DNA from: Chelativorans sp.
Lineage (GTDB): Bacteria > Pseudomonadota > Alphaproteobacteria > Rhizobiales > Rhizobiaceae
Direction of reading: 5' to 3'
Assembly (NCBI RefSeq): GCF_031180965.1
Contig: NZ_JAPSLH010000024.1
Coordinates: 1-64,000, forward strand
DNA: 64,000 nucleotides
A program made the position numbers and the translations under genes. Below are positions 1-64,000 of the stretch, one piece after another (positions within the stretch are counted from its first letter, which is position 1; every line of letters begins with the position of its first letter). The notes under the pieces are model-generated. The model saw nothing but the letters and a program-made list of their open reading frames with translations, was not told the origin of the DNA and did not search any database.

Positions 1-1
1 G

Positions 2-133
2 GACGGCAAGACCGTGCTGACCATGCGCCAGCTTCATCCCAGCCGCGAGCGGCGGAAGGCAGTCATTGACTTCGGTGCCGTGGAATACGGGCTGCAGACG
101 CTGGATGGTCTCGCCGCTTGGCTGGATTGTTGA
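2..133 (+). CDS. SRPBCC-family protein, C-terminal end (partial)
   Basis: The open frame enters from the left edge and ends at TGA 131-133, leaving 43 residues. The fragment ends with a GLQTLDGLAAWL helix, the usual C-terminal alpha helix of AHSA1-like SRPBCC (START-fold) proteins that bind small hydrophobic ligands in the cytoplasm. Only the last strand and helix are visible, so ligand and partner cannot be inferred. A second, unrelated SRPBCC gene lies at 32552-33046 next to an ArsR regulator, and this one may have had a similar partner left of the window. Confidence 0.6.
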   Translation, partial: DGKTVLTMRQLHPSRERRKAVIDFGAVEYGLQTLDGLAAWLDC

Positions 134-525
134 ACGCGTCCATTTGAAGGTCGCCGATAGGCCGTGATAGCTCAGTGATCGACTGCTTTGAGGGCCTTTC
201 GGCTTGGGCTTTTAGCCAGGCAAGCCCCTGGAGCAGACCTTCTGGTTTCGCCGTCATCTTGTTGCAGCAACGCCCTGGCGGGTGCAACTGACTGACCTTG
301 AGCGAGAGTCTTCCCCTCGTGCGGCTGATCAATGCTGCGTCGGTGGTGCCGGATCAAAAAGAATGGAATGTTCGCAACGGCGGGGGCGACAGTGGGACAT
401 GCCGTCCAAAAACCCTTTAAAAGCAACGGCGCGCAAATTGCCCCACCGTTGGCGCATTGAAACCGCTGACAATTTTCACTCCCCTTGGGAGTGCCCGTCT
501 TCGACTACGTGTGCAGGATGGCGGC
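134..525. other. Gene-poor stretch, nothing recognised
   Basis: Short frames exist on both strands, but none shows a known domain, a plausible ribosome binding site, or typical composition. It separates the SRPBCC tail from the convergent HIRAN-like gene. I could not identify a terminator or RNA gene here. Confidence 0.5.
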
Positions 526-993
526 TTAGCCGCGAAGTCGTTTCTTCATGGAATGACCCGGCGGGGCAAGGACAATGAGATTCACGTCGATATATCCATC
601 GTCACCGCGCCACAGGCTGTAGAGCTCCGCTTCAATGGGTATGCCCACCGAGATGAGATCCCGGTGCAACTCCTTCGCCGTGACCCGATCGAGAAAGCCG
701 ATGTGCCAGCGGTCCATGCTTACGTACCCGTCGACGGCGATCGCGTTCTTGTCATGGGGGTTGGCGGGATCAGGGCGCAGTCGAACTCCATACCGCTGTC
801 CTTCGCCCTCGGCCAGTGCGACCGCCATCACGAAGGAGCGAACGGCATCTTGCCTATGTTGGAGCCCCACTACCTTCACTGCGGTTGTTGTCTGCACCCA
901 TTTTCCATCAGGCTTGTAACGATCTTGCCCGAACTTCCCTGAGGGCAGACGCCGCAGGCGCGCGCCGAAAATCCAATTGAGAAGCCCCATGGT
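526..993 (-). CDS. HIRAN-domain-like protein
   Basis: A 155-residue protein. The middle carries VVGLQHRQDAVRSFV, then GVRLRPDPANPHDKNAIAV, then WHIGFLDR. This matches the HIRAN pattern in which a PxNPxDxNAI motif precedes a short glycine strand. HIRAN domains bind DNA ends or damaged DNA and occur alone or fused to SNF2 helicases; here the domain stands alone. I chose the ATG at 993 because GGAGGGG lies just upstream; an in-frame ATG 60 bases earlier lacks such a site. The upstream region shares a GGCTACTC...CGCGACATG block with the leader of the DUF4145-like gene at 1885, so the two may be co-regulated. Function is inferred from the domain only. Confidence 0.6.
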   Translation of the reverse strand, partial: TMGLLNWIFGARLRRLPSGKFGQDRYKPDGKWVQTTTAVKVVGLQHRQDAVRSFVMAVALAEGEGQRYGVRLRPDPANPHDKNAIAVDGYVSMDRWHIGFLDRVTAKELHRDLISVGIPIEAELYSLWRGDDGYIDVNLIVLAPPGHSMKKRLRG

Positions 994-1067
994 CCCCTCC
1001 CATGTTGCATGTCGCGCCGAGTAGCCAGCTGGCTCTAACGGCCCTTTAGCCACCGCTTGCCATCGAA

Positions 1068-1885
1068 CTATTTACCAGAGCTGTTCTCATCATCAGCGCG
1101 TCCTCCATCCCTTCGTTGAATCTGACCTCGGGCTCCTGGAGGCAATCCTCGAAAAAGTTCATTGATGTGATTCGGCCGTGTGATCATGTGTTCGCATATG
1201 ATATTGACGAGGCCGAAAAGCTTCAACGCAGTTTCCTCGACATCTTCTTGTGACATCTTGGCCAGGATGAACGGCGTTGTTTGCAGTAACTCGTACAATG
1301 TCCAACGCTTTCTGAACTTGAGGGTCGAGTCCCTTCTTTAACCAGGGCTGCGATGTCATCGTTGATGTTCTCGCCCTCCTGTCCCAGTTCTCTGCACAGG
1401 CGCTGAATTGCAAGGCGCAGCAACGCTGCAGCCGCCCTTGGAGAATGGGGAAGGACTACTCCTGCTTCCAGGTAATCCTTCCTGACCGAAATCGGCATGT
1501 CTTCCGATGGGGCTGGCGCATCGATGCTCAGGGGCCAGAGCATCTTTGTGTGAAGCCAGATGGCGACTTGTCTGCACTCTTCGCACAGTGAGAGGTTTAG
1601 ATTTGCGAGGTGCCAATCGGAAAACCGGTCGCTCTTCTCGATGAACAGTTCTCCCGAGCCGACTCTCCGAAGATAATCGGCTAAACGTTTAACGCCGTCT
1701 TCTGGGATTTTGGAGTTGCTCTCCAATTCTCGAGCATGCTCCTCGGCTGCCTCCGGTGACCAAACTCCTGAACTGTCGCCTTTTCTCAAATAGACGTGAT
1801 GCCAGGATTGCGAAGTCAACGTTCCACAACGCGGGCAATTGAATGCTGTTAGCGCAGTAGACGGGCTGACATATTTTCCGCGCAC
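1068..1885 (-). pseudogene. DUF4145-family protein, disrupted by two frameshifts
   Basis: Three overlapping frames make one protein. The first holds a zinc ribbon (CPRCG ... CEEC) and SPRAAAALLRLAIQRLC. The second continues KKGLDPQVQKALDIVR and NNAVHPGQ. The third gives ALKLFGLVNIICEHMI and a basic tail. This order is the normal DUF4145 layout, a domain often found alone or fused to restriction and other defence enzymes. Each join (near 1345 and near 1255) is explained by one extra base. At the second, removing the G between CAA and ATGTCACAA restores the frame. Without correction the product loses its conserved C-terminal half. It is either a decaying gene or the result of sequence errors. 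Confidence 0.65.
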
Positions 1886-2068
1886 GTGCTGTTCTCAAAG
1901 GCGTTGTATGAGCCGTCCCCATGTCGCGTCCATGTCGCGTGGAGTAGCCGAGTGTCGCAGGAAACCGTTAGAAATCAAGGGAACTGGTTTGCAACATGGC
2001 GCGACACAAAGAGCTAGGCTCCCAGCCAGTCGCGTTCCCTCATCCCCTTGAAAATGCTAAAGAAATTG

Positions 2069-2125
2069 GTGGTAGCGGAGGAGTGCTGCCGCCAATACAG
2101 TCCTGCAACCGAGTTCCTGTGTTAA
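2069..2125 (+). pseudogene. Fossil C-terminus of a large serine recombinase
   Basis: In one frame the bases encode VVAEECCRQYSPATEFLC and then TAA. The intact recombinase at 43910-45550 ends VVAEEGYRQYSPATEFVC, so 15 of 18 codons match. Similarity stops abruptly upstream of 2069. As with the intact gene, a tRNA-fMet 3' fragment follows within about 20 bases. This is the scar of a related integration module whose body has been deleted. Confidence 0.8.
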
Positions 2126-2143
2126 TATCATTGAAAAGGCGTT

Positions 2144-2169
2144 CAGGTTTAAATCCTGTCCCGCAACCA
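2144..2169 (+). other. tRNA-fMet 3' fragment, putative att site (left)
   Basis: The 26 bases match the T-arm and acceptor end of an initiator tRNA, including the terminal CCGCAACCA. One C is missing from the acceptor stretch relative to the fragment at 45591-45617. No 5' half of a tRNA precedes it, so it is not a functional tRNA gene. Its position right after a recombinase tail mirrors the right-hand site. It is best read as an attachment-site remnant at the left border of the catabolic island. Confidence 0.7.
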
Positions 2170-2253
2170 CTTCTGTCGTAACTCTCTGGAAGTTCAGTAT
2201 AACGTTGCATGCGGCAAATAGGTTGTGCCGAGTGTGGGCTGCGGGGCGCTCTC

Positions 2254-2272
2254 GTACATAGGTGCCATGTAC
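2254..2272. promoter_or_regulatory. Inverted repeat GTACAT-N7-ATGTAC
   Basis: Perfect 6-base arms around 7 bases, just inside the left island border. It could be an operator for a lost gene. No intact gene lies next to it, so its role is unknown. Confidence 0.3.
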
Positions 2273-2323
2273 ACTCTGCTATGATCTAAGGCGTGGCGGT
2301 TCGTCGCTCTGAACAAGAATGCG

Positions 2324-2790
2324 CTACCTCGCAACGACCGCGAACGACGCGCTGCAGCGCGAATTTCGTAGATGCACCTTGTCCGCCCTGATCCGCAGGG
2401 CGATGTCGTCGCCCGGCCTGCCGGCGCGGCACTCGGGGAAAACGGTCATAACGAGGGTCATCGCCTATCCTGGCGAAAACCATGGTTTCGGCCCCTGTCG
2501 GCTCAACCCCGGCGATCTTAGCCTGAACCGCTTCCGGAGAGCCGAGCTCTGCCACCTCGAATGTTCCGGACGCACCCCGCAAGTCATGGCGCGTCCTCCG
2601 CAGGATCGCCCTTGTGTCTCGGCGGGGTGGCGCCGGATACGGACGGCGGTCGCCCGTTCTCGCGCGCAATCACATCCTCTTTAAGTTCATGGCGGAAGAA
2701 CCGATAAAGCCGGCAACGAACCTGTTGGCCGGAGATTCGTAGAGGTCGAGCGGCTTTCCAATCGGCTCTGTCGCAGGCTCGAAGTTGAGA
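2324..2790 (-). pseudogene. ABC transporter ATPase (UgpC/MalK type), C-terminal debris
   Basis: Pieces in different frames line up in the order of a carbohydrate-type ABC ATPase C-terminus. First is PIGKPLDLYESPANRFVAGF (signature of the end of the nucleotide-binding domain), then GVRPEH, then a TOBE segment KIAGVEPTGAETMVFARIG. Last is RPGDDIALRIRADKVHL before TAG 2326-2324. At least two frameshifts and a stop separate the pieces, and Walker A, signature and Walker B regions are absent. It is a dead remnant. It shows that another solute-import locus once stood at this end of the island. Confidence 0.7.
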
Positions 2791-2937
2791 TGCGGAAGGG
2801 CCTTCTGCTCAGTTTTAACGCGGCAGGATTTAAAACTGTTCGACAAGTGACGGTGCTGGATTGTGCCCGTACCTCGCCTGTCGTCTCCGCATCATATGGA
2901 CCATTTCAATGCCGAACTAGTCAGCCATGACGTTTTG

Positions 2938-2988
2938 CGAGACCGGTAACTTCTCTGGGGTCAGGCGGCGCGCAGGAGAGGCGGTTTT
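2938..2988. repeat. Left copy of a ~50-bp direct repeat flanking the catabolic cluster
   Basis: The block runs from CGAGACCGGTAACTTCTC to GGAGAGGCGGTTTT. A diverged copy in the same orientation lies at 28186-28233. By eye the two agree at about 43 of 49 aligned bases. The pair brackets the whole catabolic cluster, which suggests ends or scars of a mobile element. Confidence 0.65.
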
Positions 2989-2990
2989 AA

Positions 2991-3005
2991 TTTCACTTGG
3001 TGAAA
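2991..3005. promoter_or_regulatory. Palindrome TTTCA-N5-TGAAA (site 1)
   Basis: TTTCACTTGGTGAAA lies 186 bases upstream of the CoA-transferase gene. It fits the pattern shared with sites at 11642, 13670, 21747 and 28158. It is a candidate operator of the IclR regulator encoded at 11671-12501. Confidence 0.5.
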
Positions 3006-3190
3006 GTTCGGACAGTCTACATTGCTCGTGAGGCGCAGATGGCGGTATCCAAACTGTGCAAGAGGAGGCACGGCGTTCATCGGCAGGTGCACTGTTAGAA
3101 CTATAGCTTCCCGTCAGATAATCTGGCCCGAGCGGTAGTTGGCTCAGCTGAACTTCGCCTGTCTCCTGATGATATTTGCCTGGAGGAGTA

Positions 3191-4453
3191 ATGAGTTCGA
3201 CCAGTACAGCATCTAATCCTTCGGCTGCCGCAGGTGGAAATTCCAAGCCGGCTCTTGCAGGCATCCGGATTGTCGACCTTACTCAGTTCGAAGCGGGAAC
3301 GTCATGCACCGAAACGCTGGCATGGCTGGGTGCAGATGTCATCAAGGTGGAGCCTCCAAAACGCGGCGAGCAGGGTCGAGGTGCAACCACCGACAAGCCG
3401 GGGTCAGACTCTCCGTATTTCCTGCTGCTCAACGCCAATAAGCGCAGTGTGACATGCAATCTGAAATCACAGGGCGGCCGCGAACTCCTGGAGAAGCTGA
3501 TTACGCGTGCGGATGTTTTCATAGAGAACTTCGCGCCAGGCGCCATTGAACGGCTCGGCTTCGACTATGAACGCGTGCGCGCCATAAATCCTTGCGTGAT
3601 CTACGCTCAAATAAAGGGTTTCCCACCCGAAGGGCGCTTCAAGAACTTCCTCGCATTCGACCCGATCGCGCAGGCAGCAGGCGGAGCGCTCTCCATTACC
3701 GGCGAGGAGGGAGGCCGCCCACTGAAGCCGGGGCCGAACATTGGTGACACCGGAGCAGGCCTGCATTGCGCGATCGGCATTCTCGCGGCGCTGCATCAGC
3801 GTCACGCCACGAATGAGGGCCAGCGGGTCGAAGTCACGATGCAGGATGCGGTTATCAATTTCGGCCGCATCGCATATGCGGCGCAATACATGTTCGACGC
3901 GCCTGCGCCGCGATGCGGAAATCAGAGCATTATCGCTGGCACCTCGCCTAGCGAAGTCTATCCCTGCAAGGGTGGCGGTCCAAACGACTATTGCTACGTT
4001 TATACGACGCGCGCCAGCAATGCGCATTGGCACCGCCTGCTTGAAGTGATCGGCCGCAACGATCTGCTGGATGACCCTCGTTTCATTGACGCCAAGTCTC
4101 GAGCGGCGAATTTCCGCAGCGTCGATGAGATCATCTCCGCCTGGACCATCCAGCATGACAAATACACCGTCATGCAGGTTCTCGGCGAGGCAGGAATTCC
4201 TGCCAGCGCCACCTTCGATACGGTCGAGCTCTCCAAAGATCCGGAACTGCGCGAGCGCGGAACCTTCGTGACGGTGGATCATCCGGTGCGCGGAGAGTTT
4301 GTTCTCCCCGGTTCCATGATCAAGCTATCGGCCAGTCACGTGCCGGTCAAACCTGCCCCTGAGCTCGGGGCGGACAATCATGAGGTCTATGGGGGATTGC
4401 TTGGACTTTCCCGGAATGAAATCGAAAGACTACAAGAGATGGGCGAGATCTAG
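3191..4453 (+). CDS. CaiB/BaiF (class III) CoA-transferase
   Basis: This 420-residue protein moves coenzyme A between carboxylic acids in the cytoplasm. It opens with GIRIVDLTQFEAG and DVIKVEPP, typical of formyl-CoA-transferase relatives. An Asp near residue 186 (NIGDTGAG) is the expected catalytic carboxylate that forms the anhydride and thioester intermediates. Later segments (GIPASA, DPEL, RGTF) also fit the family. I start at ATG 3191, which follows GGAGGAG at good distance, rather than an upstream in-frame start. The next gene is a thiamine-diphosphate lyase of the oxalyl-CoA decarboxylase / 2-hydroxyacyl-CoA lyase group. The transferase therefore probably activates the acid that the lyase cleaves. 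Substrate unknown: oxalate or a 2-hydroxy acid are candidates. Confidence 0.88.
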   Translation: MSSTSTASNPSAAAGGNSKPALAGIRIVDLTQFEAGTSCTETLAWLGADVIKVEPPKRGEQGRGATTDKPGSDSPYFLLLNANKRSVTCNLKSQGGRELLEKLITRADVFIENFAPGAIERLGFDYERVRAINPCVIYAQIKGFPPEGRFKNFLAFDPIAQAAGGALSITGEEGGRPLKPGPNIGDTGAGLHCAIGILAALHQRHATNEGQRVEVTMQDAVINFGRIAYAAQYMFDAPAPRCGNQSIIAGTSPSEVYPCKGGGPNDYCYVYTTRASNAHWHRLLEVIGRNDLLDDPRFIDAKSRAANFRSVDEIISAWTIQHDKYTVMQVLGEAGIPASATFDTVELSKDPELRERGTFVTVDHPVRGEFVLPGSMIKLSASHVPVKPAPELGADNHEVYGGLLGLSRNEIERLQEMGEI

Positions 4454-4499
4454 ACTGCTGAACTGTCCTCCCCTGCCACTCAAAGGATAAGAATAGAAG

Positions 4500-6143
4500 A
4501 TGGTCCGCGGATACACGTTGTTTGGCGAAGCTCTCGCGAATGAAGGCGTAGACACCGGGTTCTACATCATGGGCGGACCAATAAATGATGCGGTCAAGGC
4601 CGCTATCGCTGGCGGTGTCCGCATGGTGGATACGCGACATGAACAGGCTGCCGCGTTCGCGGCGCAGGCCTATGCGCGGGTGAAGGGCAAACCGGGGCTC
4701 TGCATGGGCGCTTCTGGCCCCGGCGCGATCAATCTTACTCTCGGATTGGCCAACGCGCTGATTGACTGCGCGCCGGTCGTAGCCTTCGGCGGCGCCAGTC
4801 CCGTCGCCCAGTATTTGCAAGGTTCGTTTCAGGAGATTGACCAGTTGGCCATCATGCGCCCGGTCACGAAATGGGCCGAGCGCGTCTACGAGGCGCGGCG
4901 CATTCCCGAATATGTCAACATTGCCTTTCGCCGTGCCATGTCAGGCAAACCCGGTCCCGTCTATATCGATCTGCCGGGGGATGTCCTTTATGCAGAGGTG
5001 GACGAGTCGGAAGTCGTGTGGCCAAGGGTGCCCGCCAATAAGGCGCGGAGCAGGCCGGCCGCTGACGCGGCCACCCTATCTGAAGTGTCCGAAGCGCTTT
5101 CAAAGGCGGAGCGTCCGATCATCATAACCGGGAGTGGTATCCTGTGGTCACAGGCTTCCGACCAGCTTTCGGCATTCGTCGATGCCACGGGCATTCCATT
5201 CTATACGACTCCGCAGGGCAGGGGCGTAATCCCTGAGGATCACCCATATTTGTTCGCTCACGCGCGGTCCACCGCCTTCAAGGAAGCCGATCTGGTACTG
5301 ATTATAGGGACCCGGCTCAACTACGTGATTTCCCATGCCCGTCCGCCGCGTTTCTCGGCAACCGCCACGATCGTTCAGGTCGACACGGATGCCGATGGCG
5401 TCGGAGCAAACGATAGGGTCGATATTCCAGTCATCGCGGATGCTGCCACAGTGCTGGAACAACTCCTCGGTATGTTGAGAACGTCCCTGAAGCCGGACAG
5501 GTATGCAGAATGGCGGAGCCAACTCGCGGCGGTGGAGAGCAAACGTGTTCCAAGGCACGAGGAGGCCATCGCAACGGATCAGATGCCGATCCACCCGTTG
5601 CGCCTTTGCAAGGAAGTTCGTGATTTCATCGACCGCGATGCAATACTGGTGGTCGACGGCCAGGAAATCCTTAATTTCGGACGCCAGACGATACCGAGCT
5701 TCATGCCTGGCCACAGGCTTAACTCCGGGCCTTTTGGGACAATGGGTGTGGGGATGCCGTTCGGCGTAGGTGCCAAGGCCGCGCGCCCTGACGCGCAGGT
5801 CGTCGTACTGCATGGCGACGGATCCTTCGGCCTCAACGCAATGGAACTCGATACTGCCGTTCGTCACGACCTCCCGGTGCTCGTGATCATCAGCCTAAAC
5901 GGCGGCTGGACTGCGGACCCGGAGAAACTGAAGCCAGGCCGGGACCTTGGTTATACTCACTACGAAAAGATGGCGGAAGCTCTCGGCTGTCATGGGGAAT
6001 ATGTCGAACGGCCCGAAGACATCAGGCCGGCCCTGGAAAGGGGCGCTGCAGCAGTCACTAGCGGCAAGACAGCGGTAATCAACGTAGTGACGGATTGGCG
6101 GGCGCTGTCCACCACCGCGAGCTTTACCGCTTATCGAACCTGA
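4500..6143 (+). CDS. Thiamine-diphosphate enzyme, 2-hydroxyacyl-CoA lyase / oxalyl-CoA decarboxylase type
   Basis: A 547-residue protein with the three-domain layout of the acetolactate synthase superfamily. The catalytic Glu that activates the cofactor is near residue 48 (TRHEQAA). The central domain starts about residue 190, and the cofactor-binding GDGSF motif is near residue 439 with LNGGW about 27 residues on. The family includes acetolactate synthase, oxalyl-CoA decarboxylase and 2-hydroxyacyl-CoA lyases. The CoA-transferase 46 bases upstream favours the CoA-ester enzymes. Such lyases release formyl-CoA, whose CoA the transferase could hand to a new substrate molecule. The C-terminal region reads NGGWTADP rather than the NNxGIY of characterised oxalyl-CoA decarboxylases, so oxalate is not assured. 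The Tct transporter downstream may import the substrate. Confidence 0.8.
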   Translation: MVRGYTLFGEALANEGVDTGFYIMGGPINDAVKAAIAGGVRMVDTRHEQAAAFAAQAYARVKGKPGLCMGASGPGAINLTLGLANALIDCAPVVAFGGASPVAQYLQGSFQEIDQLAIMRPVTKWAERVYEARRIPEYVNIAFRRAMSGKPGPVYIDLPGDVLYAEVDESEVVWPRVPANKARSRPAADAATLSEVSEALSKAERPIIITGSGILWSQASDQLSAFVDATGIPFYTTPQGRGVIPEDHPYLFAHARSTAFKEADLVLIIGTRLNYVISHARPPRFSATATIVQVDTDADGVGANDRVDIPVIADAATVLEQLLGMLRTSLKPDRYAEWRSQLAAVESKRVPRHEEAIATDQMPIHPLRLCKEVRDFIDRDAILVVDGQEILNFGRQTIPSFMPGHRLNSGPFGTMGVGMPFGVGAKAARPDAQVVVLHGDGSFGLNAMELDTAVRHDLPVLVIISLNGGWTADPEKLKPGRDLGYTHYEKMAEALGCHGEYVERPEDIRPALERGAAAVTSGKTAVINVVTDWRALSTTASFTAYRT

Positions 6144-6236
6144 CGAGGTCGCGAATAGGCTCGATGGGGTCGGCCTCGCGCCCTTGACGAAGGAACGGCA
6201 ACATCGAAACGTTCAAAGGTGGAGGAGATGATGGTT

Positions 6237-7220
6237 ATGAACAAAGGAATCGGATTGCGTGCGATGGGACGTAAAGAGCCGACGCGACGCAGCGTAATTG
6301 CGGGCTGCGCGGCCGCGGCGCTTACGATGCTCGCTCCAACAAACTTGATGGCGCAGGAATGGCCCTCGCGCCCGATTGAACTCGTCGTCCCCTTTGCGCC
6401 CGGTGGAGGGACAGATCTGTTGGCCCGGGCTTTGGCTGATGAATTGTCTAAACAATTCAAGGTGCCGGTGCAGGTCGTGAACCGTGCGGGCGGGGGCGGC
6501 GTCGTCGGCTTTGAGGAAATCAAATCAGCAAAGCCGGACGGTCACACGCTCGGAATTCTTACTGCCCAGATTATCACCGCAAACCTTCGCGGAGTGATGC
6601 AGACCTCGTACAAGGACTTCGCTCCGGTTGCGATGCTGTCCATCGATTACGCCGGCTTGTCAGTACAGGCCGATGCCAAATGGAAGACGCTCGCGGAATT
6701 TCTGGACGATGCCAAAGCCAGTCCAGGCACCATAACGGTAGGCAATGGCAGCCAGGGCGGAAGTTTTCACATGCTTGCTCGCAATTTGGAGGAAGCCGCC
6801 GGCGTCCAGGTCAAGCACGTTCCGTTCGATGGAGGGCCGGCCGCCATCGTCCAATTGCTCGGCGGGCATATCGACAGCACCATCAACGGCATTACTGAGA
6901 CGCTGCCTTATATCCAGTCGGGGCAACTGCGCATGTTGGCGGTCTCCGGCCCGAAACGCTACCCGGAACTTCCCGACGTTCCCACGTCGGGTGAACTTGG
7001 CTATCCGCTCGATATCGCGACGTGGCGCGGAGTGGGTATGCCCAAGGATACTCCCCCGGAGATCGTGGCCAAGATTTCCGATGCAGTGGCGACCGCAGCG
7101 AAAGCCGACACCTTCCTCGCGGCCATGAAAAAAATCGGGGCCAACGTGGAATACATGAATTCATCGGAGTTTTCCGAATACCTCGCAAAGCAAGAGGAGA
7201 TCTATAAAAAGATTTTCTAA
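6237..7220 (+). CDS. tctC: Tripartite tricarboxylate transporter substrate-binding protein (TctC)
   Basis: A periplasmic solute receptor of 327 residues. It has a basic N-terminus with RRSVIAG and a hydrophobic stretch ending LMAQEWPSRP, typical of an exported TctC/Bug protein. After cleavage come PIELVVPFAPGGGTDLLAR and VNRAGGGGVVG, the two loops that grip the carboxylate, and later HVPFDGGPAAIVQLLGGHID. These receptors bind organic acids such as citrate, aromatic acids or sugar acids and deliver them to TctAB. ATG 6237 stands 9 bases after GGAGGAG; nearer ATGs at 6228 and 6231 are too close to that site. tctB and tctA follow on the same strand. The ligand cannot be read from sequence; the neighbouring genes point to a carboxylate that enters CoA-ester chemistry. 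Confidence 0.9.
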   Translation: MNKGIGLRAMGRKEPTRRSVIAGCAAAALTMLAPTNLMAQEWPSRPIELVVPFAPGGGTDLLARALADELSKQFKVPVQVVNRAGGGGVVGFEEIKSAKPDGHTLGILTAQIITANLRGVMQTSYKDFAPVAMLSIDYAGLSVQADAKWKTLAEFLDDAKASPGTITVGNGSQGGSFHMLARNLEEAAGVQVKHVPFDGGPAAIVQLLGGHIDSTINGITETLPYIQSGQLRMLAVSGPKRYPELPDVPTSGELGYPLDIATWRGVGMPKDTPPEIVAKISDAVATAAKADTFLAAMKKIGANVEYMNSSEFSEYLAKQEEIYKKIF

Positions 7221-7233
7221 TATATTTGCACTG

Positions 7234-7257
7234 CCGCCGGGTCGCGGTCCCCGGCGG
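7234..7257 (+). other. Intercistronic hairpin between tctC and tctB
   Basis: CCGCCGGG and CCCGGCGG form an 8-bp all-GC-rich stem with an 8-base loop, 13 bases after the tctC stop. No run of T follows, so it is not a standard terminator. Its place suggests a 3' stabiliser or partial attenuator that leaves more receptor than membrane mRNA. Confidence 0.5.
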
Positions 7258-7275
7258 GCCTCCAACGAGCTTGAG

Positions 7276-7713
7276 ATGAAAATCAACAAGACGGAATGCG
7301 CCGTTGCGGCATTGATCGCTCTCTTCGGCGCTGTCATGTCGTATTGGGGGAGCCTCTATGGCATCGGCTCTCTCGGAGAAATGGGGACCGGGTACTTTCC
7401 GGTCCTCCTCGGCTTGGTAACTGTCTTCTTTGGCGCTGCCACATTGCTGGATGTGGCCCGCTCAGAAAGCCCGCCTCCTGAAGTACCCTGGCGTGCCGCC
7501 GTTTGCGTATTTTCGGCCATTCTCGTTTGGGCGCTGCTGGTAGAGCGCGTCGGTCTCTTTCCCAGTTCTGTGCTGCTGGTCATCATCGCATCCTTAGGGA
7601 GAAGAAAATCCAACTTGCGTTCTGTCATCATCACTGCGTTTGTCGCATCGGCGGCGTCAGTGCTGATATTCCTCGAGGGATTTTCCATTCCGCTGCGGGC
7701 CATAGCGTGGTGA
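7276..7713 (+). CDS. tctB: Tripartite tricarboxylate transporter small membrane subunit (TctB)
   Basis: A 145-residue protein with four hydrophobic segments: near residues 8-28, 38-58, 73-95 and 100-140 (the last is split). The GTGYFPVLLGLVT motif near residue 38 is the hallmark of TctB. It works with TctA in the inner membrane to take up carboxylates from the TctC receptor using an ion gradient. The gene follows tctC after a 55-base gap with a strong hairpin, and tctA starts 4 bases after its stop, so the two membrane subunits are translationally linked. Confidence 0.88.
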   Translation: MKINKTECAVAALIALFGAVMSYWGSLYGIGSLGEMGTGYFPVLLGLVTVFFGAATLLDVARSESPPPEVPWRAAVCVFSAILVWALLVERVGLFPSSVLLVIIASLGRRKSNLRSVIITAFVASAASVLIFLEGFSIPLRAIAW

Positions 7714-7717
7714 CGCC

Positions 7718-9238
7718 ATGACCGATGCCCTGACGAATCTTATGAATGGCTTCGGCCATGCTCTGACGCTGGACGCGCTTCTCTTCTGCCTGATAGGAGT
7801 GACAATCGGCACCCTGGTCGGTGTTCTTCCAGGCATAGGCACGCTTGCAGCGATTTCCCTCATCTTGCCGCTTACCTACTACGTCGAGCCACTGCTTGCC
7901 CTTATCATGCTCTCGGGCATCTTTTACGGCACGCAGTATGGTGGCTCCATCACAGCCATTCTGCTGAATCTGCCCGGCGAGCCTTCGACAGCGATTACCT
8001 GTCTGGATGCACATCCAATGGCCAAGAAGGGGCGCGCTGGCGCGGCCCTGTTCATCGCAGCAATAGCTTCGTTTGTGGGGGGATCGCTGGCGCTCGTACT
8101 GCTGATATGCTTTACGCCATATCTTGCAGGCCTTGCACTGCAATTTTCATCTGCCGACTATTTCGCGCTCATCCTGTTCTGCCTGATCGGCGCATCGATG
8201 CTAGGTCTCGGCTCTCCGCTGAAGGGCTTTTGCATGGTCGCCATAGGACTGCTCATTGGCATGGTGGGAACGGATGTGACAACCGGACAAGCCCGCTTCA
8301 CGCTGGGCATCCCTTCCCTCCTGGACGGCATCGACCTCACGGCCATGCTGATGGGCCTTTTCGGTGTATCCGAAGTAGTTTCCACCTATCTGAACGATGA
8401 TGACACGCCCCCGCCTAAGAATGTCACGCTGCGCTCGCTGATCCCGACCCGGCAGGAAGCGCGCGAGGCGGCAATGCCAACATTGCGCGGATCCGGCCTC
8501 GGCTCGTTCATCGGACTGCTGCCCGGCATGGGCGCCACCTTGGGAACGTTTCTCGCATACTCGTTCGAAAAGCGGATATCCTCACATCCCGAGAAATTCG
8601 GCAAAGGTACGATAGAAGGTATTGCGGCGCCCGAGGCATGCAACAACGCGACGGTGCAGGCGTCGTTCATCCCCATGCTCGGCATCGGGATCCCGAGCGG
8701 AGCCGTGATGGCGGTCCTGATGGGAGCCATGATGGTTCACGGGATCCAGCCAGGCCCCCTGATGATGATACAGCACCCGGATGTTTTCTGGGGTGTCGTC
8801 GCCAGCATGTGGGTCGGAAACGTGATGCTCCTGATCCTCAACATTCCTCTCATCGGATTGTGGGTTCGGCTCCTGTCGGTGCCCTCCAGTATTCTGAGCC
8901 CCGTTGTACTTCTGATGCTGTGCATAGGGGTTTACAGCGTTAACAATAATGTCTTTGACATCTATACGATGATGATCTTCGGGGTAATTGGGTACATTTG
9001 CACCTCTTTCGGCTATTCCTCGGCACTCCTCATCCTCGGTGTCATCTTGTCTCCGATTCTCGAGGAACACCTGCGGCGCTCGCTACTGATTTCCAACGGC
9101 GACTATTTCGTTTTTCTCCAAGGGCCCATCAGCGCGACATTTATCGTGATGAGTGTGCTGGTCCTCGCCCTGTCCCTGCGTGGCGGTGTGTCCGCCATGA
9201 TACTGAAGAGGCGTAATGCGCGCATTATCGATGAATAG
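7718..9238 (+). CDS. tctA: Tripartite tricarboxylate transporter large membrane subunit (TctA)
   Basis: A 506-residue inner-membrane protein with about twelve hydrophobic segments. The family motifs are clear: GVLPGIGTLAAISLILPLTY near residue 38, GIFYGTQYGGSITAILLNLPG near residue 66, and a second repeat GLLPGMGATLGTFLAY near residue 267. The two halves show the internal duplication usual for TctA. It forms the transport channel with TctB. Length is normal, with no frame damage. It is the last gene of the presumed frc-like / lyase / tctCBA operon; a dead hydrolase gene follows. Confidence 0.92.
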   Translation: MTDALTNLMNGFGHALTLDALLFCLIGVTIGTLVGVLPGIGTLAAISLILPLTYYVEPLLALIMLSGIFYGTQYGGSITAILLNLPGEPSTAITCLDAHPMAKKGRAGAALFIAAIASFVGGSLALVLLICFTPYLAGLALQFSSADYFALILFCLIGASMLGLGSPLKGFCMVAIGLLIGMVGTDVTTGQARFTLGIPSLLDGIDLTAMLMGLFGVSEVVSTYLNDDDTPPPKNVTLRSLIPTRQEAREAAMPTLRGSGLGSFIGLLPGMGATLGTFLAYSFEKRISSHPEKFGKGTIEGIAAPEACNNATVQASFIPMLGIGIPSGAVMAVLMGAMMVHGIQPGPLMMIQHPDVFWGVVASMWVGNVMLLILNIPLIGLWVRLLSVPSSILSPVVLLMLCIGVYSVNNNVFDIYTMMIFGVIGYICTSFGYSSALLILGVILSPILEEHLRRSLLISNGDYFVFLQGPISATFIVMSVLVLALSLRGGVSAMILKRRNARIIDE

Positions 9239-9370
9239 CCTCAGGACGCACCGCGAGCTTCCTTTGGGGCAAAACCACGGCCTGGCTTTCCATACCGGAA
9301 TGAACCGGACGGAAGTCCTGAAGCTGCTGCATATCTCCGGAGGCGCTTCTTGGCGAAGCCGGTATTTATA

Positions 9371-10167
9371 ATGGTTGCTCCGAATTGAGCGCGGCGCACC
9401 AAGGCTGATCATCCGGCGCTGCCGATTTCGCCTGCCGAACTGGCGCGCACTGCCGCGGAATGCACAGCCGCGGGCGCTGCCGCGATGCATCTGCATGTGC
9501 GCGACGATAATGGCAGGCACTGTCTTAGCGTTTCGCGGAACGTCGAAGCAGTAGAGGCGGTCGTGTCGGCAGTCCCTGGCCTCGCCGTCCAGGTTACCAC
9601 CGAAGCTGCCTCCATCTGTACCGTTGACGATCAGGAACGGCTTCTCGCTGAGATGGTGCCGCGCTACGCATCGGTTTCGATCGCTGAGATCTTCCGCGAC
9701 GGCGAAGCCAGGGGCGTCGAGATCGTCGGCGCGCATTCGCCAGGGGCACGGCCATCCAATATATCCTCTATTCAACCGATGATATTCGCACCCTGTCCCG
9801 AATACGCAGCCTGCTGCCAGACGACAATCAGGAACCCAGCATCCTGCTCGTTGCGGGACGGTATGGGGTTGTGGACCACGCCACAGTTGAGATCGTAGAT
9901 GAACTTTACGGGGTGTTACGGACTGAAGGTCTGGCATCGGGCAACAAATGGATGGTCTGCGCCTTCGGCCGCGGCGAAATGGCCTGCCTCCGAGCCGCTA
10001 TGGAACTGGGCGGGCATGTGCGCGTAGGTTTTGAAAATGCGATCGTCGAGGCAAGCGGAAAGCCCGCCATCAGCAATGCCGAGCGTGTTGCTATGGTGGC
10101 CGATATCGCCGCCACTGTCCGCCGCCCACTTATGGACTCCGCCTCTGCGCCGCTGATCCTTGAATAA
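9371..10167 (+). pseudogene. Beta-keto acid cleavage enzyme (BKACE, formerly DUF849), inactivated
   Basis: From ATG 9371 the frame reads MVAPN, then TGA (9386-9388) where relatives have Gly, then continues ARRTKADHPALPISPAELA and GAAAMHLHVRDD. That last motif holds the metal-binding His pair of BKACE enzymes. Near 9740 the frame shifts, after which AIQYILYSTDDIRTL, ILLVAGRYG and MELGGHVRVGFEN follow in correct family order to TAA at 10167. BKACE enzymes cleave 3-keto acids with acetyl-CoA. Both a nonsense change and an indel make a working product unlikely. The loss means the cluster no longer depends on this step, or gets it elsewhere. Confidence 0.75.
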
Positions 10168-10304
10168 GCAGCGTTCTGCACAATTGCAGCTGGATCGTGG
10201 GTTTTCCATTTGAACATGACATGACCTCCCGCGATGAGGACTATGTCATGCCAGTTGTCCATTGCACGACAGTCTGCAACGGACCTTCCGACCGAAGGTG
10301 TGGC

Positions 10305-11558
10305 TCAATCCACCGAGAAGATGCTGCGCGCGATGTAACGTACGCCGCCCGCGCCCCATAAAGTGCCCGAAGGTTTCACCTGAACAGGATCATCCTTGTC
10401 ATTGTAGTGATAGATCGTGCCGATCCTGCCGGGCTCGACCTCCCATGCCCGGGGATAGCCGATATCCCAGCTCCCTCCGTCGCCGCGGATGATGATTTCC
10501 GGTCCCCATGTGCTGCCTCCATCTTCGCTCACGACGGCGCGCATGCCGTAAGGCGGCAGCCGATACGTGTAGACAAGCACCAGCCTGCCATCGCTCATCA
10601 GCACAGGCGTTCCTGGCGCACCGAAGTCCGTCGCCCTTGATAGGAACTGCCACGTCCGGCCGCCATCATCACTCTTGAACAGTTCGGTCCACATGTCGCC
10701 CGCCCAGTCCCTGTCGATGCGCAATGTGCAGATCATCCTGCCATTGGGGAGCATCAACCCCCGTGGATACATCTGCTGAAGGCCGCTGAAGTTGGGATCG
10801 TCCTTAGGCGTTATGAACGACAGAAAATGGAAGGTCGTGCCGTCTTCGGTGCTGCGATAGACGAGTGGCCGATTGGGTTCGCCATGTTCTGGCCCCGCTG
10901 GAAAGCGATTGTGCTGGCCTTCCTTGTTGACGCCGCCAGTCAGGAAGAGGAGGCACCGCCCGTCGGGCCGCACGAGCGACGATTCCACCGCGCTCAATGA
11001 GTATAGGCCATCAAGCGGCAGCATGGCAGACCGTGACCAGCTATGGCCGGCATCCTTGGATATTCGGAAAAACACCTGGTTCTCCGGTGGACCGAACTCT
11101 GTCGTCACGGTCGGCAAAAACTCCCTAAGTTGGGGGTCTTCCTGCATGTACTGGTAGTAGAAATTCGAGACCAGCACGTCTCTATCGGTGAAATCCACAG
11201 GCGCCATCTCATTGAGAGGACCTGGCTTTCCATCTAATTTGGGATCCGGCGCTTTTACATCCATGCCGGGTCGGGTCTTGTCCTCATTGAAGACATGCCA
11301 AGTCCGGCCGCGATCTTCCGATCTTACAGTAACTCCACGCCGGCCGCCTGGACTCTTGATTAGATTGTGATGAGCGAGACGTCGCGGTTCTCCGGAATAA
11401 TCAGCTCTGGCCACAGAAAAATTGCAGATCAGATGGCCGGAAGCAGTCTCCCAAAATCCGCGGGAGTAGGGATGAGTGGCAAATTCGTTTTCACGCCGAT
11501 ACACGATCGCGTGCTCGACGTCCGTCGCAGTCCGCGGCGGATAGAATTTTGTCGTCAT
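10305..11558 (-). CDS. Sialidase-fold (BNR/Asp-box) protein
   Basis: A 417-residue six-bladed beta-propeller protein. Four Asp-box repeats are visible: SEDRGRTW near residue 81, SKDAGHSW near 168, SDDGGRTW near 288 and SEDGGSTW near 338. No signal peptide is seen, so it probably stays in the cytoplasm. The family holds exo-sialidases and other glycoside-processing or lyase enzymes. I do not see the full arginine triad needed to claim sialic-acid cleavage. It stands beside an enolase-superfamily gene and an IclR regulator on the same strand, which suggests sugar-acid or glycoside catabolism. A TTTCA-N5-CGAAA palindrome sits 84 bases upstream of the start. Confidence 0.75.
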   Translation of the reverse strand: MTTKFYPPRTATDVEHAIVYRRENEFATHPYSRGFWETASGHLICNFSVARADYSGEPRRLAHHNLIKSPGGRRGVTVRSEDRGRTWHVFNEDKTRPGMDVKAPDPKLDGKPGPLNEMAPVDFTDRDVLVSNFYYQYMQEDPQLREFLPTVTTEFGPPENQVFFRISKDAGHSWSRSAMLPLDGLYSLSAVESSLVRPDGRCLLFLTGGVNKEGQHNRFPAGPEHGEPNRPLVYRSTEDGTTFHFLSFITPKDDPNFSGLQQMYPRGLMLPNGRMICTLRIDRDWAGDMWTELFKSDDGGRTWQFLSRATDFGAPGTPVLMSDGRLVLVYTYRLPPYGMRAVVSEDGGSTWGPEIIIRGDGGSWDIGYPRAWEVEPGRIGTIYHYNDKDDPVQVKPSGTLWGAGGVRYIARSIFSVD

Positions 11559-11641
11559 TCGCCTTTTCCTGAGGCAGCATTCAGCGTTGCACAGTTCAAT
11601 ATTGCCGGATGCACTTCAGGTGCAATTTTTACTATCTCTGC

Positions 11642-11656
11642 TTTCAGTAGTCGAAA
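11642..11656. promoter_or_regulatory. Palindrome TTTCA-N5-CGAAA (site 2)
   Basis: TTTCAGTAGTCGAAA followed by TTAC, between the IclR gene and the sialidase-fold gene. The 3' flank TTAC is shared with site 3 at 13670. Candidate operator for the downstream minus-strand gene. Confidence 0.5.
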
Positions 11657-11670
11657 TTACGGACCGGAAG

Positions 11671-12501
11671 CTACATCCGTTCCCGGATCGAAATCGCAGC
11701 CGCTACCGCTTCCCGCTGGAGCGCTTCGACCATGCGTGTGATTTGCGACCGTTTCACCACCCTTCGGAAATAGGTGACTCCGATGGTCGCTGCCACATGA
11801 CCGGGTTCAATGAGAACCGGTACTGCAAGAGAGTTTGTGAACGGGTCGGCCTTTGATAGACGACTTGCATAACCCGCCTTGCGTGTCGCGCGGAGCGCTT
11901 TTCGCCACTGGTAGTTGGTGCTGACGATTCGGTCTTCCTGAAAATCGCGCTCAAGGGCAAGCCTCAGCAGCAGCGTCCGCTCACGGCTGTTGCAAAATGC
12001 CATGTAGGCCAGCCCATGTGCCCGGCTGATGAGGGAAGCCCGCTTATGCAGCGTGCTTCGAACATGGGCGAGGGGGCTAAGCGGGATCGATGAATACTGC
12101 ACGACCATCGCGTTGTGGTCGAGCGTCGCCGCGGCGAACGGCCAGAGATATTCCTTTGTAAGTGCATCCAGCACTGGCCTCAGCACTTCTACAATGAGCG
12201 ATTTGCCATGGTAGCCAGCGCTGAGTGCTTTGACTTTGGAAGTTAACGAATAGCCACCGCGCCGCGAAATATGAGTGAGGTACCCTTCTGCGCAAAGGGT
12301 CTCGAGAATGCGCACAACGCTACTGGGTGGGATTGCGCACTCTTCACTGATCCTGCGCACCGTAATCAACTCGATCCGATTGGCACACTCCACTACTGCG
12401 AGCGTTCGCTGGACAAGGGTCACATCCGCATAGCTGCGCGGCTTCGTAAAGGGGGCAGGCTCATCACCGCTATTCTGTGTCGAATGTGTCAGCGTAGTCA
12501 T
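11671..12501 (-). CDS. IclR-family transcriptional regulator
   Basis: A 276-residue regulator. The N-terminal winged helix-turn-helix spans about residues 30-90 (LVQRTLAVVECA, RRISEECAIPPSSVVRILETL, GGYSLTSK). It is followed by the IclR effector-binding domain (HKRASLISRAHGLAYMAF, GYASR, NSLAVPVL). Family members sense a small carboxylate and control the adjacent catabolic operon. I used ATG 12501; in-frame starts at 12528 and 12558 would overlap the upstream dehydratase-like gene and are possible. It lies among minus-strand catabolic genes. Five palindromic TTTCA-N5-(T/C)GAAA sites around the cluster are the obvious candidate targets; this link is inference. Confidence 0.87.
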   Translation of the reverse strand: MTTLTHSTQNSGDEPAPFTKPRSYADVTLVQRTLAVVECANRIELITVRRISEECAIPPSSVVRILETLCAEGYLTHISRRGGYSLTSKVKALSAGYHGKSLIVEVLRPVLDALTKEYLWPFAAATLDHNAMVVQYSSIPLSPLAHVRSTLHKRASLISRAHGLAYMAFCNSRERTLLLRLALERDFQEDRIVSTNYQWRKALRATRKAGYASRLSKADPFTNSLAVPVLIEPGHVAATIGVTYFRRVVKRSQITRMVEALQREAVAAAISIRERM

Positions 12502-12512
12502 GGAAGCTGAAC

Positions 12513-13601
12513 TTAAGTGACCTGCCATCTTTCCACAACGCGCATATCGGGCTCGCATCCCAGCCCCGGTCCATGTGGTACGGCGGTCCGCCCTCCGATC
12601 ACGGCCGGCATGGTCGGAAAGGGCGTTTCCTCAAGCTCGATGTAAAGCCGCTCCATCGGTACTGCCGGTTCGATCGAGGCGCCTATATGGAGGTTGGCCA
12701 AATAACCAGGGCCCATATAGCCACAGTGCGGGATGGCCTCTACGCCATTGTCGTTCGCCATCGCCAGAATCTCAAGCAACGTCGTAATGCCTCCGACCTT
12801 TGAGACGCTCGGCTGCAAAACGTCCACGGCGCCAGCTGCGAGAAGACGGCGAAAGTCGTTTACGGATGCCGTGTTCTCACCGGCCGAGATCGGCGTTCCG
12901 GCGTTTCGCAGGCGTGCAAGGCCTTCATAGTCATCGGGCGGCCAAACGGGCTCTTCTATCCACCGGAGATTGAGGTCTCCTACGTCCGAAAGCACTCTCT
13001 TCGCCTGCTCGACGGTCCAGGGACAATTTGTATCGACGGCCAGCGCGGTCGAAGGGCCGAGGCTGCGGCGGGCCAGCTGCATCCGTTCGACCGTGATCTC
13101 GTGCAGCTTTACCGTTTCATAGCCGTGTTCCAGCGCCGAGACGCAGGTTTTCTCCACTGCCTCCTCCGACGAACAACGCAGGAAGCTGGCGTAGACCGGC
13201 AGATCCCCGCGGCGGCGTCCGATCAGATCAGACACTGATCTTCCTTCCCGCTTCCCCCGAAGATCCCACAAGGCGATGTCTATTCCTGAAATTGCGTAGA
13301 CAGCCGGTCCGCTGAGCCCAAACAGGTGCACCTTGCGCCGGACAGTCTCGGTGAGCGCGGCAATATCATCTGCATCCTCGCCGACAATCAGTGGCCCCAC
13401 CAAACTGTCAATCATCGCCTTGGTCGCGACTGCGCCTGCATGCCCAAATGCTTCGCCCCAACCCGTGAGACCGTCGGTTGTCCTGATCCTGACCAGCAGC
13501 ATCGAGAGAGTGTTCGAAGGCCTGCCAGCGATGTAGTGGAAGCCCCCGCTTGTTCGGTAAGGCAGGGAAAGCAGGAAGCTGTCTACGGCTTCGATCTTCA
13601 A
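12513..13601 (-). CDS. Mandelate racemase / muconate lactonizing enzyme family protein (enolase superfamily) A
   Basis: A 362-residue enzyme, the normal length. The capping domain is N-terminal and the barrel begins near residue 130. Barrel residues expected to bind Mg2+ are present: DTN, EEP and GEN motifs. A KLH motif sits on the second strand and a His in HCGYMGP late in the barrel can act as base. Such enzymes dehydrate or racemise hydroxy acids. The start is a TTG at 13601 preceded by AGGAGG at 5-base spacing; the upstream reading frame has no such site and looks non-coding. It is divergent from the FAH-family gene at 13841, and the gap holds a TTTCA-N5-CGAAA palindrome. The reaction is not assignable by eye; acid-sugar dehydratase is the leading idea. 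Confidence 0.85.
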   Translation of the reverse strand: MKIEAVDSFLLSLPYRTSGGFHYIAGRPSNTLSMLLVRIRTTDGLTGWGEAFGHAGAVATKAMIDSLVGPLIVGEDADDIAALTETVRRKVHLFGLSGPAVYAISGIDIALWDLRGKREGRSVSDLIGRRRGDLPVYASFLRCSSEEAVEKTCVSALEHGYETVKLHEITVERMQLARRSLGPSTALAVDTNCPWTVEQAKRVLSDVGDLNLRWIEEPVWPPDDYEGLARLRNAGTPISAGENTASVNDFRRLLAAGAVDVLQPSVSKVGGITTLLEILAMANDNGVEAIPHCGYMGPGYLANLHIGASIEPAVPMERLYIELEETPFPTMPAVIGGRTAVPHGPGLGCEPDMRVVERWQVT

Positions 13602-13669
13602 AGTATCCTCCTCATGACAGGTGCTTCCTAGCACACCGCCGCCTGGCCGGCTGAGTTTGTGCATTTGAG

Positions 13670-13684
13670 TTTCAATCATCGAAA
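13670..13684. promoter_or_regulatory. Palindrome TTTCA-N5-CGAAA (site 3)
   Basis: TTTCAATCATCGAAA followed by TTAC, in the divergent gap between the enolase-superfamily gene A and the FAH-family gene. One bound dimer here could control both directions. Confidence 0.55.
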
Positions 13685-13840
13685 TTACAAAGCAAGCCGT
13701 TTGCCTTGTGACGTTGTCTTGGCTGAATATCCCGGCCAGAGTTTCAGCGGGCGCCGGCCCGCAGGGCCATCGGCGGAACTGCCGGTGCCGACGCGGTCGC
13801 TGTTCAGGCGCGCCGCCAATATCGAGAAAGGTGCGCGGAC

Positions 13841-14821
13841 TTGAAGATCGCAAGTGTTAGGGTAAGGGATGAAGATCTCCTGATTGCCGAGGCGCCTGGA
13901 GAAAAGATCGTAAGCTTGCCGGAAGCGCTCCAGGCCTTCACGGAAGGTCCGCATTCCTGGGTCAGGGACATGCTCTCGTTGATCGAAGCCGGGCCGGCTG
14001 CGGTAGAACTCCTGGAGAAAGTTCATAAGGCGTTGCAGGCTGATCCGGATGCGGTTAGCGCCATCGCGCCCGAGACTATCCAGTGGTATCCGCCCGTGCG
14101 GCGGCCATCCAAGATCTGCTGCTTGGCACTCAACAACAGCGCGAACTCAGAGCGAATAATGTCGGGTCCTAAGCACCCGGCGATTTTCGTCAAAGGAGCC
14201 AATGCCCTTGCCGGACACGATGAACCGATAATCATCAAGGAGCACTATGGGCGTGTTCACCCCGAGCCGGAACTGGCGGTGATCATCGCCAAGACGGCAA
14301 AGGACGTGAAGGCCGCAAACGCCATGGATTACGTGTTTGGCTACACCATCCACAATGACATCACTTCGCCGACCATGAGAGGCGAAGACACTTTTCATTA
14401 TCGTGCGATTCATCCGCGGAAGGACGATGGCAACGTAATCGAGTATGTCGATACGTTTACATCGTATTCGGGGCGATACAAATGCAGTGACACCTTCTCG
14501 CCGATGGGCCCGTGGATTATATTGCGCGATCATGTGCCTGATCCGCACGCGCTCGCCGTCAGATGTGACCACAAGGGCGAGCTCGTCACCGAAGACAGCA
14601 CGCTGAATCTTACCCATAAGATCCCACAGGTCCTAGAGTTCATCACTGGCTATATGACTATGCTGCCGGGAGATATCATTTCGATGGGAACCGCGCTGAA
14701 ACCGGTGACGGAAAAGGGTAAGGCCGTGCAGAATGTCGACCTCCGTCTGCTGGGGGGGCCTATCTCCGTTTCGATCGAAAGGATCGGCACGCTTTCAAAC
14801 ACTGTTTCGGCGATCGGCTAG
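13841..14821 (+). CDS. Fumarylacetoacetate hydrolase (FAH) family protein
   Basis: A 326-residue cytoplasmic enzyme. FAH-fold signatures are clear: KICCLALN near residue 90, a metal site HPEPELAVII near 140, GYTIHNDIT near 167, and SMGTALKP near the end in place of the usual TGTP. The family cleaves or hydrates C-C bonds of 3-acyl pyruvates and diketo sugar acids with Mg2+. In pathways of the L-fuconate / L-rhamnonate type, an enolase-superfamily dehydratase, an SDR dehydrogenase and an FAH hydrolase act in series, and all three families occur here. The start is TTG 13841; the ribosome site is weak (AAAGG). It opens a tight run of plus-strand genes through 21580. Confidence 0.82.
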   Translation: MKIASVRVRDEDLLIAEAPGEKIVSLPEALQAFTEGPHSWVRDMLSLIEAGPAAVELLEKVHKALQADPDAVSAIAPETIQWYPPVRRPSKICCLALNNSANSERIMSGPKHPAIFVKGANALAGHDEPIIIKEHYGRVHPEPELAVIIAKTAKDVKAANAMDYVFGYTIHNDITSPTMRGEDTFHYRAIHPRKDDGNVIEYVDTFTSYSGRYKCSDTFSPMGPWIILRDHVPDPHALAVRCDHKGELVTEDSTLNLTHKIPQVLEFITGYMTMLPGDIISMGTALKPVTEKGKAVQNVDLRLLGGPISVSIERIGTLSNTVSAIG

Positions 14822-14828
14822 GCAGACA

Positions 14829-15305
14829 ATGGGCCTCGATTTTAAAGAACTCCTCCTTCTGCGCTTGGAAATCGAGGCGCTAAATGCGGAGTTCGCATAT
14901 CTGATCGACCACGATCTATCAGAAGGGGTTGCCGACCTCTTCACGGTGGATGGCGTGTACGGCCGGTCAACCGGCGGGCGGAGTGTGGGGCGGGAGGCGA
15001 TCCGCGAGAGCTACAAGCGTCGCAAAAGCGGCGGACCGCGTACGGCAAGACATGTTTTCACCAATCTGCGGCTAACGCCCGTTGATGACGGGCGGGTCAA
15101 GGGCACGTGCATCCTCACGCTCTATGCCCGGGATGGATTGCCTCCTCATCCCGCGGACCCCATGGTCGTCGCCGACTACGATGACATTTACGAGCGCGGT
15201 GACGACGGCCGTTGGCGCTTCAAGGAGCGTATCATAAGCTGGATCTTTGAGCGCGATGATGCCGCGTCTCCGCTTGTCCTAGGTGGCGCTCAGGAGAAGC
15301 GCTGA
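14829..15305 (+). CDS. SnoaL-like / NTF2-fold protein A
   Basis: A 158-residue alpha+beta cone protein. It begins with a helix (ALNAEFAYLIDHDLSEGVADLF) followed by TVDGVYG, then GREAIRESY and an antiparallel sheet ending DGRWRFKERIISW. This is the usual pattern of the SnoaL_4 / nuclear transport factor 2 superfamily, which includes small dehydratases, isomerases and ring-hydroxylase beta-like folds. No catalytic pair can be named with confidence. The stop overlaps the next start (TGATG at 15303-15307), so it is translationally coupled to the GMC oxidoreductase. A second member of this superfamily is at 21146. Confidence 0.72.
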   Translation: MGLDFKELLLLRLEIEALNAEFAYLIDHDLSEGVADLFTVDGVYGRSTGGRSVGREAIRESYKRRKSGGPRTARHVFTNLRLTPVDDGRVKGTCILTLYARDGLPPHPADPMVVADYDDIYERGDDGRWRFKERIISWIFERDDAASPLVLGGAQEKR

Positions 15306-17077
15306 TGTCCTCCGATCACCAGCCGGCCAGGACAGGAGAGATGTACGATTATTTGATTATCGGCGGGGGTACGGCCGGATGCACCCTTGCGTCCAGGCTG
15401 ACCGAAGATCCGAACGTGTCCGTTGTGCTGGTGGAAGCGGGAAAAGACGTGACGCGTGAGAACGCTTCCGCGGATGTACTCTCCAACTATCCGGGAAAGG
15501 CGTATTTCAATCCGGATTACACATGGCGCGGCTTGAAGGCGCGCCTTGGCGGCGGCCGCAGAAACGACCCGGAAGCCGGTCGCATTGCCCGTTACGAGCA
15601 GGCTAGGCTCCTGGGAGGTGGGTCGACGATCAACGGTCTCTGCGCCAACCGCGGCGCGCCATACGACTATGATGAATGGGGCCGCCTCGGTGCGACGGGA
15701 TGGGATTGGCAAACGGTCCTGCCCTATTTTCGCAAGCTCGAGCGCGATCTCAACTTCAGCGGAGACCTGCATGGGACCGAGGGTCCTATCGCCATCAGCC
15801 GCTTTCCGAAAGACGACTGGACGGGTTTCGTCCGCGCGGTGACGACCGAGTTGGACCGGCAGGGCTATCAGTTCATTGAGGACCAGAACGGCATATGGCA
15901 GGACGGCTACATGCCGGTGACCGCATCAGTGGACGAAAACGGCCACCGTGTCTCGTGTGCCTATGCATACCTGACTTCGGAGGTGCGCTCTCGCCGCAAT
16001 CTCACGGTCCTGACGGAAACGCTGGTCGAGCGGATCACCTTTGCGGGAAAGGAAGCGACAGGCGCGATCTTACGTGATGGCAGCGGGGCTACTCGCTCGG
16101 TCGGCGCGCGGGAGACGGTGTTGAGCTGCGGGACGATACACAGTCCCGCGATGTTGATGCGCAGCGGGGTGGGGCCAACTTCCGAGCTTTCCGCGCTCGG
16201 TATCGAATGCATAGCCGACCGGCGCGGCGTTGGGCGCAACCTGATCGAGCATCCCGTCATTTCCGTATCGTGCCTGCTCGACCGCTCGGCTCGCATGCAC
16301 AATCCAGCTCGCCATCACACGCAGGCTCACTTCAGGTATTCTTCCGGTGTGGAGGAGTGTCCCGAAGGGGATATGAGCCTTGCCATCATCGCGCGATCGG
16401 GCTGGCACGCGATGGGCTATCGCATAGGCACGCTCTATGTCTGGGTGAACAAGTCGTACTCGCAGGGAAGCGTGCGGCTGTCCACGGGCAGCGCCGACGT
16501 CGAACCCGTTATCGATTTTCGGATGCTGTCCGACGAACGCGACATGCGCAGGCTAAGGGAGGCGTTCCGCTATGTCGTGTCGCTCGCTCAGTCCGAATCC
16601 GTGTCGCGGATTTCAAGCACGGCTTTTCCGGCCAATTACTCAGACCGGGTTCGCCGCTATTCTGCGCCCGGATTGGGCAACCATGTCATCATGCAGATAT
16701 TTGCGTCAATGCTTGACGCCCTTCCGGCGATGAGACCCTGGCTTCTTAAGAAGTTCGTCACGGAAGGCGCTACGCTTTCGGAAATCATTCGTGACGATGT
16801 GGTGCTCGAAAATTATCTGACGAATTGTGTCACCGGCGTCTGGCACCCGGTCGGAACCTGCCGGATGGGTGAGAAAAATGATCCTCTGGCGGTGACCGAC
16901 AGCAGCGGTCGCGTTTATGGCGTAAATCGGCTTCGCGTATGCGACGCATCGTTGATGCCATCAATTCCTTGCGCCAACACAAATTTGCCTACGATCATGG
17001 TGGCCGAACGGATGGCGGACCTGATCAAGAATGAGCGTGCGACGATTTCCAATCCCAATGTGGTCTTGGCCGGATGA
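15305..17077 (+). CDS. GMC-family FAD-dependent oxidoreductase
   Basis: A 590-residue flavoprotein. The FAD-binding Rossmann motif GGGTAGCTLASRL is near residue 19, followed by VVLVEAGKD. The second GMC signature ARLLGGGSTINGLCANRG is near residue 100. A late HPVGTCRMG holds the catalytic His, and NLPTIMVAERMAD closes the FAD site. The family oxidises alcohols or sugars to aldehydes, ketones or lactones. The pairing with an aldehyde dehydrogenase two genes on suggests alcohol to aldehyde to acid. No signal peptide is seen. Length is normal and the frame is intact. Confidence 0.88.
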   Translation: MSSDHQPARTGEMYDYLIIGGGTAGCTLASRLTEDPNVSVVLVEAGKDVTRENASADVLSNYPGKAYFNPDYTWRGLKARLGGGRRNDPEAGRIARYEQARLLGGGSTINGLCANRGAPYDYDEWGRLGATGWDWQTVLPYFRKLERDLNFSGDLHGTEGPIAISRFPKDDWTGFVRAVTTELDRQGYQFIEDQNGIWQDGYMPVTASVDENGHRVSCAYAYLTSEVRSRRNLTVLTETLVERITFAGKEATGAILRDGSGATRSVGARETVLSCGTIHSPAMLMRSGVGPTSELSALGIECIADRRGVGRNLIEHPVISVSCLLDRSARMHNPARHHTQAHFRYSSGVEECPEGDMSLAIIARSGWHAMGYRIGTLYVWVNKSYSQGSVRLSTGSADVEPVIDFRMLSDERDMRRLREAFRYVVSLAQSESVSRISSTAFPANYSDRVRRYSAPGLGNHVIMQIFASMLDALPAMRPWLLKKFVTEGATLSEIIRDDVVLENYLTNCVTGVWHPVGTCRMGEKNDPLAVTDSSGRVYGVNRLRVCDASLMPSIPCANTNLPTIMVAERMADLIKNERATISNPNVVLAG

Positions 17078-17092
17078 TCCTGGGAGAATTGA

Positions 17093-17635
17093 ATGCTTAT
17101 TGATGCTGCGAAAGCTTTCTTGGCGGTGATAGACGTGCAGGAGCGGCTGCTTCCGGTCATCGCGGATAATGAAGCTGTCGAACGCAACTGCTCCATCCTC
17201 ATCCAAGCTGCGGGTCAGATGAACGTTCCGACTGTCGTTTCGGAGCAATATCCCAAGGGGCTTGGCAAGACCGTGCCGGGATTGGCTGACCTGGTCAAAG
17301 GCGACGCCATAATCCCGAAGATGGAATTCTCCTGCGCACGGGACCCCGCGCTGATGAAGCTCATGGAACAGTTCGGCCGGAAGCAGGCGATCCTATGCGG
17401 TGTGGAAGCGCATATATGTGTTCTCCAGACTGCCTTGGAACTCCAGCAGCGAGGGTTCGAGGTCTTCGTTGCCGTCGATGCGACCGGTTCGCGTTCTCAA
17501 TCCAGCAAGGAAGTGGCCCGTGACCGAATGAATGCCGCGGGCATTTCGCTCGTCACCACTGAGATGGTTGTGTTCGAGATGGTTCGAACATCCGCTGCGC
17601 CCCAATTTAAGGCCCTCAGCAAATTGATCCAATAA
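17093..17635 (+). CDS. Isochorismatase-family cysteine hydrolase
   Basis: A 180-residue protein with the three residues of the family: Asp in AVIDVQERL near residue 12, Lys in IPKMEFSC near residue 80, and Cys in GVEAHICVLQTA near residue 109. Family members hydrolyse amides (nicotinamide, N-carbamoyl compounds, ureas) or isochorismate. This short subgroup often acts on unknown amides. It sits 15 bases after the GMC gene and 37 bases before the aldehyde dehydrogenase, in the same direction, so it is likely part of the same transcript. Confidence 0.85.
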   Translation: MLIDAAKAFLAVIDVQERLLPVIADNEAVERNCSILIQAAGQMNVPTVVSEQYPKGLGKTVPGLADLVKGDAIIPKMEFSCARDPALMKLMEQFGRKQAILCGVEAHICVLQTALELQQRGFEVFVAVDATGSRSQSSKEVARDRMNAAGISLVTTEMVVFEMVRTSAAPQFKALSKLIQ

Positions 17636-17672
17636 CGGCGTCGTAGGCGGCCGCAGACTGAAGGCTAGTAAG

Positions 17673-19109
17673 ATGGCTAACACGGTTCAACTCTACATAG
17701 ACGGCGCGTGGCGCGACGGAGCGTCCGGCGAGACTTTGGATTTCTGGGATCCGGCGACGGGTCAGACAGCAGGCCGGGTTGCTGTTGCGGAGCGCGGCGA
17801 TCTTGAAGACGCTTGCCGTGCTGCAGACAAGGGTTTCCGTCAGTGGCGAGCCAAGTCGGCGGTGGAACGCAGCGCATTTCTGCGCAAGGCGGCTGCGCTG
17901 CTCCGCGAGCGTAGCGCCGAGATTGCGCCGCTTTTAACCCGCGAACAGGGCAAGCCGATCACTCAGGCCAGACAAGAAGTCGAATCTTCCGCCGAGATAT
18001 TCGAATGGTTCGCCGAGGAAGGGCGCAGGACCTACGGCCGGATCATTCCTTCGCGCGCGCAGGATGTGAGGCTGTCCGTAATCCGCGAGCCAGTCGGGCC
18101 GGTAGCGTCCTTCAGTCCCTGGAACTTCCCTCTTGCCCAGGCGGCTCGCAAGATCGGTGCAGCCCTCGCGAGTGGATGTTCCGTCATACTGAAAGGACCC
18201 GAGGAAACACCTGAAGCGCTCGCCCGTCTTGTTGGCGCGTTGCATGACACAGGGATACCCGACGGTGTCGTCAATCTCGTCTACGGCGTGCCGGGCGACA
18301 TATCATCCTATCTAATCCCGCATCCGCTCATTCGCAAGATTTCCTTCACCGGCTCGACCGCTGTCGGCAAACAGCTCGCCGCATTGGCGGGAGCGCATAT
18401 GAAGCGCGCAACCATGGAGTTGGGCGGACATTCGCCCACGCTTGTTTTCGAGGATGCGAATCTGGAGCGCGCAGCCGACCTGCTGACGGCTTTCAAGTTC
18501 CGGAATGCCGGCCAGGTATGCACCTCGCCAACGCGCATTCTCGTTCAGGACACGGTCTATGGCGAGTTCAAATCGAAGATCGTGGATAGGGCGGCCAGGT
18601 TGAACGTCGGCAATGGGTCGGATGAGTCAACTCACATGGGTCCTTTGGCAAATCCTCGGCGGGTGCAGGCGATGGAAGCGTTCGTCCAGGACGCCATTGC
18701 CCACAATGCTTCTCTCGCCACGGGAGGCCGCCGCATCGGCAATCAGGGGAATTTTTTCGAGCCCACGATTATCGAGGACGTTCCCCAGACTGCGCGGATA
18801 ATGAACGAGGAACCGTTCGGCCCTGTCATGATTCTGCAGCGCTTCACCGACTTTGAAAGCATGGTGAAGGAAGCCAACAGGCTTCCTTACGGTCTCGCGG
18901 CATATGCCTACACGCGCTCCGCACGTACGGCAGCCATGGTGAGCGAGGCGATGGAAAGCGGAATGGTTTCGATCAATCATCATGGGCTCGGACTCCCGGA
19001 AACGCCCTTCGGTGGCGTCAAGGACAGCGGTTACGGGTCTGAAGGCGGGTCTGAGGCAATGGAACCCTATCTGGTTTCGAAGTTCGTCACCCACTCGCTG
19101 GCGGACTGA
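17673..19109 (+). CDS. NAD(P)-dependent aldehyde dehydrogenase (succinate-semialdehyde type)
   Basis: A 478-residue cytoplasmic enzyme. FSPWNFPLAQAARKIGAAL near residue 145 lines the cofactor groove. FTGSTAVGK near 223 binds NAD. The catalytic base is in MELGGHSP (near 250) and the nucleophile in NAGQVCTSPTR (near 284). The C-terminus ETPFGGVKDSGYG is typical of the succinate-semialdehyde / 2-oxoglutarate-semialdehyde group. It would oxidise the aldehyde from the preceding GMC enzyme or from a sugar-acid route. The next gene starts 6 bases after its stop. Confidence 0.9.
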   Translation: MANTVQLYIDGAWRDGASGETLDFWDPATGQTAGRVAVAERGDLEDACRAADKGFRQWRAKSAVERSAFLRKAAALLRERSAEIAPLLTREQGKPITQARQEVESSAEIFEWFAEEGRRTYGRIIPSRAQDVRLSVIREPVGPVASFSPWNFPLAQAARKIGAALASGCSVILKGPEETPEALARLVGALHDTGIPDGVVNLVYGVPGDISSYLIPHPLIRKISFTGSTAVGKQLAALAGAHMKRATMELGGHSPTLVFEDANLERAADLLTAFKFRNAGQVCTSPTRILVQDTVYGEFKSKIVDRAARLNVGNGSDESTHMGPLANPRRVQAMEAFVQDAIAHNASLATGGRRIGNQGNFFEPTIIEDVPQTARIMNEEPFGPVMILQRFTDFESMVKEANRLPYGLAAYAYTRSARTAAMVSEAMESGMVSINHHGLGLPETPFGGVKDSGYGSEGGSEAMEPYLVSKFVTHSLAD

Positions 19110-19115
19110 ACGGCC

Positions 19116-20210
19116 ATGGTCATCACGGGCCATGAGGTAATCCTGCTTGGTCTGCCGGTCGACGAACCCCTTGCAGGTGGACCATCCGACCCCAGCAGGA
19201 ACAGGCCGACAATCTTGCTCCTGCTGCGCACCGACGAAGGCGTCGAGGGCATCGGGTTCACGTTTCTTGGTGCGGCGCTGTCCCGCGCTCTGAAGGTGGC
19301 GGTCGAAGACATGGCGGAGATGTGCATCGGCCATGATCCCCTCGACCCGGAACCGCTGGTCGCGAAGATCAGCGCCCTTGCGGGAGGTTCGGGGCCGGCC
19401 GGCATTTACACACTCGCACTGGCGGCGATCGATATCGCCCTCTGGGATATCAGGGGGAAGGTTTCGGGACAGCCGCTATGGCGATTGCTCGGCGGCAAGG
19501 ACAAGCCGGTGCCCACCTACGCAAGCGGCGCGTTGATGCGGGAATTCGACGATGAAGTGGTTCCAATGGCATGCCGGCGTCTGGTCGAGGCCGGCCATCG
19601 GCACGTGAAGATGCAGCTTGCTTTGCCTGGGGAGTACAATCGCGAAAGGGAAATCCAACGCATTGGCGACATTCGCGCCGCATTGGGAGACGACATTGGC
19701 CTAATGTGCGACGTGAACCAGCGCTGGACTGTTCAGCAGGCCGTCGAGATGGGACAGGCTATCGCGGGATTTGGTCTTTGCTGGCTGGAAGACCCCGTTG
19801 CCCACGATGATTTGCCAGGGCAAGCGACGGTTGCGCGAGAGCAGCCTGTGCCGATCGCGACCGGCGAGTATATTTATGGCCTCGGTGGCTTCTCGCAGCT
19901 GTTGGATGCGGCGGCTCCTCATTTCGTTATGATCGATCCCTTCCGGGCCGGCGGGATTACTCCTTGGCTCAGGATTGCGGAACTCGCGCACGCGCGCGGC
20001 AGGCCCGTCGTCAGCCACCTTGCGCCCGAAGTGCAGGTTCATCTGATCGCGGCGGCTCCCAATGGTCATACGGTCGAATACATGCCTTGGTCGATTGCCA
20101 TGTTCAAGGAAGTGCCATGGCCAAGGCAAGGCTTTCTACAACCGGGAAAGGCGCCCGGCTTGGGCCTCGAGATCGATGCCGCGGCTGTAAAGCGATATCG
20201 ATTGTCCTGA
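19116..20210 (+). CDS. Mandelate racemase / muconate lactonizing enzyme family protein (enolase superfamily) B
   Basis: A 364-residue enzyme and the second enolase-superfamily member of the cluster. The barrel shows KMQ on strand 2, DVN, LEDP and GEY as metal-binding carboxylates, then DPFRAGGI and SHLAPEVQVH for the His-Asp relay. This set differs from gene A (KLH, DTN, EEP, GEN), so the two are unlikely to do the same reaction. It could dehydrate or epimerise a second stereoisomer. It sits 6 bases after the aldehyde dehydrogenase and 67 before the SDR. The coding frame is intact and length normal. Confidence 0.86.
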   Translation: MVITGHEVILLGLPVDEPLAGGPSDPSRNRPTILLLLRTDEGVEGIGFTFLGAALSRALKVAVEDMAEMCIGHDPLDPEPLVAKISALAGGSGPAGIYTLALAAIDIALWDIRGKVSGQPLWRLLGGKDKPVPTYASGALMREFDDEVVPMACRRLVEAGHRHVKMQLALPGEYNREREIQRIGDIRAALGDDIGLMCDVNQRWTVQQAVEMGQAIAGFGLCWLEDPVAHDDLPGQATVAREQPVPIATGEYIYGLGGFSQLLDAAAPHFVMIDPFRAGGITPWLRIAELAHARGRPVVSHLAPEVQVHLIAAAPNGHTVEYMPWSIAMFKEVPWPRQGFLQPGKAPGLGLEIDAAAVKRYRLS

Positions 20211-20277
20211 GCTGTTCGCGGGCTTGGGCCTACGAGATGCCTTGTCCTTTCCTCGGCTTTGAACCTTTGGAGGCAGC

Positions 20278-21123
20278 ATGCGTACGTGGTTAGTGACAGG
20301 CGCCAGCAAGGGACTGGGCGCGGCTATCGCGCGCGCCGCGCTGATGCGTGGTGACCGCGTTGCACTCGCCTCACGCTACATGTCTCCTGCCGACCCAATA
20401 TTCTCCGAGTTCCCGGACGCCGCTCTGCCCATCACACTGGATGTTGTCGACCCTCTGAGTATCGGTGACGCGATTTGCAAGGTGGAGGGGTGGGGCGGAC
20501 CGATCGACGTTCTGGTGAACAATGCCGGGCAAGGCATACATGGCGCAATAGAAGAAACGTCCGATAAAGATCTCCGCGCCTTGTTCGACGTGAACTTCTT
20601 TGGAGTCGCAGCGACAATCCGGGGAGTATTGCCGTCTATGCGTGCACGTGGCCGCGGGCTGATCATTAACATAGGTTCCGTCGGGGGGTTCGTTGCCAAT
20701 CCTGGAACCGGAGCCTATTGCGCCACGAAATTCGCACTGGAGGCTCTGACCGAGGCGCTCCGCAAAGAAGTTGAAGGCATGGGCATCAAAGTGGCCATGA
20801 TCGCTCCTGGCGGAATGCGGACGGGGTTCAACAATTCCTCGATATGGCAGGCTGGCGTGCGAATTGAAGCCTACCACTCGACAGCAGGCACGCGCACGGA
20901 CGAACTTAAGCGAAATGCCGGGGTGAGGGGTAGCGATGTAGAGGCAGTCGCGGCAGCGGTTTGGCAGTTGTCGAAAATGGATGATCCACCTTCGCACCTT
21001 ATCCTCGGCGCGGATGCCATAGAGCGGATTGACCAGAAGTTGTCGCATCTGCGCTTACAGTTGGAATCGGCTGATCCACTGACTGAGGCTCCTAGTCACG
21101 TCGGGAATGGGGCAGCTCTTTAG
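20278..21123 (+). CDS. SDR-family NAD(P)-dependent oxidoreductase
   Basis: A 281-residue classical short-chain dehydrogenase. The cofactor motif VTGASKGLGAAIA is at residue 6, NNAGQG near 81, the catalytic Ser in INIGSVGG near 132 and YCATK near 145. The C-terminal region (PGGMRTGFNNSS) covers the substrate pocket. It would oxidise a hydroxyl or reduce a keto group of the pathway intermediate. The start follows TTGGAGGCAGC. Position after enolase-superfamily gene B and in a cluster with an FAH hydrolase agrees with a dehydratase, dehydrogenase, hydrolase series. Confidence 0.87.
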   Translation: MRTWLVTGASKGLGAAIARAALMRGDRVALASRYMSPADPIFSEFPDAALPITLDVVDPLSIGDAICKVEGWGGPIDVLVNNAGQGIHGAIEETSDKDLRALFDVNFFGVAATIRGVLPSMRARGRGLIINIGSVGGFVANPGTGAYCATKFALEALTEALRKEVEGMGIKVAMIAPGGMRTGFNNSSIWQAGVRIEAYHSTAGTRTDELKRNAGVRGSDVEAVAAAVWQLSKMDDPPSHLILGADAIERIDQKLSHLRLQLESADPLTEAPSHVGNGAAL

Positions 21124-21145
21124 AGGCCACCGGTGGAGAATTGAA

Positions 21146-21580
21146 ATGAGCACACTTGACGTCCTTTTGGCAAAGGATGCCATTCGTGAAACCATGGCAA
21201 AATACTGCCACGCACTGGACGCCTGTGATTTTTCGGGCGTGGCCGCCCTGTTTGCAGAGGATGGTGAGTGGGGCACCGATTATGGAAATGCCAAGGGCCG
21301 CGCCGAAATTGCGGCATTCCTGGCAACCGTTGTCCCTACCAGGGGAAACGGGCCCCAGAGAAAGCACTACATCTGCAATACTGTGATAGAACTATCGTGC
21401 GATGAAGCATACGCTGTTTCAGATTATCTAATCATACGAGAGTCAGAGTCCGGACTCATTCCGGTAATGGGCGGCACCTACAAGGATCTCTTTAAACGCA
21501 TCGATGGGCAATGGCTGTTCAGCAAAAAGCTCCTTGTCCATGATATAGCCGGCGATATGGGCTTGCTGAATAATCGCTGA
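21146..21580 (+). CDS. SnoaL-like / NTF2-fold protein B
   Basis: A 144-residue protein. It begins LLAKDAIRETMAKYCHALDACDFSGVAALFAEDGEW, a typical SnoaL_4 opening, followed by KGRAEIAAFL and a five-stranded sheet with GGTYKDLFKRIDGQWLF. It resembles gene 14829-15305 in fold but has little direct identity. ATG 21146 follows GGTGGAG; an upstream in-frame start would overlap the SDR gene and lacks a site. It is the last gene of the 13841-21580 run. Function unknown. Confidence 0.75.
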   Translation: MSTLDVLLAKDAIRETMAKYCHALDACDFSGVAALFAEDGEWGTDYGNAKGRAEIAAFLATVVPTRGNGPQRKHYICNTVIELSCDEAYAVSDYLIIRESESGLIPVMGGTYKDLFKRIDGQWLFSKKLLVHDIAGDMGLLNNR

Positions 21581-21746
21581 GGTCAGCAAAGCGCCGACGG
21601 GACAGTTTCATGGCGAAACTGCGTCATGGAAGTCGAAGCCGCTGCACGAGATCCCGCTTTGATCACGACGCGGCGCATTGGCCGAGTTGGATAACGTCAG
21701 GCGTTGAAAGCCACGCCTTGTCCCAAACTGCGCTTAGCCCGTCAAA

Positions 21747-21761
21747 TTTCAATGTTTGAAA
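21747..21761. promoter_or_regulatory. Palindrome TTTCA-N5-TGAAA (site 4)
   Basis: TTTCAATGTTTGAAA is a 6-3-6 perfect palindrome, 100 bases upstream of the ABC substrate-binding gene. It would place the ABC transporter under the same regulator as the catabolic genes. Confidence 0.55.
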
Positions 21762-21860
21762 TCGACCAGATTTGCGCGCGGTGAAACTATACCGCTTGAT
21801 ATGATCCTCAAACAATCAGGGGGAGCTTTCTAGCGTATTCTTGTCACCGGGAGGAATGCA

Positions 21861-22937
21861 ATGTCGACAGAGACGAAGAATGCGAGGCGCAGTGGTTTTA
21901 CGCGCAGGCGATTTCTAACGAATTCCGCAGCAGTGAGTTTGGGTTTGGCCGCCCCCGCGGTCTGGACCACTCGCTCTTGGGCTGAAGAAACCTTGGTCTA
22001 CATCGGATATGGCGGCTCGACGCAGGATGTAATCAACAAGGTATTTATTGAATCCTTCACAAAGGAAACGGGAATAAAAATCATCTCCAGTCCTGGCGCT
22101 GACCTCGCGAAATTGCGGGCGCAAGTGCAGACTGGAAATATCGAATGGGATCTTCTTAATCTCATCGGGCCGCAGGCGTCGGCAGCCGGAACCGACGGGC
22201 TGTTGGAGGAGATAGACTACTCGGTGGTTCACAGACACGGGCCAGTTGAGCGCGGCCAGTCGAAGTTCTTTAACACCTACTATTTCTCGCGAGGCGGCAT
22301 CGGCTTCAATCCAGAGAAATTCCCGGCGGGAAAGCATCCGACCGGATGGGCGGAGTTCTGGGACGTGGAGCGTTTTCCCGGCAGGCGCGGCCTGCGCGCT
22401 CGACCGGAAGACAACCTGGAAATGGCGCTGATTGCCGATGGCGTGCCCGCCCGGGAAGTTTATCCCATCGATGTCGACCGCGCCTTTGCCTCGCTCGATA
22501 AGATCAAGCAAAGTGTTGCGCACTGGATCACGGAAACCCCCCAAACAGTCTCTCTCTTGCAGAACAACGAGGTCGACTTCGTATTCACATACAGCTCGCG
22601 GATCGAAGCTGCTCGGAAACAGGGATCATCCGTTGATTTTGTATATGGACCAAATTTCCTGACTCCTGGCACCCACGTAATCCCCAAGGGGACGAAAAAG
22701 CGGGATGCGGCGATGCAGTTGATGGGCCATTTTCTTCGACCGGACCTGCAAGCCGAATTCTGCAATCAGACCGGATCGACGCCGATAAACCCTGAGGCGA
22801 TTCCGCTCATGACGGAAGAAGTCCGCGCAAATCAGCCGAAGTTCGACGATCCCGAGGTTATGTTCGTCGACGTCGACTGGTGGGCGAAAAATTACGCGGA
22901 GATCAACCGCCGGTTCCTGGAGTGGCGGCTGACTTGA
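21861..22937 (+). CDS. ABC transporter substrate-binding protein (PotD/PotF-like), Tat signal
   Basis: A 358-residue periplasmic receptor. The N-terminus carries TRRRFLT and a hydrophobic stretch to about residue 34, a good twin-arginine signal with cleavage near SWAEE. The mature part (YIGYGGSTQDVINKVF, RAQVQTGNIEWDL, RGGIGFNPEKF) matches group 1 extracellular solute-binding proteins for spermidine/putrescine or small organic acids and opines. It leads an operon with two permeases and an ATPase. The ligand is unknown. The 280-base upstream gap carries a palindrome shared with other cluster promoters. Confidence 0.88.
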   Translation: MSTETKNARRSGFTRRRFLTNSAAVSLGLAAPAVWTTRSWAEETLVYIGYGGSTQDVINKVFIESFTKETGIKIISSPGADLAKLRAQVQTGNIEWDLLNLIGPQASAAGTDGLLEEIDYSVVHRHGPVERGQSKFFNTYYFSRGGIGFNPEKFPAGKHPTGWAEFWDVERFPGRRGLRARPEDNLEMALIADGVPAREVYPIDVDRAFASLDKIKQSVAHWITETPQTVSLLQNNEVDFVFTYSSRIEAARKQGSSVDFVYGPNFLTPGTHVIPKGTKKRDAAMQLMGHFLRPDLQAEFCNQTGSTPINPEAIPLMTEEVRANQPKFDDPEVMFVDVDWWAKNYAEINRRFLEWRLT

Positions 22938-22986
22938 AGCCCTTGGGTGTCCGGGTGGTGAGCAGCGTTCGGGAGAGTGCGGCTGG

Positions 22987-23796
22987 ATGATTGCATTCAT
23001 AGTTCCTCTTGCAGTTTTCTTTGCCGTTTTTTTCGTGCTGCCACTGGCGCTGGTCGTTCTGGCCAGCTTGTTCGATCCGGTACTGACCGGATCGAACTAT
23101 CAAGAACTGTTCACATCGCCCTTGTATCTTCGGGTCCTGCGTTCGACGCTCGAGATCAGCGGCCTGTCGACCGTCGCCACGCTGCTGATCGCCTACCCGG
23201 TGGCTTATCACCTTTATAAACAGCCGCCGCGGCGGCGCACATTGTTGATGACGCTGGTACTGCTGCCGTTCTGGACAAGCATTCTGGTCAAGAGCTTCGC
23301 ATTTACCGTGCTGCTGGGTCAGGACGGCATCATCAACAATATTGCCCGTGCATTGTTCGGCCAGGACACCGCCTTGAAGCTCCTGTTCAATCGTCCGGGC
23401 GTCATAATAGGCATGGCGCACTACCTTCTGCCGTTCATGATCTTTGCCATACTCACAAGCCTCCTGGCACAAAATCGCGATTTGCGGCGGGCAGCGGAAG
23501 TCATGGGCGCCGGCCGGCTCAAGATATTCAGGAGCATTACGTTGCCGCTGAGCATGCCCGGCATCGTTGCAGGCTGCCTCATCTGCCTGGTTTTGTCACT
23601 CGGCATGTTCGTGACCCCAGCGCTGCTTGGAGGCCCCAAGGATATGATGCTGGCGAACCTTGTGGAGATGCATGTTCGTCAGACACTGGACTGGGGCCTG
23701 GCCGCCGCCCTCACGGTCCTGCTCATCATTATGACCGGAGCGCTGAGTGCCATCATTTCTCATGTCCGGGGAGGTGGTCTTGGCAGCCATGGGTAA
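22987..23796 (+). CDS. ABC transporter permease (PotB-like)
   Basis: A 269-residue inner-membrane protein with six hydrophobic segments. The EAA loop that contacts the ATPase is AAEVMGAGRLKIFRSITLPLSMPG near residue 173. First-segment sequence IVPLAVFFAVFFVLP is typical of the first permease of polyamine-type importers. The final codons overlap the start of the second permease by about 8 bases, so the pair is translationally coupled. Confidence 0.88.
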   Translation: MIAFIVPLAVFFAVFFVLPLALVVLASLFDPVLTGSNYQELFTSPLYLRVLRSTLEISGLSTVATLLIAYPVAYHLYKQPPRRRTLLMTLVLLPFWTSILVKSFAFTVLLGQDGIINNIARALFGQDTALKLLFNRPGVIIGMAHYLLPFMIFAILTSLLAQNRDLRRAAEVMGAGRLKIFRSITLPLSMPGIVAGCLICLVLSLGMFVTPALLGGPKDMMLANLVEMHVRQTLDWGLAAALTVLLIIMTGALSAIISHVRGGGLGSHG

Positions 23797-24601
23797 GCGC
23801 ACGCTGAAGAGGCCTTCCTTGGCGGAACACTGGTTCCCGGCATTGGGGATTGTTGCAGCCATTTTCGGCTATGTTTTCCTCGTTTTGCCGAGTCTGATCG
23901 TAATCCCGATGTCATTCGGCACGGGAAGCGAATTGGTATTCCCGCCCCGATCCTATTCTCTCGAGCTTTACCGGCAGTATTTCCAGGAATCGACCTGGAT
24001 GGCCGTCACCGGCCAGAGTGTAAAGGTAGGTCTAGCCACGATGGCAGTCTCGCTGGTGTTCGGATTTTCTGCTGCGTACGGAATCAGTAGGACCAATTTC
24101 AGAGGGAAGGGTCTGCTGACGGTATTTCTGCTCAGCCCGATGTTCATGCCGCACATAGCCATGGCACTTGCAATGTATCTCTACCTTTCGCGGCTAGGGC
24201 TGGTTGGCACCACATTCGGCCTTGTGGCAGCCCACACGCTGGTCACGGTGCCCTTTGTCATAGTCACGGCATTCGCCGGCCTTCGCTACGTGGACCGGAA
24301 CCTCGAACTCGCCGCTGCGACGATGGGCGCAGGCAGACTTCGTATCATCTGGAAGGTGGTGTTGCCCCTGATCGTGCCGTCGATCATCGTGGCGAGTCTG
24401 TTTGCGTTCCTTTTGTCATTCGACGAGGTCGTGATCTCCTATTTCATTTCAAGCGTACAATCCGAAACACTGCCGGTGAAAATGTACAGCAGCATACACT
24501 GGGAAATTTCTCCGGTTCTGGCCGCGATTTCCAGCCTATTGACGGTGCTGTCCTTTGGCGCCTGCGTGGCCATGTCCTTGTTGCAGAGGAACGATCAATG
24601 A
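23789..24601 (+). CDS. ABC transporter permease (PotC-like)
   Basis: A 270-residue inner-membrane protein with six predicted spans. Its EAA loop AAATMGAGRLRIIWKVVLPLIVPS pairs with the ATPase, and FDEVVISYF is typical of PotC relatives. I used ATG 23789; a TTG at 23780 in better spacing from GGGGAGG is also possible. The stop overlaps the ATPase start (ATGA at 24598). Confidence 0.87.
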   Translation: MGKRTLKRPSLAEHWFPALGIVAAIFGYVFLVLPSLIVIPMSFGTGSELVFPPRSYSLELYRQYFQESTWMAVTGQSVKVGLATMAVSLVFGFSAAYGISRTNFRGKGLLTVFLLSPMFMPHIAMALAMYLYLSRLGLVGTTFGLVAAHTLVTVPFVIVTAFAGLRYVDRNLELAAATMGAGRLRIIWKVVLPLIVPSIIVASLFAFLLSFDEVVISYFISSVQSETLPVKMYSSIHWEISPVLAAISSLLTVLSFGACVAMSLLQRNDQ

Positions 24602-25665
24602 CAGAGACAATGGTCCGGCTGGAGGCTGTCGAGAAGAGCTACGGCGCAGTGCACGCACTAGCTCCGACCTCGCTTGAGATCGCCAGGGGTGAATTCCTGA
24701 CATTGCTGGGGCCGAGCGGCTCCGGCAAGACCACGATACTAAACCTGATATCGGGTTCGGTCGCTGCCACCGGTGGGAAAATCTGGATCGGGGGGCGCGA
24801 TGTCACGCACCTGCCGTCCAATCGCCGCGAGCTGGGCATGGTGTTTCAGAACTATGCTTTGATGCCCCATATGAGCGTTTTCGAGAATATAGGTTTTCCT
24901 CTCAGGGTGAGACAATACTCTGAAGCCGAAATCAGGAAGAAGGTCCACGAGGTCCTCGAGGTGATCCGGCTTGAAGGATACGCAAACCGCAAGCCGAAGG
25001 AGCTGTCTGGCGGTCAGCAACAACGCGTGGCGATAGCCAGGTGCCTTGTCTACAATCCTGATCTGATCCTGATGGACGAACCGTTGGGCGCGCTCGACAA
25101 GAAGCTGCGCGATCAACTGCAACTTGAAATCAGACGAATTCACCGGACCCTGGGTGTGACCCTTCTTTACGTCACGCATGACCAAAGCGAGGCGCTGGTC
25201 CTGTCGGATCGGATCTGTCTCATGAACAGCGGCAAGGTCGAGCAGATCGGAACCCCGGACGAACTGTATTTCAGGCCGCGAACGGTATTTGCAGCCGATT
25301 TCCTGGGGGATTCCAACATCCTTGATGTTTCCGTGGTATCAAACGGAAAGCAAGCCAAACTTACCACGCGCAGTGGTTTTCAGATTGAGGGAGTGCAAAC
25401 GTCCCTGTCCGCACCTGTGGCGAAGGTGATGATCCGCCCTGAGTCTCTCATCGTGGCAGAGGACGGAAACAAGGAACCCAATACGCTGACGGGCCTGGTC
25501 GAAGACATAACGCTCGCTGGCGGTGTGGTCGACATTCAAGTTCGCCTGGACAATGCCGAGACCATTAATGTGCGCCGGCTGACAACCCGGGATTTCCGCG
25601 CAACCGAGCGCGGCCGCCCGATCACTTTGCGCGTCCAGCCAAGTGATGTCGTCGTTCTTGAGTGA
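24598..25665 (+). CDS. ABC transporter ATP-binding protein (PotA-like)
   Basis: A 355-residue cytoplasmic ATPase. Walker A GPSGSGKTT is near residue 38, the signature LSGGQQQRVAIAR near 138, Walker B LILMDEP near 158 and the switch His in THDQSEAL near 196. A TOBE domain follows from about residue 285. Length and motifs are those of the spermidine/putrescine (CUT2-like) importers. It completes a four-gene importer with tight overlaps. Confidence 0.92.
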   Translation: MTETMVRLEAVEKSYGAVHALAPTSLEIARGEFLTLLGPSGSGKTTILNLISGSVAATGGKIWIGGRDVTHLPSNRRELGMVFQNYALMPHMSVFENIGFPLRVRQYSEAEIRKKVHEVLEVIRLEGYANRKPKELSGGQQQRVAIARCLVYNPDLILMDEPLGALDKKLRDQLQLEIRRIHRTLGVTLLYVTHDQSEALVLSDRICLMNSGKVEQIGTPDELYFRPRTVFAADFLGDSNILDVSVVSNGKQAKLTTRSGFQIEGVQTSLSAPVAKVMIRPESLIVAEDGNKEPNTLTGLVEDITLAGGVVDIQVRLDNAETINVRRLTTRDFRATERGRPITLRVQPSDVVVLE

Positions 25666-25697
25666 CCGATATCGTATAGCGCTGTGATCGTGCAGCT

Positions 25698-26324
25698 TTA
25701 CAGGAAGCTGTGGACATAGACGGCAAATGTTGCAATCTCGGGCGCCTCACGCTGCAGGCGGTCCGCGTTTGCAGCTACAGCGCGTTCATCCCGAGTCCAT
25801 ACCTCCGCTAGAGCGGCAACTTCCACACCGATAAACGGCACTGCGCTGTTTGGAGCCGCTCCTTGTTCGAGGATGCGATGATTGATGGCGCCGACGATCC
25901 CGTCGAGACCGTCCACGACGGCGGGCAAATCGACGTATTCTACCATCTGCAGAACCAGAAGGATTTGCTTGATAGCAGCCCCGGCTCCAGCAGGTTCTCG
26001 CGCATCGCCGACGTCGCTGATAACGCGCGACACGGCGCCGATGAATAGAAGCGAATCCTTGTTGCAGGCTGCCATCTCTTCTGAATGGTGTGCGGCGCGC
26101 CGGCTTTCGGGATTGTCGAATGTAAGCATGGGAAAGCCATCGATGCGCATTCGACGTGCAACAGAGTTCGTTCCCTGCGCATCAGGCACTACATGATTTT
26201 GATCGTATTTGCGGGTGCCCGGCAGCTTGGCGGTCAACGGACCGTGAGGATCAAGCCAATGCTCCCTGAAGGCCGGAAGGGAAACGTCGCCGCGACGGCG
26301 GATCAAGCTGGTGGAAACGATCAT
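25698..26324 (-). CDS. EthD-domain protein
   Basis: A 208-residue protein. The N-terminal half has SLIRRRGDVSLPAFREHWLDPHGPL, the EthD opening of a dimeric alpha/beta barrel, and the later half repeats a similar length of sheet-helix pattern ending VYVHSFL, so it may contain two fused barrels. EthD was first described next to ether-degrading cytochrome P450 genes, and related proteins act in decarboxylation or isomerisation of aromatic and polyketide acids. It is the third gene of a minus-strand group with GST and an alpha/beta-hydrolase, convergent with the ABC operon. Exact role unknown. Confidence 0.8.
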   Translation of the reverse strand: MIVSTSLIRRRGDVSLPAFREHWLDPHGPLTAKLPGTRKYDQNHVVPDAQGTNSVARRMRIDGFPMLTFDNPESRRAAHHSEEMAACNKDSLLFIGAVSRVISDVGDAREPAGAGAAIKQILLVLQMVEYVDLPAVVDGLDGIVGAINHRILEQGAAPNSAVPFIGVEVAALAEVWTRDERAVAANADRLQREAPEIATFAVYVHSFL

Positions 26325-26345
26325 TTCAATGCTTTGGCCATAGCA

Positions 26346-26981
26346 TCAACGGCTTGCAGCGGCGGCAAGATCGTCGAAAAACGGATCCGCCGCGACCGCG
26401 GGTATTTTCAGAAAATCTGCATGCCAATCAGCAAGCGCCTTGCGTCCCGCGCGCCAATCGAGTGCGCCAAATCGAAAATCGGAATAGGAGAGAGCCGTGC
26501 CTATTGCCGCATGGCCGATTGTGAAGGGGATATCGATAAGATTCGGAACGTTGGCGTTCATCCGGTCGACAACGTTCAGGTATTTAGCCTCCATGGCGGT
26601 AATGAATTCCGAAGACCTTAAGGCGCCTGGCCTGTTTCTTTCTGTGAACCAGCCGAGCAGCAGGTCAATGGTGCCAACACCGAGTGCCAAGCGGCGCAAG
26701 GTCTCAAGTCGCGCTTCCCCATTTTCAGGAAAGAGCCGCGGGCCATCATGGCAGCCATCAAGATATTCACAGATGACGCGCGAATCGTAAAGTGCGCTAC
26801 CATCATCCAACACCAGCGTCGGAATCTTGGTGAGTGGATTGTCTCGCATGAGGTTCGGCAGCGGACGGTAGATATCGACAACCGTATTCTCAAGTTCGAT
26901 GCGTCCAGCCAGACCCGCCCAGTGTACCGCTACCATGACGAGTCGCACGTAAGGTGAGCGGTGGGAATAATAGAGCTTCAT
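26346..26981 (-). CDS. Glutathione S-transferase family protein
   Basis: A 211-residue protein. The thioredoxin-like N-domain begins MKLYYSHRSPYVRLVMVAVH, with Ser in the usual catalytic position, then NPLTKIPTLVLDDG with the cis-Pro, and DSRVICEYLD that binds the gamma-glutamyl group. The all-helical C-domain follows. Such enzymes add glutathione to electrophiles or remove halogens, and often accompany degradation of xenobiotics. It stands between EthD and an alpha/beta hydrolase on the same strand, 20-21 bases from each, so they form one operon. Confidence 0.88.
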   Translation of the reverse strand: MKLYYSHRSPYVRLVMVAVHWAGLAGRIELENTVVDIYRPLPNLMRDNPLTKIPTLVLDDGSALYDSRVICEYLDGCHDGPRLFPENGEARLETLRRLALGVGTIDLLLGWFTERNRPGALRSSEFITAMEAKYLNVVDRMNANVPNLIDIPFTIGHAAIGTALSYSDFRFGALDWRAGRKALADWHADFLKIPAVAADPFFDDLAAAASR

Positions 26982-27001
26982 AAGTTCACCCCTTTGGTCG
27001 G

Positions 27002-27808
27002 TCAGGCTTCCATGCTCAGCACCCGACGGGTGAGGAAGGTGTGGATGGCCTCAGCGATCTCTTCGGGCGTTTCTACGGTCTGGTGATGGCTTGTCTCGAT
27101 AGTGACGAAGTCGACGTCCGGAATCGGACTCATTACCCTGCGCACATATTCGGGGGAGCGGAACACATCCAGCGTTCCGCCGATGCCGAGGGCTGGACAT
27201 TGCACCGCTTTGACGAATTGCTCGATGTCCATGTCGATAAGCAGCCGATACTGCGCGACGAAACTCGCCGGATCGTTTCCGAGCCAGCGCGCCCGGAAAG
27301 CACGGAACCGTTCGGGGTTGCGTGCGCGCAGCTCCGGCGGATATCCGCTTGCCATGGCGCCGTCCACGATGGATTTCATTCCGTCGCGCAAAACATTCTC
27401 GAGCATGGCGCGTCTCGCGGGCCGATCTTCAGGCTTCATATCGATCGCAGGGCTCATCGCGATTACGGCCGATGTCCGCTCGGGAAAGCGGGCAGCAAAA
27501 GCAAAAGCCGTCGCGGCGCCCAGGGCGCAAGCTGCAAGTGCCACAGGCTCCTTGAGGTCAAGCGCGTCGAGCAGCGCGAGTAAATCGTCGCTCAACAATT
27601 CGACGGACAGCTCGCCGCGTACCTTCTCTGACAGGCCGCAGCCGCGCGCATCGTAGCGCAGAACTCTGAAGCCGTCGTAGAACCGCGGCATGACCTCGTC
27701 CCAGTTCTCGATCAAACCGCCCATCTCGTGGATCATCACGAGTATCGGTCCACTCGTTCCGTGCAGATGATATCGGAGGGAAGTTCCGTTAACTTCGATG
27801 TAGTCCAT
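27002..27808 (-). CDS. Alpha/beta-hydrolase-fold protein with atypical nucleophile elbow
   Basis: A 268-residue protein resembling 3-oxoadipate enol-lactonase and C-C hydrolases: RYDARGCGLSEK near residue 60, RFPERTSAVIAMSP near 120, Asp in GTLDVF near 215 and His in ETSHHQTV near 245. The elbow reads A-C-A-L-G where G-x-S-x-G is expected, so the Ser nucleophile is missing; a Cys lies one residue before. It may use another residue, act as a lyase, or be inactive. ATG 27808 matches the family start (MDYIEVNGTSLRY). It is the first gene of the minus-strand trio with GST and EthD. Confidence 0.82.
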   Translation of the reverse strand: MDYIEVNGTSLRYHLHGTSGPILVMIHEMGGLIENWDEVMPRFYDGFRVLRYDARGCGLSEKVRGELSVELLSDDLLALLDALDLKEPVALAACALGAATAFAFAARFPERTSAVIAMSPAIDMKPEDRPARRAMLENVLRDGMKSIVDGAMASGYPPELRARNPERFRAFRARWLGNDPASFVAQYRLLIDMDIEQFVKAVQCPALGIGGTLDVFRSPEYVRRVMSPIPDVDFVTIETSHHQTVETPEEIAEAIHTFLTRRVLSMEA

Positions 27809-28157
27809 CTGACTCCTCACCGAGATTGGAGACACTGATCTATCTGCAGGGGCGGTTTGTCGGAGTCAGCGAATTGGCACCCTGGGTCAGCAGAGCATGG
27901 TGATAATCCCGACGCAGTTCGGACCCTTCACGCGGTCGGCAGCGGAACGAGCGCGTGACGTTTACCGCCTGTTCTTCCTCCGTGCTGCTTTTCGAGGAAT
28001 CCACTTCCGCTCTATTTAGACCCCCAACTCGCGCCACGGCAAAACCAGCCATCGCTGCCGCCAGAGGCGCCGGGGTTAACCGTTGCCATGGCTACCAGTT
28101 GATGTTGAAGTGATGTTTGCATGGAGATAGGCCGCGCACAACGCAGCTCACTTGCAA
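27809..28157. other. Gene-free stretch upstream of the hydrolase operon
   Basis: No convincing coding frame. It must hold the promoter of the minus-strand hydrolase/GST/EthD operon, but I could not pick -35/-10 boxes with confidence. Confidence 0.4.
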
Positions 28158-28172
28158 TTTCATCTGCTGAAA
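28158..28172. promoter_or_regulatory. Palindrome TTTCA-N5-TGAAA (site 5)
   Basis: TTTCATCTGCTGAAA, about 350 bases upstream of the hydrolase start and 13 bases before the right copy of the flanking direct repeat. At the left end of the cluster a palindrome likewise lies 2 bases from the other repeat copy. It may be a distal operator or part of the duplicated flank. Confidence 0.4.
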
Positions 28173-28185
28173 GTAGCAGACGTGC

Positions 28186-28233
28186 CGAGACGGTAACTTC
28201 TCCGGGTTAGCCGGCGCGCAGGAGAGGCGGTTT
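28186..28233. repeat. Right copy of the ~50-bp direct repeat
   Basis: Same orientation as the copy at 2938-2988 and about 88% alike by eye, sharing GGTAACTTCTC and GGCGCGCAGGAGAGGCGG. It lies just beyond the hydrolase operon and before a transposase remnant. Confidence 0.65.
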
Positions 28234-28286
28234 GGGCTTGAATAGTGATGTGACATTCGGCTCTGGCTGTCGGAACGGCGCCGCAA

Positions 28287-28475
28287 TCAATCGCGAAGTT
28301 CGCCGTTGATCTCTGCTGTCCGGACCTGCATGAGCATGTGAGCGCCTGAAGCGACCAGCGTATCTGCTGTTTCTTGACCGTCCGCTTGCCGACGAGTGAA
28401 TTCACCGCTGCTCAGCCAGCATGCGGCGCGAAGGCCGGCTAGGTAGCGCTTGCCGTAGTTGACGATCGCGCTACG
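28287..28475 (-). pseudogene. Transposase C-terminal remnant (ISKra4-like)
   Basis: Segments SAIVNYGKRYLAG, VGKRTVKKQQIRW and GAHMLMQVRTAEINGELRD follow one another in alternating frames on the minus strand, ending at TGA 28289-28287. The order matches the end of ISKra4-type transposases (VNYGxRY ... KRxxKKQQMRW ... GAHLLLQVR). Only about 60 residues remain and at least one frameshift is present, so it is dead. It marks past insertion at the right edge of the catabolic cluster. Confidence 0.55.
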
Positions 28476-28680
28476 GTTCGATCACATAGGTCAGGAGCTG
28501 CGCGCCGAGCTGTGAAGATGGGCGATGGAGAACTCGCTCTCCTGCCGTGAATCGTTCAGCCTCGCCAGGAGCCGCTCCAGAGCGCGGATTGCGCGATCTA
28601 TCCGCCCACAGCCAGACCGCGAGTCCTGGCATCGCCGCGCGCGCAGTCTTGATCTAAGAAAATAACGGACCGCTGAGTGC

Positions 28681-29330
28681 TGGGAAGGCGTGACGGTGCC
28701 GCTCTTGGAGCTCGTCCGGCTGCGGCTGCGCGATCTCGTCCAGCACATCGAAAAAGGCCCTAAGGAGATCGTCTAGTCCCACTTCGCCGACGAGATTGGC
28801 ACTGGTAAAGAGGTCCACCTGCCGCAGGTGGGCGAAGCGGATTTCGTGCGCTTCAAGGCAAAGGCGCGGCATTTCTTGCGCAGCCTGAGCGGCAATCAGG
28901 TGCTCGACAAGCTGCGCCAGGGACGGCCGTTGACGGCATATGATATGACGGAACTTGAGCGGTTGCTCGTGGACTCTGGTATCGCGGGACCTGCAGAAAT
29001 CGAGCGCGTCAAAGAGACGAGCCACGGCTTCGGACGCTTCGTCCGCTCGCTCGTCGGATTGGATCGGAAAGCCATCAACGATGCCTTCGCAGAGTTCATC
29101 TCTCACGACGCGGCGACACATCAGCAGATCGAATTCATCAGCTTGGTGATCGAACATCTGACGGGAAAAGGGCTCGATGGACCCAGCGATGCTGTATCAG
29201 GCGCCATTCACAGACCTTGCACCAACCGGCCCCGAACAAATGTTCAAGGAAGATCGCATCGAGCGCCTCGAGAGCACGATCGAAGCCATCAACAATAGGA
29301 TCAGCGCCTGCTCAGCATCAGGAGAGCACG
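28681..29330 (+). pseudogene. Type I restriction enzyme R subunit, C-terminal remnant
   Basis: The pieces read WEGVTVPLLELVRLRLRDLV, then KGPKEIV and TAG (28774-28776) where relatives have Tyr, then SHFADEIG. After that come FVRFKAKARHFLR, PLTAYDMTELERLLVDSGIAG and GRFVRSLVGLDRKA, all in one frame. A shift near 29175 leads to MDPAMLYQAPFTDLAPTGPE and a coiled tail. This is the order of the HsdR C-terminal helical domain. The nuclease and motor domains are absent, so this is scrap of a former restriction locus next to the relaxase gene. Confidence 0.75.
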
Positions 29331-29510
29331 AATGCCTCCTAGCTACGAGCCATTGCTCTTCCGCACGGTGGCAAGCTCCGATCTGCCTTTGGCGCGACAG
29401 GCAAACGCCCGTCTTTGTGTTGGCGCCTGGGCCTGGCGACTAGGACTGCAAGATAAAGCGAGTCTGCGCTCGCGGCGAGCTATGCCCGCCAAGTGATTGT
29501 CTGCACATTG

Positions 29511-29574
29511 TTTTCGCTGCGCGAAAACGCCCTTGAGCCACGGTGGCGTGAGGTGCAATTTTGGCGGTGGCTCA
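29511..29574. other. Paired inverted repeats upstream of the relaxase, possible oriT
   Basis: TTTTCGC-TGC-GCGAAAA (29511-29527) is a perfect 7-3-7 palindrome. It is followed by TGAGCCAC (29534-29541) and GTGGCTCA (29567-29574), perfect 8-base arms around 25 bases. The block lies 130-190 bases before the relaxase start in a non-coding gap. Origins of transfer of MOB-P relaxases usually show such arms beside the nick site and next to the relaxase gene. No nick sequence could be recognised. Confidence 0.4.
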
Positions 29575-29701
29575 GCCATCCTTGGCGTTGGTGCGATGTG
29601 CGCTCCGCATTGTGCACGCCGAGGTAGGTCTTTCTGCACTTTAGCGCGATACGCTGCAAAGGCCTCTTGCCAAGGCAGAATCGGCTTTCGATCTTGCCGC
29701 C

Positions 29702-31795
29702 ATGGCGGATCGCGATGCCGAGAATTTTCGTGTCAGGCCGGGCCGGGTGCGTAGCCGTGGCACGCGGGTCAACACTCGCTCACTGCCGTTCGTCACCCAG
29801 GTGAAGATCGCCGTGCAGAAGGCAGGCGGCAACCCGGACCGCATCGCTGGCTCGGGAGGGCAGGGGAGTGGCCGATTCAATGCTCGCGGCCGGGGTGCGA
29901 AGATCATGGCCGGCTTGCCACGCGAGAGTGGCGGCTTGAGCCGAAACGGAACCGATAGCCGATCGCGCCGGGTGGTGGTGAAGGCACGGGTGGTGAAGCT
30001 CAACCCTGGGCGCCGTGGCCGTGGTCCGAAGTTCGCCGTCAGTCGCGGCGCGGTCGATGCACACCTGCGCTATCTGGAACGGGATGGTGTGACGCGCGAC
30101 GGCGAGAAGGGCCGAGTCTATTCCGCCGTCGAGGGCGAGGCAGATGGCAAAGCTTTCCTCGTGCGCGGACGGAACGATCGGCACCAGTTTCGCTTCATCG
30201 TCACGCCGGAGGATGCCGTCGAGATGCGCGACCTACGATCCTTCACGCGTGATCTCATGCGGCAGATGGAAGATGATCTCGGCACCCGGTTGGATTGGAT
30301 CGCTATCGATCATCACAACACAGGCCATCCACACACGCACATCCTGGTGCGCGGCGTCACCGAGGAAGGGAGGGTGCTCAACATTGCCGGCGACTACATC
30401 GCCCACGGTATCCGCCATCGCGCGAGCGAGTTGGTGACGCTGGAGCTGGGTCCCCAGACCGAGGCCGATCTTACCCGCAAGCTCAGCGTCGAGGTGGAGG
30501 CGGAGCGGCTGACCCGTCTCGACCGGATGCTGATCGCCGAGAGCGAGGAGCACGGGATCATCGATCTGTGTCCGCATGCCGGCGACAGCTACACAGTGCG
30601 CGCCAATCGCCACCTGCTGATCGATCGGGCCAAGCGGCTGCAGCGATATGGCCTTGCCTCCGAGATCGACCCTGGCCGCTGGACACTGGCCGAGAATGCC
30701 GAGCGCGTCCTGCACGACCTCGGCATACGCAATGACATCATCAAAACCATGCACCGGGCGCTCGCCGAGCACGGCATTGCCGACGAGCGCGGCCCGACCC
30801 AGTACGTGAACCACGGAAGGGAACTTGCCAAGCCTGTTGTCGGGCGCATACTCGCCAAGGGGCTTGCGGGCGACGAGATGGACGACAGGCTCTATCTCGT
30901 TGTCGACGGTGTCGACGGTCGCACCCACTATGTCGAGACCGCCGACGCGGCGAAGCTGGAGGAGGTGAGGCGCGGCCAAATCGTCGCCCTCGATCCGATC
31001 CCGTCCAAGGCCGAACCGCGCGCCGCCGATCTCAACATCCGCGACATCGCGGTCTCAAATGGCGGCATCTATCGGCCGAGCGAGCACCTGGAAACGGCAC
31101 AGCGGCAGATCGACCGCATCGGCGGCGATCCCGATGCCTTCATCAGTTCGCACATTCGCCGCCTGGAAGCGTTGCGGCGGGCCGGCATCGTCGAGCGGAT
31201 CGATGCCGACCATTGGACAATCCCAGACGATATCGTCGAGCGCGGCGCTGCATACGACGCGCGCAATCGCGGTAAGGACTTCGCCGTGCGCATGCTCTCC
31301 TTCATCGATCTCGACCGGCAGATTACGAGCGATGGGGCGACCTGGCTCGACCGGGAACTGGCTTTATCCAAAAGAATGCCGCTGGCCGAAGTCGGCTTCG
31401 GCCGCGAGGTGACGGAGGCGATCGACCGACGCCGGCAGAGCCTCGTGGACATGGGCTACGCCACCCGGCTACCCGACGGCTCCGTGCGCGCGCCGCGCGA
31501 TATTCTCCAACGGCTGGAGCAGGCTGAGATTGCGCGCGTCGGCCGTGCAATGGCGGCCGAGCGTGGCCTCACCTTCATCGAAGCCAAACCGGGCGAGTAT
31601 GTCAGCGGCCGGCTCTCCGGTGCCGTTAGTCTCGCCTCCGGCCGCTTTGCCATGCTCGACGACGGTCTCGGGTTCCAGCTCGTGCCTTGGCAGCCTTTGC
31701 TGGACAACCGCATCGGGCAGCATATCACTGGTGTCATGCGCGACGGGGGTGGGATCGAATGGAGCTTCGGCAGGAAGCGCGGGATCGGCCTGTGA
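29702..31795 (+). CDS. VirD2-like relaxase with DUF3363 domain
   Basis: A 697-residue mobilisation nuclease. The N-terminus is basic. The relaxase core includes RQFRFIVTPEDA-like sequence near residue 160 and the metal-binding His cluster DHHNTGHPHTHILVRG near 201-216. A DUF3363 region fills the C-terminal half (ending GIEWSFGRKRGIGL). Relaxases of this kind nick one strand at oriT and stay linked to DNA for transfer; RlxS of the Mesorhizobium symbiosis ICE is a known relative in type. No type IV secretion or coupling-protein genes are nearby, so the island would be mobilisable rather than self-transmissible. The frame is intact, in contrast to its decayed neighbours. A possible oriT precedes it. 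Confidence 0.88.
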   Translation: MADRDAENFRVRPGRVRSRGTRVNTRSLPFVTQVKIAVQKAGGNPDRIAGSGGQGSGRFNARGRGAKIMAGLPRESGGLSRNGTDSRSRRVVVKARVVKLNPGRRGRGPKFAVSRGAVDAHLRYLERDGVTRDGEKGRVYSAVEGEADGKAFLVRGRNDRHQFRFIVTPEDAVEMRDLRSFTRDLMRQMEDDLGTRLDWIAIDHHNTGHPHTHILVRGVTEEGRVLNIAGDYIAHGIRHRASELVTLELGPQTEADLTRKLSVEVEAERLTRLDRMLIAESEEHGIIDLCPHAGDSYTVRANRHLLIDRAKRLQRYGLASEIDPGRWTLAENAERVLHDLGIRNDIIKTMHRALAEHGIADERGPTQYVNHGRELAKPVVGRILAKGLAGDEMDDRLYLVVDGVDGRTHYVETADAAKLEEVRRGQIVALDPIPSKAEPRAADLNIRDIAVSNGGIYRPSEHLETAQRQIDRIGGDPDAFISSHIRRLEALRRAGIVERIDADHWTIPDDIVERGAAYDARNRGKDFAVRMLSFIDLDRQITSDGATWLDRELALSKRMPLAEVGFGREVTEAIDRRRQSLVDMGYATRLPDGSVRAPRDILQRLEQAEIARVGRAMAAERGLTFIEAKPGEYVSGRLSGAVSLASGRFAMLDDGLGFQLVPWQPLLDNRIGQHITGVMRDGGGIEWSFGRKRGIGL

Positions 31796-31867
31796 TCACC
31801 CAAACAGCTTGCGGCTAAAGGCCATGTCAGTCATCCCGCGACCTGATGTGTGTTGAACGGCAAGGGT

Positions 31868-32040
31868 GGGGCCGACTACGGACTGTCCGGTTCTGGCTGA
31901 AATACTAAGAAAGCCGACGTTCGGCCAACGACCTCATTGTCGCCGTTCGGGGTGCTTCCGTCGCCGCCCGAAACTTGCCATTCATTCGGCTCCCTACGGA
32001 CGGTCTGTTCCGGGGCCGGGAGCAGTCGGTCCGCTTTTCG
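31868..32040. repeat. Intergenic repeat, left copy
   Basis: About 170 bases that align with 36407-36577 in the same orientation. Shared blocks include GTCCGGTT, CGTTCGGC, CGACCTCATTGTCGC and a GGAGCA...GGTCxGCT end. Identity is roughly two thirds by eye. The rest of the gap to 32211 holds no gene I can support. Confidence 0.5.
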
Positions 32041-32211
32041 TGCAGGGAAGAACAATAGCGAACGCTAATCTCCGGGATCCGATGTCCTGACTTGACCCGC
32101 AGCAGACGATTTTTGCTGCCGCCGCCGCGCTGCATAACCTCAATGCGGTCTACGGCATGGAAGTTCGGGACGCTTGCGCTTCCTGCGCGAGCAGGTTACA
32201 CACTGAACTAG

Positions 32212-32568
32212 ATGGTTCAGTGTGTTGGTCCTCTCCTCGATCTCTCATTCGCGGCGCTGTCCGATGCGACCCGCCGCGGGATCATCGATGAGCTTGGGCG
32301 AGGGGACGCGTCGATCACCAGTCTCGCGGACAAGTTCCAGATGACGCTGACCGGCATGAAGAAGCACGTCCAGGTTCTCGAGCGGGCGGGGCTAGTCGTC
32401 ACACAGAAGGTCGGACGGGTGAGAACATGCAAGCTTGGGAAGCGCGGCCTCCAGGCGGAGGCCGAGTGGATCGAGGCGCATCGCAGGTTCTTCGAGGCCC
32501 GCTTCGAAGCATTGGACGAAATTATCAGCGAAATGAAACAGGAGGGAAGCGATGAATCAGCAAGTTGA
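32212..32568 (+). CDS. ArsR-family winged-helix regulator
   Basis: A 118-residue DNA-binding protein. The winged helix covers FAALSDATRRGIIDEL, ITSLADKFQMTLTGMKKHVQVLERAGLV and a wing TQKVGRVRTCKL. No metal-binding Cys motif is seen, so it is of the ArsR type usually paired with SRPBCC proteins. The next gene, an SRPBCC protein, overlaps its end by 17 bases, the normal arrangement for such pairs. It probably represses its own operon. Confidence 0.87.
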   Translation: MVQCVGPLLDLSFAALSDATRRGIIDELGRGDASITSLADKFQMTLTGMKKHVQVLERAGLVVTQKVGRVRTCKLGKRGLQAEAEWIEAHRRFFEARFEALDEIISEMKQEGSDESAS

Positions 32569-33046
32569 CAGTGCAGGTGGTGCGCAGAACCGCACGTCAG
32601 TCGAGCGCAGAGGGGATCGCGAACTCGTCATAACGCGGACATTCAATGCGCCGCCGAGCACGGTTTACAGGGCGTGGAGCCAGCCCGAGCTGTTTCGGCG
32701 CTGGTGGGTGCCAAAATCGGTAACCGGCGTTTCGCTCGTATCGTGCGATATGGACGTCCGTACCGGCGGCAAATATCGGCTGGAATTCAGCGCCGGCGGT
32801 TCGGACACTATGGCCTTCTACGGCAAGTATCTCGAGGTGGTGCCGAACGAGCGCATCGTCTGGACCAACGACGAGGGCGAAGAGGGCGCGGTCACGACCG
32901 TGACCTTCGAGGATCAGGGCGGGAGGACACTGCTGAACTTCCACGAAGTCTATCCGTCCAAGGAGGCGCTTGAGGAAGCACTACAGGGCGGGGCGGCTGC
33001 ATTGCCGGAGCAGCTGGAGCAGCTCGACGAGTTGCTTTCAGCATAG
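32552..33046 (+). CDS. SRPBCC-domain protein (AHSA1-like)
   Basis: A 164-residue protein with the AHSA1/Aha1 C-terminal fold: ITRTFNAPPSTVYRAWSQPELFRRWW near residue 27, then DVRTGGKYRLEF, and a C-terminal helix (EQLEQLDELL). The fold encloses a hydrophobic cavity; ligands are mostly unknown. It is translationally coupled to the ArsR-type regulator. The start has AGGAGGGAAGCG at suitable spacing. Confidence 0.87.
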   Translation: MNQQVDSAGGAQNRTSVERRGDRELVITRTFNAPPSTVYRAWSQPELFRRWWVPKSVTGVSLVSCDMDVRTGGKYRLEFSAGGSDTMAFYGKYLEVVPNERIVWTNDEGEEGAVTTVTFEDQGGRTLLNFHEVYPSKEALEEALQGGAAALPEQLEQLDELLSA

Positions 33047-33356
33047 GCGAGTAGCGCAGGTCGGGAAACTCGCCTCGGGGAACGTCTGCTCTTGGGAAGT
33101 GACCCCACCGGCCTTTCCGGCCGAAACGAGGGCGCGTTGCCGTCCGGCCGGATCGGGGCCGGGAGCGGAATGGCAGCTTCAGCCAATGCCGGCTGGTAGC
33201 GGACTGACCGCAAACGGCCCCAAGCTGGAAAAGTCGTGAATGGCTTTTGGAAGCTTAAGCTGGAATGCGGAACGGCCATCATACAACGTCCGTTGAAGCT
33301 TCAAGATGGATGTGGGGCTAACAGGTCCAACCGCTTAGTTGATGAGCTCAGCAGGA

Positions 33357-33965
33357 CTAGGTCAGGTCTAGCGCCCTCGCCTCCGGCCCCTTCTTCCCTT
33401 CGACATAACGGACAGTCACCGCTTGGCCTTCTTCCAGGGTGGTGATGCCCGATCGGCTCAGCGCCGTTGCATGAACGAAGATGTCCGGCCCCCCGTCGGA
33501 GCGTCCGATGAAGCCAAATCCCTTCTCGGCGTTGTACCATTTGACCGTGCCAGAAGCCTCCCCTTCCGTGCCATTGTGGCTGGCGAAACTCCGGTTTCGT
33601 TCCTGCCCGGCAGGGGCGGCAGGCGTTGACAGGATTTCCATAACTCTGGTGACGCTCAACCCTTTCGGGCCGGGTTCGATGACGACGCGAAGTCGAGCGC
33701 CTTCAGCGATGTCGCTGATGCCGGCAGCTTCCAACTGCTTGACGTGAAGGAAGGCCTTGTCGCCGCCCAGTGGCTGAACAAAACCAAATCCCTTTGGGGC
33801 GTTGAACCAAAGTACGTCAGCTTCAACAGGATCTGGCTGGGCTGCTACCGACCGAGCCGATTCTAGCCGGTGGCTGAAGAAGCTGGGCTCCGGGAAGTCG
33901 CCGACGCCTTCATCGCCCCATTCGCCCCTTCGGGAACCCTTCTTGTCGCTACGACGTCTGGTCAT
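33357..33965 (-). CDS. Double cold-shock-domain protein
   Basis: A 202-residue protein with two cold-shock domains. The first starts near residue 50 (VLWFNAPKGFGFVQPL, FLHVKQL) and the second near 138 (TVKWYNAEKGFGFIG, DIFVHATAL). Each has the RNP motif for single-stranded nucleic acid binding. An acidic, Pro/Ala-rich linker joins them and the N-terminal 40 residues are charged and likely disordered. Tandem cold-shock proteins of about 200 residues are common in alphaproteobacteria and bind RNA in the cytoplasm. An upstream region of about 340 bases is free of genes and may hold a long leader. Confidence 0.88.
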   Translation of the reverse strand: MTRRRSDKKGSRRGEWGDEGVGDFPEPSFFSHRLESARSVAAQPDPVEADVLWFNAPKGFGFVQPLGGDKAFLHVKQLEAAGISDIAEGARLRVVIEPGPKGLSVTRVMEILSTPAAPAGQERNRSFASHNGTEGEASGTVKWYNAEKGFGFIGRSDGGPDIFVHATALSRSGITTLEEGQAVTVRYVEGKKGPEARALDLT

Positions 33966-34304
33966 CTACGCAATTGCTCATTTTCGGCACGTCTAGCGGC
34001 AGCGCGGTCATCCTTCAATGAAATATTTCAATCATGGGAAAACGAAAGCAAGTTCCTTCTCAACGCAACCTCGCCGGCCGCAACAATGCCGAACACCGGC
34101 AGGGCCGCCGAGTCGCTTGCAAGACGATGCCAGGGACCTTCGCCTGGCTTGGCCTGGTACGCCGCCGGCCAGCTCGTCCTAGCAGGTCGCGATGCGGCGG
34201 AGATTATTCGGGCTGCACAAGGCGGCTCGAACGTCCGCTGTCCCGTTCCGGCCACAGGAAGCTGACCATCCGCTACCGGCCCCCAAGCTGCCCTTTCGAG
34301 CTTG
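33966..34304. other. Gene-free stretch, likely leader of the cold-shock gene
   Basis: Small frames here lack recognisable domains. Long structured leaders are usual for cold-shock genes, but I saw no defined thermosensor fold. Confidence 0.35.
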
Positions 34305-35231
34305 TCATCTCGACGGTCGCTCTTCTGAATTTCGCGTCATATACTTGGGCAATGCTGCGGCCAGCGCATCAATGGCAACGCGGACCTTCAATGGTAAGTG
34401 AGCTGTCTGCAGCCAAAGTGCGTAGGCATCGTAAAGAAATCGTGGCTCCTCGGGCAGTAGTTCGACCAGCGCGCCAGCCAGAATGCGCTCACGAGCCAGC
34501 CAATAGGGCAGCCAGGCCAACCCCATACCGGCAGCTGCGGCATCAGCGACGGCGTCGAGATCGTCGAGCCGCAACCGGTTGGGCGGCGTAACCGCCACCG
34601 CAGGCTGGCCGTCGCGCGGAAACAGCCACGGCGGAACAGGGCCCGACCGTCGGTAGACGACAGCATGATGATTGCTTAAGTCCTCGATCTGCTGCGGCCG
34701 GCCATGCCTCTCAAGATACGCCGGCGACGCACAGACCACCATACACTGGCGCGCGACGCGACGCGCCATCACCCCAGCCTTGTCCTCCAGGCTGCCGGTC
34801 CGGATGGCAAGATCTTGGCCATCCTCCGCAAGGTCGACGATGCCATCGTTGAAGGACAAGTCAAGTTCAAGTGCAGGATATTGCCGCGCGAGTTCCAACA
34901 GGACGGGGGCAACGCAGCGCCGGCCGAAGTGCACCGGCATGGTGACACGTAGCTTTCCGCGCGGCGCGGCGAATTGATCGGCCGCGAGTGCGTCAGCAGC
35001 TTCGGCTTCGGCGAGCACCACCCGGCAGCGCTCATAGTAGGCGCGTCCAAACTCAGTGAGGCTTTGCCGGCGCGTGGTCCGGTTGATGAGACGCATGCCG
35101 AGCCGCTCTTCAAGGAAACGGACATGCTTGCCGACCATCGGTCCCGACAAATCGAGCGCCGCCGCAGCCGCCGCGAACGAGCCGAGGTCGGCGGCTTTGA
35201 CGAACACAGCCATGCTGGCGAGGCGATCCAT
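34305..35231 (-). CDS. LysR-family transcriptional regulator
   Basis: A 308-residue regulator. The helix-turn-helix lies in MAVFVKAADLGSFAAAAAALDLSGPMVGKHVRFLEERLGMRLINRTTR at the N-terminus. The remaining 200 residues form the two-lobed effector domain (VTMPVHFGRR, LDLSFNDGIVDLAEDGQDLAIR). It is divergent from the quinone-oxidoreductase-like gene at 35341 with a 109-base gap, the classical layout for LysR control of a neighbouring target. Confidence 0.88.
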   Translation of the reverse strand: MDRLASMAVFVKAADLGSFAAAAAALDLSGPMVGKHVRFLEERLGMRLINRTTRRQSLTEFGRAYYERCRVVLAEAEAADALAADQFAAPRGKLRVTMPVHFGRRCVAPVLLELARQYPALELDLSFNDGIVDLAEDGQDLAIRTGSLEDKAGVMARRVARQCMVVCASPAYLERHGRPQQIEDLSNHHAVVYRRSGPVPPWLFPRDGQPAVAVTPPNRLRLDDLDAVADAAAAGMGLAWLPYWLARERILAGALVELLPEEPRFLYDAYALWLQTAHLPLKVRVAIDALAAALPKYMTRNSEERPSR

Positions 35232-35340
35232 GATTCAAAACCAATGGTTCCGACTGTCTTGCGGCTTCAGCTGTTTATTTGATTTTTTCCTGCCGGCATA
35301 GATCGTTCATTCAATTCAATCATTTTGGAGTTGTAGCCCG

Positions 35341-36330
35341 ATGGTTCGCGTCATTCGCGTTCACGAACATGGTGGTCCGGAGGTTCTGCGCATTGAAAAT
35401 ATCGCTGTCGCAGGGCCCGGTCGAGGGGAGGTTCAGATCCGGGTCAAGGCGCTGGGTCTGAACCGGGCCGACGTTCTGCTGCGAAGGGGGACCTATATCG
35501 AGACGCCGACATTCCCGTCCGGCCTCGGCCTCGAGGCCGCTGGCGTTGTCGAAACGGTGGGCGAGAACGTGGGCGGTTTCGCGCCCGGCGACGCCGTCAG
35601 CGTGGTGCCGCCGATATCGATGGCTCGCTGGCCGGCCTATGGTGAGCTTGCCACTTTTCCCGCAGAACTGGTCGTCAGGCACCCGCCGTCCCTTACCTGG
35701 GAAGAGGCCGCGGCAGTCTGGATGCCATATCTCACCGCCTACGGCGCATTGATCGATATCGCCAAACTTCACGGTGAAGACTTTGTTGTCATCACCGCGG
35801 CATCCAGCAGTGTTGGTCTTGCCGCGATCCAGATCGCCAATGTGATCGGCGCGACCGCGATCGCAGTCACACGGAAATCTGCCAAAAAGCAGGCTCTGCT
35901 CGATTTCGGCGCTACCCATGTCGTCGTTTCTGAGGAGGAGGACTTGGAAGCCCGGCTGAAGGACATCGCCGGCACGCAAGGTGTGCGCGTCGTGTTCGAT
36001 GCCGTGGGTGGCCCGATCTTCGAACCTCTGACGGCGTCGATGTCACGCGGTGGCATACTCATCGAATATGGCGGCTTGAGCGCCGAGCCTACGCCCTTCC
36101 CGCTGTTCGCCGTGCTGAGCAAGACTTTGACGTTGCGTGGTTACCTCGTTCACGAGGTCGTCGGCGATCGGACGCGGCTGGAGGCCGCCAAGGCTTTCAT
36201 CCTCGAAGGACTGGAAACGGGCGCCCTTAAGCCTGTCATCGCCAGGACCTTTCCCTTCGACCAGATCGTCGAGGCGCACCGCTTCCTGGAGTCGAACGAA
36301 CAGCTCGGCAAGATCGTCGTGACCGTTTGA
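35341..36330 (+). CDS. Zinc-independent medium-chain dehydrogenase/reductase (quinone oxidoreductase type)
   Basis: A 329-residue enzyme. The N-terminal GroES-like domain has VQIRVKALGLNRADVLLRRG and SGLGLEAAGVVETVG. The Rossmann domain has ITAASSSVGLAAIQIA near residue 150 and VFDAVGGP near 220. Zinc-binding Cys residues are lacking, so it belongs to the NADPH quinone or enoyl reductase type. It is probably induced through the divergent LysR regulator and may reduce quinones or reactive enones. Confidence 0.88.
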   Translation: MVRVIRVHEHGGPEVLRIENIAVAGPGRGEVQIRVKALGLNRADVLLRRGTYIETPTFPSGLGLEAAGVVETVGENVGGFAPGDAVSVVPPISMARWPAYGELATFPAELVVRHPPSLTWEEAAAVWMPYLTAYGALIDIAKLHGEDFVVITAASSSVGLAAIQIANVIGATAIAVTRKSAKKQALLDFGATHVVVSEEEDLEARLKDIAGTQGVRVVFDAVGGPIFEPLTASMSRGGILIEYGGLSAEPTPFPLFAVLSKTLTLRGYLVHEVVGDRTRLEAAKAFILEGLETGALKPVIARTFPFDQIVEAHRFLESNEQLGKIVVTV

Positions 36331-36406
36331 CCGATCATGTTCGCTCTCGGTCCGTGAACACCTGGGCCAAGGGCAGGAATCACCAGGCGAAGCTTTATTC
36401 CGGATC

Positions 36407-36577
36407 GGGGCCGAATGCAGGCCGTCCGGTTTTGGTTCGGATTAAGAGATAGCTGCCGTTCGGCTAGCGACCTCATTGTCGCTGCTTGGGTTATTTCTCA
36501 CACAGCCCGAAAACCTGCCGTTCTTTTTGCTCCGGACGCAGAGCGGGAGCATAAGGTGCCGGTCTGCTCTTCGGTTA
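36407..36577. repeat. Intergenic repeat, right copy
   Basis: Counterpart of 31868-32040, direct orientation. The two copies bracket ArsR, SRPBCC, cold-shock, LysR and oxidoreductase genes. The core GCGACCTCATTGTCGC can form a GCGAC/GTCGC hairpin. The remaining gap up to 36817 shows no gene. Confidence 0.5.
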
Positions 36578-36817
36578 AAGTCCCGGTAAGCGCCGCTCAG
36601 CTGGGCAACCGCTGCGGTGTAAATTCGGCGCTAAAGGGTCCCTACTGTGCCTACGAACCAGTCGTAGGCATCGCTCTATGGTAGGTCTTTTCCCGTTGGA
36701 TGGTCGAATCAAGGCTCTTCGCATGGATATAATCGGCACTCAGAAATCTGGACTTTTTCGAGAGGCGATGTCGAGAGTCTAACCTGCAGCGCCATTCGGA
36801 AAGCGCCGGCTCACCGC

Positions 36818-37576
36818 GTGCGTGACTATATGGACCTCGCAACCAAGGTAGCCGAGCTTCAATTTCGAAATCGTGATTTTGTCCTGATGTTCCGCGGCCA
36901 ATCAGGCGATTATAAGAACCGCCTCAGATACACTTCCCTTAAGCCGACATTGCTCAGGGGCTCGCAGTCGAACGTGGTTCCGACTCACACCGTGATCGAC
37001 AAACGCTTTGCAAAGCTGATTGTTGCCGAGCAAGCGCTGATCGAGGAATATGAAGAGCGACAGTTGCTTGGCCGCGAGCGCCTCGCGCGCCAACGTATCC
37101 TTCGTTGGGCCATATTGCAGCACTATGAAATCTGCAAGACGCCGCTCCTGGATGTGACGCAGTCGTTGCGCATTGCTGCATCCTTTGCCTCGCTCGATGC
37201 CGAAGGCGAAGCTTATGTTTTCGTCCTCGGCATCCCGAGCATCAGCGGTGCGATCACTGCGAGTGCTGAGGCAGGTCTACAGATCGTTCGGCTCGCGAGC
37301 GTCTGCCCGCCGTCGGCGGTGCGTCCGCATATCCAGGAAGGATATCTCCTCGGTGAATATCCGGAGTGCGCGAGCGCCGAGCAGAAGCTTCTCTACTCAC
37401 ACGCGGAAATGGATTTCGGGCGGCGCCTCATTGCTAAGTTCAGCTTCGATCCTGTTCGTTTTTGGCAGAAGAGCGGCCGCTTTCCTCAGGTCGTCCGAAG
37501 CGCGCTTTACCCGTCAGCGTCGCATGATCCAATGTGCGCGCTCGCCGAGGCGGTTAAGAAAGCGATCAGAAGCTGA
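36818..37576 (+). CDS. FRG-domain protein
   Basis: A 252-residue protein. The FRG motif is present at residue 27 (LMFRGQSGDYKN) with SLKPTLLRG soon after. The core continues WAILQHYEICKTPLLDVTQSLRIAASFAS near residue 96. FRG domains resemble ADP-ribosyltransferase folds and are frequent in phage-defence and toxin loci; target unknown. The start is uncertain: GTG 36818 or ATG 36830. A gap of 276 bases separates it from the OLD-type gene, so it need not be in the same operon, but the setting suggests a shared defence island. Confidence 0.8.
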   Translation: MRDYMDLATKVAELQFRNRDFVLMFRGQSGDYKNRLRYTSLKPTLLRGSQSNVVPTHTVIDKRFAKLIVAEQALIEEYEERQLLGRERLARQRILRWAILQHYEICKTPLLDVTQSLRIAASFASLDAEGEAYVFVLGIPSISGAITASAEAGLQIVRLASVCPPSAVRPHIQEGYLLGEYPECASAEQKLLYSHAEMDFGRRLIAKFSFDPVRFWQKSGRFPQVVRSALYPSASHDPMCALAEAVKKAIRS

Positions 37577-37852
37577 CAGCAGCTATTTCGAAACAAGAGA
37601 CCACCTTGACGGTATGGCCATCCCGATATTGAGCCGACCGCTACTGACGCGCGCAAGACGCCCTTGGCGACCCAAATGACCTTGAAGACGGACGCTCGTT
37701 GAGCAAGTCGATCGGAAGCGAGGTCTAGCCTGCGGACCAGCGTTCGCTTTGGGGCCGGCTGCGGACCGGCAACTTTCAGCAGCTAAGGCGGGCTACTGTT
37801 TTCGTGTGAGTCAGGCTAAATGCTACACTAAGCTGTGGTTTGAGGGGCTGAG

Positions 37853-40140
37853 ATGCATATTGCTCATCTTGAAATCGCGAATTTTCGAAAATTGCTTTCG
37901 GTACGGATCGACCTGGCCGACAAGACCACGCTTCTTGTTGGCGCAAACAACAGCGGAAAGACCTCGGCCATGCTTGCGCTCCGCCGCTTTCTTACCAAAC
38001 GCGGCAGGACTTTCGAGAAGTACGACCTGACACTTTGCCACTGGGCCGGCATCGACGCCCTTGGACAAACTTGGATCGACGCCGAGGGAGCGGAGCCTCC
38101 GGACCTTGAGATGGACGCCTGGGTACCGTTCCTGCCTGTCCTCGACATCTGGTTCAACGTCGCCCCCAACGAACTGCACTTCGTAAGCAAGCTGGTACCC
38201 AAGCTCGACTGGACCGGCGGCAGACTCGGCGTGCGGTTGCGGCTCGAGCCGAAGGATATTCCGGCGCTCCATAAGGAATTCATGGAATCGTTCGCGAACG
38301 CGCAGAAGATGAAGGCCGCGATCCCAGCCCCGAGCGCCGAGCCCAGCGCGGCTCCCGCACGTGCCCCGAAGCTGACCCTGTGGCCGAGGTCGCTGATGGA
38401 TTTCTTGGAGCGACGCCTCAACGCGCATTTCGAGGTACGAGCTTACACGCTCGATCCGGATAAACTTGTCGAGCCCATTAACTCCTTGGCTCAACCCCAG
38501 CAGCTCATTGCCGGCATCCCGCCACATGAAGGCGACCCGCTTGCCGGCCTCATCCGGGTCGATGAGATCAGCGCGCAGCGGGGAATTGGCGAAGCCCATC
38601 GCGGCGACGACGAAGAGGGCGTATCATCGCCCGGAGGCCAAAGGCTTTCCGATCAGGTACGTGCCTACTACAGGCGGCACCTCGATCCATCGGAGCACCC
38701 CGATCCGGCCGATATCGGCGCGCTGCAGGCGATCGAAGAAGCGCAGGACGCGTTCGACCTGAAGCTTACGGAGAGTTTCAAGGATGCCTTCACCGAAGTT
38801 GAAACGATGGGCTATCCAGGGATCACCGATCCCAAGCCGCATGTCTCAACCCGGCTGAAACCCGTCGATGGCCTCAACCACCAGGCCGCCATTTCTTTCC
38901 AGGTGGACGTAGTGAAGGGGGATGGCGCGGTCGTGCCGGTGCTGCGATTGCCCGAGGGAAACAACGGCCTGGGGTACCAAAACCTCATCTCGATGATCTT
39001 CCGGCTGATGAGCTTCCGGGCCGCCTGGATGCGGGTGGGGAAAGCTGCCAAGGCACCGGATGCGGGCCAGTTGGAGCCCCTGCACCTCGTTCTGGTCGAG
39101 GAGCCGGAGGCACATCTGCACGCCCAGGTCCAGCAAGTCTTCATCAAGAAGGCCTACGAGGTTCTGCGAGCGCATGTAGACTTGGGAGACAACCCAGCGC
39201 TGTGTACGCAACTAGTCGTCAGCACGCATTCGAGCCATGTCGCCCATGAGACCTCCTACGACTGCTTGCGCTACTTCCGGCGCCTGCCGGCGGGTGTGAA
39301 CAAGGTGCAGATCCCGACCTCCGTGGTGATCAACCTGACCAATGCGTTCGGCGACGAGAGTGAAACCAAGCGCTTCGTCACGCGCTACCTTAGGGCGCAG
39401 CCTCCGATGTGTTCTTTGCCGACGCCGTGATACTGGTTGAAGGCTCCGCCGAGCGGATGTTCCTGCCCAATTTCATCGCGCGAGACTATGCCCGCGTGAA
39501 CCAGGGCTATGTGAGCATGCTGGAGGTCGGCGGCAGCCACGCGCATCGGTTGAAGCCACTGATCGATCTTCTCGGTATTACCACCCTCATCATTACCGAC
39601 CTCGACGCCCAGTTGGGCGAGGCCGTGCAGCCGAAGGTCGGCGAAGGCCAGGTCACCAACAACGATACGCTCAAATCGTGGTGGCCCAAGAAAACCGAGA
39701 TCGACGAGTTACTCGCGCCTGGTATCGACAAGGTGCTAAAGCAGACTGCCCTGCATGAAGTGCGCGTGGCCTACCAGACGCCGATCGATGTCGTCTGGCC
39801 CGAAGGCGCACCAACCCAGACGGCTATGCCCTACACCTTCGAGGACGCGCTCGCGTTCACCAACATGAAGTTCTTCTCCGAGCTCGAGGGTATCGGCCTT
39901 GTCGCCAAGTTCAGAGAGGCAATATCCGGTTCGGCAAGTGTGGCCGAGACCGGGGCGAAGCTCTTCCAGGCGCTTCGCAAAGGCGTAAAGGCCGAGTTCG
40001 CGCTCAACGTACTGGGGGCAGAGGGCTTCGACAAGCTCGCTGTGCCTGCCTACATCGCCGACGGACTTGCGTGGCTGAACGGGCAACTCGAGAAAAAGCA
40101 GATCGAGGTGCTGTCCACTGACCTGGGAGGCGACAAATGA
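37853..40140 (+). pseudogene. OLD-family ATPase / TOPRIM nuclease (GajA-like), one frameshift
   Basis: Two frames (37853-39430 and 39409-40140) make one protein of about 760 residues. The first has Walker A GANNSGKT at residue 30 and Walker B VLVEEPEAHLH near 416. The second begins FFADAVILVEGSAERMFLP, the first TOPRIM acid, then LIITDLDAQ, the metal-binding pair. Relatives read through this join without a break; here one base seems lost near 39395-39408 (RYLRA joins ASDVFFADA). OLD enzymes cut DNA in an ATP-controlled way. The UvrD-like helicase gene overlaps the end by 4 bases, the GajA-GajB order of Gabija. With the shift the nuclease part is lost unless the base is a sequencing error. Confidence 0.75.
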
Positions 40141-42046
40141 TTGCCGATCAGCTGGACGACGGTCAGCGGGACAAGAGGGCGGATGAGCTTATCCGGGGAT
40201 GCCTAAACCTGGACACGCCGCAAAGCTTCTTCCTTTTCGCAGGCGCGGGTTCGGGCAAGACGCGGTCGCTCGTCGATGCGGTCAATCATGTCCTGTCGAC
40301 CCCGAGCGGCAAGCGCTTAGCACTGGCGAGGCAGAAGGTTGGCGTTATCACCTATACGAATGCTGCATGCGACGAGATTGCCAGCCGTCTCAAATATGAC
40401 GCGCGGGTGGACATCTCGACCATCCACGCCTTCGCATGGTCGATGATTAGCGGATACAACGATGACATCCGGATGTGGGTCAAGGCCAATCTCGAAACCC
40501 GGATTGCTGAGCTTGAACAACAGATTGCCGGCACGAAAAATCAAGCCACAAAGACGCACCAGGACCGCGTCCGCTCCCTCGCGAGCAAGCGCCGGAGGCT
40601 AGCTGCCCTGTCGGGAGTGAAAAAGTTCATTTACAGCCCTACCGGTGACAACCAGACGCGCGACGCGCTCAATCACGCCGAGGTCATCTCGATTACTTCG
40701 GAGTTCCTGACGAATAAGCGGCTCCTGCAGTTGCTACTCATCTCGAGGTATCCGTTCCTCTTGGTCGATGAGAGCCAGGACACCAACCGGCACCTTATGA
40801 ACGCCTTGCTCACGGTACAGGCCGCGCATACCCGGACATTCGCGCTGGGCCTGCTTGGTGACACCATGCAGCGTATCTATGCGGACGGTAAGGTCGATCT
40901 GGGCAAGAACCTGCCGGGCTGGGTATTTCCCCAGAAGGTTATGAACCATCGCTGTCCACACCGGGTCATCAGGCTCATCAATCGAATTCGTGCCGATGCG
41001 GATGGCCTCGTGCAGGAAGGGCGGCGCGAAAAGCCCGAAGGGTTTGTCAGGCTATTCGCTCTTCCCGCATCCGTTCCGGACAAGATGATGGCGGAACGGC
41101 TGATCGCCCAGAAGATGTCGGAAGTGACTGGCGACCCGGCCTGGGCCTCAGCGGAGCGTGACTTCAAGACACTCACACTCGAACACCACATGGCGGCCGT
41201 CCGCTTCGGCTTTGCCCGGATGTTCGAGCCGATCTATGCCGAGGACAGGCTGCAGACGTCGCTGCTCGAGGGAACATCGGCACTCTTCGCTTCTTCAGCA
41301 AGGAGGTCTTGCCGCTCGTCAAGGCGCTCCGTGCCGAGGATGACTTCGCCGTGGCAGCGGTGGTGCGGAAGTTTTCGCCACTGCTCGATCCCGCCGCGCT
41401 CAAGGCAACCCAGGAAAAGCAGATGGAGCAGCTAAAGCGCGCCAACGAGGCGGCCCGTAGCCTGAAAGCCATCGTAGACAGCGCGCAGAACCCAACGTTC
41501 CGAGACGTACTCCAGGAAGTTGCTCGAACCGGTCTCTTCACCGTTCCGGACGCGTTGCTTCCCTTTGCGCAGCCCGACGATCCCGGAGTTGTGGATCAAG
41601 AGCCGAGCGATGGTGGGCCGCCCGAGGTCTTTGATACCTCCGAGACAGCCGCGTGGCGGAGCATGCTGGCTTCGCCGTTCGACCAGATAGAGGCTTATGA
41701 CCAGTACGTGAGCGGGCGATCGCCATTCGGCACGCATCAAGGGGTCAAGGGGCTGGAGTTTCCTCGGGTCATGGTCGTCATCAGTGACGATGAAGCACGA
41801 GGGTTCCTGTTCAAGTACGATAAGCTTTTCGGCCTCGAGCAAAAAAGCGCTACCGATCTGAAGCGAGAAGCAAGCGGCGAGGAAACAAGTATCGATCGGA
41901 CCCGGCGGCTCTTCTACGTCACCTGCAGCCGTGCCGAAGAGAGCCTTGCCATTGTGTGCTACACCTCGAATCCGCAGGGGCTGGTGAACACCGTCATTTC
42001 GCGCGGGTGGTTCGACGGTACCGAAGCGTCGGTGTTTGCCCTGTAA
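40137..42046 (+). pseudogene. UvrD/Rep-type helicase (GajB-like), one frameshift
   Basis: Superfamily 1 helicase motifs appear in order: motif I GAGSGKT at residue 36, TNAACDEIASRL (Ia), STIHAF, motif II LVDESQDT near 207, GDTMQRIYADG (III) and NHRCPHRVIRLI (IV). A shift near 41275-41285 moves to a second frame (FFSKEVLPLVKALRAEDD) that holds the rest: THQGVKGLEFPRVMVV (V) and RRLFYVTCSRAEESLAIVCY (VI). Total length would be about 636 residues. Its ATG overlaps the nuclease gene stop, so the two are co-translated. In Gabija the helicase partner senses DNA ends or nucleotide depletion and activates the nuclease. Both partners being frameshifted suggests a dead system or sequence errors. Confidence 0.75.
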
Positions 42047-42291
42047 ATTGTTTGGTCGCCAACCGACATGCGATCGCATCTACTAAAATACGTCGGTCTC
42101 GCTTCCGAGTAGGGATAGTTTGGTCGGCAAAGCCGTCTGGGTCACAGGCGTCCGCTTGTGGCGCAAACGTGCAGGATCCGCAGTGTGTGTGCACGTCCGC
42201 TTGTCCGCTTCTGGGTTGCGGTTGTGCTCCGATCAGTGTCTGACTTCGGGCGCGAAGCGGTCGTTACCGTCTTGATCGGCGGATCTTTGTC

Positions 42292-42528
42292 TCACGCTCG
42301 GCGTGCGAGCCGCACGCCTGGCCCTCCGCCATTCTCTGGAATGAACTCGACACCAGCCGCCTGGAGAGAAAGCACAAGGGCCTGGACGATCGATGCGGAT
42401 ACCGATCCTGCATCCCGCTCTGCCTGCACAATAGTCCGCAAACTTACCTTCGATAGATCCGCCAATTCTTGCTGAGAAATATCGAGAAGTGCACGGGCAG
42501 CGCGAATTTGAGCGGGGGTCACTTTCAT
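42292..42528 (-). CDS. Small XRE-family regulator of the left integration module
   Basis: A 78-residue helix-turn-helix protein: TPAQIRAARALLDISQQELADLSKVSLRTIVQAE, then a tail GVEFIPENGGGPGVRL. The start is ATG 42528; an upstream extension overlaps the promoter of the divergent gene. The same tail occurs in the regulator of the right module (48679-48906). It probably represses the divergent 42650 gene and itself through TTTGC-N9-GCAAA, which lies over that promoter. Confidence 0.85.
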   Translation of the reverse strand: MKVTPAQIRAARALLDISQQELADLSKVSLRTIVQAERDAGSVSASIVQALVLSLQAAGVEFIPENGGGPGVRLARRA

Positions 42529-42544
42529 TGTCCACGTGATCTCG

Positions 42545-42563
42545 TTTGCACAAAAAGCGCAAA
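42545..42563. promoter_or_regulatory. Inverted repeat TTTGC-N9-GCAAA over the -35 region
   Basis: Perfect 5-base arms spanning the -35 box and spacer of the promoter at 42546-42575. Likely operator of the divergent XRE regulator. Confidence 0.45.
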
Positions 42564-42575
42564 TCTGCCTATAAT
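42546..42575 (+). promoter_or_regulatory. Sigma-70-type promoter of the left Tat-like protein gene
   Basis: TTGCAC, 18 bases, then TATAAT. This is close to consensus and 75 bases before ATG 42650. Transcription would start at about 42583, at the edge of the GCTGCTG inverted repeat. Confidence 0.6.
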
Positions 42576-42583
42576 GCGAAAAG

Positions 42584-42616
42584 GCTGCTGAAGGTGTTCT
42601 GACCACCGCCAGCAGC
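42584..42616. promoter_or_regulatory. Conserved inverted repeat in the 5' leader (left module)
   Basis: GCTGCTGAAGGTG and CACCGCCAGCAGC form imperfect arms (11 of 13 pair) around 7 bases. The equivalent gene of the right module has a 33-base repeat of the same length and sequence type at 48570-48602, also just ahead of the ribosome site AAGGAGCTCGGATC. It could be an operator or an RNA hairpin in the leader. Confidence 0.55.
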
Positions 42617-42649
42617 TTAACCACAACCAAGCTTCAAGGAGCTCGGATC

Positions 42650-43351
42650 ATGGCTGATTCCGACAATACCACGAGTTTGTCTTTCGTCACCCGCAGGCGA
42701 GTGCTTGCTGGATCGGTTATCGCGGCCGGTACATGGGCGTCTCCGGGCAATGCACTTGCCCACTTCTCCGCGGTGGAGCAGGAGCTTTTGGACCCGGCGC
42801 TTGCGCTTTGGCGCGAATGGGAGATCGCGCACAGGCTCGCGGAGCGGCTTTGCCGCAAGCAACAGCGTCTGGAAACGAAGCTGGCGAGGAGCATCGGTTT
42901 TCCGCGGGTTATCGTCTCCCTGCCTGACGGTGAGCGCGTCACCGTCCATTCTGTCGATGAGCTCGATGAGCTGTTTGACCAGAATCCTGGTTTCTACGCG
43001 ATCCGTGCGAAGGCAGAAGCGGAATTCGCGGCTCACCAGGCTCGATGGGACGCCGCCGACGCGGAGGTTGGCTATTCCGCTGCCCTCCGCGCCGAGCGGG
43101 AAGCTGGAGAGCAGGCGGCGGAGCTGCTGGAGGCGTTGGCAGTAACACCCGCAACATCGCTCGCGGGCATTGCCGGCAAGCTGGATGCCGTGCTGCGCTC
43201 GGGAGAGGCGTGGGAGGATTGTTCCGAATTTCCCTGGCCACAAATCAGATCCGCGCTCAACGACTTGGTTCGCGTGGGCGAACATTTGGCGCCGGGCCAA
43301 TTCTTTCCCAGTGCGCGGAGGCGGCGTGCGCGGCAATGTTCCGAAGGATAG
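42650..43351 (+). CDS. Unknown protein with twin-arginine-like N-terminus (left module)
   Basis: A 233-residue protein not matched to any family I know. It opens MADSDNTTSLSFVTRRRVLAG followed by a hydrophobic, Ala/Gly-rich run, like a Tat signal with cleavage near NALAH. The mature part is helical and charged: ERLCRKQQRLETKLAR, an acidic segment with VTVHS, KAEAEFAAHQARWDAAD, and a tail FPSARRRRARQ. The right module has a paralogue (47854-48534) with clear identity throughout. It lies between a divergent XRE gene and the recombinase gene, behind a strong promoter. Role unknown; it may also be a cytoplasmic factor whose RRR motif is coincidental. Confidence 0.7.
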   Translation: MADSDNTTSLSFVTRRRVLAGSVIAAGTWASPGNALAHFSAVEQELLDPALALWREWEIAHRLAERLCRKQQRLETKLARSIGFPRVIVSLPDGERVTVHSVDELDELFDQNPGFYAIRAKAEAEFAAHQARWDAADAEVGYSAALRAEREAGEQAAELLEALAVTPATSLAGIAGKLDAVLRSGEAWEDCSEFPWPQIRSALNDLVRVGEHLAPGQFFPSARRRRARQCSEG

Positions 43352-43377
43352 GCTGGGGCTCCTTCGGGGATGAGCGC

Positions 43378-43504
43378 TGTCTGCTTCCCGTCAGCAGGCC
43401 GGACCGGAACCAGCCCGTCAAGGCCGCAGCCGCTTCGCGGTGGCGCGTGCCGCGCCAGCCTTGACCGGCTGGTTCCGGCCCGGCAAAGGCTGGGGAAGCA
43501 GACA
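43378..43504 (+). repeat. 127-nt hairpin element, left module
   Basis: Outer arms TGTCTGCTTCCC and GGGAAGCAGACA, and inner arms GGAACCAGCCCGTCAAGGC and GCCTTGACCGGCTGGTTCC (one interruption), fold into one long stem. A 38-base stretch at 43410-43447 is identical, in inverted orientation, to 47761-47798 in the right module's hairpin. It begins 27 bases after the stop of the Tat-like gene. It may be a terminator-like or REP-type element, or a structured RNA. Confidence 0.7.
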
Positions 43505-43685
43505 AGGCTCCCCTCCGAGCGGCATCGCTCTCGACCTCGGCGCTCTGCGACTGCTGTGGTCACTGCGGTCCCGCAATGGCAGCACGCTCTCTGTGGCTTC
43601 GTGCAGGTTGTCCGTTGCGCACGCCGGAGCACCCGCGCTCCACGATGGCGGCGCGGAGCCACTTCCCTGGCCTTCTGCCATCATC

Positions 43686-43913
43686 ATGCTCGGCGCCATG
43701 CAGTCGGCGTCAGGCAAAAACGATCCTCGTTCGACGGACAGCACTGCGGCACCCGCCGCGCTGCCCGCGTTGGACAAAGACATGCTTGCGTTCGTTGAAG
43801 CTCTTGCAGTCGCCGACGCCAGACGCGATCATCTTGCATCGATCCGCCATCCTGCGCCGCGCGATCCCGCTTCCGAAAGCGCCGGCCAAACAAGCGAGAT
43901 GATCGACAAATGA
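43686..43913 (+). CDS. Small protein upstream of the left serine recombinase
   Basis: A 75-residue frame ending in TGA that overlaps the recombinase start (ATGA at 43910). The predicted protein has a helix around ALPALDKDMLAFVEALAVADARRDHLA and a disordered, Ser/Pro-rich tail. ATG 43686 or 43698 are both possible. The right module has a small gene in the same place. It may be an accessory or directionality factor; that is only position-based inference. Confidence 0.5.
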   Translation: MLGAMQSASGKNDPRSTDSTAAPAALPALDKDMLAFVEALAVADARRDHLASIRHPAPRDPASESAGQTSEMIDK

Positions 43914-45550
43914 CACGTGCTGCCATTTATGCCCGGTTCTCGACCGAACTGCAGAATGAAAAGTCCACCGAGGACCAGATCGCCCTGTGCCGAGCCCACG
44001 CGCGGCGCGGCGGCTTGGATGTGGTTGCCGTCTATGAGGACAAGGCGCGCTCCGGTGCGTCCGTCTTTGGCCGCGACGGGCTGATGAGCCTCATGGAGGC
44101 GGCGCGCCAGCGTGCCTTCGAGGTCGTGGTGGTGGAAGCACTCGATCGCCTGTCGCGCGACATGGAGGATTTGGCCGGCATTCACAAACGGCTGTCGTTC
44201 CTCGGTATCGAGATCCAGGCCGTGCACGATGGGACTGCCGATGCGATCTTGGTCGGGCTTCGCGGCCTTGTCGGCCAGTTGCAGCGCGAGGACGGCGCCA
44301 AGAAGGTGCGCCGCGGTATGGCGGGCGTCGTGCGCAGCGGGCGACATGCCGGCGGCAGGGCCTACGGCTACCGGCCTGTTCCGGGCCGCCCGGGCGAACT
44401 GGAGATTGTTGAAGAGGAGGCGCGCGTCGTCAGGCGCATTTTTTCCGCCTATGCCGCCGGCCAGGCACCCCGCGACATCGCCGGGGCGCTCAATCGTGAA
44501 GGGATCGCGCCGCCGCGTGGGGCGCGCTGGAACGCCTCGACGATCAACGGTAATGCGCAGCGCGGCGCCGGGCTGATCTTCAACGAGCTTTATGCCGGGC
44601 GCATCGTCTGGAACAAGGTGCGGATGGTGAAGAACCCCGACACCGGCAAGCGCCTTTCCAGGCCGAACCCGAAAGATCAGTGGCAGGTAATCGAGGTGCC
44701 GCAGCTTCGCATCGTCGATGACGAGACCTGGCGGTGCGCGCAGGAGATCAAGGCCGAGAAAGCACGTCTGGGTTCTCACATGAAGCGCCGGCCACCGCAC
44801 CTCCTCTCGGGGCTGCTGCGTTGCGGCTGCTGCGGATCGGGCATGTCGGTGCACGATCGCGACAAGACCGGCAAGACACGGGTTCGCTGCTCGGCCGTCC
44901 GCGAGAGCGGCACTTGCTCGAATCGCAGGATCATCTATCTCCCGGAAATCGAAAAGGCGGTCCTCGACGGCATGCGGGAGCAGCTCAAGGACCCCCGCCT
45001 GATTGAAGCCTACGCGCGCAAATACAACGAGGAACGCCGACGACTCGCGGGCGAAGCCGCCGACAGGCGTTCACGGCTGGAGACGAAGCGGACACGCGTC
45101 GAAGGCGAGCGGCAGCGCACGGTCGATCTCGTCATCCGGGGTGTCATCGGCGACGACGATGCCAGAATGCGCATCGCAGAACTCAAGCAGCAGCGAGAAG
45201 AGATCGACGCGGAGCTCGCCCAAGTCGATGCAGAGCCTCCGGTGATCACGCTGCATCCCGCGACCCTGGAGCGATACATCGAGACTGTCGATGCGCTTGC
45301 CGGGGCATTGGCCGATCACGCGGCAGCCTCAGAGGAGCGCGGGCCTCTCGTCCAGAGCTTTCGGGCATTGGTTAATAGTGTGACTGTACATCCAAAAGGC
45401 GCCCGGGAAGGCTTTGAAATCGAAGTCAAAGGCAAGCTAGCCGCCTTGATTGGAGGCAAGGCGTTTCCCCAGGCGCGCTATAGTGGGGGACGCGTGGTAG
45501 CGGAGGAGGGCTACCGCCAATACAGTCCTGCCACTGAGTTTGTGTGCTGA
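43910..45550 (+). CDS. Large serine recombinase (left module)
   Basis: A 546-residue site-specific recombinase. The resolvase domain has YARFSTE with catalytic Ser 11, EDQIALCRAHA, and EALDRLSRD with the catalytic Arg pair. The Recombinase domain follows from about residue 145 (GGRAYGYRPV, RRIFSAYAAGQAPRDIAGALN). A zinc ribbon is at about 305-345 (CGCCGSGM ... CSAV ... CSN) and a coiled coil lies near 360-440. These enzymes integrate and excise islands at short att sites. The gene ends 21 bases before the tRNA-fMet fragment at 45572, its presumed target. Its frame is intact, so the island to its left may still be mobile. Confidence 0.92.
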   Translation: MTRAAIYARFSTELQNEKSTEDQIALCRAHARRGGLDVVAVYEDKARSGASVFGRDGLMSLMEAARQRAFEVVVVEALDRLSRDMEDLAGIHKRLSFLGIEIQAVHDGTADAILVGLRGLVGQLQREDGAKKVRRGMAGVVRSGRHAGGRAYGYRPVPGRPGELEIVEEEARVVRRIFSAYAAGQAPRDIAGALNREGIAPPRGARWNASTINGNAQRGAGLIFNELYAGRIVWNKVRMVKNPDTGKRLSRPNPKDQWQVIEVPQLRIVDDETWRCAQEIKAEKARLGSHMKRRPPHLLSGLLRCGCCGSGMSVHDRDKTGKTRVRCSAVRESGTCSNRRIIYLPEIEKAVLDGMREQLKDPRLIEAYARKYNEERRRLAGEAADRRSRLETKRTRVEGERQRTVDLVIRGVIGDDDARMRIAELKQQREEIDAELAQVDAEPPVITLHPATLERYIETVDALAGALADHAAASEERGPLVQSFRALVNSVTVHPKGAREGFEIEVKGKLAALIGGKAFPQARYSGGRVVAEEGYRQYSPATEFVC

Positions 45551-45571
45551 GGCAACGGCTGCAGGCTTCAC

Positions 45572-45617
45572 GCTCATAACCTGAAGGTCACAGGTTGAAA
45601 TCCTGCCCCCGCAACCA
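45572..45617 (+). other. tRNA-fMet 3' fragment, att site shared by two recombinase modules
   Basis: 46 bases match the 3' half of an alphaproteobacterial initiator tRNA. They run from the anticodon loop (CTCATAA) through CCTGAAGGTC, the T arm and the acceptor to CCGCAACCA. Bases upstream do not match the tRNA 5' half, so this is a fragment. Two recombinase genes point at it from both sides. It is the likely right border of the island starting at 2144 and the left border of the next island. Confidence 0.85.
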
Positions 45618-47271
45618 TTGATCCCGACACTCCCGAACGTTTTGTTCTGGGAATGTTCTTGTTTCCAGGTTTTTCAACGCCTTCAGCCCCAAGCCAGGCC
45701 AGGATCGCGCCAAGCTCGCCGTGCAGCGTGATCTCCATCTCGCCCCGCTTTGCGCCAGGAATGAGCGTCACGCGTTCGATGAGGGCGCGGATCGCCTCGG
45801 CCGCTTCCAGCTGATCTTCCGGGTGCTGCAGAGCCGCCGCGAGGCGCTCGACCTTGCGCCGGTATATTTGCCCAACGTTTGGATGAATTTCAGGAAGTGG
45901 ATTGCTGGCGCCTGCCATTTCATCGCGCAGCGCGTCCTGCTTTACCTCAAGGTCCCGTAAACGATCCATCAGAAGGCGCGTATACCCGCCGCCCTCGATG
46001 ATATCCAAGATTTCCTTGATTGCCCGATCGACCTTCGCCAGCTCCGCGCGGGCACGTTCCAGCCTGGCGCGGCGCTCGCGGTTAAGTTGGTTGGTCTCTT
46101 CGGCATAGGCGCGCAGGGCTGCTTCGGCAGCATCGGGCGCCATGATGCGGTCTCTGAGGCCGGTGAGCACGCGCTCTTCCAGGGCTTGGCGAGCGATCGT
46201 ATGGCCGTTGCCGCAGGACCTGTTCGTGATATGCGCCGAGCAGGCGAAGCGGGCTTGGCCACGCAACGAGCATGGCCCGCCGCAGACACCACAATGGACC
46301 AGACCGGACAGAAGGCTTTTCGGCCGCTGCATGCTGCCGAGCGGGTTCCTCCTGTGATGCTCGCGTACCGCGGCGATGACCTTGGCGTGCTTCTCGGCGA
46401 TCTCGTTCTGTTTCGCCTTCACCGCTTGCCAGAGCGCGTCATCGACGACGCGCAGCGCTGGCACTTCGGTAACGATCCACTTCTCCGGAGGATTGAGGCG
46501 CGAGACGCGCTTCCCTGTCGCCGGATCCTTCACATATCGCTGCCGGTTCCAGACCAGCCGGCCGATATAGAGCTCGTTGTTGATTAAGCCGGTTCCGCGC
46601 TTGGCATGACCTCGGATTGTTGTGTCATTCCATAGGTTTCCGTCAGGGCCGGCGATGCCTTGTTCGTTGAGTTCGCGCGCGATGCCGCGGGGTGACATAC
46701 CAGCCGCGAACTTGCGGAAGACGCGGCGGACGATTTCGGCCTCTTCCGGCACGATCTCGCGATCGCCGCGAATGAGTTCGCCGTTGGCGTCGTGCTTATG
46801 GATCGCCCGATAGCCGTAACACAGGCCTCCGCCGGACTTGCCCTTCTCGACCCGGCCTCGCAGCCCGCGATGCGTCTTCATCGCGAGGTCCTTGAGAAAC
46901 AGCGCGTTCATCGTGCCCTTGAGGCCGACGTGCAGCTCGGTAATCTCACCTTCCGCCAGCGTGACGATGGTCACGCCGGCGAACTTCAGGTGTTTGAAGA
47001 GCGTGGCGACGTCTGCCTGATCGCGCGAAATGCGGTCGAGCGCTTCGGCCAGCACGACCTGGAACTGCCCGCACTGCGCGTCGCGGACCAGCTTCTGAAT
47101 GCCGGGGCGAAGAATTGTGCTCGCCCCGGAGATCGCCGCATCCTGATAGGTGCCCGCAACCTGCCAGCCCTCGCGCGCCGCGTGCTCGCGACATAGCCGC
47201 AGTTGATCCTCGATGGAGGCTTCCCGCTGGTTGTCCGAGGAGTAGCGGGCGTAAAGGGCTGCGCCGGGCAT
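45574..47271 (-). CDS. Large serine recombinase (right module)
   Basis: A 565-residue recombinase. Ser 11 lies in YARYSSDNQ, with IEDQLRLCREHA and EALDRISRD completing the catalytic domain. GGLCYGYRAI and RRVFRKFAAGMSPRGIARELN mark the Recombinase domain. The zinc ribbon is CGVCGGPC ... CSAH ... CGN, and a coiled coil follows. The last 14 residues (MVAGAGFQPVTFRL) and the stop are translated from the antisense strand of the tRNA-fMet fragment; the TGA comes from the anticodon loop. Such att-encoded tails let integration rebuild the gene end. It is related to, but clearly diverged from, the left recombinase. Frame intact. Confidence 0.92.
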   Translation of the reverse strand: MPGAALYARYSSDNQREASIEDQLRLCREHAAREGWQVAGTYQDAAISGASTILRPGIQKLVRDAQCGQFQVVLAEALDRISRDQADVATLFKHLKFAGVTIVTLAEGEITELHVGLKGTMNALFLKDLAMKTHRGLRGRVEKGKSGGGLCYGYRAIHKHDANGELIRGDREIVPEEAEIVRRVFRKFAAGMSPRGIARELNEQGIAGPDGNLWNDTTIRGHAKRGTGLINNELYIGRLVWNRQRYVKDPATGKRVSRLNPPEKWIVTEVPALRVVDDALWQAVKAKQNEIAEKHAKVIAAVREHHRRNPLGSMQRPKSLLSGLVHCGVCGGPCSLRGQARFACSAHITNRSCGNGHTIARQALEERVLTGLRDRIMAPDAAEAALRAYAEETNQLNRERRARLERARAELAKVDRAIKEILDIIEGGGYTRLLMDRLRDLEVKQDALRDEMAGASNPLPEIHPNVGQIYRRKVERLAAALQHPEDQLEAAEAIRALIERVTLIPGAKRGEMEITLHGELGAILAWLGAEGVEKPGNKNIPRTKRSGVSGSMVAGAGFQPVTFRL

Positions 47272-47294
47272 CTCGTTCCGTCCTTTGCGTCTGG

Positions 47295-47528
47295 CTAGCT
47301 TGTATTGTGCGTGTTGCTCTCGTTGGTTCCTGGCGGGCGCCCCTCCGGCGGCTGCGTTGGCCGGTTGTCGTTTGCGGCGACAAGCTTCTCGAACTCCTCG
47401 CGCGCGATCCGGCGACCGATCAGCCGGGCAAGGGCGAGCACGGCATTCCTGATTTTCTCTCCGGGTGTTGATGCAGTATTGTCGGAATGATCGTTCCTGT
47501 CATCACTGGACTGCAACTGTTCTTCCAT
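47295..47528 (-). CDS. Small protein upstream of the right serine recombinase
   Basis: A 77-residue protein: a polar N-terminus, a helix KIRNAVLALARLIGRRIAREEFEKLVAANDN, and a Pro/Asn-rich tail. The AANDN motif is frequent in small alphaproteobacterial proteins encoded next to recombinases. It ends 23 bases before the recombinase start, the same place as the small gene in the left module, though the sequences differ. Confidence 0.6.
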   Translation of the reverse strand: MEEQLQSSDDRNDHSDNTASTPGEKIRNAVLALARLIGRRIAREEFEKLVAANDNRPTQPPEGRPPGTNESNTHNTS

Positions 47529-47703
47529 CGCGACCTCACTTCCGTTTGCGGTGGAACGGGAATGAAGCCGCGAAAGCGGCTGGCCGGGAAGTCTCAGAAA
47601 CAACGCGTCGTACCGCGGCGTGCAAATACCTGCGCAATTCGCTCGCCAACAGGCGAGGAGGCACCGCTCGCCGAAGATGGAGCGACATCGCTCGCGCCGG
47701 TAC

Positions 47704-47829
47704 CTTCTGCTTCCAAAGCATACGCCGGACGGGAGGCAGCCGGTCAAGGCTGGCGCGGAACGCGCCACCGCGAAGCGGCTGCGGCCTTGACGGGCTGGCT
47801 CTCGTCCGGCCTCCTGAGGCAAGCAGAGG
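47704..47829 (-). repeat. 126-nt hairpin element, right module
   Basis: Arms around CTTCTGCTTCC / GGCAAGCAGAGG and GGTCAAGGC / GCCTTGACGGGCTGG fold into a long stem. Bases 47761-47798 are the exact reverse complement of 43410-43447. It starts 25 bases after the stop of the Tat-like paralogue, as in the left module. Confidence 0.7.
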
Positions 47830-47853
47830 CTGCCACGCCGGGAGATCCACCAC

Positions 47854-48534
47854 TTATGTTGCGGTGCGTCTGCGCCGGGAGCTCGGGAAGGAATTTGCGG
47901 ACGCAGTCTTCTCACCGATCTGCAGCAGGTCATCGAGTGCGGAACGGATGAGCGGCCATGGGAATTCGTCGCACTCTTCCCACGCTTCGCCGGTTCGCAG
48001 CACGGCGTCGAGCTTGCCCGCCACCCCCATGAGTGACCGAGCCTCCGTCGCAGCCAGCTCTTCCAGCAGATGCTGCGCCCTTTTGCCGGCCCGCAGCTCC
48101 GCTTGCAGTGCAGCGGAATAACCGATCTCATGGTCGGCGGCATCCCAGCGCGCCTGATGTGCCGCAAACTCCGCCTCCGCCTTGTTGCGGATGTCTTCGG
48201 CTTCCAGCCTATCACCCAGCACCCAGTTGAGCGCCTCGAGCGAGTGCACCGTAACGTCGTCTTCGCCGGGAATGCGGACAACGGCACAAGGAAAGCCAAT
48301 TGTTCTTGCAAGCCTGGTCTCAAGCCGTTGCTGCTTGCGGCAAAGCCGCTCGGTCCGTTTTTGGGCTGCATCCCACCGCCGCCACAGCGCCACAGCGGGA
48401 TCGGCTGATTCCGCCACGGCATTGGCGTTCGCGCCATGAGAGGGCGCCAGAACGATTGGCACAATTGCCGTCCCAGCAAGCACTCGCCTGCGGGTGACGA
48501 AAGGCAAAGTCGTGGTATTGTCGGAATCAGCCAT
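47854..48534 (-). CDS. Unknown protein with twin-arginine-like N-terminus (right module)
   Basis: A 226-residue paralogue of the 42650-43351 product. Shared stretches include MADSDNTT, FVTRRRVLAG, ERLCRKQQRLET, KAEAEFAAHQARWDAAD, GYSAAL, AGKLDAVLR and EFPWP. The N-terminus again looks like a Tat signal with a hydrophobic core (TAIVPIVLAPSHGANANA). The body is helical and ends in an Arg-rich tail. Conservation in both modules across recombinases that have diverged more suggests a needed role in the element's life cycle. Family unknown to me. Confidence 0.7.
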   Translation of the reverse strand: MADSDNTTTLPFVTRRRVLAGTAIVPIVLAPSHGANANAVAESADPAVALWRRWDAAQKRTERLCRKQQRLETRLARTIGFPCAVVRIPGEDDVTVHSLEALNWVLGDRLEAEDIRNKAEAEFAAHQARWDAADHEIGYSAALQAELRAGKRAQHLLEELAATEARSLMGVAGKLDAVLRTGEAWEECDEFPWPLIRSALDDLLQIGEKTASANSFPSSRRRRTAT

Positions 48535-48569
48535 TGATCCGAGCTCCTTATAGCTTGGGTTGTGGTCAG

Positions 48570-48602
48570 GCTGCTGAAGGTGGTCGCAACACCGTCAGCA
48601 GC
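48570..48602. promoter_or_regulatory. Conserved inverted repeat in the 5' leader (right module)
   Basis: GCTGCTGAAGGTG and the facing CACCGTCAGCAGC form imperfect arms around 7 bases, matching the 33-base repeat at 42584-42616 of the left module. It lies between the divergent XRE and Tat-like genes. Confidence 0.55.
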
Positions 48603-48613
48603 CGCGCACAAAT

Positions 48614-48628
48614 CGTATCATAGATACG
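48614..48628. promoter_or_regulatory. Putative XRE operator 1, CGTATC-ATA-GATACG
   Basis: A perfect 6-3-6 palindrome located where the -10 region of the minus-strand Tat-like gene would fall (TACGAT/TATGAT). A related site follows 48 bases later. Confidence 0.55.
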
Positions 48629-48661
48629 GTAATCCGAGTGGACGGCTAGATCAACAGAAAT

Positions 48662-48676
48662 CGTATCACTGCTACG
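48662..48676. promoter_or_regulatory. Putative XRE operator 2, CGTATCACTGCTACG
   Basis: Shares ATCGTATCA with operator 1 and ends two bases before ATG 48679 of the XRE gene. Binding here would block transcription or translation of the regulator itself. Confidence 0.45.
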
Positions 48677-48678
48677 AA

Positions 48679-48906
48679 ATGAATGCGATCCAATGTAAAA
48701 TGGCACGTGTGGCACTTGGGTGGGGGACGCGAGATCTAGCTCGATTTGCTGATGTTTCGCCCGACACTATTGCGCGGCTTGAACGCGGTGAGCGCCTGAA
48801 GGAGAGCACAGTCTCAGCTATTCGCTTGGCTTTCGAGAATGCTGGAATTGAATTCATTCCAGAAAACGGCGGTGGGCCAGGCGTAAGGCTGAAGAGGCCA
48901 GTCTGA
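48679..48906 (+). CDS. Small XRE-family regulator of the right module
   Basis: A 75-residue protein: MARVALGWGTRDLARFADVSPDTIARLERGE is the helix-turn-helix and GIEFIPENGGGPGVRL the shared tail of this class. It is divergent from the Tat-like gene and flanked by two CGTATC-type operator sites. The start may be ATG 48679 or ATG 48700; neither has a good ribosome site, so translation could be leaderless. It is the counterpart of the left regulator at 42292-42528. Confidence 0.83.
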   Translation: MNAIQCKMARVALGWGTRDLARFADVSPDTIARLERGERLKESTVSAIRLAFENAGIEFIPENGGGPGVRLKRPV

Positions 48907-48946
48907 TCGACAATGTGGTCGTTGGACGGGGAGCAACAAATCACTG

Positions 48947-50270
48947 CTAGGCCGCCAGCCACACTTCGTTCAGGATTTTGGCCGCGAGCGCAGCTTTGTC
49001 CTGCGGGAGGAAGCGCCCATAATGTTCCGCGACCGTCTCGGGCGTGTCCTGGATCGCGTAGCTGGCCTGCTCGTACGAGCCCGTCTTCTTGAGGATGTGC
49101 GTTGCGAGGACATCGCGCACGTTGTGTGGCCCATGAGGAAGCAGACCCTTGATAGCGCCTCTTTCGGTATAGGGATTGTAGATGCCGTAGCGCTGGATGA
49201 TCAGCCGCCAGGCTTCATAGAACGTGTTCTGGTCGTACTCAGCCGTCGCGCTGCTCGTCTTGACGGTCTTCACGAAGAAGGTCCCCGGGTCCGCCGCGCC
49301 GGCCAGAAGACGCGCGCGATGGCGATCAACATAGGCTTCCAGGTGGCAGTAGAGATCGCCGATATCCGGCAAGACCAGCCGGAACGGCTTGTTGCCGAAA
49401 ATAGGATGAATTGGCGTTCTTGAAGGCGATTGCCGGGATGAGCACCTCCCAGCCGCTCTCCCGCTCGCTCCAGCGAATTTCTCCTCGCTTCATGTCCATA
49501 AGCTGGCGTTCCGTTCTTGGCGTGCCGCCTCTCGGGCATAGCAGCAGCTGCCGGAGGTTTTTCTGGCGCACGCCGAGATGCAGGCCCAGGCGGATCATGA
49601 GGAAGGAGCGGATTGCTTCTGCCGCGCTGCGCGGATAGCGCCGCTCGTCGGGCATCAATCGCATAATCTCGTCCGCGATCTTTCGGTACTCGCCCACCGG
49701 GCTCTCCGCCTCAAGCACCGCCAGAATCGGCTCGAACGGATCGCGGTGCACCTTGGCGACGCGCTGAACCTCTTTGATGCGGCCGGCGCAATGCTTGTGG
49801 CAGACGTCGCATGCCGCATTCCAGTCACGCCGGGCGGCCGTGATTTCCTCGCGCGAGATCAGCCCTGCAATCGGAACGAGATGATCGGCGAGATGGGGAC
49901 TCTGCCGCAACCAGCCGGTCTCAGTCCGCGTCAGCGCCATGGCGATCCGCAGCATGTCGACCTCCCAAGCAGTGAAGAAGCCGCGCCGCTGCTCCCGCCA
50001 CTGCAGATACCAATCCCATACGGCCGGGAATACCAGGAGGCCGAAGGTGAGCGATTGCAATGGCACGCCACGCCCGCGAACGGCGCTACCTGGAGATGCC
50101 GTCAGGGCACCAAAGAGCAAGCCGAGATGCTCGACCTTCTGCGAGGCCGTCTCCTGGCCCCAGACGCCCAGCCGCTGATACCCGAATGCCGCGAGCGTTG
50201 CCGTCTTGAAGCTCAACAGCTCCGCCATCTCGCTGCGAAGCCGTGCAGGCGCGTCGACCGTCCTTGTCAT
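48947..50270 (-). pseudogene. Tyrosine recombinase, one frameshift
   Basis: Frame one (49326-50270) holds a helical N-terminal region, a CDVCHKHC zinc-like motif and the first catalytic Arg in GLHLGVRQKNLRQLLL. It then reaches IAFKNANSS. Frame two, from about 49400, continues FGNKPFRLVLPDIGDLY. It then carries HNVRDVLATHILKKTGS (the H-x-x-R box) and TVAEHYGRFLP with the nucleophile Tyr. Dropping one T from TTTT near 49399-49402 restores a single frame of about 440 residues. It is a large integrase of the kind found in alphaproteobacterial islands. Either decayed or a homopolymer sequencing error. Confidence 0.75.
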
Positions 50271-50432
50271 GACCGACGCGTCGGTTTCCCCATCGTTGTC
50301 AAGGTCGAGCAGAGCGCTCCTGCCTCCGCGCGAGCCCCTGTCCGTCCTGCAACAAACCCGGGAAGCGCACCGCGAAACGGTGCTTCATGGCCGCTGCCTC
50401 GAAGCGGCGGTAGTCGGTCGAACCCGAGATGA

Positions 50433-51281
50433 TCACCTAGCGAACCAGTTCAGGATTTCTTCCTGCTCCGCGGAAGATCGCTTCTCGAAATCGTCTGGCA
50501 GGTGCCACGCCAGCCGCCGCCGCTCAGCGCTGGAGATTCCGGCGGGCTGGTGGCCGGATGCGGAGTGCTGCTTGTTCGGCAGCTTGTTCTTGAAATAGCC
50601 GGGTGGCAGCCGGTATCGCCGTTCGATCCGGCCGAGCACCTCCAAGCTCTCAACGCTCCGCGGCGCCCGAGTTCCCCTTATCCACGTCAGCAGCGTCTTC
50701 CTGTCGAACAATTCCCCGGGGCGCACCACGGCCCGGTACAAATACCAGCAGTTGTCGCCATGCCGTTCCATGTGTAGCCGCAGGGCTTCAGGAAACGTTT
50801 CCGGGTCTTGCCAACTCGTCCACTTCGGCTCTGGGAATTCAACAATGGGTTTCGGCTTCGCGCCTCTGCGCGCGCCGCCGGGGCGGCGGGCAGGCGGATC
50901 AGCTCGCACGTTCTCCGGCTTTGCCTCGGGCCGCGCTTCTACCGGGGCGCTAGCTCGCCCCCTCTTCGTGTGCCGCGCTGGCGCTGCTCTGGTTCTCCCG
51001 CTGCTCGGGCGCCGCCCGAGGTAACGCGTGATGGCATCGAAGCTTGGCTGCAGGACCCGGGATGCGGCGAGAAGCACGTTCGGCTCGATCTCGCATTCAT
51101 CGCCGACAAGGGCCCAGTCGACCGCCTGCCCGCGCCTCGGCGGCAACAGCTCCTCTTCGATGAGCCTTAGCAGGTAGAGACGTAGATTCTCCAGCTCGCG
51201 CGGCGGCAGAACCATGGCCGCCCGGGACCGCACGAAGTCGGAGATCATCCGAGAGAAGGTCGAATGGTTGGAAACTGTCAT
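50433..51281 (-). CDS. Unknown protein upstream of the tyrosine recombinase
   Basis: A 282-residue protein. It has a helical N-terminus (FVRSRAAMVLPPRELENLRLYLLRLIEEELL), a long basic, Pro/Ala-rich linker at about residues 95-145, and a C-terminal region EAERRRLAWHLPDDF-like with NWFAR at the end. In another frame after the stop come VIISGSTDYRRFEAAAMKHRF, which look coding, so the gene may have lost its true end to an indel near 50432. Same strand as the recombinase and 160 bases ahead of it. Probably an accessory protein for integration. Confidence 0.55.
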   Translation of the reverse strand: MTVSNHSTFSRMISDFVRSRAAMVLPPRELENLRLYLLRLIEEELLPPRRGQAVDWALVGDECEIEPNVLLAASRVLQPSFDAITRYLGRRPSSGRTRAAPARHTKRGRASAPVEARPEAKPENVRADPPARRPGGARRGAKPKPIVEFPEPKWTSWQDPETFPEALRLHMERHGDNCWYLYRAVVRPGELFDRKTLLTWIRGTRAPRSVESLEVLGRIERRYRLPPGYFKNKLPNKQHSASGHQPAGISSAERRRLAWHLPDDFEKRSSAEQEEILNWFAR

Positions 51282-52180
51282 CGGGTTGAAGAACGACTGG
51301 CGGGAAGCGCGAACAGCTTGGCTTCAGATCAGCCTGCTGGGCTCGCGCGGGCGACGCTGAAATAGCGGGATGCCGCCAGAGACTGAAGGCTTAACGAATC
51401 GATTTCCACAACCGAGTCGAATGCCGGTCATCTCGCGCGATGTGCAGCTTTCCTTGGAAGAATTGAGAAAATCACGCGCGTGCACCTCGCACTATTTTGG
51501 TGCACCTCGCAGTGCCGCCTTGTTCTCCCGCCCTCCGACCGAGCCACACCTCGCGGCCCTTTATCCTGCAGTCCTAATCGGCTGTGCTTTCGCAGTTCTG
51601 TTCGGCATCGTCGCTTCCTTCTCTTTCTACTAAATTGTACTTCGCAGCATCCCGCAGCGCGAGTGTCCGTGTGCGGCGTCAGGTCCGGTGCGCCGTGCAG
51701 TCCTCCGCGCTCAGCGACGGGGTGTTTCGGCTGCTCGTTGGCAGCGCCGTTGCCGCCGCGGCGCATCTCTCCATCGGACCCACGGGGCAGCATCACAGGC
51801 ACTCCGGCGTGGTCCGGTGACGCCGTCCGGCGTCCGGCCACAGGCAAGATAGCGTACGTCCCGTCGTCCTTGGTCTGCACCGGTCCTCGTCCGCCGCAGC
51901 GGAGCTCCTTGTTCAGATCGCGCCGGTCACCACGATTGCGCGCGCCCTTCAGGCGTCGTTCCCATGCTCACCGATATGCCCCCAGAAGCTTGCTGTCCTT
52001 ACGCGGGGCGCGTCTTTGCAGCACCGCGAGCGCAGTCAGCAGTGTCAACAATCCCCAACGAAGTGACGGGAGTTCGTTGATATGAGTTAGGGCGATGGGT
52101 AAGTTGCCACACATAGACGAACGGCGGGTGGATCTCTTGTCCTTTCTGACGCGCCGCGGTTTGGGCAGGGATTTGGATGT
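51282..52180. other. 900-bp stretch without a supported gene
   Basis: Several frames up to about 200 residues exist but look like non-coding Arg/Ser/Pro-rich sequence with no domain. At 51480-51511 a 12-base unit GTGCACCTCGCA occurs twice with a 20-base period. The stretch separates the recombinase block from the methyltransferase-led defence cluster and must contain the latter's promoter. Confidence 0.45.
51480..51511. repeat. Two 12-base direct repeats with 20-base period
   Basis: GTGCACCTCGCA at 51480-51491 and 51500-51511, spaced by CTATTTTG. A period near two helical turns puts both on the same face of the DNA, as for a dimeric regulator. Confidence 0.5.
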
Positions 52181-53515
52181 GTGAGGGGGATGAGGACTCA
52201 TAAGTTCGTAGATTTGTTCGCTGGCTGCGGCGGCCTATCGCTGGGACTCTCCCTAGCCGGCTTGCGAGGCCTTTTTGCCATTGAACGGGACGCGATGGCA
52301 TTTGAAACCTTTGCAGCAAATTTCAGGTCTGAGTGTCCGCTGGCCGATCTCGAATTCGAATGGCCATCTTGGCTGGAGCAGCGGGCCTGGGGGATTGAGG
52401 AGTTGCTTGAGGAGCATCTGTCCCAGCTTAAGCAATTACGCGGCATCGTTGATGTCTTGGCAGGTGGTCCTCCGTGCCAAGGATTCAGTTTCGCTGGGCG
52501 GCGAGTGGCGGATGATCCAAGAAATCTCCTTTTCCAGAAGTATGTGGAAGCCGTTGATGCGATCCGGCCCAATGTGCTGATTCTTGAAAACGTACCCGGT
52601 ATGCGGGTCGTCCATCGACCATCTAATGTGGTGGAACTTCCGTTGGGGCCGGCGCCAACGAAACGTTCCTTCTACGACAAACTCGTGGAAAGCTTGGACC
52701 TGATCGAATATGACGTTCAGGCCGTACTGCTTGATGCGTCGCGCTTCGGCGTGCCCCAGAAGCGGTCGCGACTCATCGCTATCGGCGTGCGGAGAGATCT
52801 GCTCCAGTGGCTCGATGGTGGTATTGATCGCGTCTTCACGCTCTTGGAGCAGGCCCGCGAGATGCAGCTTATCGAGCTTGGGCTAGCCGAGACGATTTCC
52901 GCCTCCGAGGCCATTTCAGATCTGGAGACCACCGGCGCGTCGCTCCACGCTTGCGAAGATCCCGAATCGCCGCGCGGGTTTCTGGAAGTGCGCCGCGGTG
53001 AGGCAACGACAGGGTACCAGCGACTGATGCGCGGCGGCGCCAACCAGTTGCCCAACAGCATGCGCCTTGCTAGACACCGAGACGATGTGCGCGATCGCTT
53101 TGCCCGCATCCTTGCGGAATGCCGGCGAGGTGTTCGCATGGATGACGAGTCGCGTCGCGGTTACGGTTTGAAGAAGCACCGCATATATCCGCTTTCAGCG
53201 ACTAGCCCCGCGCCAACCATCACGACGCTACCAGACGACGTGCTACACTACTCCGAGCCACGCATCCTTACAGTTCGCGAAAGCGCACGGCTCCAATCGT
53301 TTCCCGACTGGTTTCAATTCAAAGGCAAGTTTACGACGGGCGGCGATCGGCGGACAAAGGAATGTCCACGATACACTCAGGTTGGTAATGCTGTGCCGCC
53401 GTATCTAGCCCGCGCGATCGGAGCTGCACTTCGCAGGGCGCTCGAGGAGATTGAGGTTGCGAGGGAGGCGTTCGGCCAAGAGGGCCAACACCATCCCATA
53501 GCTGCATGCAGGTAG
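52181..53515 (+). CDS. DNA (cytosine-5) methyltransferase (DruM/Dcm-like)
   Basis: A 444-residue C5 methyltransferase. Motif I VDLFAGCGGLSLG at the start binds S-adenosylmethionine. Motif IV GGPPCQGFS near residue 98 holds the catalytic Cys, and motif VI ILENVPGM near 133 the Glu. Motif VIII QKRSRL is near 194. Motif X QVGNAVPPYLARAIG is near the end, with a variable target-recognition region at about 260-350. The start may be GTG 52181 or ATG 52190. A Vsr-type nuclease gene follows, as usual for cytosine methylases. Ahead of a DruE-like helicase it matches the methylase found in type II Druantia. Recognition sequence unknown. Confidence 0.9.
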   Translation: MRGMRTHKFVDLFAGCGGLSLGLSLAGLRGLFAIERDAMAFETFAANFRSECPLADLEFEWPSWLEQRAWGIEELLEEHLSQLKQLRGIVDVLAGGPPCQGFSFAGRRVADDPRNLLFQKYVEAVDAIRPNVLILENVPGMRVVHRPSNVVELPLGPAPTKRSFYDKLVESLDLIEYDVQAVLLDASRFGVPQKRSRLIAIGVRRDLLQWLDGGIDRVFTLLEQAREMQLIELGLAETISASEAISDLETTGASLHACEDPESPRGFLEVRRGEATTGYQRLMRGGANQLPNSMRLARHRDDVRDRFARILAECRRGVRMDDESRRGYGLKKHRIYPLSATSPAPTITTLPDDVLHYSEPRILTVRESARLQSFPDWFQFKGKFTTGGDRRTKECPRYTQVGNAVPPYLARAIGAALRRALEEIEVAREAFGQEGQHHPIAACR

Positions 53516-53747
53516 CACGTTGGCCGCCTGGGGTACGAAGCCCTTTTCCAGCGGAACTACTAGGGTAGACTAGCGGCCGCCGGCTTTCCCTCAAAAACAG
53601 TCAAGGTGGCCCGCAGGCAGACTGTTCGCGTCGAGGATTGTTCGTCCGCAATGCACCTGAGGGATTTCTACGGTCCTACCCTCAAGCCTAACTCTTCGCG
53701 TAAGGCAATACAACGGAACCCGCCATGCCGGACAGTGTTGAACCCCT

Positions 53748-54167
53748 ATGGCTGATACTCTCACACCCCAGCAACGCTCCAGACGGATGTCGTTGATCCG
53801 CTCATCAAATACGAACCCGGAAATAGCCATACGCAAAGCACTCCACCGGCTTGGTCTCCGTTATAAGCTCGGCAATAAGGACCTCCCCGGAAAGCCCGAC
53901 CTAGTCTTCCCGCGCCACAAGGTCGCTCTGTTCGTACATGGCTGCTTCTGGCATCGGCATGAAAGGTGCAAGGTTGCCAACATGCCGAAGTCCAACACCG
54001 CATTCTGGGAGGCAAAGTTCGAGCGGAACGTTGCGCGTGACCTCGCTGTAAAAAAGGCCCTCGAAAACCTAGGTTGGCGCGTCAAGATCGTTTGGGAATG
54101 CGAGCTTGCACCGAAGTATTTGGAAGATACGGCACGTCGTATTTATGAATCCTTCAGGTCACTCTAG
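53748..54167 (+). CDS. vsr: Very short patch repair endonuclease
   Basis: A 139-residue nuclease. Vsr hallmarks are all present: TPQQRSRRMSLIRSSNTNPE near the start, KPDLVFPRHKVALFVHGCFWHRHE with catalytic Asp and the zinc/His cluster, and NVARDLAVKKALENLGWRVKIVWECEL. It nicks DNA beside T:G mismatches that arise when 5-methylcytosine deaminates. It sits 232 bases after the methyltransferase, so it protects the sites that enzyme methylates. Confidence 0.93.
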   Translation: MADTLTPQQRSRRMSLIRSSNTNPEIAIRKALHRLGLRYKLGNKDLPGKPDLVFPRHKVALFVHGCFWHRHERCKVANMPKSNTAFWEAKFERNVARDLAVKKALENLGWRVKIVWECELAPKYLEDTARRIYESFRSL

Positions 54168-54252
54168 CTCGGCGCGATCAACTCAAGGTTTCACCTAGAC
54201 ATTTCGTGCTATTTGGCCGAGGCTTGCCCGTGAGGAACGGGGGCAAGGCGCT

Positions 54253-57200
54253 ATGGATGCGCTTCATCCATACTACCACGTGAACGCACGGCTGAACGCC
54301 ATATTCTTTGACGGCCGTTTCGGCGGGCAACCAGTCTATCTATCGCTCGACAACGAGATGCGGAGCGACCTTGCTCGCGAGCTTAACTGCGTGCTGGAGG
54401 CCGTTGAGGAGAAGATTTGTGCCTGTGTCAAATCCTATCTCAGGCCTGGCAACGATCCGTATTCCCGGCTGATCTCGGACATGCGTGCTTGGAAGCGCGC
54501 GGGCATGGAAACGCCGCCGCCTTGCACGGCGATGCTCTTCTGCCTCTCGCATGCCGCGGCGATCATGGCGGCCGACGGGGAATTCGCCTCTAACAATTAC
54601 TACCGGCGTCTTTCGCAGCTGACGGGCCTTCCGCCCGGCGTGCTCTCTGGCAGCAGGGTCGCTACTGACATGTTCTGGGACGGCCTTGCGGATTGGCTGC
54701 TACTGAACAACCACGCGCTGGGCAAGCCCACGGCACGGGCAACGAATGCATGGCGCTATGTCGGCAAGGCGATGTCGCAAGCAATCGTGCGCGCATCCGA
54801 CCGTCCGTATTTCCACGACCTCTTCGAAAGATTCGGGTTCTCGGGGAGCGAGGCAATCACACCCCGGGACATGGAGCACTACCTCGCGCATTGGATGGAG
54901 ACATCAGGGCCATCGGCGCGGCTCAAGCGCGTCTGGCGCGATCCAACACTGCGCGAGCGCGTCGCAGAGGCCGCCATCGCTGAACTCCACGACTGGAGCG
55001 TGCGTGAAGGCAGACCCAGCGATGGAGCGAGCGCCCGCCCGATACGCCTATCCTTGGTCGCCAACCTAGTACCAAGTTTTCCACGTCATTCGCTTGAACT
55101 CCACTTGGGACGGCTTGGGGAGCCTGGGGAGCGCGGCCCTTTCTCGCTGCACGGGACGTCGAGCAGGTTTTTCCTAGCCAATGACCTGTTTGGCAACGTC
55201 GCGACGCTCTCGCCGAATCCATTCGGCGAGAGCAACAGGCAGCTAGCAAGTGCCCTGCAGCTCAAAGCCAACGCAGGCAGCAATGAGCCGGGAATCGCAT
55301 GGGAACCACGACTCATCATACCGCTCGCCATGAACCCGCAGGCGAATGCCTGGATGGAAGTTGCACGCGTAGCATTCGCAGTTCGCCACCTGCTCTTGGT
55401 CCGGGACGCCAACAACCTGCCCCAGCAAGTGGATCGCTATCTTGCATCTGCATGCGCCACGCTGCCAACGAAGGCATCGAGCGGCCTGGACGGACTGCCG
55501 CCGGGCTGGGTCCTCTATCAAGACGTTCAGGTTCGACAACTCGTCGAGCCGCCAAGGAAGGAGCTCGAATGCCTCGTACCCCTCGGCGACGAAGGGGTGC
55601 TTTCGATTAGGGGCGGACTGCAACTCCTGCCCGGCTTCTTCCATACTAGGATGCCCCCCATAGCAACGTTCATCGCGGGGACTGGCCCCACCTACGTGGA
55701 GGCGATCGCGGTAGGCAATGAAGATCGCGTCCTTGGCAGCGCGGGGAGCGAGCAGTCCGAGTGCGCGTTGGACTTGCGAGGAATGGCCGATGCGAGCGGC
55801 GGCGTCGTCGTCCGTGGATGGCGGGGAAGCGAAAACCCAGTGGCGAGGGACCTGTTTTTCCGTAACGCAGACCAACCGCATCCGCCCAGGCAAGATGGCC
55901 GAGGCCGGCTTGCATATTTTTCATTGCTTTCCGCAAGCCAATTAATTCCAGGAACAGCAACCTGCGTTGAGGGTTGCACGACGAAAGGCAAGCTCCAGCC
56001 CGCCGCGCTGCACGACCTCCCCATGCCGGGTAGCAGGGTCCTCGAAGGCGCCTTGGAGGATGGCCAGGTGGCAACGCTCGCAGCGCCACTTGCAGCGCAT
56101 GCTTCCAGCAAGACGTGCATTGAAAGAGGTTACCACGTCACGGTCTTCCCGATGGTCCCCCCGAAGACGCCTGCCGGTAAGCCCTTCGAGGGCACTTGCT
56201 CCGATTGTCAACGGAGGGAAGTGATTATCTATCGCGCTAAGTGCAAAGATGCGAGCGACAAGGCTGCAGTGCTTCCGCGCGTGCAACTTTCACCGTTTTC
56301 GCCGCCAGCAAGCGGTGCGACTCGCCCGGTCGATGTCGACATCCTGCTTGATGCGCTGTGCTTCATTGGCCACGGCTCGTGGGGGAGATTCCAATCCCTC
56401 TTGGAATCATGGGGCGAGGGCGAAAAGCATCCACGTCAGGTGGCGCACGAGCTATTCTTGCTGGGCTACCTTGACTTAGAGCTCCGCCCCGGAAGCAATT
56501 CGGTAAAGGCATGGTGCGTGCCTCCGCCAAGCTTGAACTTCACGACGAGGGGAAGGGCGTTCCTTTCTGGCTTTCGCTCGCCTTCCCTCTTGTTAGCAAT
56601 CAGAGGTGCCGTGGAACCCCTCGCGAAGTTTTGTACCGAGGCGGTGCCCGGCCAGCCCGCGCGTATTTGGATTGAAGGCCTCGACCCTGAAGCAACGGCA
56701 AAAGCCGTGAATGAAGTGCGCGATCCGCTCGGGCGGCCAATCACGGTAAACGCCTGCGCAAGTAAGGAGCTTGCCCTTGCATTCGGGCTCCTCGAAGGCA
56801 TGGGCCAATTCGTCCAGCCGATTTCCGTGGGGCGCGTGCGCAACCTGCAGCGCTTTGACTTCGCATCCGTGCGTTGGAAAGATGTGCAAGTCGCCTTGGG
56901 CGAAGGCGCATACCGCTGGAATGACGGCCTGCAAGTCTATGCCTACATTGACTTGGCGGGGCACGCCGTGGCGGCTCCCTACCAAGTCACGAAGCTGCTT
57001 GCCGCACGGACCGCCGGCGTGCAGCTCCACCACTACGACCAGAGTACGCATGAATTCCTCTCGACCCTCGGATGCGAGCCACCGGGGCTGCTCGAGCGCG
57101 CTCTTGTCGCTTGCTCCGGTGAGCTTCCGGCTCGCGGGCGCGGCACGGCTATCTACAAGGACGTGCCTCGCGAGGTCGCCGCATCGGTCTTGAAAATTCT

Positions 57201-57255
57201 TTATCCCGAGGAACGCCTGGAGAATGAAAAACGCAAATCCTATCAGCGTCATTGA
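54253..57255 (+). CDS. Large protein of unknown family, partner of the DruE-like helicase
   Basis: A 1000-residue cytoplasmic protein with no transmembrane span or recognised enzyme motif. One possible zinc site lies near residue 660 (CSDCQRREVIIYRAKC). Several segments look like beta-rich repeats. Its stop lies 32 bases inside the helicase gene, so the two are translated together. In Druantia the DruE helicase is always accompanied by large uncharacterised proteins (DruH in type III, DruF/DruG in type II), and size and position fit that role. Identity to any named Dru protein could not be tested. Confidence 0.65.
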   Translation: MDALHPYYHVNARLNAIFFDGRFGGQPVYLSLDNEMRSDLARELNCVLEAVEEKICACVKSYLRPGNDPYSRLISDMRAWKRAGMETPPPCTAMLFCLSHAAAIMAADGEFASNNYYRRLSQLTGLPPGVLSGSRVATDMFWDGLADWLLLNNHALGKPTARATNAWRYVGKAMSQAIVRASDRPYFHDLFERFGFSGSEAITPRDMEHYLAHWMETSGPSARLKRVWRDPTLRERVAEAAIAELHDWSVREGRPSDGASARPIRLSLVANLVPSFPRHSLELHLGRLGEPGERGPFSLHGTSSRFFLANDLFGNVATLSPNPFGESNRQLASALQLKANAGSNEPGIAWEPRLIIPLAMNPQANAWMEVARVAFAVRHLLLVRDANNLPQQVDRYLASACATLPTKASSGLDGLPPGWVLYQDVQVRQLVEPPRKELECLVPLGDEGVLSIRGGLQLLPGFFHTRMPPIATFIAGTGPTYVEAIAVGNEDRVLGSAGSEQSECALDLRGMADASGGVVVRGWRGSENPVARDLFFRNADQPHPPRQDGRGRLAYFSLLSASQLIPGTATCVEGCTTKGKLQPAALHDLPMPGSRVLEGALEDGQVATLAAPLAAHASSKTCIERGYHVTVFPMVPPKTPAGKPFEGTCSDCQRREVIIYRAKCKDASDKAAVLPRVQLSPFSPPASGATRPVDVDILLDALCFIGHGSWGRFQSLLESWGEGEKHPRQVAHELFLLGYLDLELRPGSNSVKAWCVPPPSLNFTTRGRAFLSGFRSPSLLLAIRGAVEPLAKFCTEAVPGQPARIWIEGLDPEATAKAVNEVRDPLGRPITVNACASKELALAFGLLEGMGQFVQPISVGRVRNLQRFDFASVRWKDVQVALGEGAYRWNDGLQVYAYIDLAGHAVAAPYQVTKLLAARTAGVQLHHYDQSTHEFLSTLGCEPPGLLERALVACSGELPARGRGTAIYKDVPREVAASVLKILYPEERLENEKRKSYQRH

Positions 57256-60200
57256 GTATGTTCGCGAGGGCTACCGTCGCTACTACAACACCGCCTTCTG
57301 GATTCGCGACCCCGCCGTCATGGCGGAGCGTGAGGAGATCCTTCTCATGGACGGGGTCATGGCGCGCGAACCGCTCATCGAGGCGGTCCCGCAATATCCC
57401 TCGATCGAACCGATGGCCGAGGTGTGCAAGCGCGCTGGCCTCGACGATGAGGTTGGGCGGTACCTTGGCGATGTTGTTTTTGGTGGACAGGGAATTAAGC
57501 TGCGCAAGCATCAGGCGCAATCGCTCGAAACGGCGACGAAGGGCGACGAGCTTGGGAACCGTAACGTTGTCGTGACGTCGGGCACCGGCTCCGGAAAGAC
57601 GGAAAGCTTTTTGTTGCCGCTCATTGCTGGAATAATGCAAGAGCGCATTGGCCACCCACCGCGGCGGGAGGTGAACCGCTGGTGGCGGGCCGATATCGGG
57701 AATAGCCAGAGGAGCTGGAGCCACTCGCGCGAAGGGATCGGCGACGTCACGCCGGCTGTCCGTGCTCTCGTACTCTATCCAACGAACGCGCTCGTCGAAG
57801 ATCAGGTCTCGCGCCTTCGCCAAGCCGCGGCGCGCGCGTGCTATGGCCCAGGCAGGCCTCTCTTCTACTTTGGGCGATACACGGGAGCCACCCTCGGTGG
57901 CACATACATGCCTCCGCCGACCCTCATGGCCAGGGACCGCACGCGTATAAATGAAACCGGGCATGAAGTGCTTGGGATAGAACGCGAAGTCGCGAAGGTA
58001 CGGGAGCAGCTGGAACGGTCTGGCGCAAGCGCCAGCCAAATCCTCGAAACATGCAGTCAGTTCCAAGATCCAGCCATTGGCGAAATGCTAACGCGCTGGG
58101 ACATGATTGCGGCTCCGCCGGACATCCTCATCACCAACACGAGCATGATGAACATCATGCTCATGCGCGACGTTGAGTCGCCCATCTTTGACCAGACCCG
58201 TGCATGGCTCCGATCGAACGAGAGGAACACCTTCACGCTCGTGGTCGACGAGTTGCACTCCTATCGCGGCACGCAGGGCACCGAAGTCGCGCTCGTGGTC
58301 CGCAACCTCCTCGACCGTCTTGGCCTTTCGCCATCCTCCAAGCAATTGCGGTGCATCGCGACCAGTGCATCGCTCGATGGCGAAGCCGGCAAGGAGTATC
58401 TTGAGCAATTCTTTGGCGTCCCGCGTAGCACGTTCCATATCTTCAAGGGCGAGCCGCGCGAGTACTCCGTGCCGTTGCCCATAGACCCCGCGCTGGTGGA
58501 GCCGGGCAAGGATGCCCTGCTCGACGGCGATGAAGCCTCTGCGAGGCAAGCATTCGATGCCCTCCGGAAATCGTTCTCGCCGCGCGAGGCGATCGCCACC
58601 GCATGCAAAGTCGCGGGAAAATCCCTGGCACGCGACCCAATAAGTGGAGAGGACGTCGAAGTCATCCGGCCCGCGCGCCTCTCAAGCATAGCGCAGGCCT
58701 TGTTCGGCAGCTCGGGTAGGGAAGACCTACTGGAAGTCCTCTTTGCTGCGGCAAAGCTAGAGGAAGGCAGCTGGGAAGCGCCTGTCCCGACTTTCCGCTC
58801 GCATATGTTCCTGCGCCAAGTGCAAGGCATATGGGCTTGCTCGAACCCCGCATGCACCGAGGTCCAGGAACAATACAAGTCACCACGCCGCAAGTTCGGG
58901 CGCCTCTTCAAGGCGCCTGCAATGAAGTGTAGTTGCGGCGGGCAAGTGCTTGAGCTGCTCTACTGCTACGATTGTGGGGAACCCTTTCTTGGCGGCTACA
59001 TCGTTCCTGTCACCGACGACAGGCTCTCCGCCGTTACCTTCCTGGAAGCCACGCGGACAGGCGAGGGGAGCGACAAGGCCAGCCAAGTCAACGAGCGTAC
59101 GATCGACGAGTATCGTTGGTATTGGCCTGGCGGCACCCTTACGCCAGGCAACTCGGCAACGTGGCAGCATACATCCCCTTCTGGCAGGGCGGTGACGATG
59201 GGGTTCCAGAGAGGAACATTCGATCCGTTTACCGGTCAAATTGGCGGAGCAACCACGAACTCTACTGGGATCATCTTCCAGAAACCGCCCACCGGCCTCG
59301 CGGCCAGCGAGACAATAGCGGCATTGCCCGAAGGCTGTCCTTGCTGCTTTAGCCATCGCCGCGACCAGAATAGCCGGGCGGAGAACAGGCGGGCCTTTTT
59401 TAGCGGCTCCGTGCAAAGTCCCATACGTGGGCTCAGGACCGGTCTCAACATAACGACCCAGCTCGTGGCCGATCGCGCGATCTACTCAACAGGCAATGGC
59501 GACGAACCAGAACGGATGATCGCGTTCACGGACAGTCGTGACGACGCAGCGGATCTTGCAGCCGGGCTTGAGCTCAATCACTTCCGCGACCTTGTGCGGC
59601 AACTCGTCTATGCGGGCATCAGGCCGCGTGCGATTCCATCAAGTGCAGAGCTCGCAAGCCACGTGCTCGGCGACCCTGATACTGATTCTGGCTTAGCCCT
59701 GCTGCGCGATGCCGCCGAGGCGCGGACCCCTGGAATCTTCATGGCAGTCAAGCTGGCCAAGTTGAATGCCGCCGGAAAGGCGGAGAGGGATCTCATAGAA
59801 TGGCACGACAAGGGCATAGCTGACACGCGTACGACCTGGCCCACGTTGCTTGCCGGCATGCGCAGTTCGCTTGTCGCGCTTGGACAAAACCCAGCAGGCC
59901 CCGCCGCAAGCCTTGCAACGTATGACGGGTCGCCTTGGTGGCGCTTCTTCGATCCCCCCTCGCCGGATGAATGGGAGCCATTGCCGGCGGCAGTCGCAAG
60001 CGATGGCCGCACGCGGCTCATGCAAGAGTTTTCCTTGCAACTCGCCTATTCGCTCTTCGACCGGGCGGGGCGCGACTTGGAATCCATGGGTGTTGCCAGC
60101 ATAGAGGTCGAGGGTCCCCACGCGCACGCCCTCGGCCTCGACGAGGTCGTGGCGAATGGCATTATCGCGAATGTCGTGCGCATACTTGGCCATTCGCGCA

Positions 60201-62704
60201 ACATGGTTGGGCAAAAAACACGGCAAGCAACTTCCATTCCCGCCAAGGCTAGGTCCTACATTGAAAAAGCTGCGGCCCTCGTGGGACGTGATGCCACGGA
60301 ACTTGGGGCCGACATTTCGACCCACCTCCAAGATCGTGGCGTGATCAATGCCAACTGGCTTCTACAGGTGAACAACCATTCGAGCCTCAAGCTCGTAATC
60401 GTTCCTCGGGGTGAGCGACCGCTATTCCGTTGCGATTCTTGCTCAAGGCGCACCATGGTTTTGCCGGTAATGGCCTGCACCACCCCGCATTGCGATTGCA
60501 GGACATTTAGCAGGGTCGAGAATCCGGGCGAGGACTACTACGCTTGGGTATCGCGCGAGCCTGCACACCGGCTGTCCGCAGCGGAGTTGACCGGGCAGAC
60601 AAAGCCCATGTCGGAGCAACGAAACCGGCAGAGGCTCTTCAAGGGCACGGCCTTCCTGGATGGTGAATCGCCGATCGTGAATGGGCTTGATGCTTTGTCC
60701 GTTACGACCACGATGGAAGTCGGCGTCGACATCGGTTCCTTGAAGCTGGTCATGATGGCGAACATGCCGCCACAACGATTCAACTACCAACAGCGCGTAG
60801 GCCGGGCGGGACGTGCAGGACAAGCATTCTCCTACGCCGCCACCATCTCGCGCGGGGCTGCGCATGACGAATACTATTTCAACAACCCCGAGCGCATGAC
60901 GGGGGACCTTCCCCCGCAACCAAAGCTCGATCTTTCAAGGCCAGAGATCGTGCGCAGGGTCGTCGCTGCCGAATGCTTGCGGCGCGCATTCGCGCAGCAC
61001 CCGCAAGCCCCGGCCCGCACCGAGGAAAGCATCCATGGCATATTTGGCCGCAAGGACTCCTGGGCAGGCACGTACCGGGATGAAATCGCGACCTGGCTTG
61101 CCTCTTCGCCGGAAGTGCTGAGCGTCGTCGCGCGCCTCGTGGCGCATACGCCACTCGACGGCAATGTCGACACGCTTGTTGCCTACGCGAGGAACGAGCT
61201 TGTCCCCGCGATCGACGCCGCCGTCGCAAGCACACAGTTCATCCAAGAAGAGCTGAGCCACAGGCTGGCCGTAGCGGGCATACTCCCGATGTTTGGATTC
61301 CCAACCCAGGTGCGAACCCTATTCCATGATCGCCCCAAGCCGAATCGGCTCGAAGACGTGGTCATTAGCGACCGGCCGCTCGACCATGCCGTCTGGGCGT
61401 TTTCACCGGGCGCCGAAATCCCAAAGGACAAGCAGCTTAATACCGCTTGCGGCTTCGTTTTCCGCAAGGACGGGCCAAACGGGGTCGAGAATGAGCCACA
61501 GCCGCTCGGCACGGCGCTTATCTATACACGCTGCACGGATGCGTCATGCGGGACGATCGCGGCAAGCAATTCGGATACGTGTGCTACCTGCGGGCAACCC
61601 TCCAATCCCTTTCCACTCTACCAACCCAAGGGCTTCTTGGCGGCCATTCGTCGAAAAGACTACGATGGCCAAAGGCAGCGCGGCCCAGCCTTGCCGTCCC
61701 CCGTGCGCGCTTTCGAGCAGGTGTTCGGCAACGAAGGCTGCGGGCCGATGAAGATCGCGCTTGGCGAAGGGCCCGTCGCGGTGGTCAACGACAATCGTGG
61801 CCAGCTCTTCGAATTTTTCCAGGAGCCCTACGAACGCGTGTCGGTTCGCGATCCGCACCTCTACCGCGAGGAAGTTCCATGGAATGACGTTTCTGGCGCA
61901 ACGCCATTTACGCGTGGTGCCATCGGGGCAATCTTCTCCACTGACGTCCTGAGCTACTACATTGAAGGAGCTCCCAGCGTCGGCAAGCGAGGGATGCTTG
62001 ACGTTCGCAACCAGCCATCAGCGCGCGGCGCCATCGCTTCGTTTGCCGAGTTCACGAAACTCGCACTTGCCACCGCCCTTGACGTGGATCCAGGAGAATT
62101 CCGTATCGGGCGCCAACCTTTCCGCAAGGATGATTGTGAAACCGAGCAGGTGTTTGTCGCAGATGCACTTGAGAACGGCGCAGGATACTCAAGGTGGGCG
62201 GCAAATCCTGCGAACCTACGAGAAGCCCTGCTTGCCTACCACGCAGTCGTCTCGACTAACTGGCAAGCCGACCATCACGCAAGTGATTGCGACCGGTCTT
62301 GTCCCGACTGCCTTCGAAACTACGCAAACCGTTTTAGCCACGGCATACTTGATTGGCGTCTTGCCCTCGACATGGCCGATCTCGTCCTAGAGAACCCGCT
62401 GCCCATGGAACGGTGGCTTGGAAGCAGCGCCGAGGATTCGGCCATCAAGGCTTTCATCAAGCTTTGTGCCGATGCAGGCACGCCTGTCACCGAAGATTAT
62501 GCGAACGGCCTTGCCTTCCTCTCGAATGGGCGCAAGGCGCTCGTCCTTGGACATCCACTTTGGCACACGATGGAAGGTTACCTACAACCCCAGCAATCGG
62601 CAGCACGGGACGAGCTGCTGTCGAAGGGAGTCCAACCCGAGTTCGTCGACATGCGTGATTTTGCCTCGCGGATGGCGGCGTATTACCTAAGGCTACAATC
62701 ATGA
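57224..62704 (+). CDS. druE: Giant DEAD/DEAH-like helicase with DUF1998 region (DruE-like)
   Basis: An 1826-residue superfamily 2 helicase. Walker A GTGSGKTES is at residue 120 and a DELH box with SYRGTQGTEVA at 342. Zinc motifs occur near 539 (CSNPAC), 575 (CSCGG ... CYDCGEP) and 705 (CPCC), and a treble CDSC / CTTPHCDC cluster near 1070. The second motor lobe holds TTTMEVGVDIGSLK near 1160 and QQRVGRAGRAGQ at 1190. A C-terminal CDRSCPDCLRNYANR near 1689 is the DUF1998 signature. This fusion and length are diagnostic for DruE of Druantia anti-phage systems. It would translocate on DNA to find or remodel phage genomes. ATG 57224 follows GGAG. Confidence 0.85.
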   Translation: MKNANPISVIEYVREGYRRYYNTAFWIRDPAVMAEREEILLMDGVMAREPLIEAVPQYPSIEPMAEVCKRAGLDDEVGRYLGDVVFGGQGIKLRKHQAQSLETATKGDELGNRNVVVTSGTGSGKTESFLLPLIAGIMQERIGHPPRREVNRWWRADIGNSQRSWSHSREGIGDVTPAVRALVLYPTNALVEDQVSRLRQAAARACYGPGRPLFYFGRYTGATLGGTYMPPPTLMARDRTRINETGHEVLGIEREVAKVREQLERSGASASQILETCSQFQDPAIGEMLTRWDMIAAPPDILITNTSMMNIMLMRDVESPIFDQTRAWLRSNERNTFTLVVDELHSYRGTQGTEVALVVRNLLDRLGLSPSSKQLRCIATSASLDGEAGKEYLEQFFGVPRSTFHIFKGEPREYSVPLPIDPALVEPGKDALLDGDEASARQAFDALRKSFSPREAIATACKVAGKSLARDPISGEDVEVIRPARLSSIAQALFGSSGREDLLEVLFAAAKLEEGSWEAPVPTFRSHMFLRQVQGIWACSNPACTEVQEQYKSPRRKFGRLFKAPAMKCSCGGQVLELLYCYDCGEPFLGGYIVPVTDDRLSAVTFLEATRTGEGSDKASQVNERTIDEYRWYWPGGTLTPGNSATWQHTSPSGRAVTMGFQRGTFDPFTGQIGGATTNSTGIIFQKPPTGLAASETIAALPEGCPCCFSHRRDQNSRAENRRAFFSGSVQSPIRGLRTGLNITTQLVADRAIYSTGNGDEPERMIAFTDSRDDAADLAAGLELNHFRDLVRQLVYAGIRPRAIPSSAELASHVLGDPDTDSGLALLRDAAEARTPGIFMAVKLAKLNAAGKAERDLIEWHDKGIADTRTTWPTLLAGMRSSLVALGQNPAGPAASLATYDGSPWWRFFDPPSPDEWEPLPAAVASDGRTRLMQEFSLQLAYSLFDRAGRDLESMGVASIEVEGPHAHALGLDEVVANGIIANVVRILGHSRNMVGQKTRQATSIPAKARSYIEKAAALVGRDATELGADISTHLQDRGVINANWLLQVNNHSSLKLVIVPRGERPLFRCDSCSRRTMVLPVMACTTPHCDCRTFSRVENPGEDYYAWVSREPAHRLSAAELTGQTKPMSEQRNRQRLFKGTAFLDGESPIVNGLDALSVTTTMEVGVDIGSLKLVMMANMPPQRFNYQQRVGRAGRAGQAFSYAATISRGAAHDEYYFNNPERMTGDLPPQPKLDLSRPEIVRRVVAAECLRRAFAQHPQAPARTEESIHGIFGRKDSWAGTYRDEIATWLASSPEVLSVVARLVAHTPLDGNVDTLVAYARNELVPAIDAAVASTQFIQEELSHRLAVAGILPMFGFPTQVRTLFHDRPKPNRLEDVVISDRPLDHAVWAFSPGAEIPKDKQLNTACGFVFRKDGPNGVENEPQPLGTALIYTRCTDASCGTIAASNSDTCATCGQPSNPFPLYQPKGFLAAIRRKDYDGQRQRGPALPSPVRAFEQVFGNEGCGPMKIALGEGPVAVVNDNRGQLFEFFQEPYERVSVRDPHLYREEVPWNDVSGATPFTRGAIGAIFSTDVLSYYIEGAPSVGKRGMLDVRNQPSARGAIASFAEFTKLALATALDVDPGEFRIGRQPFRKDDCETEQVFVADALENGAGYSRWAANPANLREALLAYHAVVSTNWQADHHASDCDRSCPDCLRNYANRFSHGILDWRLALDMADLVLENPLPMERWLGSSAEDSAIKAFIKLCADAGTPVTEDYANGLAFLSNGRKALVLGHPLWHTMEGYLQPQQSAARDELLSKGVQPEFVDMRDFASRMAAYYLRLQS

Positions 62705-64000
62705 TCGAGGTTATTGGCGAACCCGGGAGCCCCGAGCATGAAGCAGCACTCCTTATCCGCGACGCGCTCATGCGCACGTGGCCAGGCATAGAGGCCACGC
62801 CAGCCAGCGAAGACCATGTGAAGATTGCCTCCAGTGTAAAGCTCTCTGGCCAGAAGGTCAGCGACGTCGACGTGGTCGTCGTGGGCTTCCTGGCGGGCCG
62901 CCGCTATATCATCCCTAAAGCCGCAATAAAGGACGCGGACGGCAATAGCCTACTTGGCGCAAAGGTCCGCGTGAAATCCTTCGTTGCGGCGATCGAGGTG
63001 AAGGACCATTCCGCAAGCTCGATGCAGATCGTCGCCGGCGGCGTTAGCGTCAAGTACAAGGAAGGCTGGAAGAGCGCCACCGACCAAAACGACGCCCAGC
63101 TCTATTCCTTGCGCCAATACCTTCGGGAGACGACCGGGACCAATCCCTATGTCTACAGATGCCTTGTCCTCCGAGGCATTGACGAACTTCCGCGGCATCG
63201 GGGTATCCAGCACCCCCAGGCAGGCGCTGTTCCTGCCAAATTTGATGCATCGGCCTTGCTGATGGCGATGGCCACCGTCGGCGAGCTGCGAAAGCATGGC
63301 GGCGAATACGTGATCTCGTCTGGTGACGACGAGACGTTGCAGCGCGTTCTTTCCAGTTCGCTGCTAACGCCGCTCGTTCCTTCCAACCTTGACCGCAGGC
63401 GCATGGACCGCATCGCCGCGCGACCCTTGGAGGCACGCGAAATTGCAGAGCTCCTCGGAAGCGAGCGCGTGCATATCCGTGGCAACGGCGGGACCGGCAA
63501 GACGATACTCATGCTGCAAGCTGCCTACGAGGCCTTTCAAACACGGGGAATCCGCTCCCTTGTCCTCACCTACAACACGGCGCTTGCCGCTGACATCCAA
63601 AGGACGCTCGCTCTAATGGGCATCCCAGGCGATGGTGAAGCTGGGGGCATCCGCGTGCGTACCGTCATGTCCTTCATGCATTCCTGGCTATTTCGGCTGG
63701 GAATCGTTGAGGCCGGTGAACCGGACTTCGGTGAATATGAAGAAAAGTGCGCAGAGGCACTTCGGTACTTCGAGAAAGGAGCGCTCCAGCCAGATGAAGT
63801 CGCGCGCGCGATTTCCGCCGACCCTCTTGACCTCGCCTTCGACGCCATCCTTGTCGATGAGGCGCAGGATTGGCCGCAACCGGAGGCAGACTTGCTCGCA
63901 AGGCTCTATGGCCCAGGAAAGATCGCTCTGGTGGACGGCGTATCTCAACTGATCCGCGGCAGGCCGACAAACTGGCAGGGACAACTCGCCGTCGAGTCTT
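62701..64000 (+). CDS. NERD-like nuclease fused to superfamily 1 helicase (partial)
   Basis: The start ATG overlaps the previous stop (ATGA), and the frame stays open to the window edge, giving 433 residues. The N-terminus has DVDVVVVG ... AAIEVKDH, a D-ExK nuclease pattern of NERD type. From about residue 262 comes motif I GNGGTGKT, then LVLTYNTALAADI (Ia), VRTVMSFMHSW, and motif II ILVDEAQDW near 385. The remaining helicase motifs lie outside the window. It belongs to the same operon as the DruE-like gene. Nuclease-helicase proteins of this type are common defence effectors, and this adds a nuclease to the locus. Confidence 0.85.
   Translation, partial: MIEVIGEPGSPEHEAALLIRDALMRTWPGIEATPASEDHVKIASSVKLSGQKVSDVDVVVVGFLAGRRYIIPKAAIKDADGNSLLGAKVRVKSFVAAIEVKDHSASSMQIVAGGVSVKYKEGWKSATDQNDAQLYSLRQYLRETTGTNPYVYRCLVLRGIDELPRHRGIQHPQAGAVPAKFDASALLMAMATVGELRKHGGEYVISSGDDETLQRVLSSSLLTPLVPSNLDRRRMDRIAARPLEAREIAELLGSERVHIRGNGGTGKTILMLQAAYEAFQTRGIRSLVLTYNTALAADIQRTLALMGIPGDGEAGGIRVRTVMSFMHSWLFRLGIVEAGEPDFGEYEEKCAEALRYFEKGALQPDEVARAISADPLDLAFDAILVDEAQDWPQPEADLLARLYGPGKIALVDGVSQLIRGRPTNWQGQLAVES

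What the first reader, a model, noticed from the sequence alone, without database searches (positions are those of the whole stretch)
42292..48906. Two related integration modules in mirror image around one tRNA-fMet fragment
Both sides of 45572-45617 carry the same ordered set: XRE regulator, divergent Tat-like protein gene with a shared leader, long hairpin, small gene, large serine recombinase pointing at the tRNA piece. The proteins are diverged, the hairpin core is identical. This is not a simple inverted duplication. It looks like two separate islands of one family that met at the same target. The full module, with its unknown protein and hairpin, appears not to be a standard textbook integration unit.
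Basis: partly seen in the sequence, partly recalled or inferred. Interest (0 to 1): 0.85.

Follow-up and report, generated by a model that had tools for sequence, protein, structure and literature searches.

The report
Antisense-RNA cassettes at tandem tRNA islands
Where two mobile DNA islands abut in a rhizobial chromosome, each carries a recombinase gene beside a separate small cassette whose protein appears to be kept off by a repressor and by a short RNA made from the opposite strand; the RNA resembles known plasmid-control and toxin-control RNAs and turns up across this bacterial class in front of different proteins.

Summary
The mirror-image layout is real: two XRE / Tat-like / palindrome / small ORF / large serine recombinase (LSR) modules, diverged in every gene, face a 3' tRNA-fMet piece. 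Reading it as one integration unit fails. The palindrome goes with the LSR (13 of 15 loci). The XRE/Tat-like pair is a separate cassette: in 61 genomes 8 of 20 Tat-like loci lie near an LSR (far above chance, yet a minority). The leader also fronts unrelated proteins and occurs in other orders of the class. Best reading: a doubly repressed (XRE plus antisense RNA), toxin-antitoxin-like cassette on tRNA islands. Antisense transcription and protein function are inferred, not shown.

The parts
42292..42528 (-). XRE-type repressor A (start at ATG 42528 rather than the listed TTG 42630)
   Evidence: ORF; HTH_3 E 9.3e-7; ATG and sequence
42547..42575 (+). sigma-70-like promoter of the Tat-like gene A (TGCACA-17-TATAAT), overlapping a TTTGC..GCAAA inverted repeat (possible XRE operator)
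   Evidence: 1 found, shuffles mean 0.1; sequence; operator role inferred
42583..42656 (-). predicted antisense RNA A, about 74 nt, covering start codon and Shine-Dalgarno of the Tat-like gene and ending in the covarying stem
   Evidence: model R1 117.4 bits; RF00043 at 42582-42657, 29.8 bits, E 0.0021; covariation; G.U/A.C; ends inferred
42663..42690 (-). predicted antisense promoter A: -35 GTGACG (42690-42685), 16 nt, extended -10 TGnTATTGT (hexamer 42668-42663)
   Evidence: T27 G28 T30 A31 T35 invariant in 67 leaders, -35 TGACG at 90% or more; the simple sigma-70 scan does not list it
42650..43351 (+). Tat-like protein A, 233 aa, no known family
   Evidence: without a usable match; AlphaFold2 pLDDT 82
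43391..43502 (.). palindrome A, Y-shaped, fixed core
   Evidence: -102 kcal/mol for 137 nt
43698..43913 (+). small ORF A, 71 aa, ATGA overlap with LSR A
   Evidence: sequence; no family
43910..45550 (+). large serine recombinase A
   Evidence: Resolvase, Recombinase, Zn ribbon; phrog_95 integrase
45494..45546 (.). att-type element: elongator tRNA-Met 3' end (antisense TGGTAGCGGAGGAGGG) joined to CTACCGCCAATACAGTCCT; copy at 2069-2121
   Evidence: comparison with intact tRNA-Met on contig 48
45572..45617 (+). 3' tRNA-fMet piece; its antisense encodes the end of LSR B (MVAGAGFQPVTFRL)
   Evidence: intact tRNA in L006
45574..47271 (-). large serine recombinase B
47295..47528 (-). small ORF B, 77 aa
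   Evidence: sequence; no family
47706..47817 (.). palindrome B
47854..48534 (-). Tat-like protein B, 226 aa
48494..48521 (+). predicted antisense promoter B: GTGACG (48494-48499), 16 nt, TATTGT (48516-48521)
   Evidence: sequence; alignment; not listed by the simple scan
48528..48603 (+). predicted antisense RNA B, about 76 nt
   Evidence: model R1 125.5 bits (a training sequence of R1); RF00043 at 48527-48604 in mRNA orientation, 33.6 bits, E 2.3e-4; ends inferred
48679..48906 (+). XRE-type repressor B (ATG 48679), preceded by two CGTATC..TACG-type inverted repeats (48614-48628, 48662-48676), possible operators
   Evidence: operator role inferred
2069..2170 (.). left counterpart: tRNA-Met-type att element 2069-2121 plus degenerate fMet-like 3' piece 2143-2170
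   Evidence: a flank with tRNA-adjacent relatives ends just before it; the fMet-like piece read by eye

Best explanation
The locus is a junction in a tandem array of genomic islands at a tRNA-Met hot spot. Each mirrored module is two separable things side by side. (1) A serine-integrase unit: Y-shaped palindrome, small ORF and an LSR whose last codons run antisense into a tRNA-Met or tRNA-fMet 3' end, so the recombinase gene is completed by its own attachment site. (2) A repression cassette: a divergent XRE gene and a gene for an unknown helical protein whose translation start is covered by a ~75-nt cis-antisense RNA, made from an extended -10 promoter on the opposite strand inside codons 5-14 and ending in a covarying stem. 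By analogy with SymR and R1162, the antisense RNA pairs with the Shine-Dalgarno/AUG region and blocks translation while XRE represses transcription. Such double repression fits an addiction (type I toxin-antitoxin-like) or transfer-control gene on mobile elements. Shown by sequence: architecture, separability, RNA covariation and its strand bias, the tRNA overlaps. Inferred: antisense transcription, translational block, XRE operators, protein function, order of islands across contig breaks.
For: Antisense RNA: in 67 leaders the stem has 93.7% standard pairs (slid controls 32-48%) and a covariation score of 0.654 against 0.253 in shuffles. Imperfect pairs are G.U in the antisense strand (89 against 23 A.C; rows 44 to 8, sign test 4e-7); 77 distinct leaders, weak stems included, give 98 against 26. 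Extended -10 TGnTAnnnT invariant and -35 TGACG at 90% or more. RF00043 full length at both modules (E 0.0021, 2.3e-4) and SymR RF01809 at a distant leader on the antisense strand (37.7 bits, E 4.8e-6). The leader stays intact where its frame closes and the main ORF goes on in another (L018, L019, L044, L045, L046, L048) and fronts unrelated proteins. Distribution, own genome included: 31 of 397 genomes of the order sample, 9 of 289 of the class sample; and 3 of 3 plasmid loci fetched for their Tat-like gene. Separability: and 24 with 82. tRNA overlap of LSRs: contig 48, L014, L033, L035, L039, L134.
Against: No RNA data were examined: the antisense transcript, its ends and its effect are predictions. 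The Rfam matches to these leaders lie below gathering scores (55 and 61). The -35 is weak and the simple promoter scan finds neither antisense promoter, nor a sense promoter for module B. The stem is not followed by a clear T-run, and the one terminator-like site listed on the antisense strand of module A (42646-42627, shuffles mean 0.3) lies inside the predicted RNA, before the stem. Of the five measures, the number of pairs with changes on both sides (11 of 13) is not above shuffles (mean 9.9; 129 of 500 as high). Thinned to 19 dissimilar stems, the strand bias is 11 to 4, p 0.12. A divergent XRE homologue was not detected in 12 of 51 and 9 of 30 loci. Toxicity is untested. The island order across contigs 48 and 36 is not proven, because the assembly breaks.
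Confidence: 0.65

Rival explanations
1. The palindromic stem before the Tat-like gene is a DNA operator for the divergent XRE protein (or a sense mRNA leader), and no antisense RNA exists.
For: It sits between divergent genes just downstream of the sense promoter; DNA palindromes also show paired changes; stems vary as operators of diverging repressors would; after strict thinning the strand bias is not significant (p 0.12).
Against: Excess of A.C over G.U on the mRNA strand argues against a sense hairpin (98 to 26), and a DNA operator predicts no strand bias; other inverted repeats are candidate operators (inference); an invariant extended -10 lies on the opposite strand; SymR matches a distant leader in antisense orientation.
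Confidence: 0.19
2. One reading: XRE + Tat-like + hairpin + small ORF + LSR is one integration unit and the Tat-like protein is a recombination factor.
For: Tat-like loci are enriched near LSRs: 8 of 20 against about 0.05-0.08 expected; the three Tat-like copies of this genome all have XRE, palindrome and LSR.
Against: Most Tat-like loci have no LSR nearby (44 of 51 and 23 of 30 without one within 3 kb); LSR+palindrome occurs without Tat-like genes (5 loci) and with the pair flipped (L130-L132); the 92.5% identical XRE-Tat-palindrome block is joined to two different LSRs in one genome.
Confidence: 0.08
3. The conserved N-terminus reflects a protein function (Tat export or a localisation tag), not an RNA.
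For: VTRRxxLxG followed by an uncharged stretch in about half of the family (25-29 of 55); distant leaders L171, L179, L187, L205 also encode RR motifs.
Against: Third codon positions are conserved about as strongly as the others in the first codons; members without a Tat signal keep MADSDNTT (for genome-contig loci partly by construction of the search); the leader persists when out of frame with the main ORF.
Confidence: 0.07

Closest known systems
SymR / symE (E. coli type I toxin-antitoxin; Rfam RF01809)
   Same: short cis-encoded antisense RNA against a gene that is also repressed transcriptionally; abstract and passages of PMC1891008 seen: SymE repressed by LexA, SymR and Lon; the model hits a distant leader on the antisense strand
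   Different: XRE in place of LexA; the target protein shows no match to a SymE/AbrB family; the SymR model does not hit the window leaders; toxicity unknown
R1162/RSF1010 IncQ plasmid antisense RNA (Rfam RF00043)
   Same: 75-nt model aligns end to end with both window leaders: stem, CCUAACCAC, GGAG, AUC-AUGGCU
   Different: 29.8-33.6 bits against a gathering score of 55; islands and varied plasmids; target not recognisably a replication gene. The model matches the mRNA strand; its true orientation was not checked (one search failed)
repABC ctRNA of rhizobial plasmids
   Same: antisense control of a mobile-element gene in Rhizobiales (passages of PMC5596092)
   Different: lies between repB and repC; no ctRNA model matched the two window leaders
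Large serine integrases of phages and islands
   Same: Resolvase + Recombinase + Zn-ribbon domains; phrog_95 integrase
   Different: C-terminus encoded by the tRNA attachment site in several members; palindrome and small ORF upstream

Membership tests
Large serine recombinase | Resolvase, Recombinase and zinc beta-ribbon domains | tested here: met
   both proteins above Pfam cut-offs for the three domains
Large serine recombinase | integration at a defined attB with excision | not testable with these tools
   tRNA overlap and a direct copy of the att element seen; no circle or activity data
SymE/SymR type I toxin-antitoxin | cis-antisense RNA overlapping the start of the toxin mRNA | tested here: inconclusive
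   strong covariation and strand bias; transcript not shown
SymE/SymR type I toxin-antitoxin | SymR model score at the gathering cut-off | tested here: not met
   no SymR hit in the window leaders; 37.7 of 61 bits at L180
SymE/SymR type I toxin-antitoxin | SymE protein family | tested here: not met
   no Pfam/NCBIfam family in 55 members beyond isolated weak hits
SymE/SymR type I toxin-antitoxin | toxicity of the protein | not testable with these tools
   no assay
R1162-like antisense RNA RF00043 | score at the gathering cut-off (55) | tested here: not met
   29.8 and 33.6 bits; 36.8 at best elsewhere (L177)
R1162-like antisense RNA RF00043 | controls a plasmid replication operon | tested here: not met
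   in the window the gene under the leader has no family match and is followed by a small ORF and an LSR; one plasmid copy stands beside repABC
Tat substrate | twin-arginine motif plus hydrophobic stretch | tested here: inconclusive
   25-29 of 55 family members by simple patterns; both window copies carry RR

The most novel reading that the evidence does not exclude
A portable antisense-RNA control cassette runs through mobile elements of Alphaproteobacteria: one RNA design (promoter hidden in the first codons, fixed Shine-Dalgarno/AUG core, free stem) is joined to many unrelated proteins, akin to R1162 and SymR RNAs. Because the core that covers SD and AUG is nearly identical in the Tat-like copies, each copy's RNA could silence the others in trans, so resident islands would repress the corresponding gene of incoming ones: RNA-based immunity between islands.
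Probability: 0.25. Interest if true: 0.8.

Novelty: new variant of a known kind. Interest (0 to 1): 0.6.

Why it matters
It explains a set of unannotated 'MADSDNTT' proteins of Rhizobiales by an RNA rather than a protein motif, links two antisense RNAs treated as separate Rfam families (R1162 and SymR) to a widespread alphaproteobacterial set, and gives a directly testable control layer for tRNA islands that carry defence genes (a Gabija-like operon lies beside module A). It also shows recombinases whose final codons are supplied by their own tRNA attachment site.

Tried and rejected
Junction at tRNA-fMet: replaced by an elongator tRNA-Met core after the contig 48 comparison. Sense-strand hairpin before the Tat-like gene: rejected by the G.U/A.C count. 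Tat export as reason for the conserved N-terminus: weakened. Fold of the Tat-like protein: no match in PDB or BFVD with E up to 0.001, two weak sequence hits (E 0.084 and 0.87). Palindrome as a marker of the Tat-like gene: rejected; as a structured RNA its strand was not settled, since the stem count was noisy (A.C 49, G.U 25, 139 other). One plasmid carries it beside toxin-antitoxin genes with no LSR among the annotated genes within 4 kb.

Biases and dropped rows. The genome-contig loci were sought partly with the peptide MADSDNTT, so its conservation there is by construction; the HMM-found genomes are not so biased. The 20 loci / 8 near an LSR were matched by hand from the place lists (handles G000-G060), joining pieces of one gene; own genome included (without it 5 of 17). 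Expected number by position: 106 LSR matches (sum of the match column) in about 266 Mb (sum of rounded sizes) give about 0.05; with the LSR density of the ten Tat-bearing genomes about 0.08. Leaders: of 83, 73 remained after thinning at 90%, of which 67 were aligned; I left out L011, L053, L055, L127, L128 and L146, three of which (L055, L127, L128) had poor stems, so the 93.7% is somewhat flattering; one search has the weak stems in. Module A's leader fell to the thinning, being close to contig 48's. In one search the stem finder clearly missed the leader stem in several loci (such as L176, L178, L181, L182) and L174 gave none. Own contig 43's copy of the left flank has no tRNA beside it, and three more matches (own contig 55, G281:C31, G682:C8) were not looked at.

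Literature: searches gave no report of this RNA or cassette in their listings; only listings were seen except passages of PMC5596092, PMC1891008, PMC3616915 and PMC5082802. The library lacks most subscription papers, so prior description cannot be excluded. PtaRNA1, another plasmid antisense RNA family, was recalled from memory and not tested.


Full report
OBSERVATION. The two modules exist as described. As inverted DNA they match at 68.5% over 930 nt with E 2.5e-84. Gene by gene they have diverged: XRE 39%, Tat-like 61-62%, LSR 41%, palindrome 91% over 87 nt. The central piece 45573-45617 is the 3' half of a tRNA-Met(cat) of initiator type (type by recalled features); the intact gene lies on contig 31, followed there by a broken copy of LSR B (95% over 955 nt).

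A THIRD COPY AND THE TRUE TARGET. The genome holds a third Tat-like gene on contig 48. There XRE, Tat-like gene and palindrome are 92.5% identical to module A over 1297 aligned positions, but the LSR is another one (43% to A; 49% to B). That LSR ends antisense inside an intact elongator tRNA-Met. The same is seen in L014, L033, L035, L039 and L134. LSR A in the window runs into the same tRNA end (TGGTAGCGGAGGAGGG) at 45494, followed by CTACCGCCAATACAGTCCT, the reverse complement (one base apart) of the arm that precedes the core on contig 48; a copy of this composite lies at 2069-2121. An att site with inverted arms is what a serine integrase would use (recalled knowledge). The DNA left of 2069 resembles an element end that in 7 of the 8 relatives' loci looked at lies next to a tRNA 3' end (Phe, Gln, Thr, Arg), though not in the copy on own contig 43. 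The simplest reading is a tandem array at tRNA-Met: island C (contig 48, its far end carrying LSR B), island A (2.1-45.5 kb), then a third island. The join of contigs 48 and 36 is inferred. The fMet piece belongs to LSR B, whose last 14 codons or so it encodes.

THE MODULE COMES APART. Of 51 loci of genome contigs with a Tat-like relative, 39 have a divergent XRE homologue and 7 an LSR within 3 kb; of 30 loci from family genomes, 21 and 7 (L119 and L126 are LSR remnants; two of the 30 repeat loci of the first set). These sets were fetched by similarity. A fairer sample is the 61 genomes searched for both: 20 Tat-like loci, 8 near an LSR (matched by hand; 5 of 17 without the own genome). With 106 LSR matches in about 266 Mb, 0.05-0.08 would be expected. 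So the association is real but not obligatory. The palindrome is tied to the LSR: of 15 loci with it, 13 have an LSR (in L119 a remnant) and 9 a Tat-like gene; several of these loci were fetched because of the palindrome. In L130-L132 it lies between XRE and LSR because the pair is flipped. Of 52 plasmid records with a Tat-like match three were opened: one has an LSR downstream and traA upstream, one stands beside repABC, one near neither. The phage collection gave no match.

THE LEADER. The 82 leaders listed share a nearly fixed core around the start codon, GGAGCTCGGATC ATG GCT GAT TCC GAC AAT ACC ACG ACT TTG, third codon positions included, and a variable stem before it. In six distinct loci the leader is intact although its frame closes and the main ORF continues in another (L018, L019, L044, L045, L046, L048). 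The stem shows strong covariation: 93.7% standard pairs, score 0.654 against 0.253 in shuffles and at most 0.166 in slid controls; the plain number of pairs with double changes is not above shuffles. Related sequences inflate shuffle tests. Its imperfect pairs are A.C on the mRNA strand, that is G.U on the opposite strand: 98 to 26 in 77 leaders, 89 to 23 in the alignment of 67, 44 rows to 8; after thinning to 19 dissimilar stems 11 to 4, p 0.12. A folded RNA therefore most likely comes from the opposite strand. In that orientation the columns T27 G28. T30 A31 ... T35 are invariant and TGACG stands 16 nt upstream: an extended -10 promoter inside codons 5-14. The predicted RNA runs from about codon 3 to the end of the stem, 74-76 nt. 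Six distant matches begin at model position 39-43, near the predicted start. Against this: the simple scans list neither antisense promoter, and a terminator-like site on the antisense strand of module A lies before the stem.

KNOWN RELATIVES. RF00043, the 75-nt antisense RNA of R1162-like plasmids, aligns end to end with both window leaders at E 0.0021 and 2.3e-4, under its gathering score. RF01809, SymR, matches the distant leader L180 on the antisense strand at E 4.8e-6, also under its score. These E-values are for stretches of 191-321 bases; over 20 loci at once the L180 match has E 0.0015. The window as a whole gives no hit at gathering scores.

SPREAD. Model R1 finds the element in 31 of 397 genomes of the order sample (18 of 142 genera) and 9 of 289 of the class sample (8 of 224 genera), own genome included, with up to six copies in one genome. 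Under several of the weaker matches the ORF is not a Tat-like relative by HMM: L170, L172, L173, L177, L178, L182, L185 and L188. These matches are weak (32-59 bits), and a few may be chance. The distant stems also favour G.U over A.C in antisense orientation (27 to 9), but the model itself was built in that orientation and the stem finder failed in some.

THE PROTEIN. No Pfam, NCBIfam, PADLOC or PHROGs family (isolated weak hits only), no solved relative (best E 0.084). AlphaFold2 gives a helical protein with a beta hairpin and a low-confidence stretch over the first 40 residues (pLDDT 82); Foldseek gives nothing at E 0.001.

MECHANISM. XRE represses the Tat-like promoter (inferred); the antisense RNA pairs with SD and AUG (inferred by analogy with SymR). 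Such double locks are typical of toxins or of replication and transfer functions on mobile elements (recalled knowledge). I favour an addiction or transfer-control gene; which of the two is open.

VERDICT. Observation right, unit wrong, target half right. The more interesting object is the antisense-RNA cassette: a new variant of a known kind, with a bolder reading (portable cassette and cross-silencing between islands) not excluded.

Noticed in passing
window 37853-42046: A Gabija-like defence operon beside module A: GajA (E 2e-183) and GajB (E 2e-150) each lie in two overlapping ORFs, so both genes look broken or misassembled.
   Followed up: partly
window 29702-31795: MobA/VirD2-type relaxase with DUF3363 inside island A, which suggests a mobilizable island.
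   Followed up: partly
window 36818-37576: FRG-domain protein, weakly like the PADLOC candidate PDC-S15, next to the Gabija genes.
   Followed up: no
window 48947-51281: Three ORFs right of module B, the first ending like a tyrosine recombinase (reading by eye), without Pfam matches above cut-off; part of this region recurs beside the broken LSR B on contig 31.
   Followed up: no
window 52181-53515: Cytosine-5 DNA methyltransferase.
   Followed up: no
L139 8127-9677 (contig 20): Another LSR reaching the contig end, running into a TGGTAGCGGAGGAGCGC site like that of LSR A.
   Followed up: partly
window 43391-43502, 47706-47817: The palindrome folds as a long stem with two inner hairpins, a Y shape (-54 to -102 kcal/mol among clear copies), 0.1-1.7 kb upstream of LSR genes; role unknown.
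   Followed up: partly
window 43698-43913, 47295-47528; L202 7627-7854: A small ORF just upstream of, or overlapping by four bases, the LSR gene; a candidate directionality factor; the two window copies match no known family.
   Followed up: no
L154 7640-9053: Two Tat-like genes in tandem, with a second, weaker copy of the RNA leader at 8370-8464.
   Followed up: no
L204 5929-11063: On a Bosea plasmid the cassette lies just upstream of repABC.
   Followed up: no
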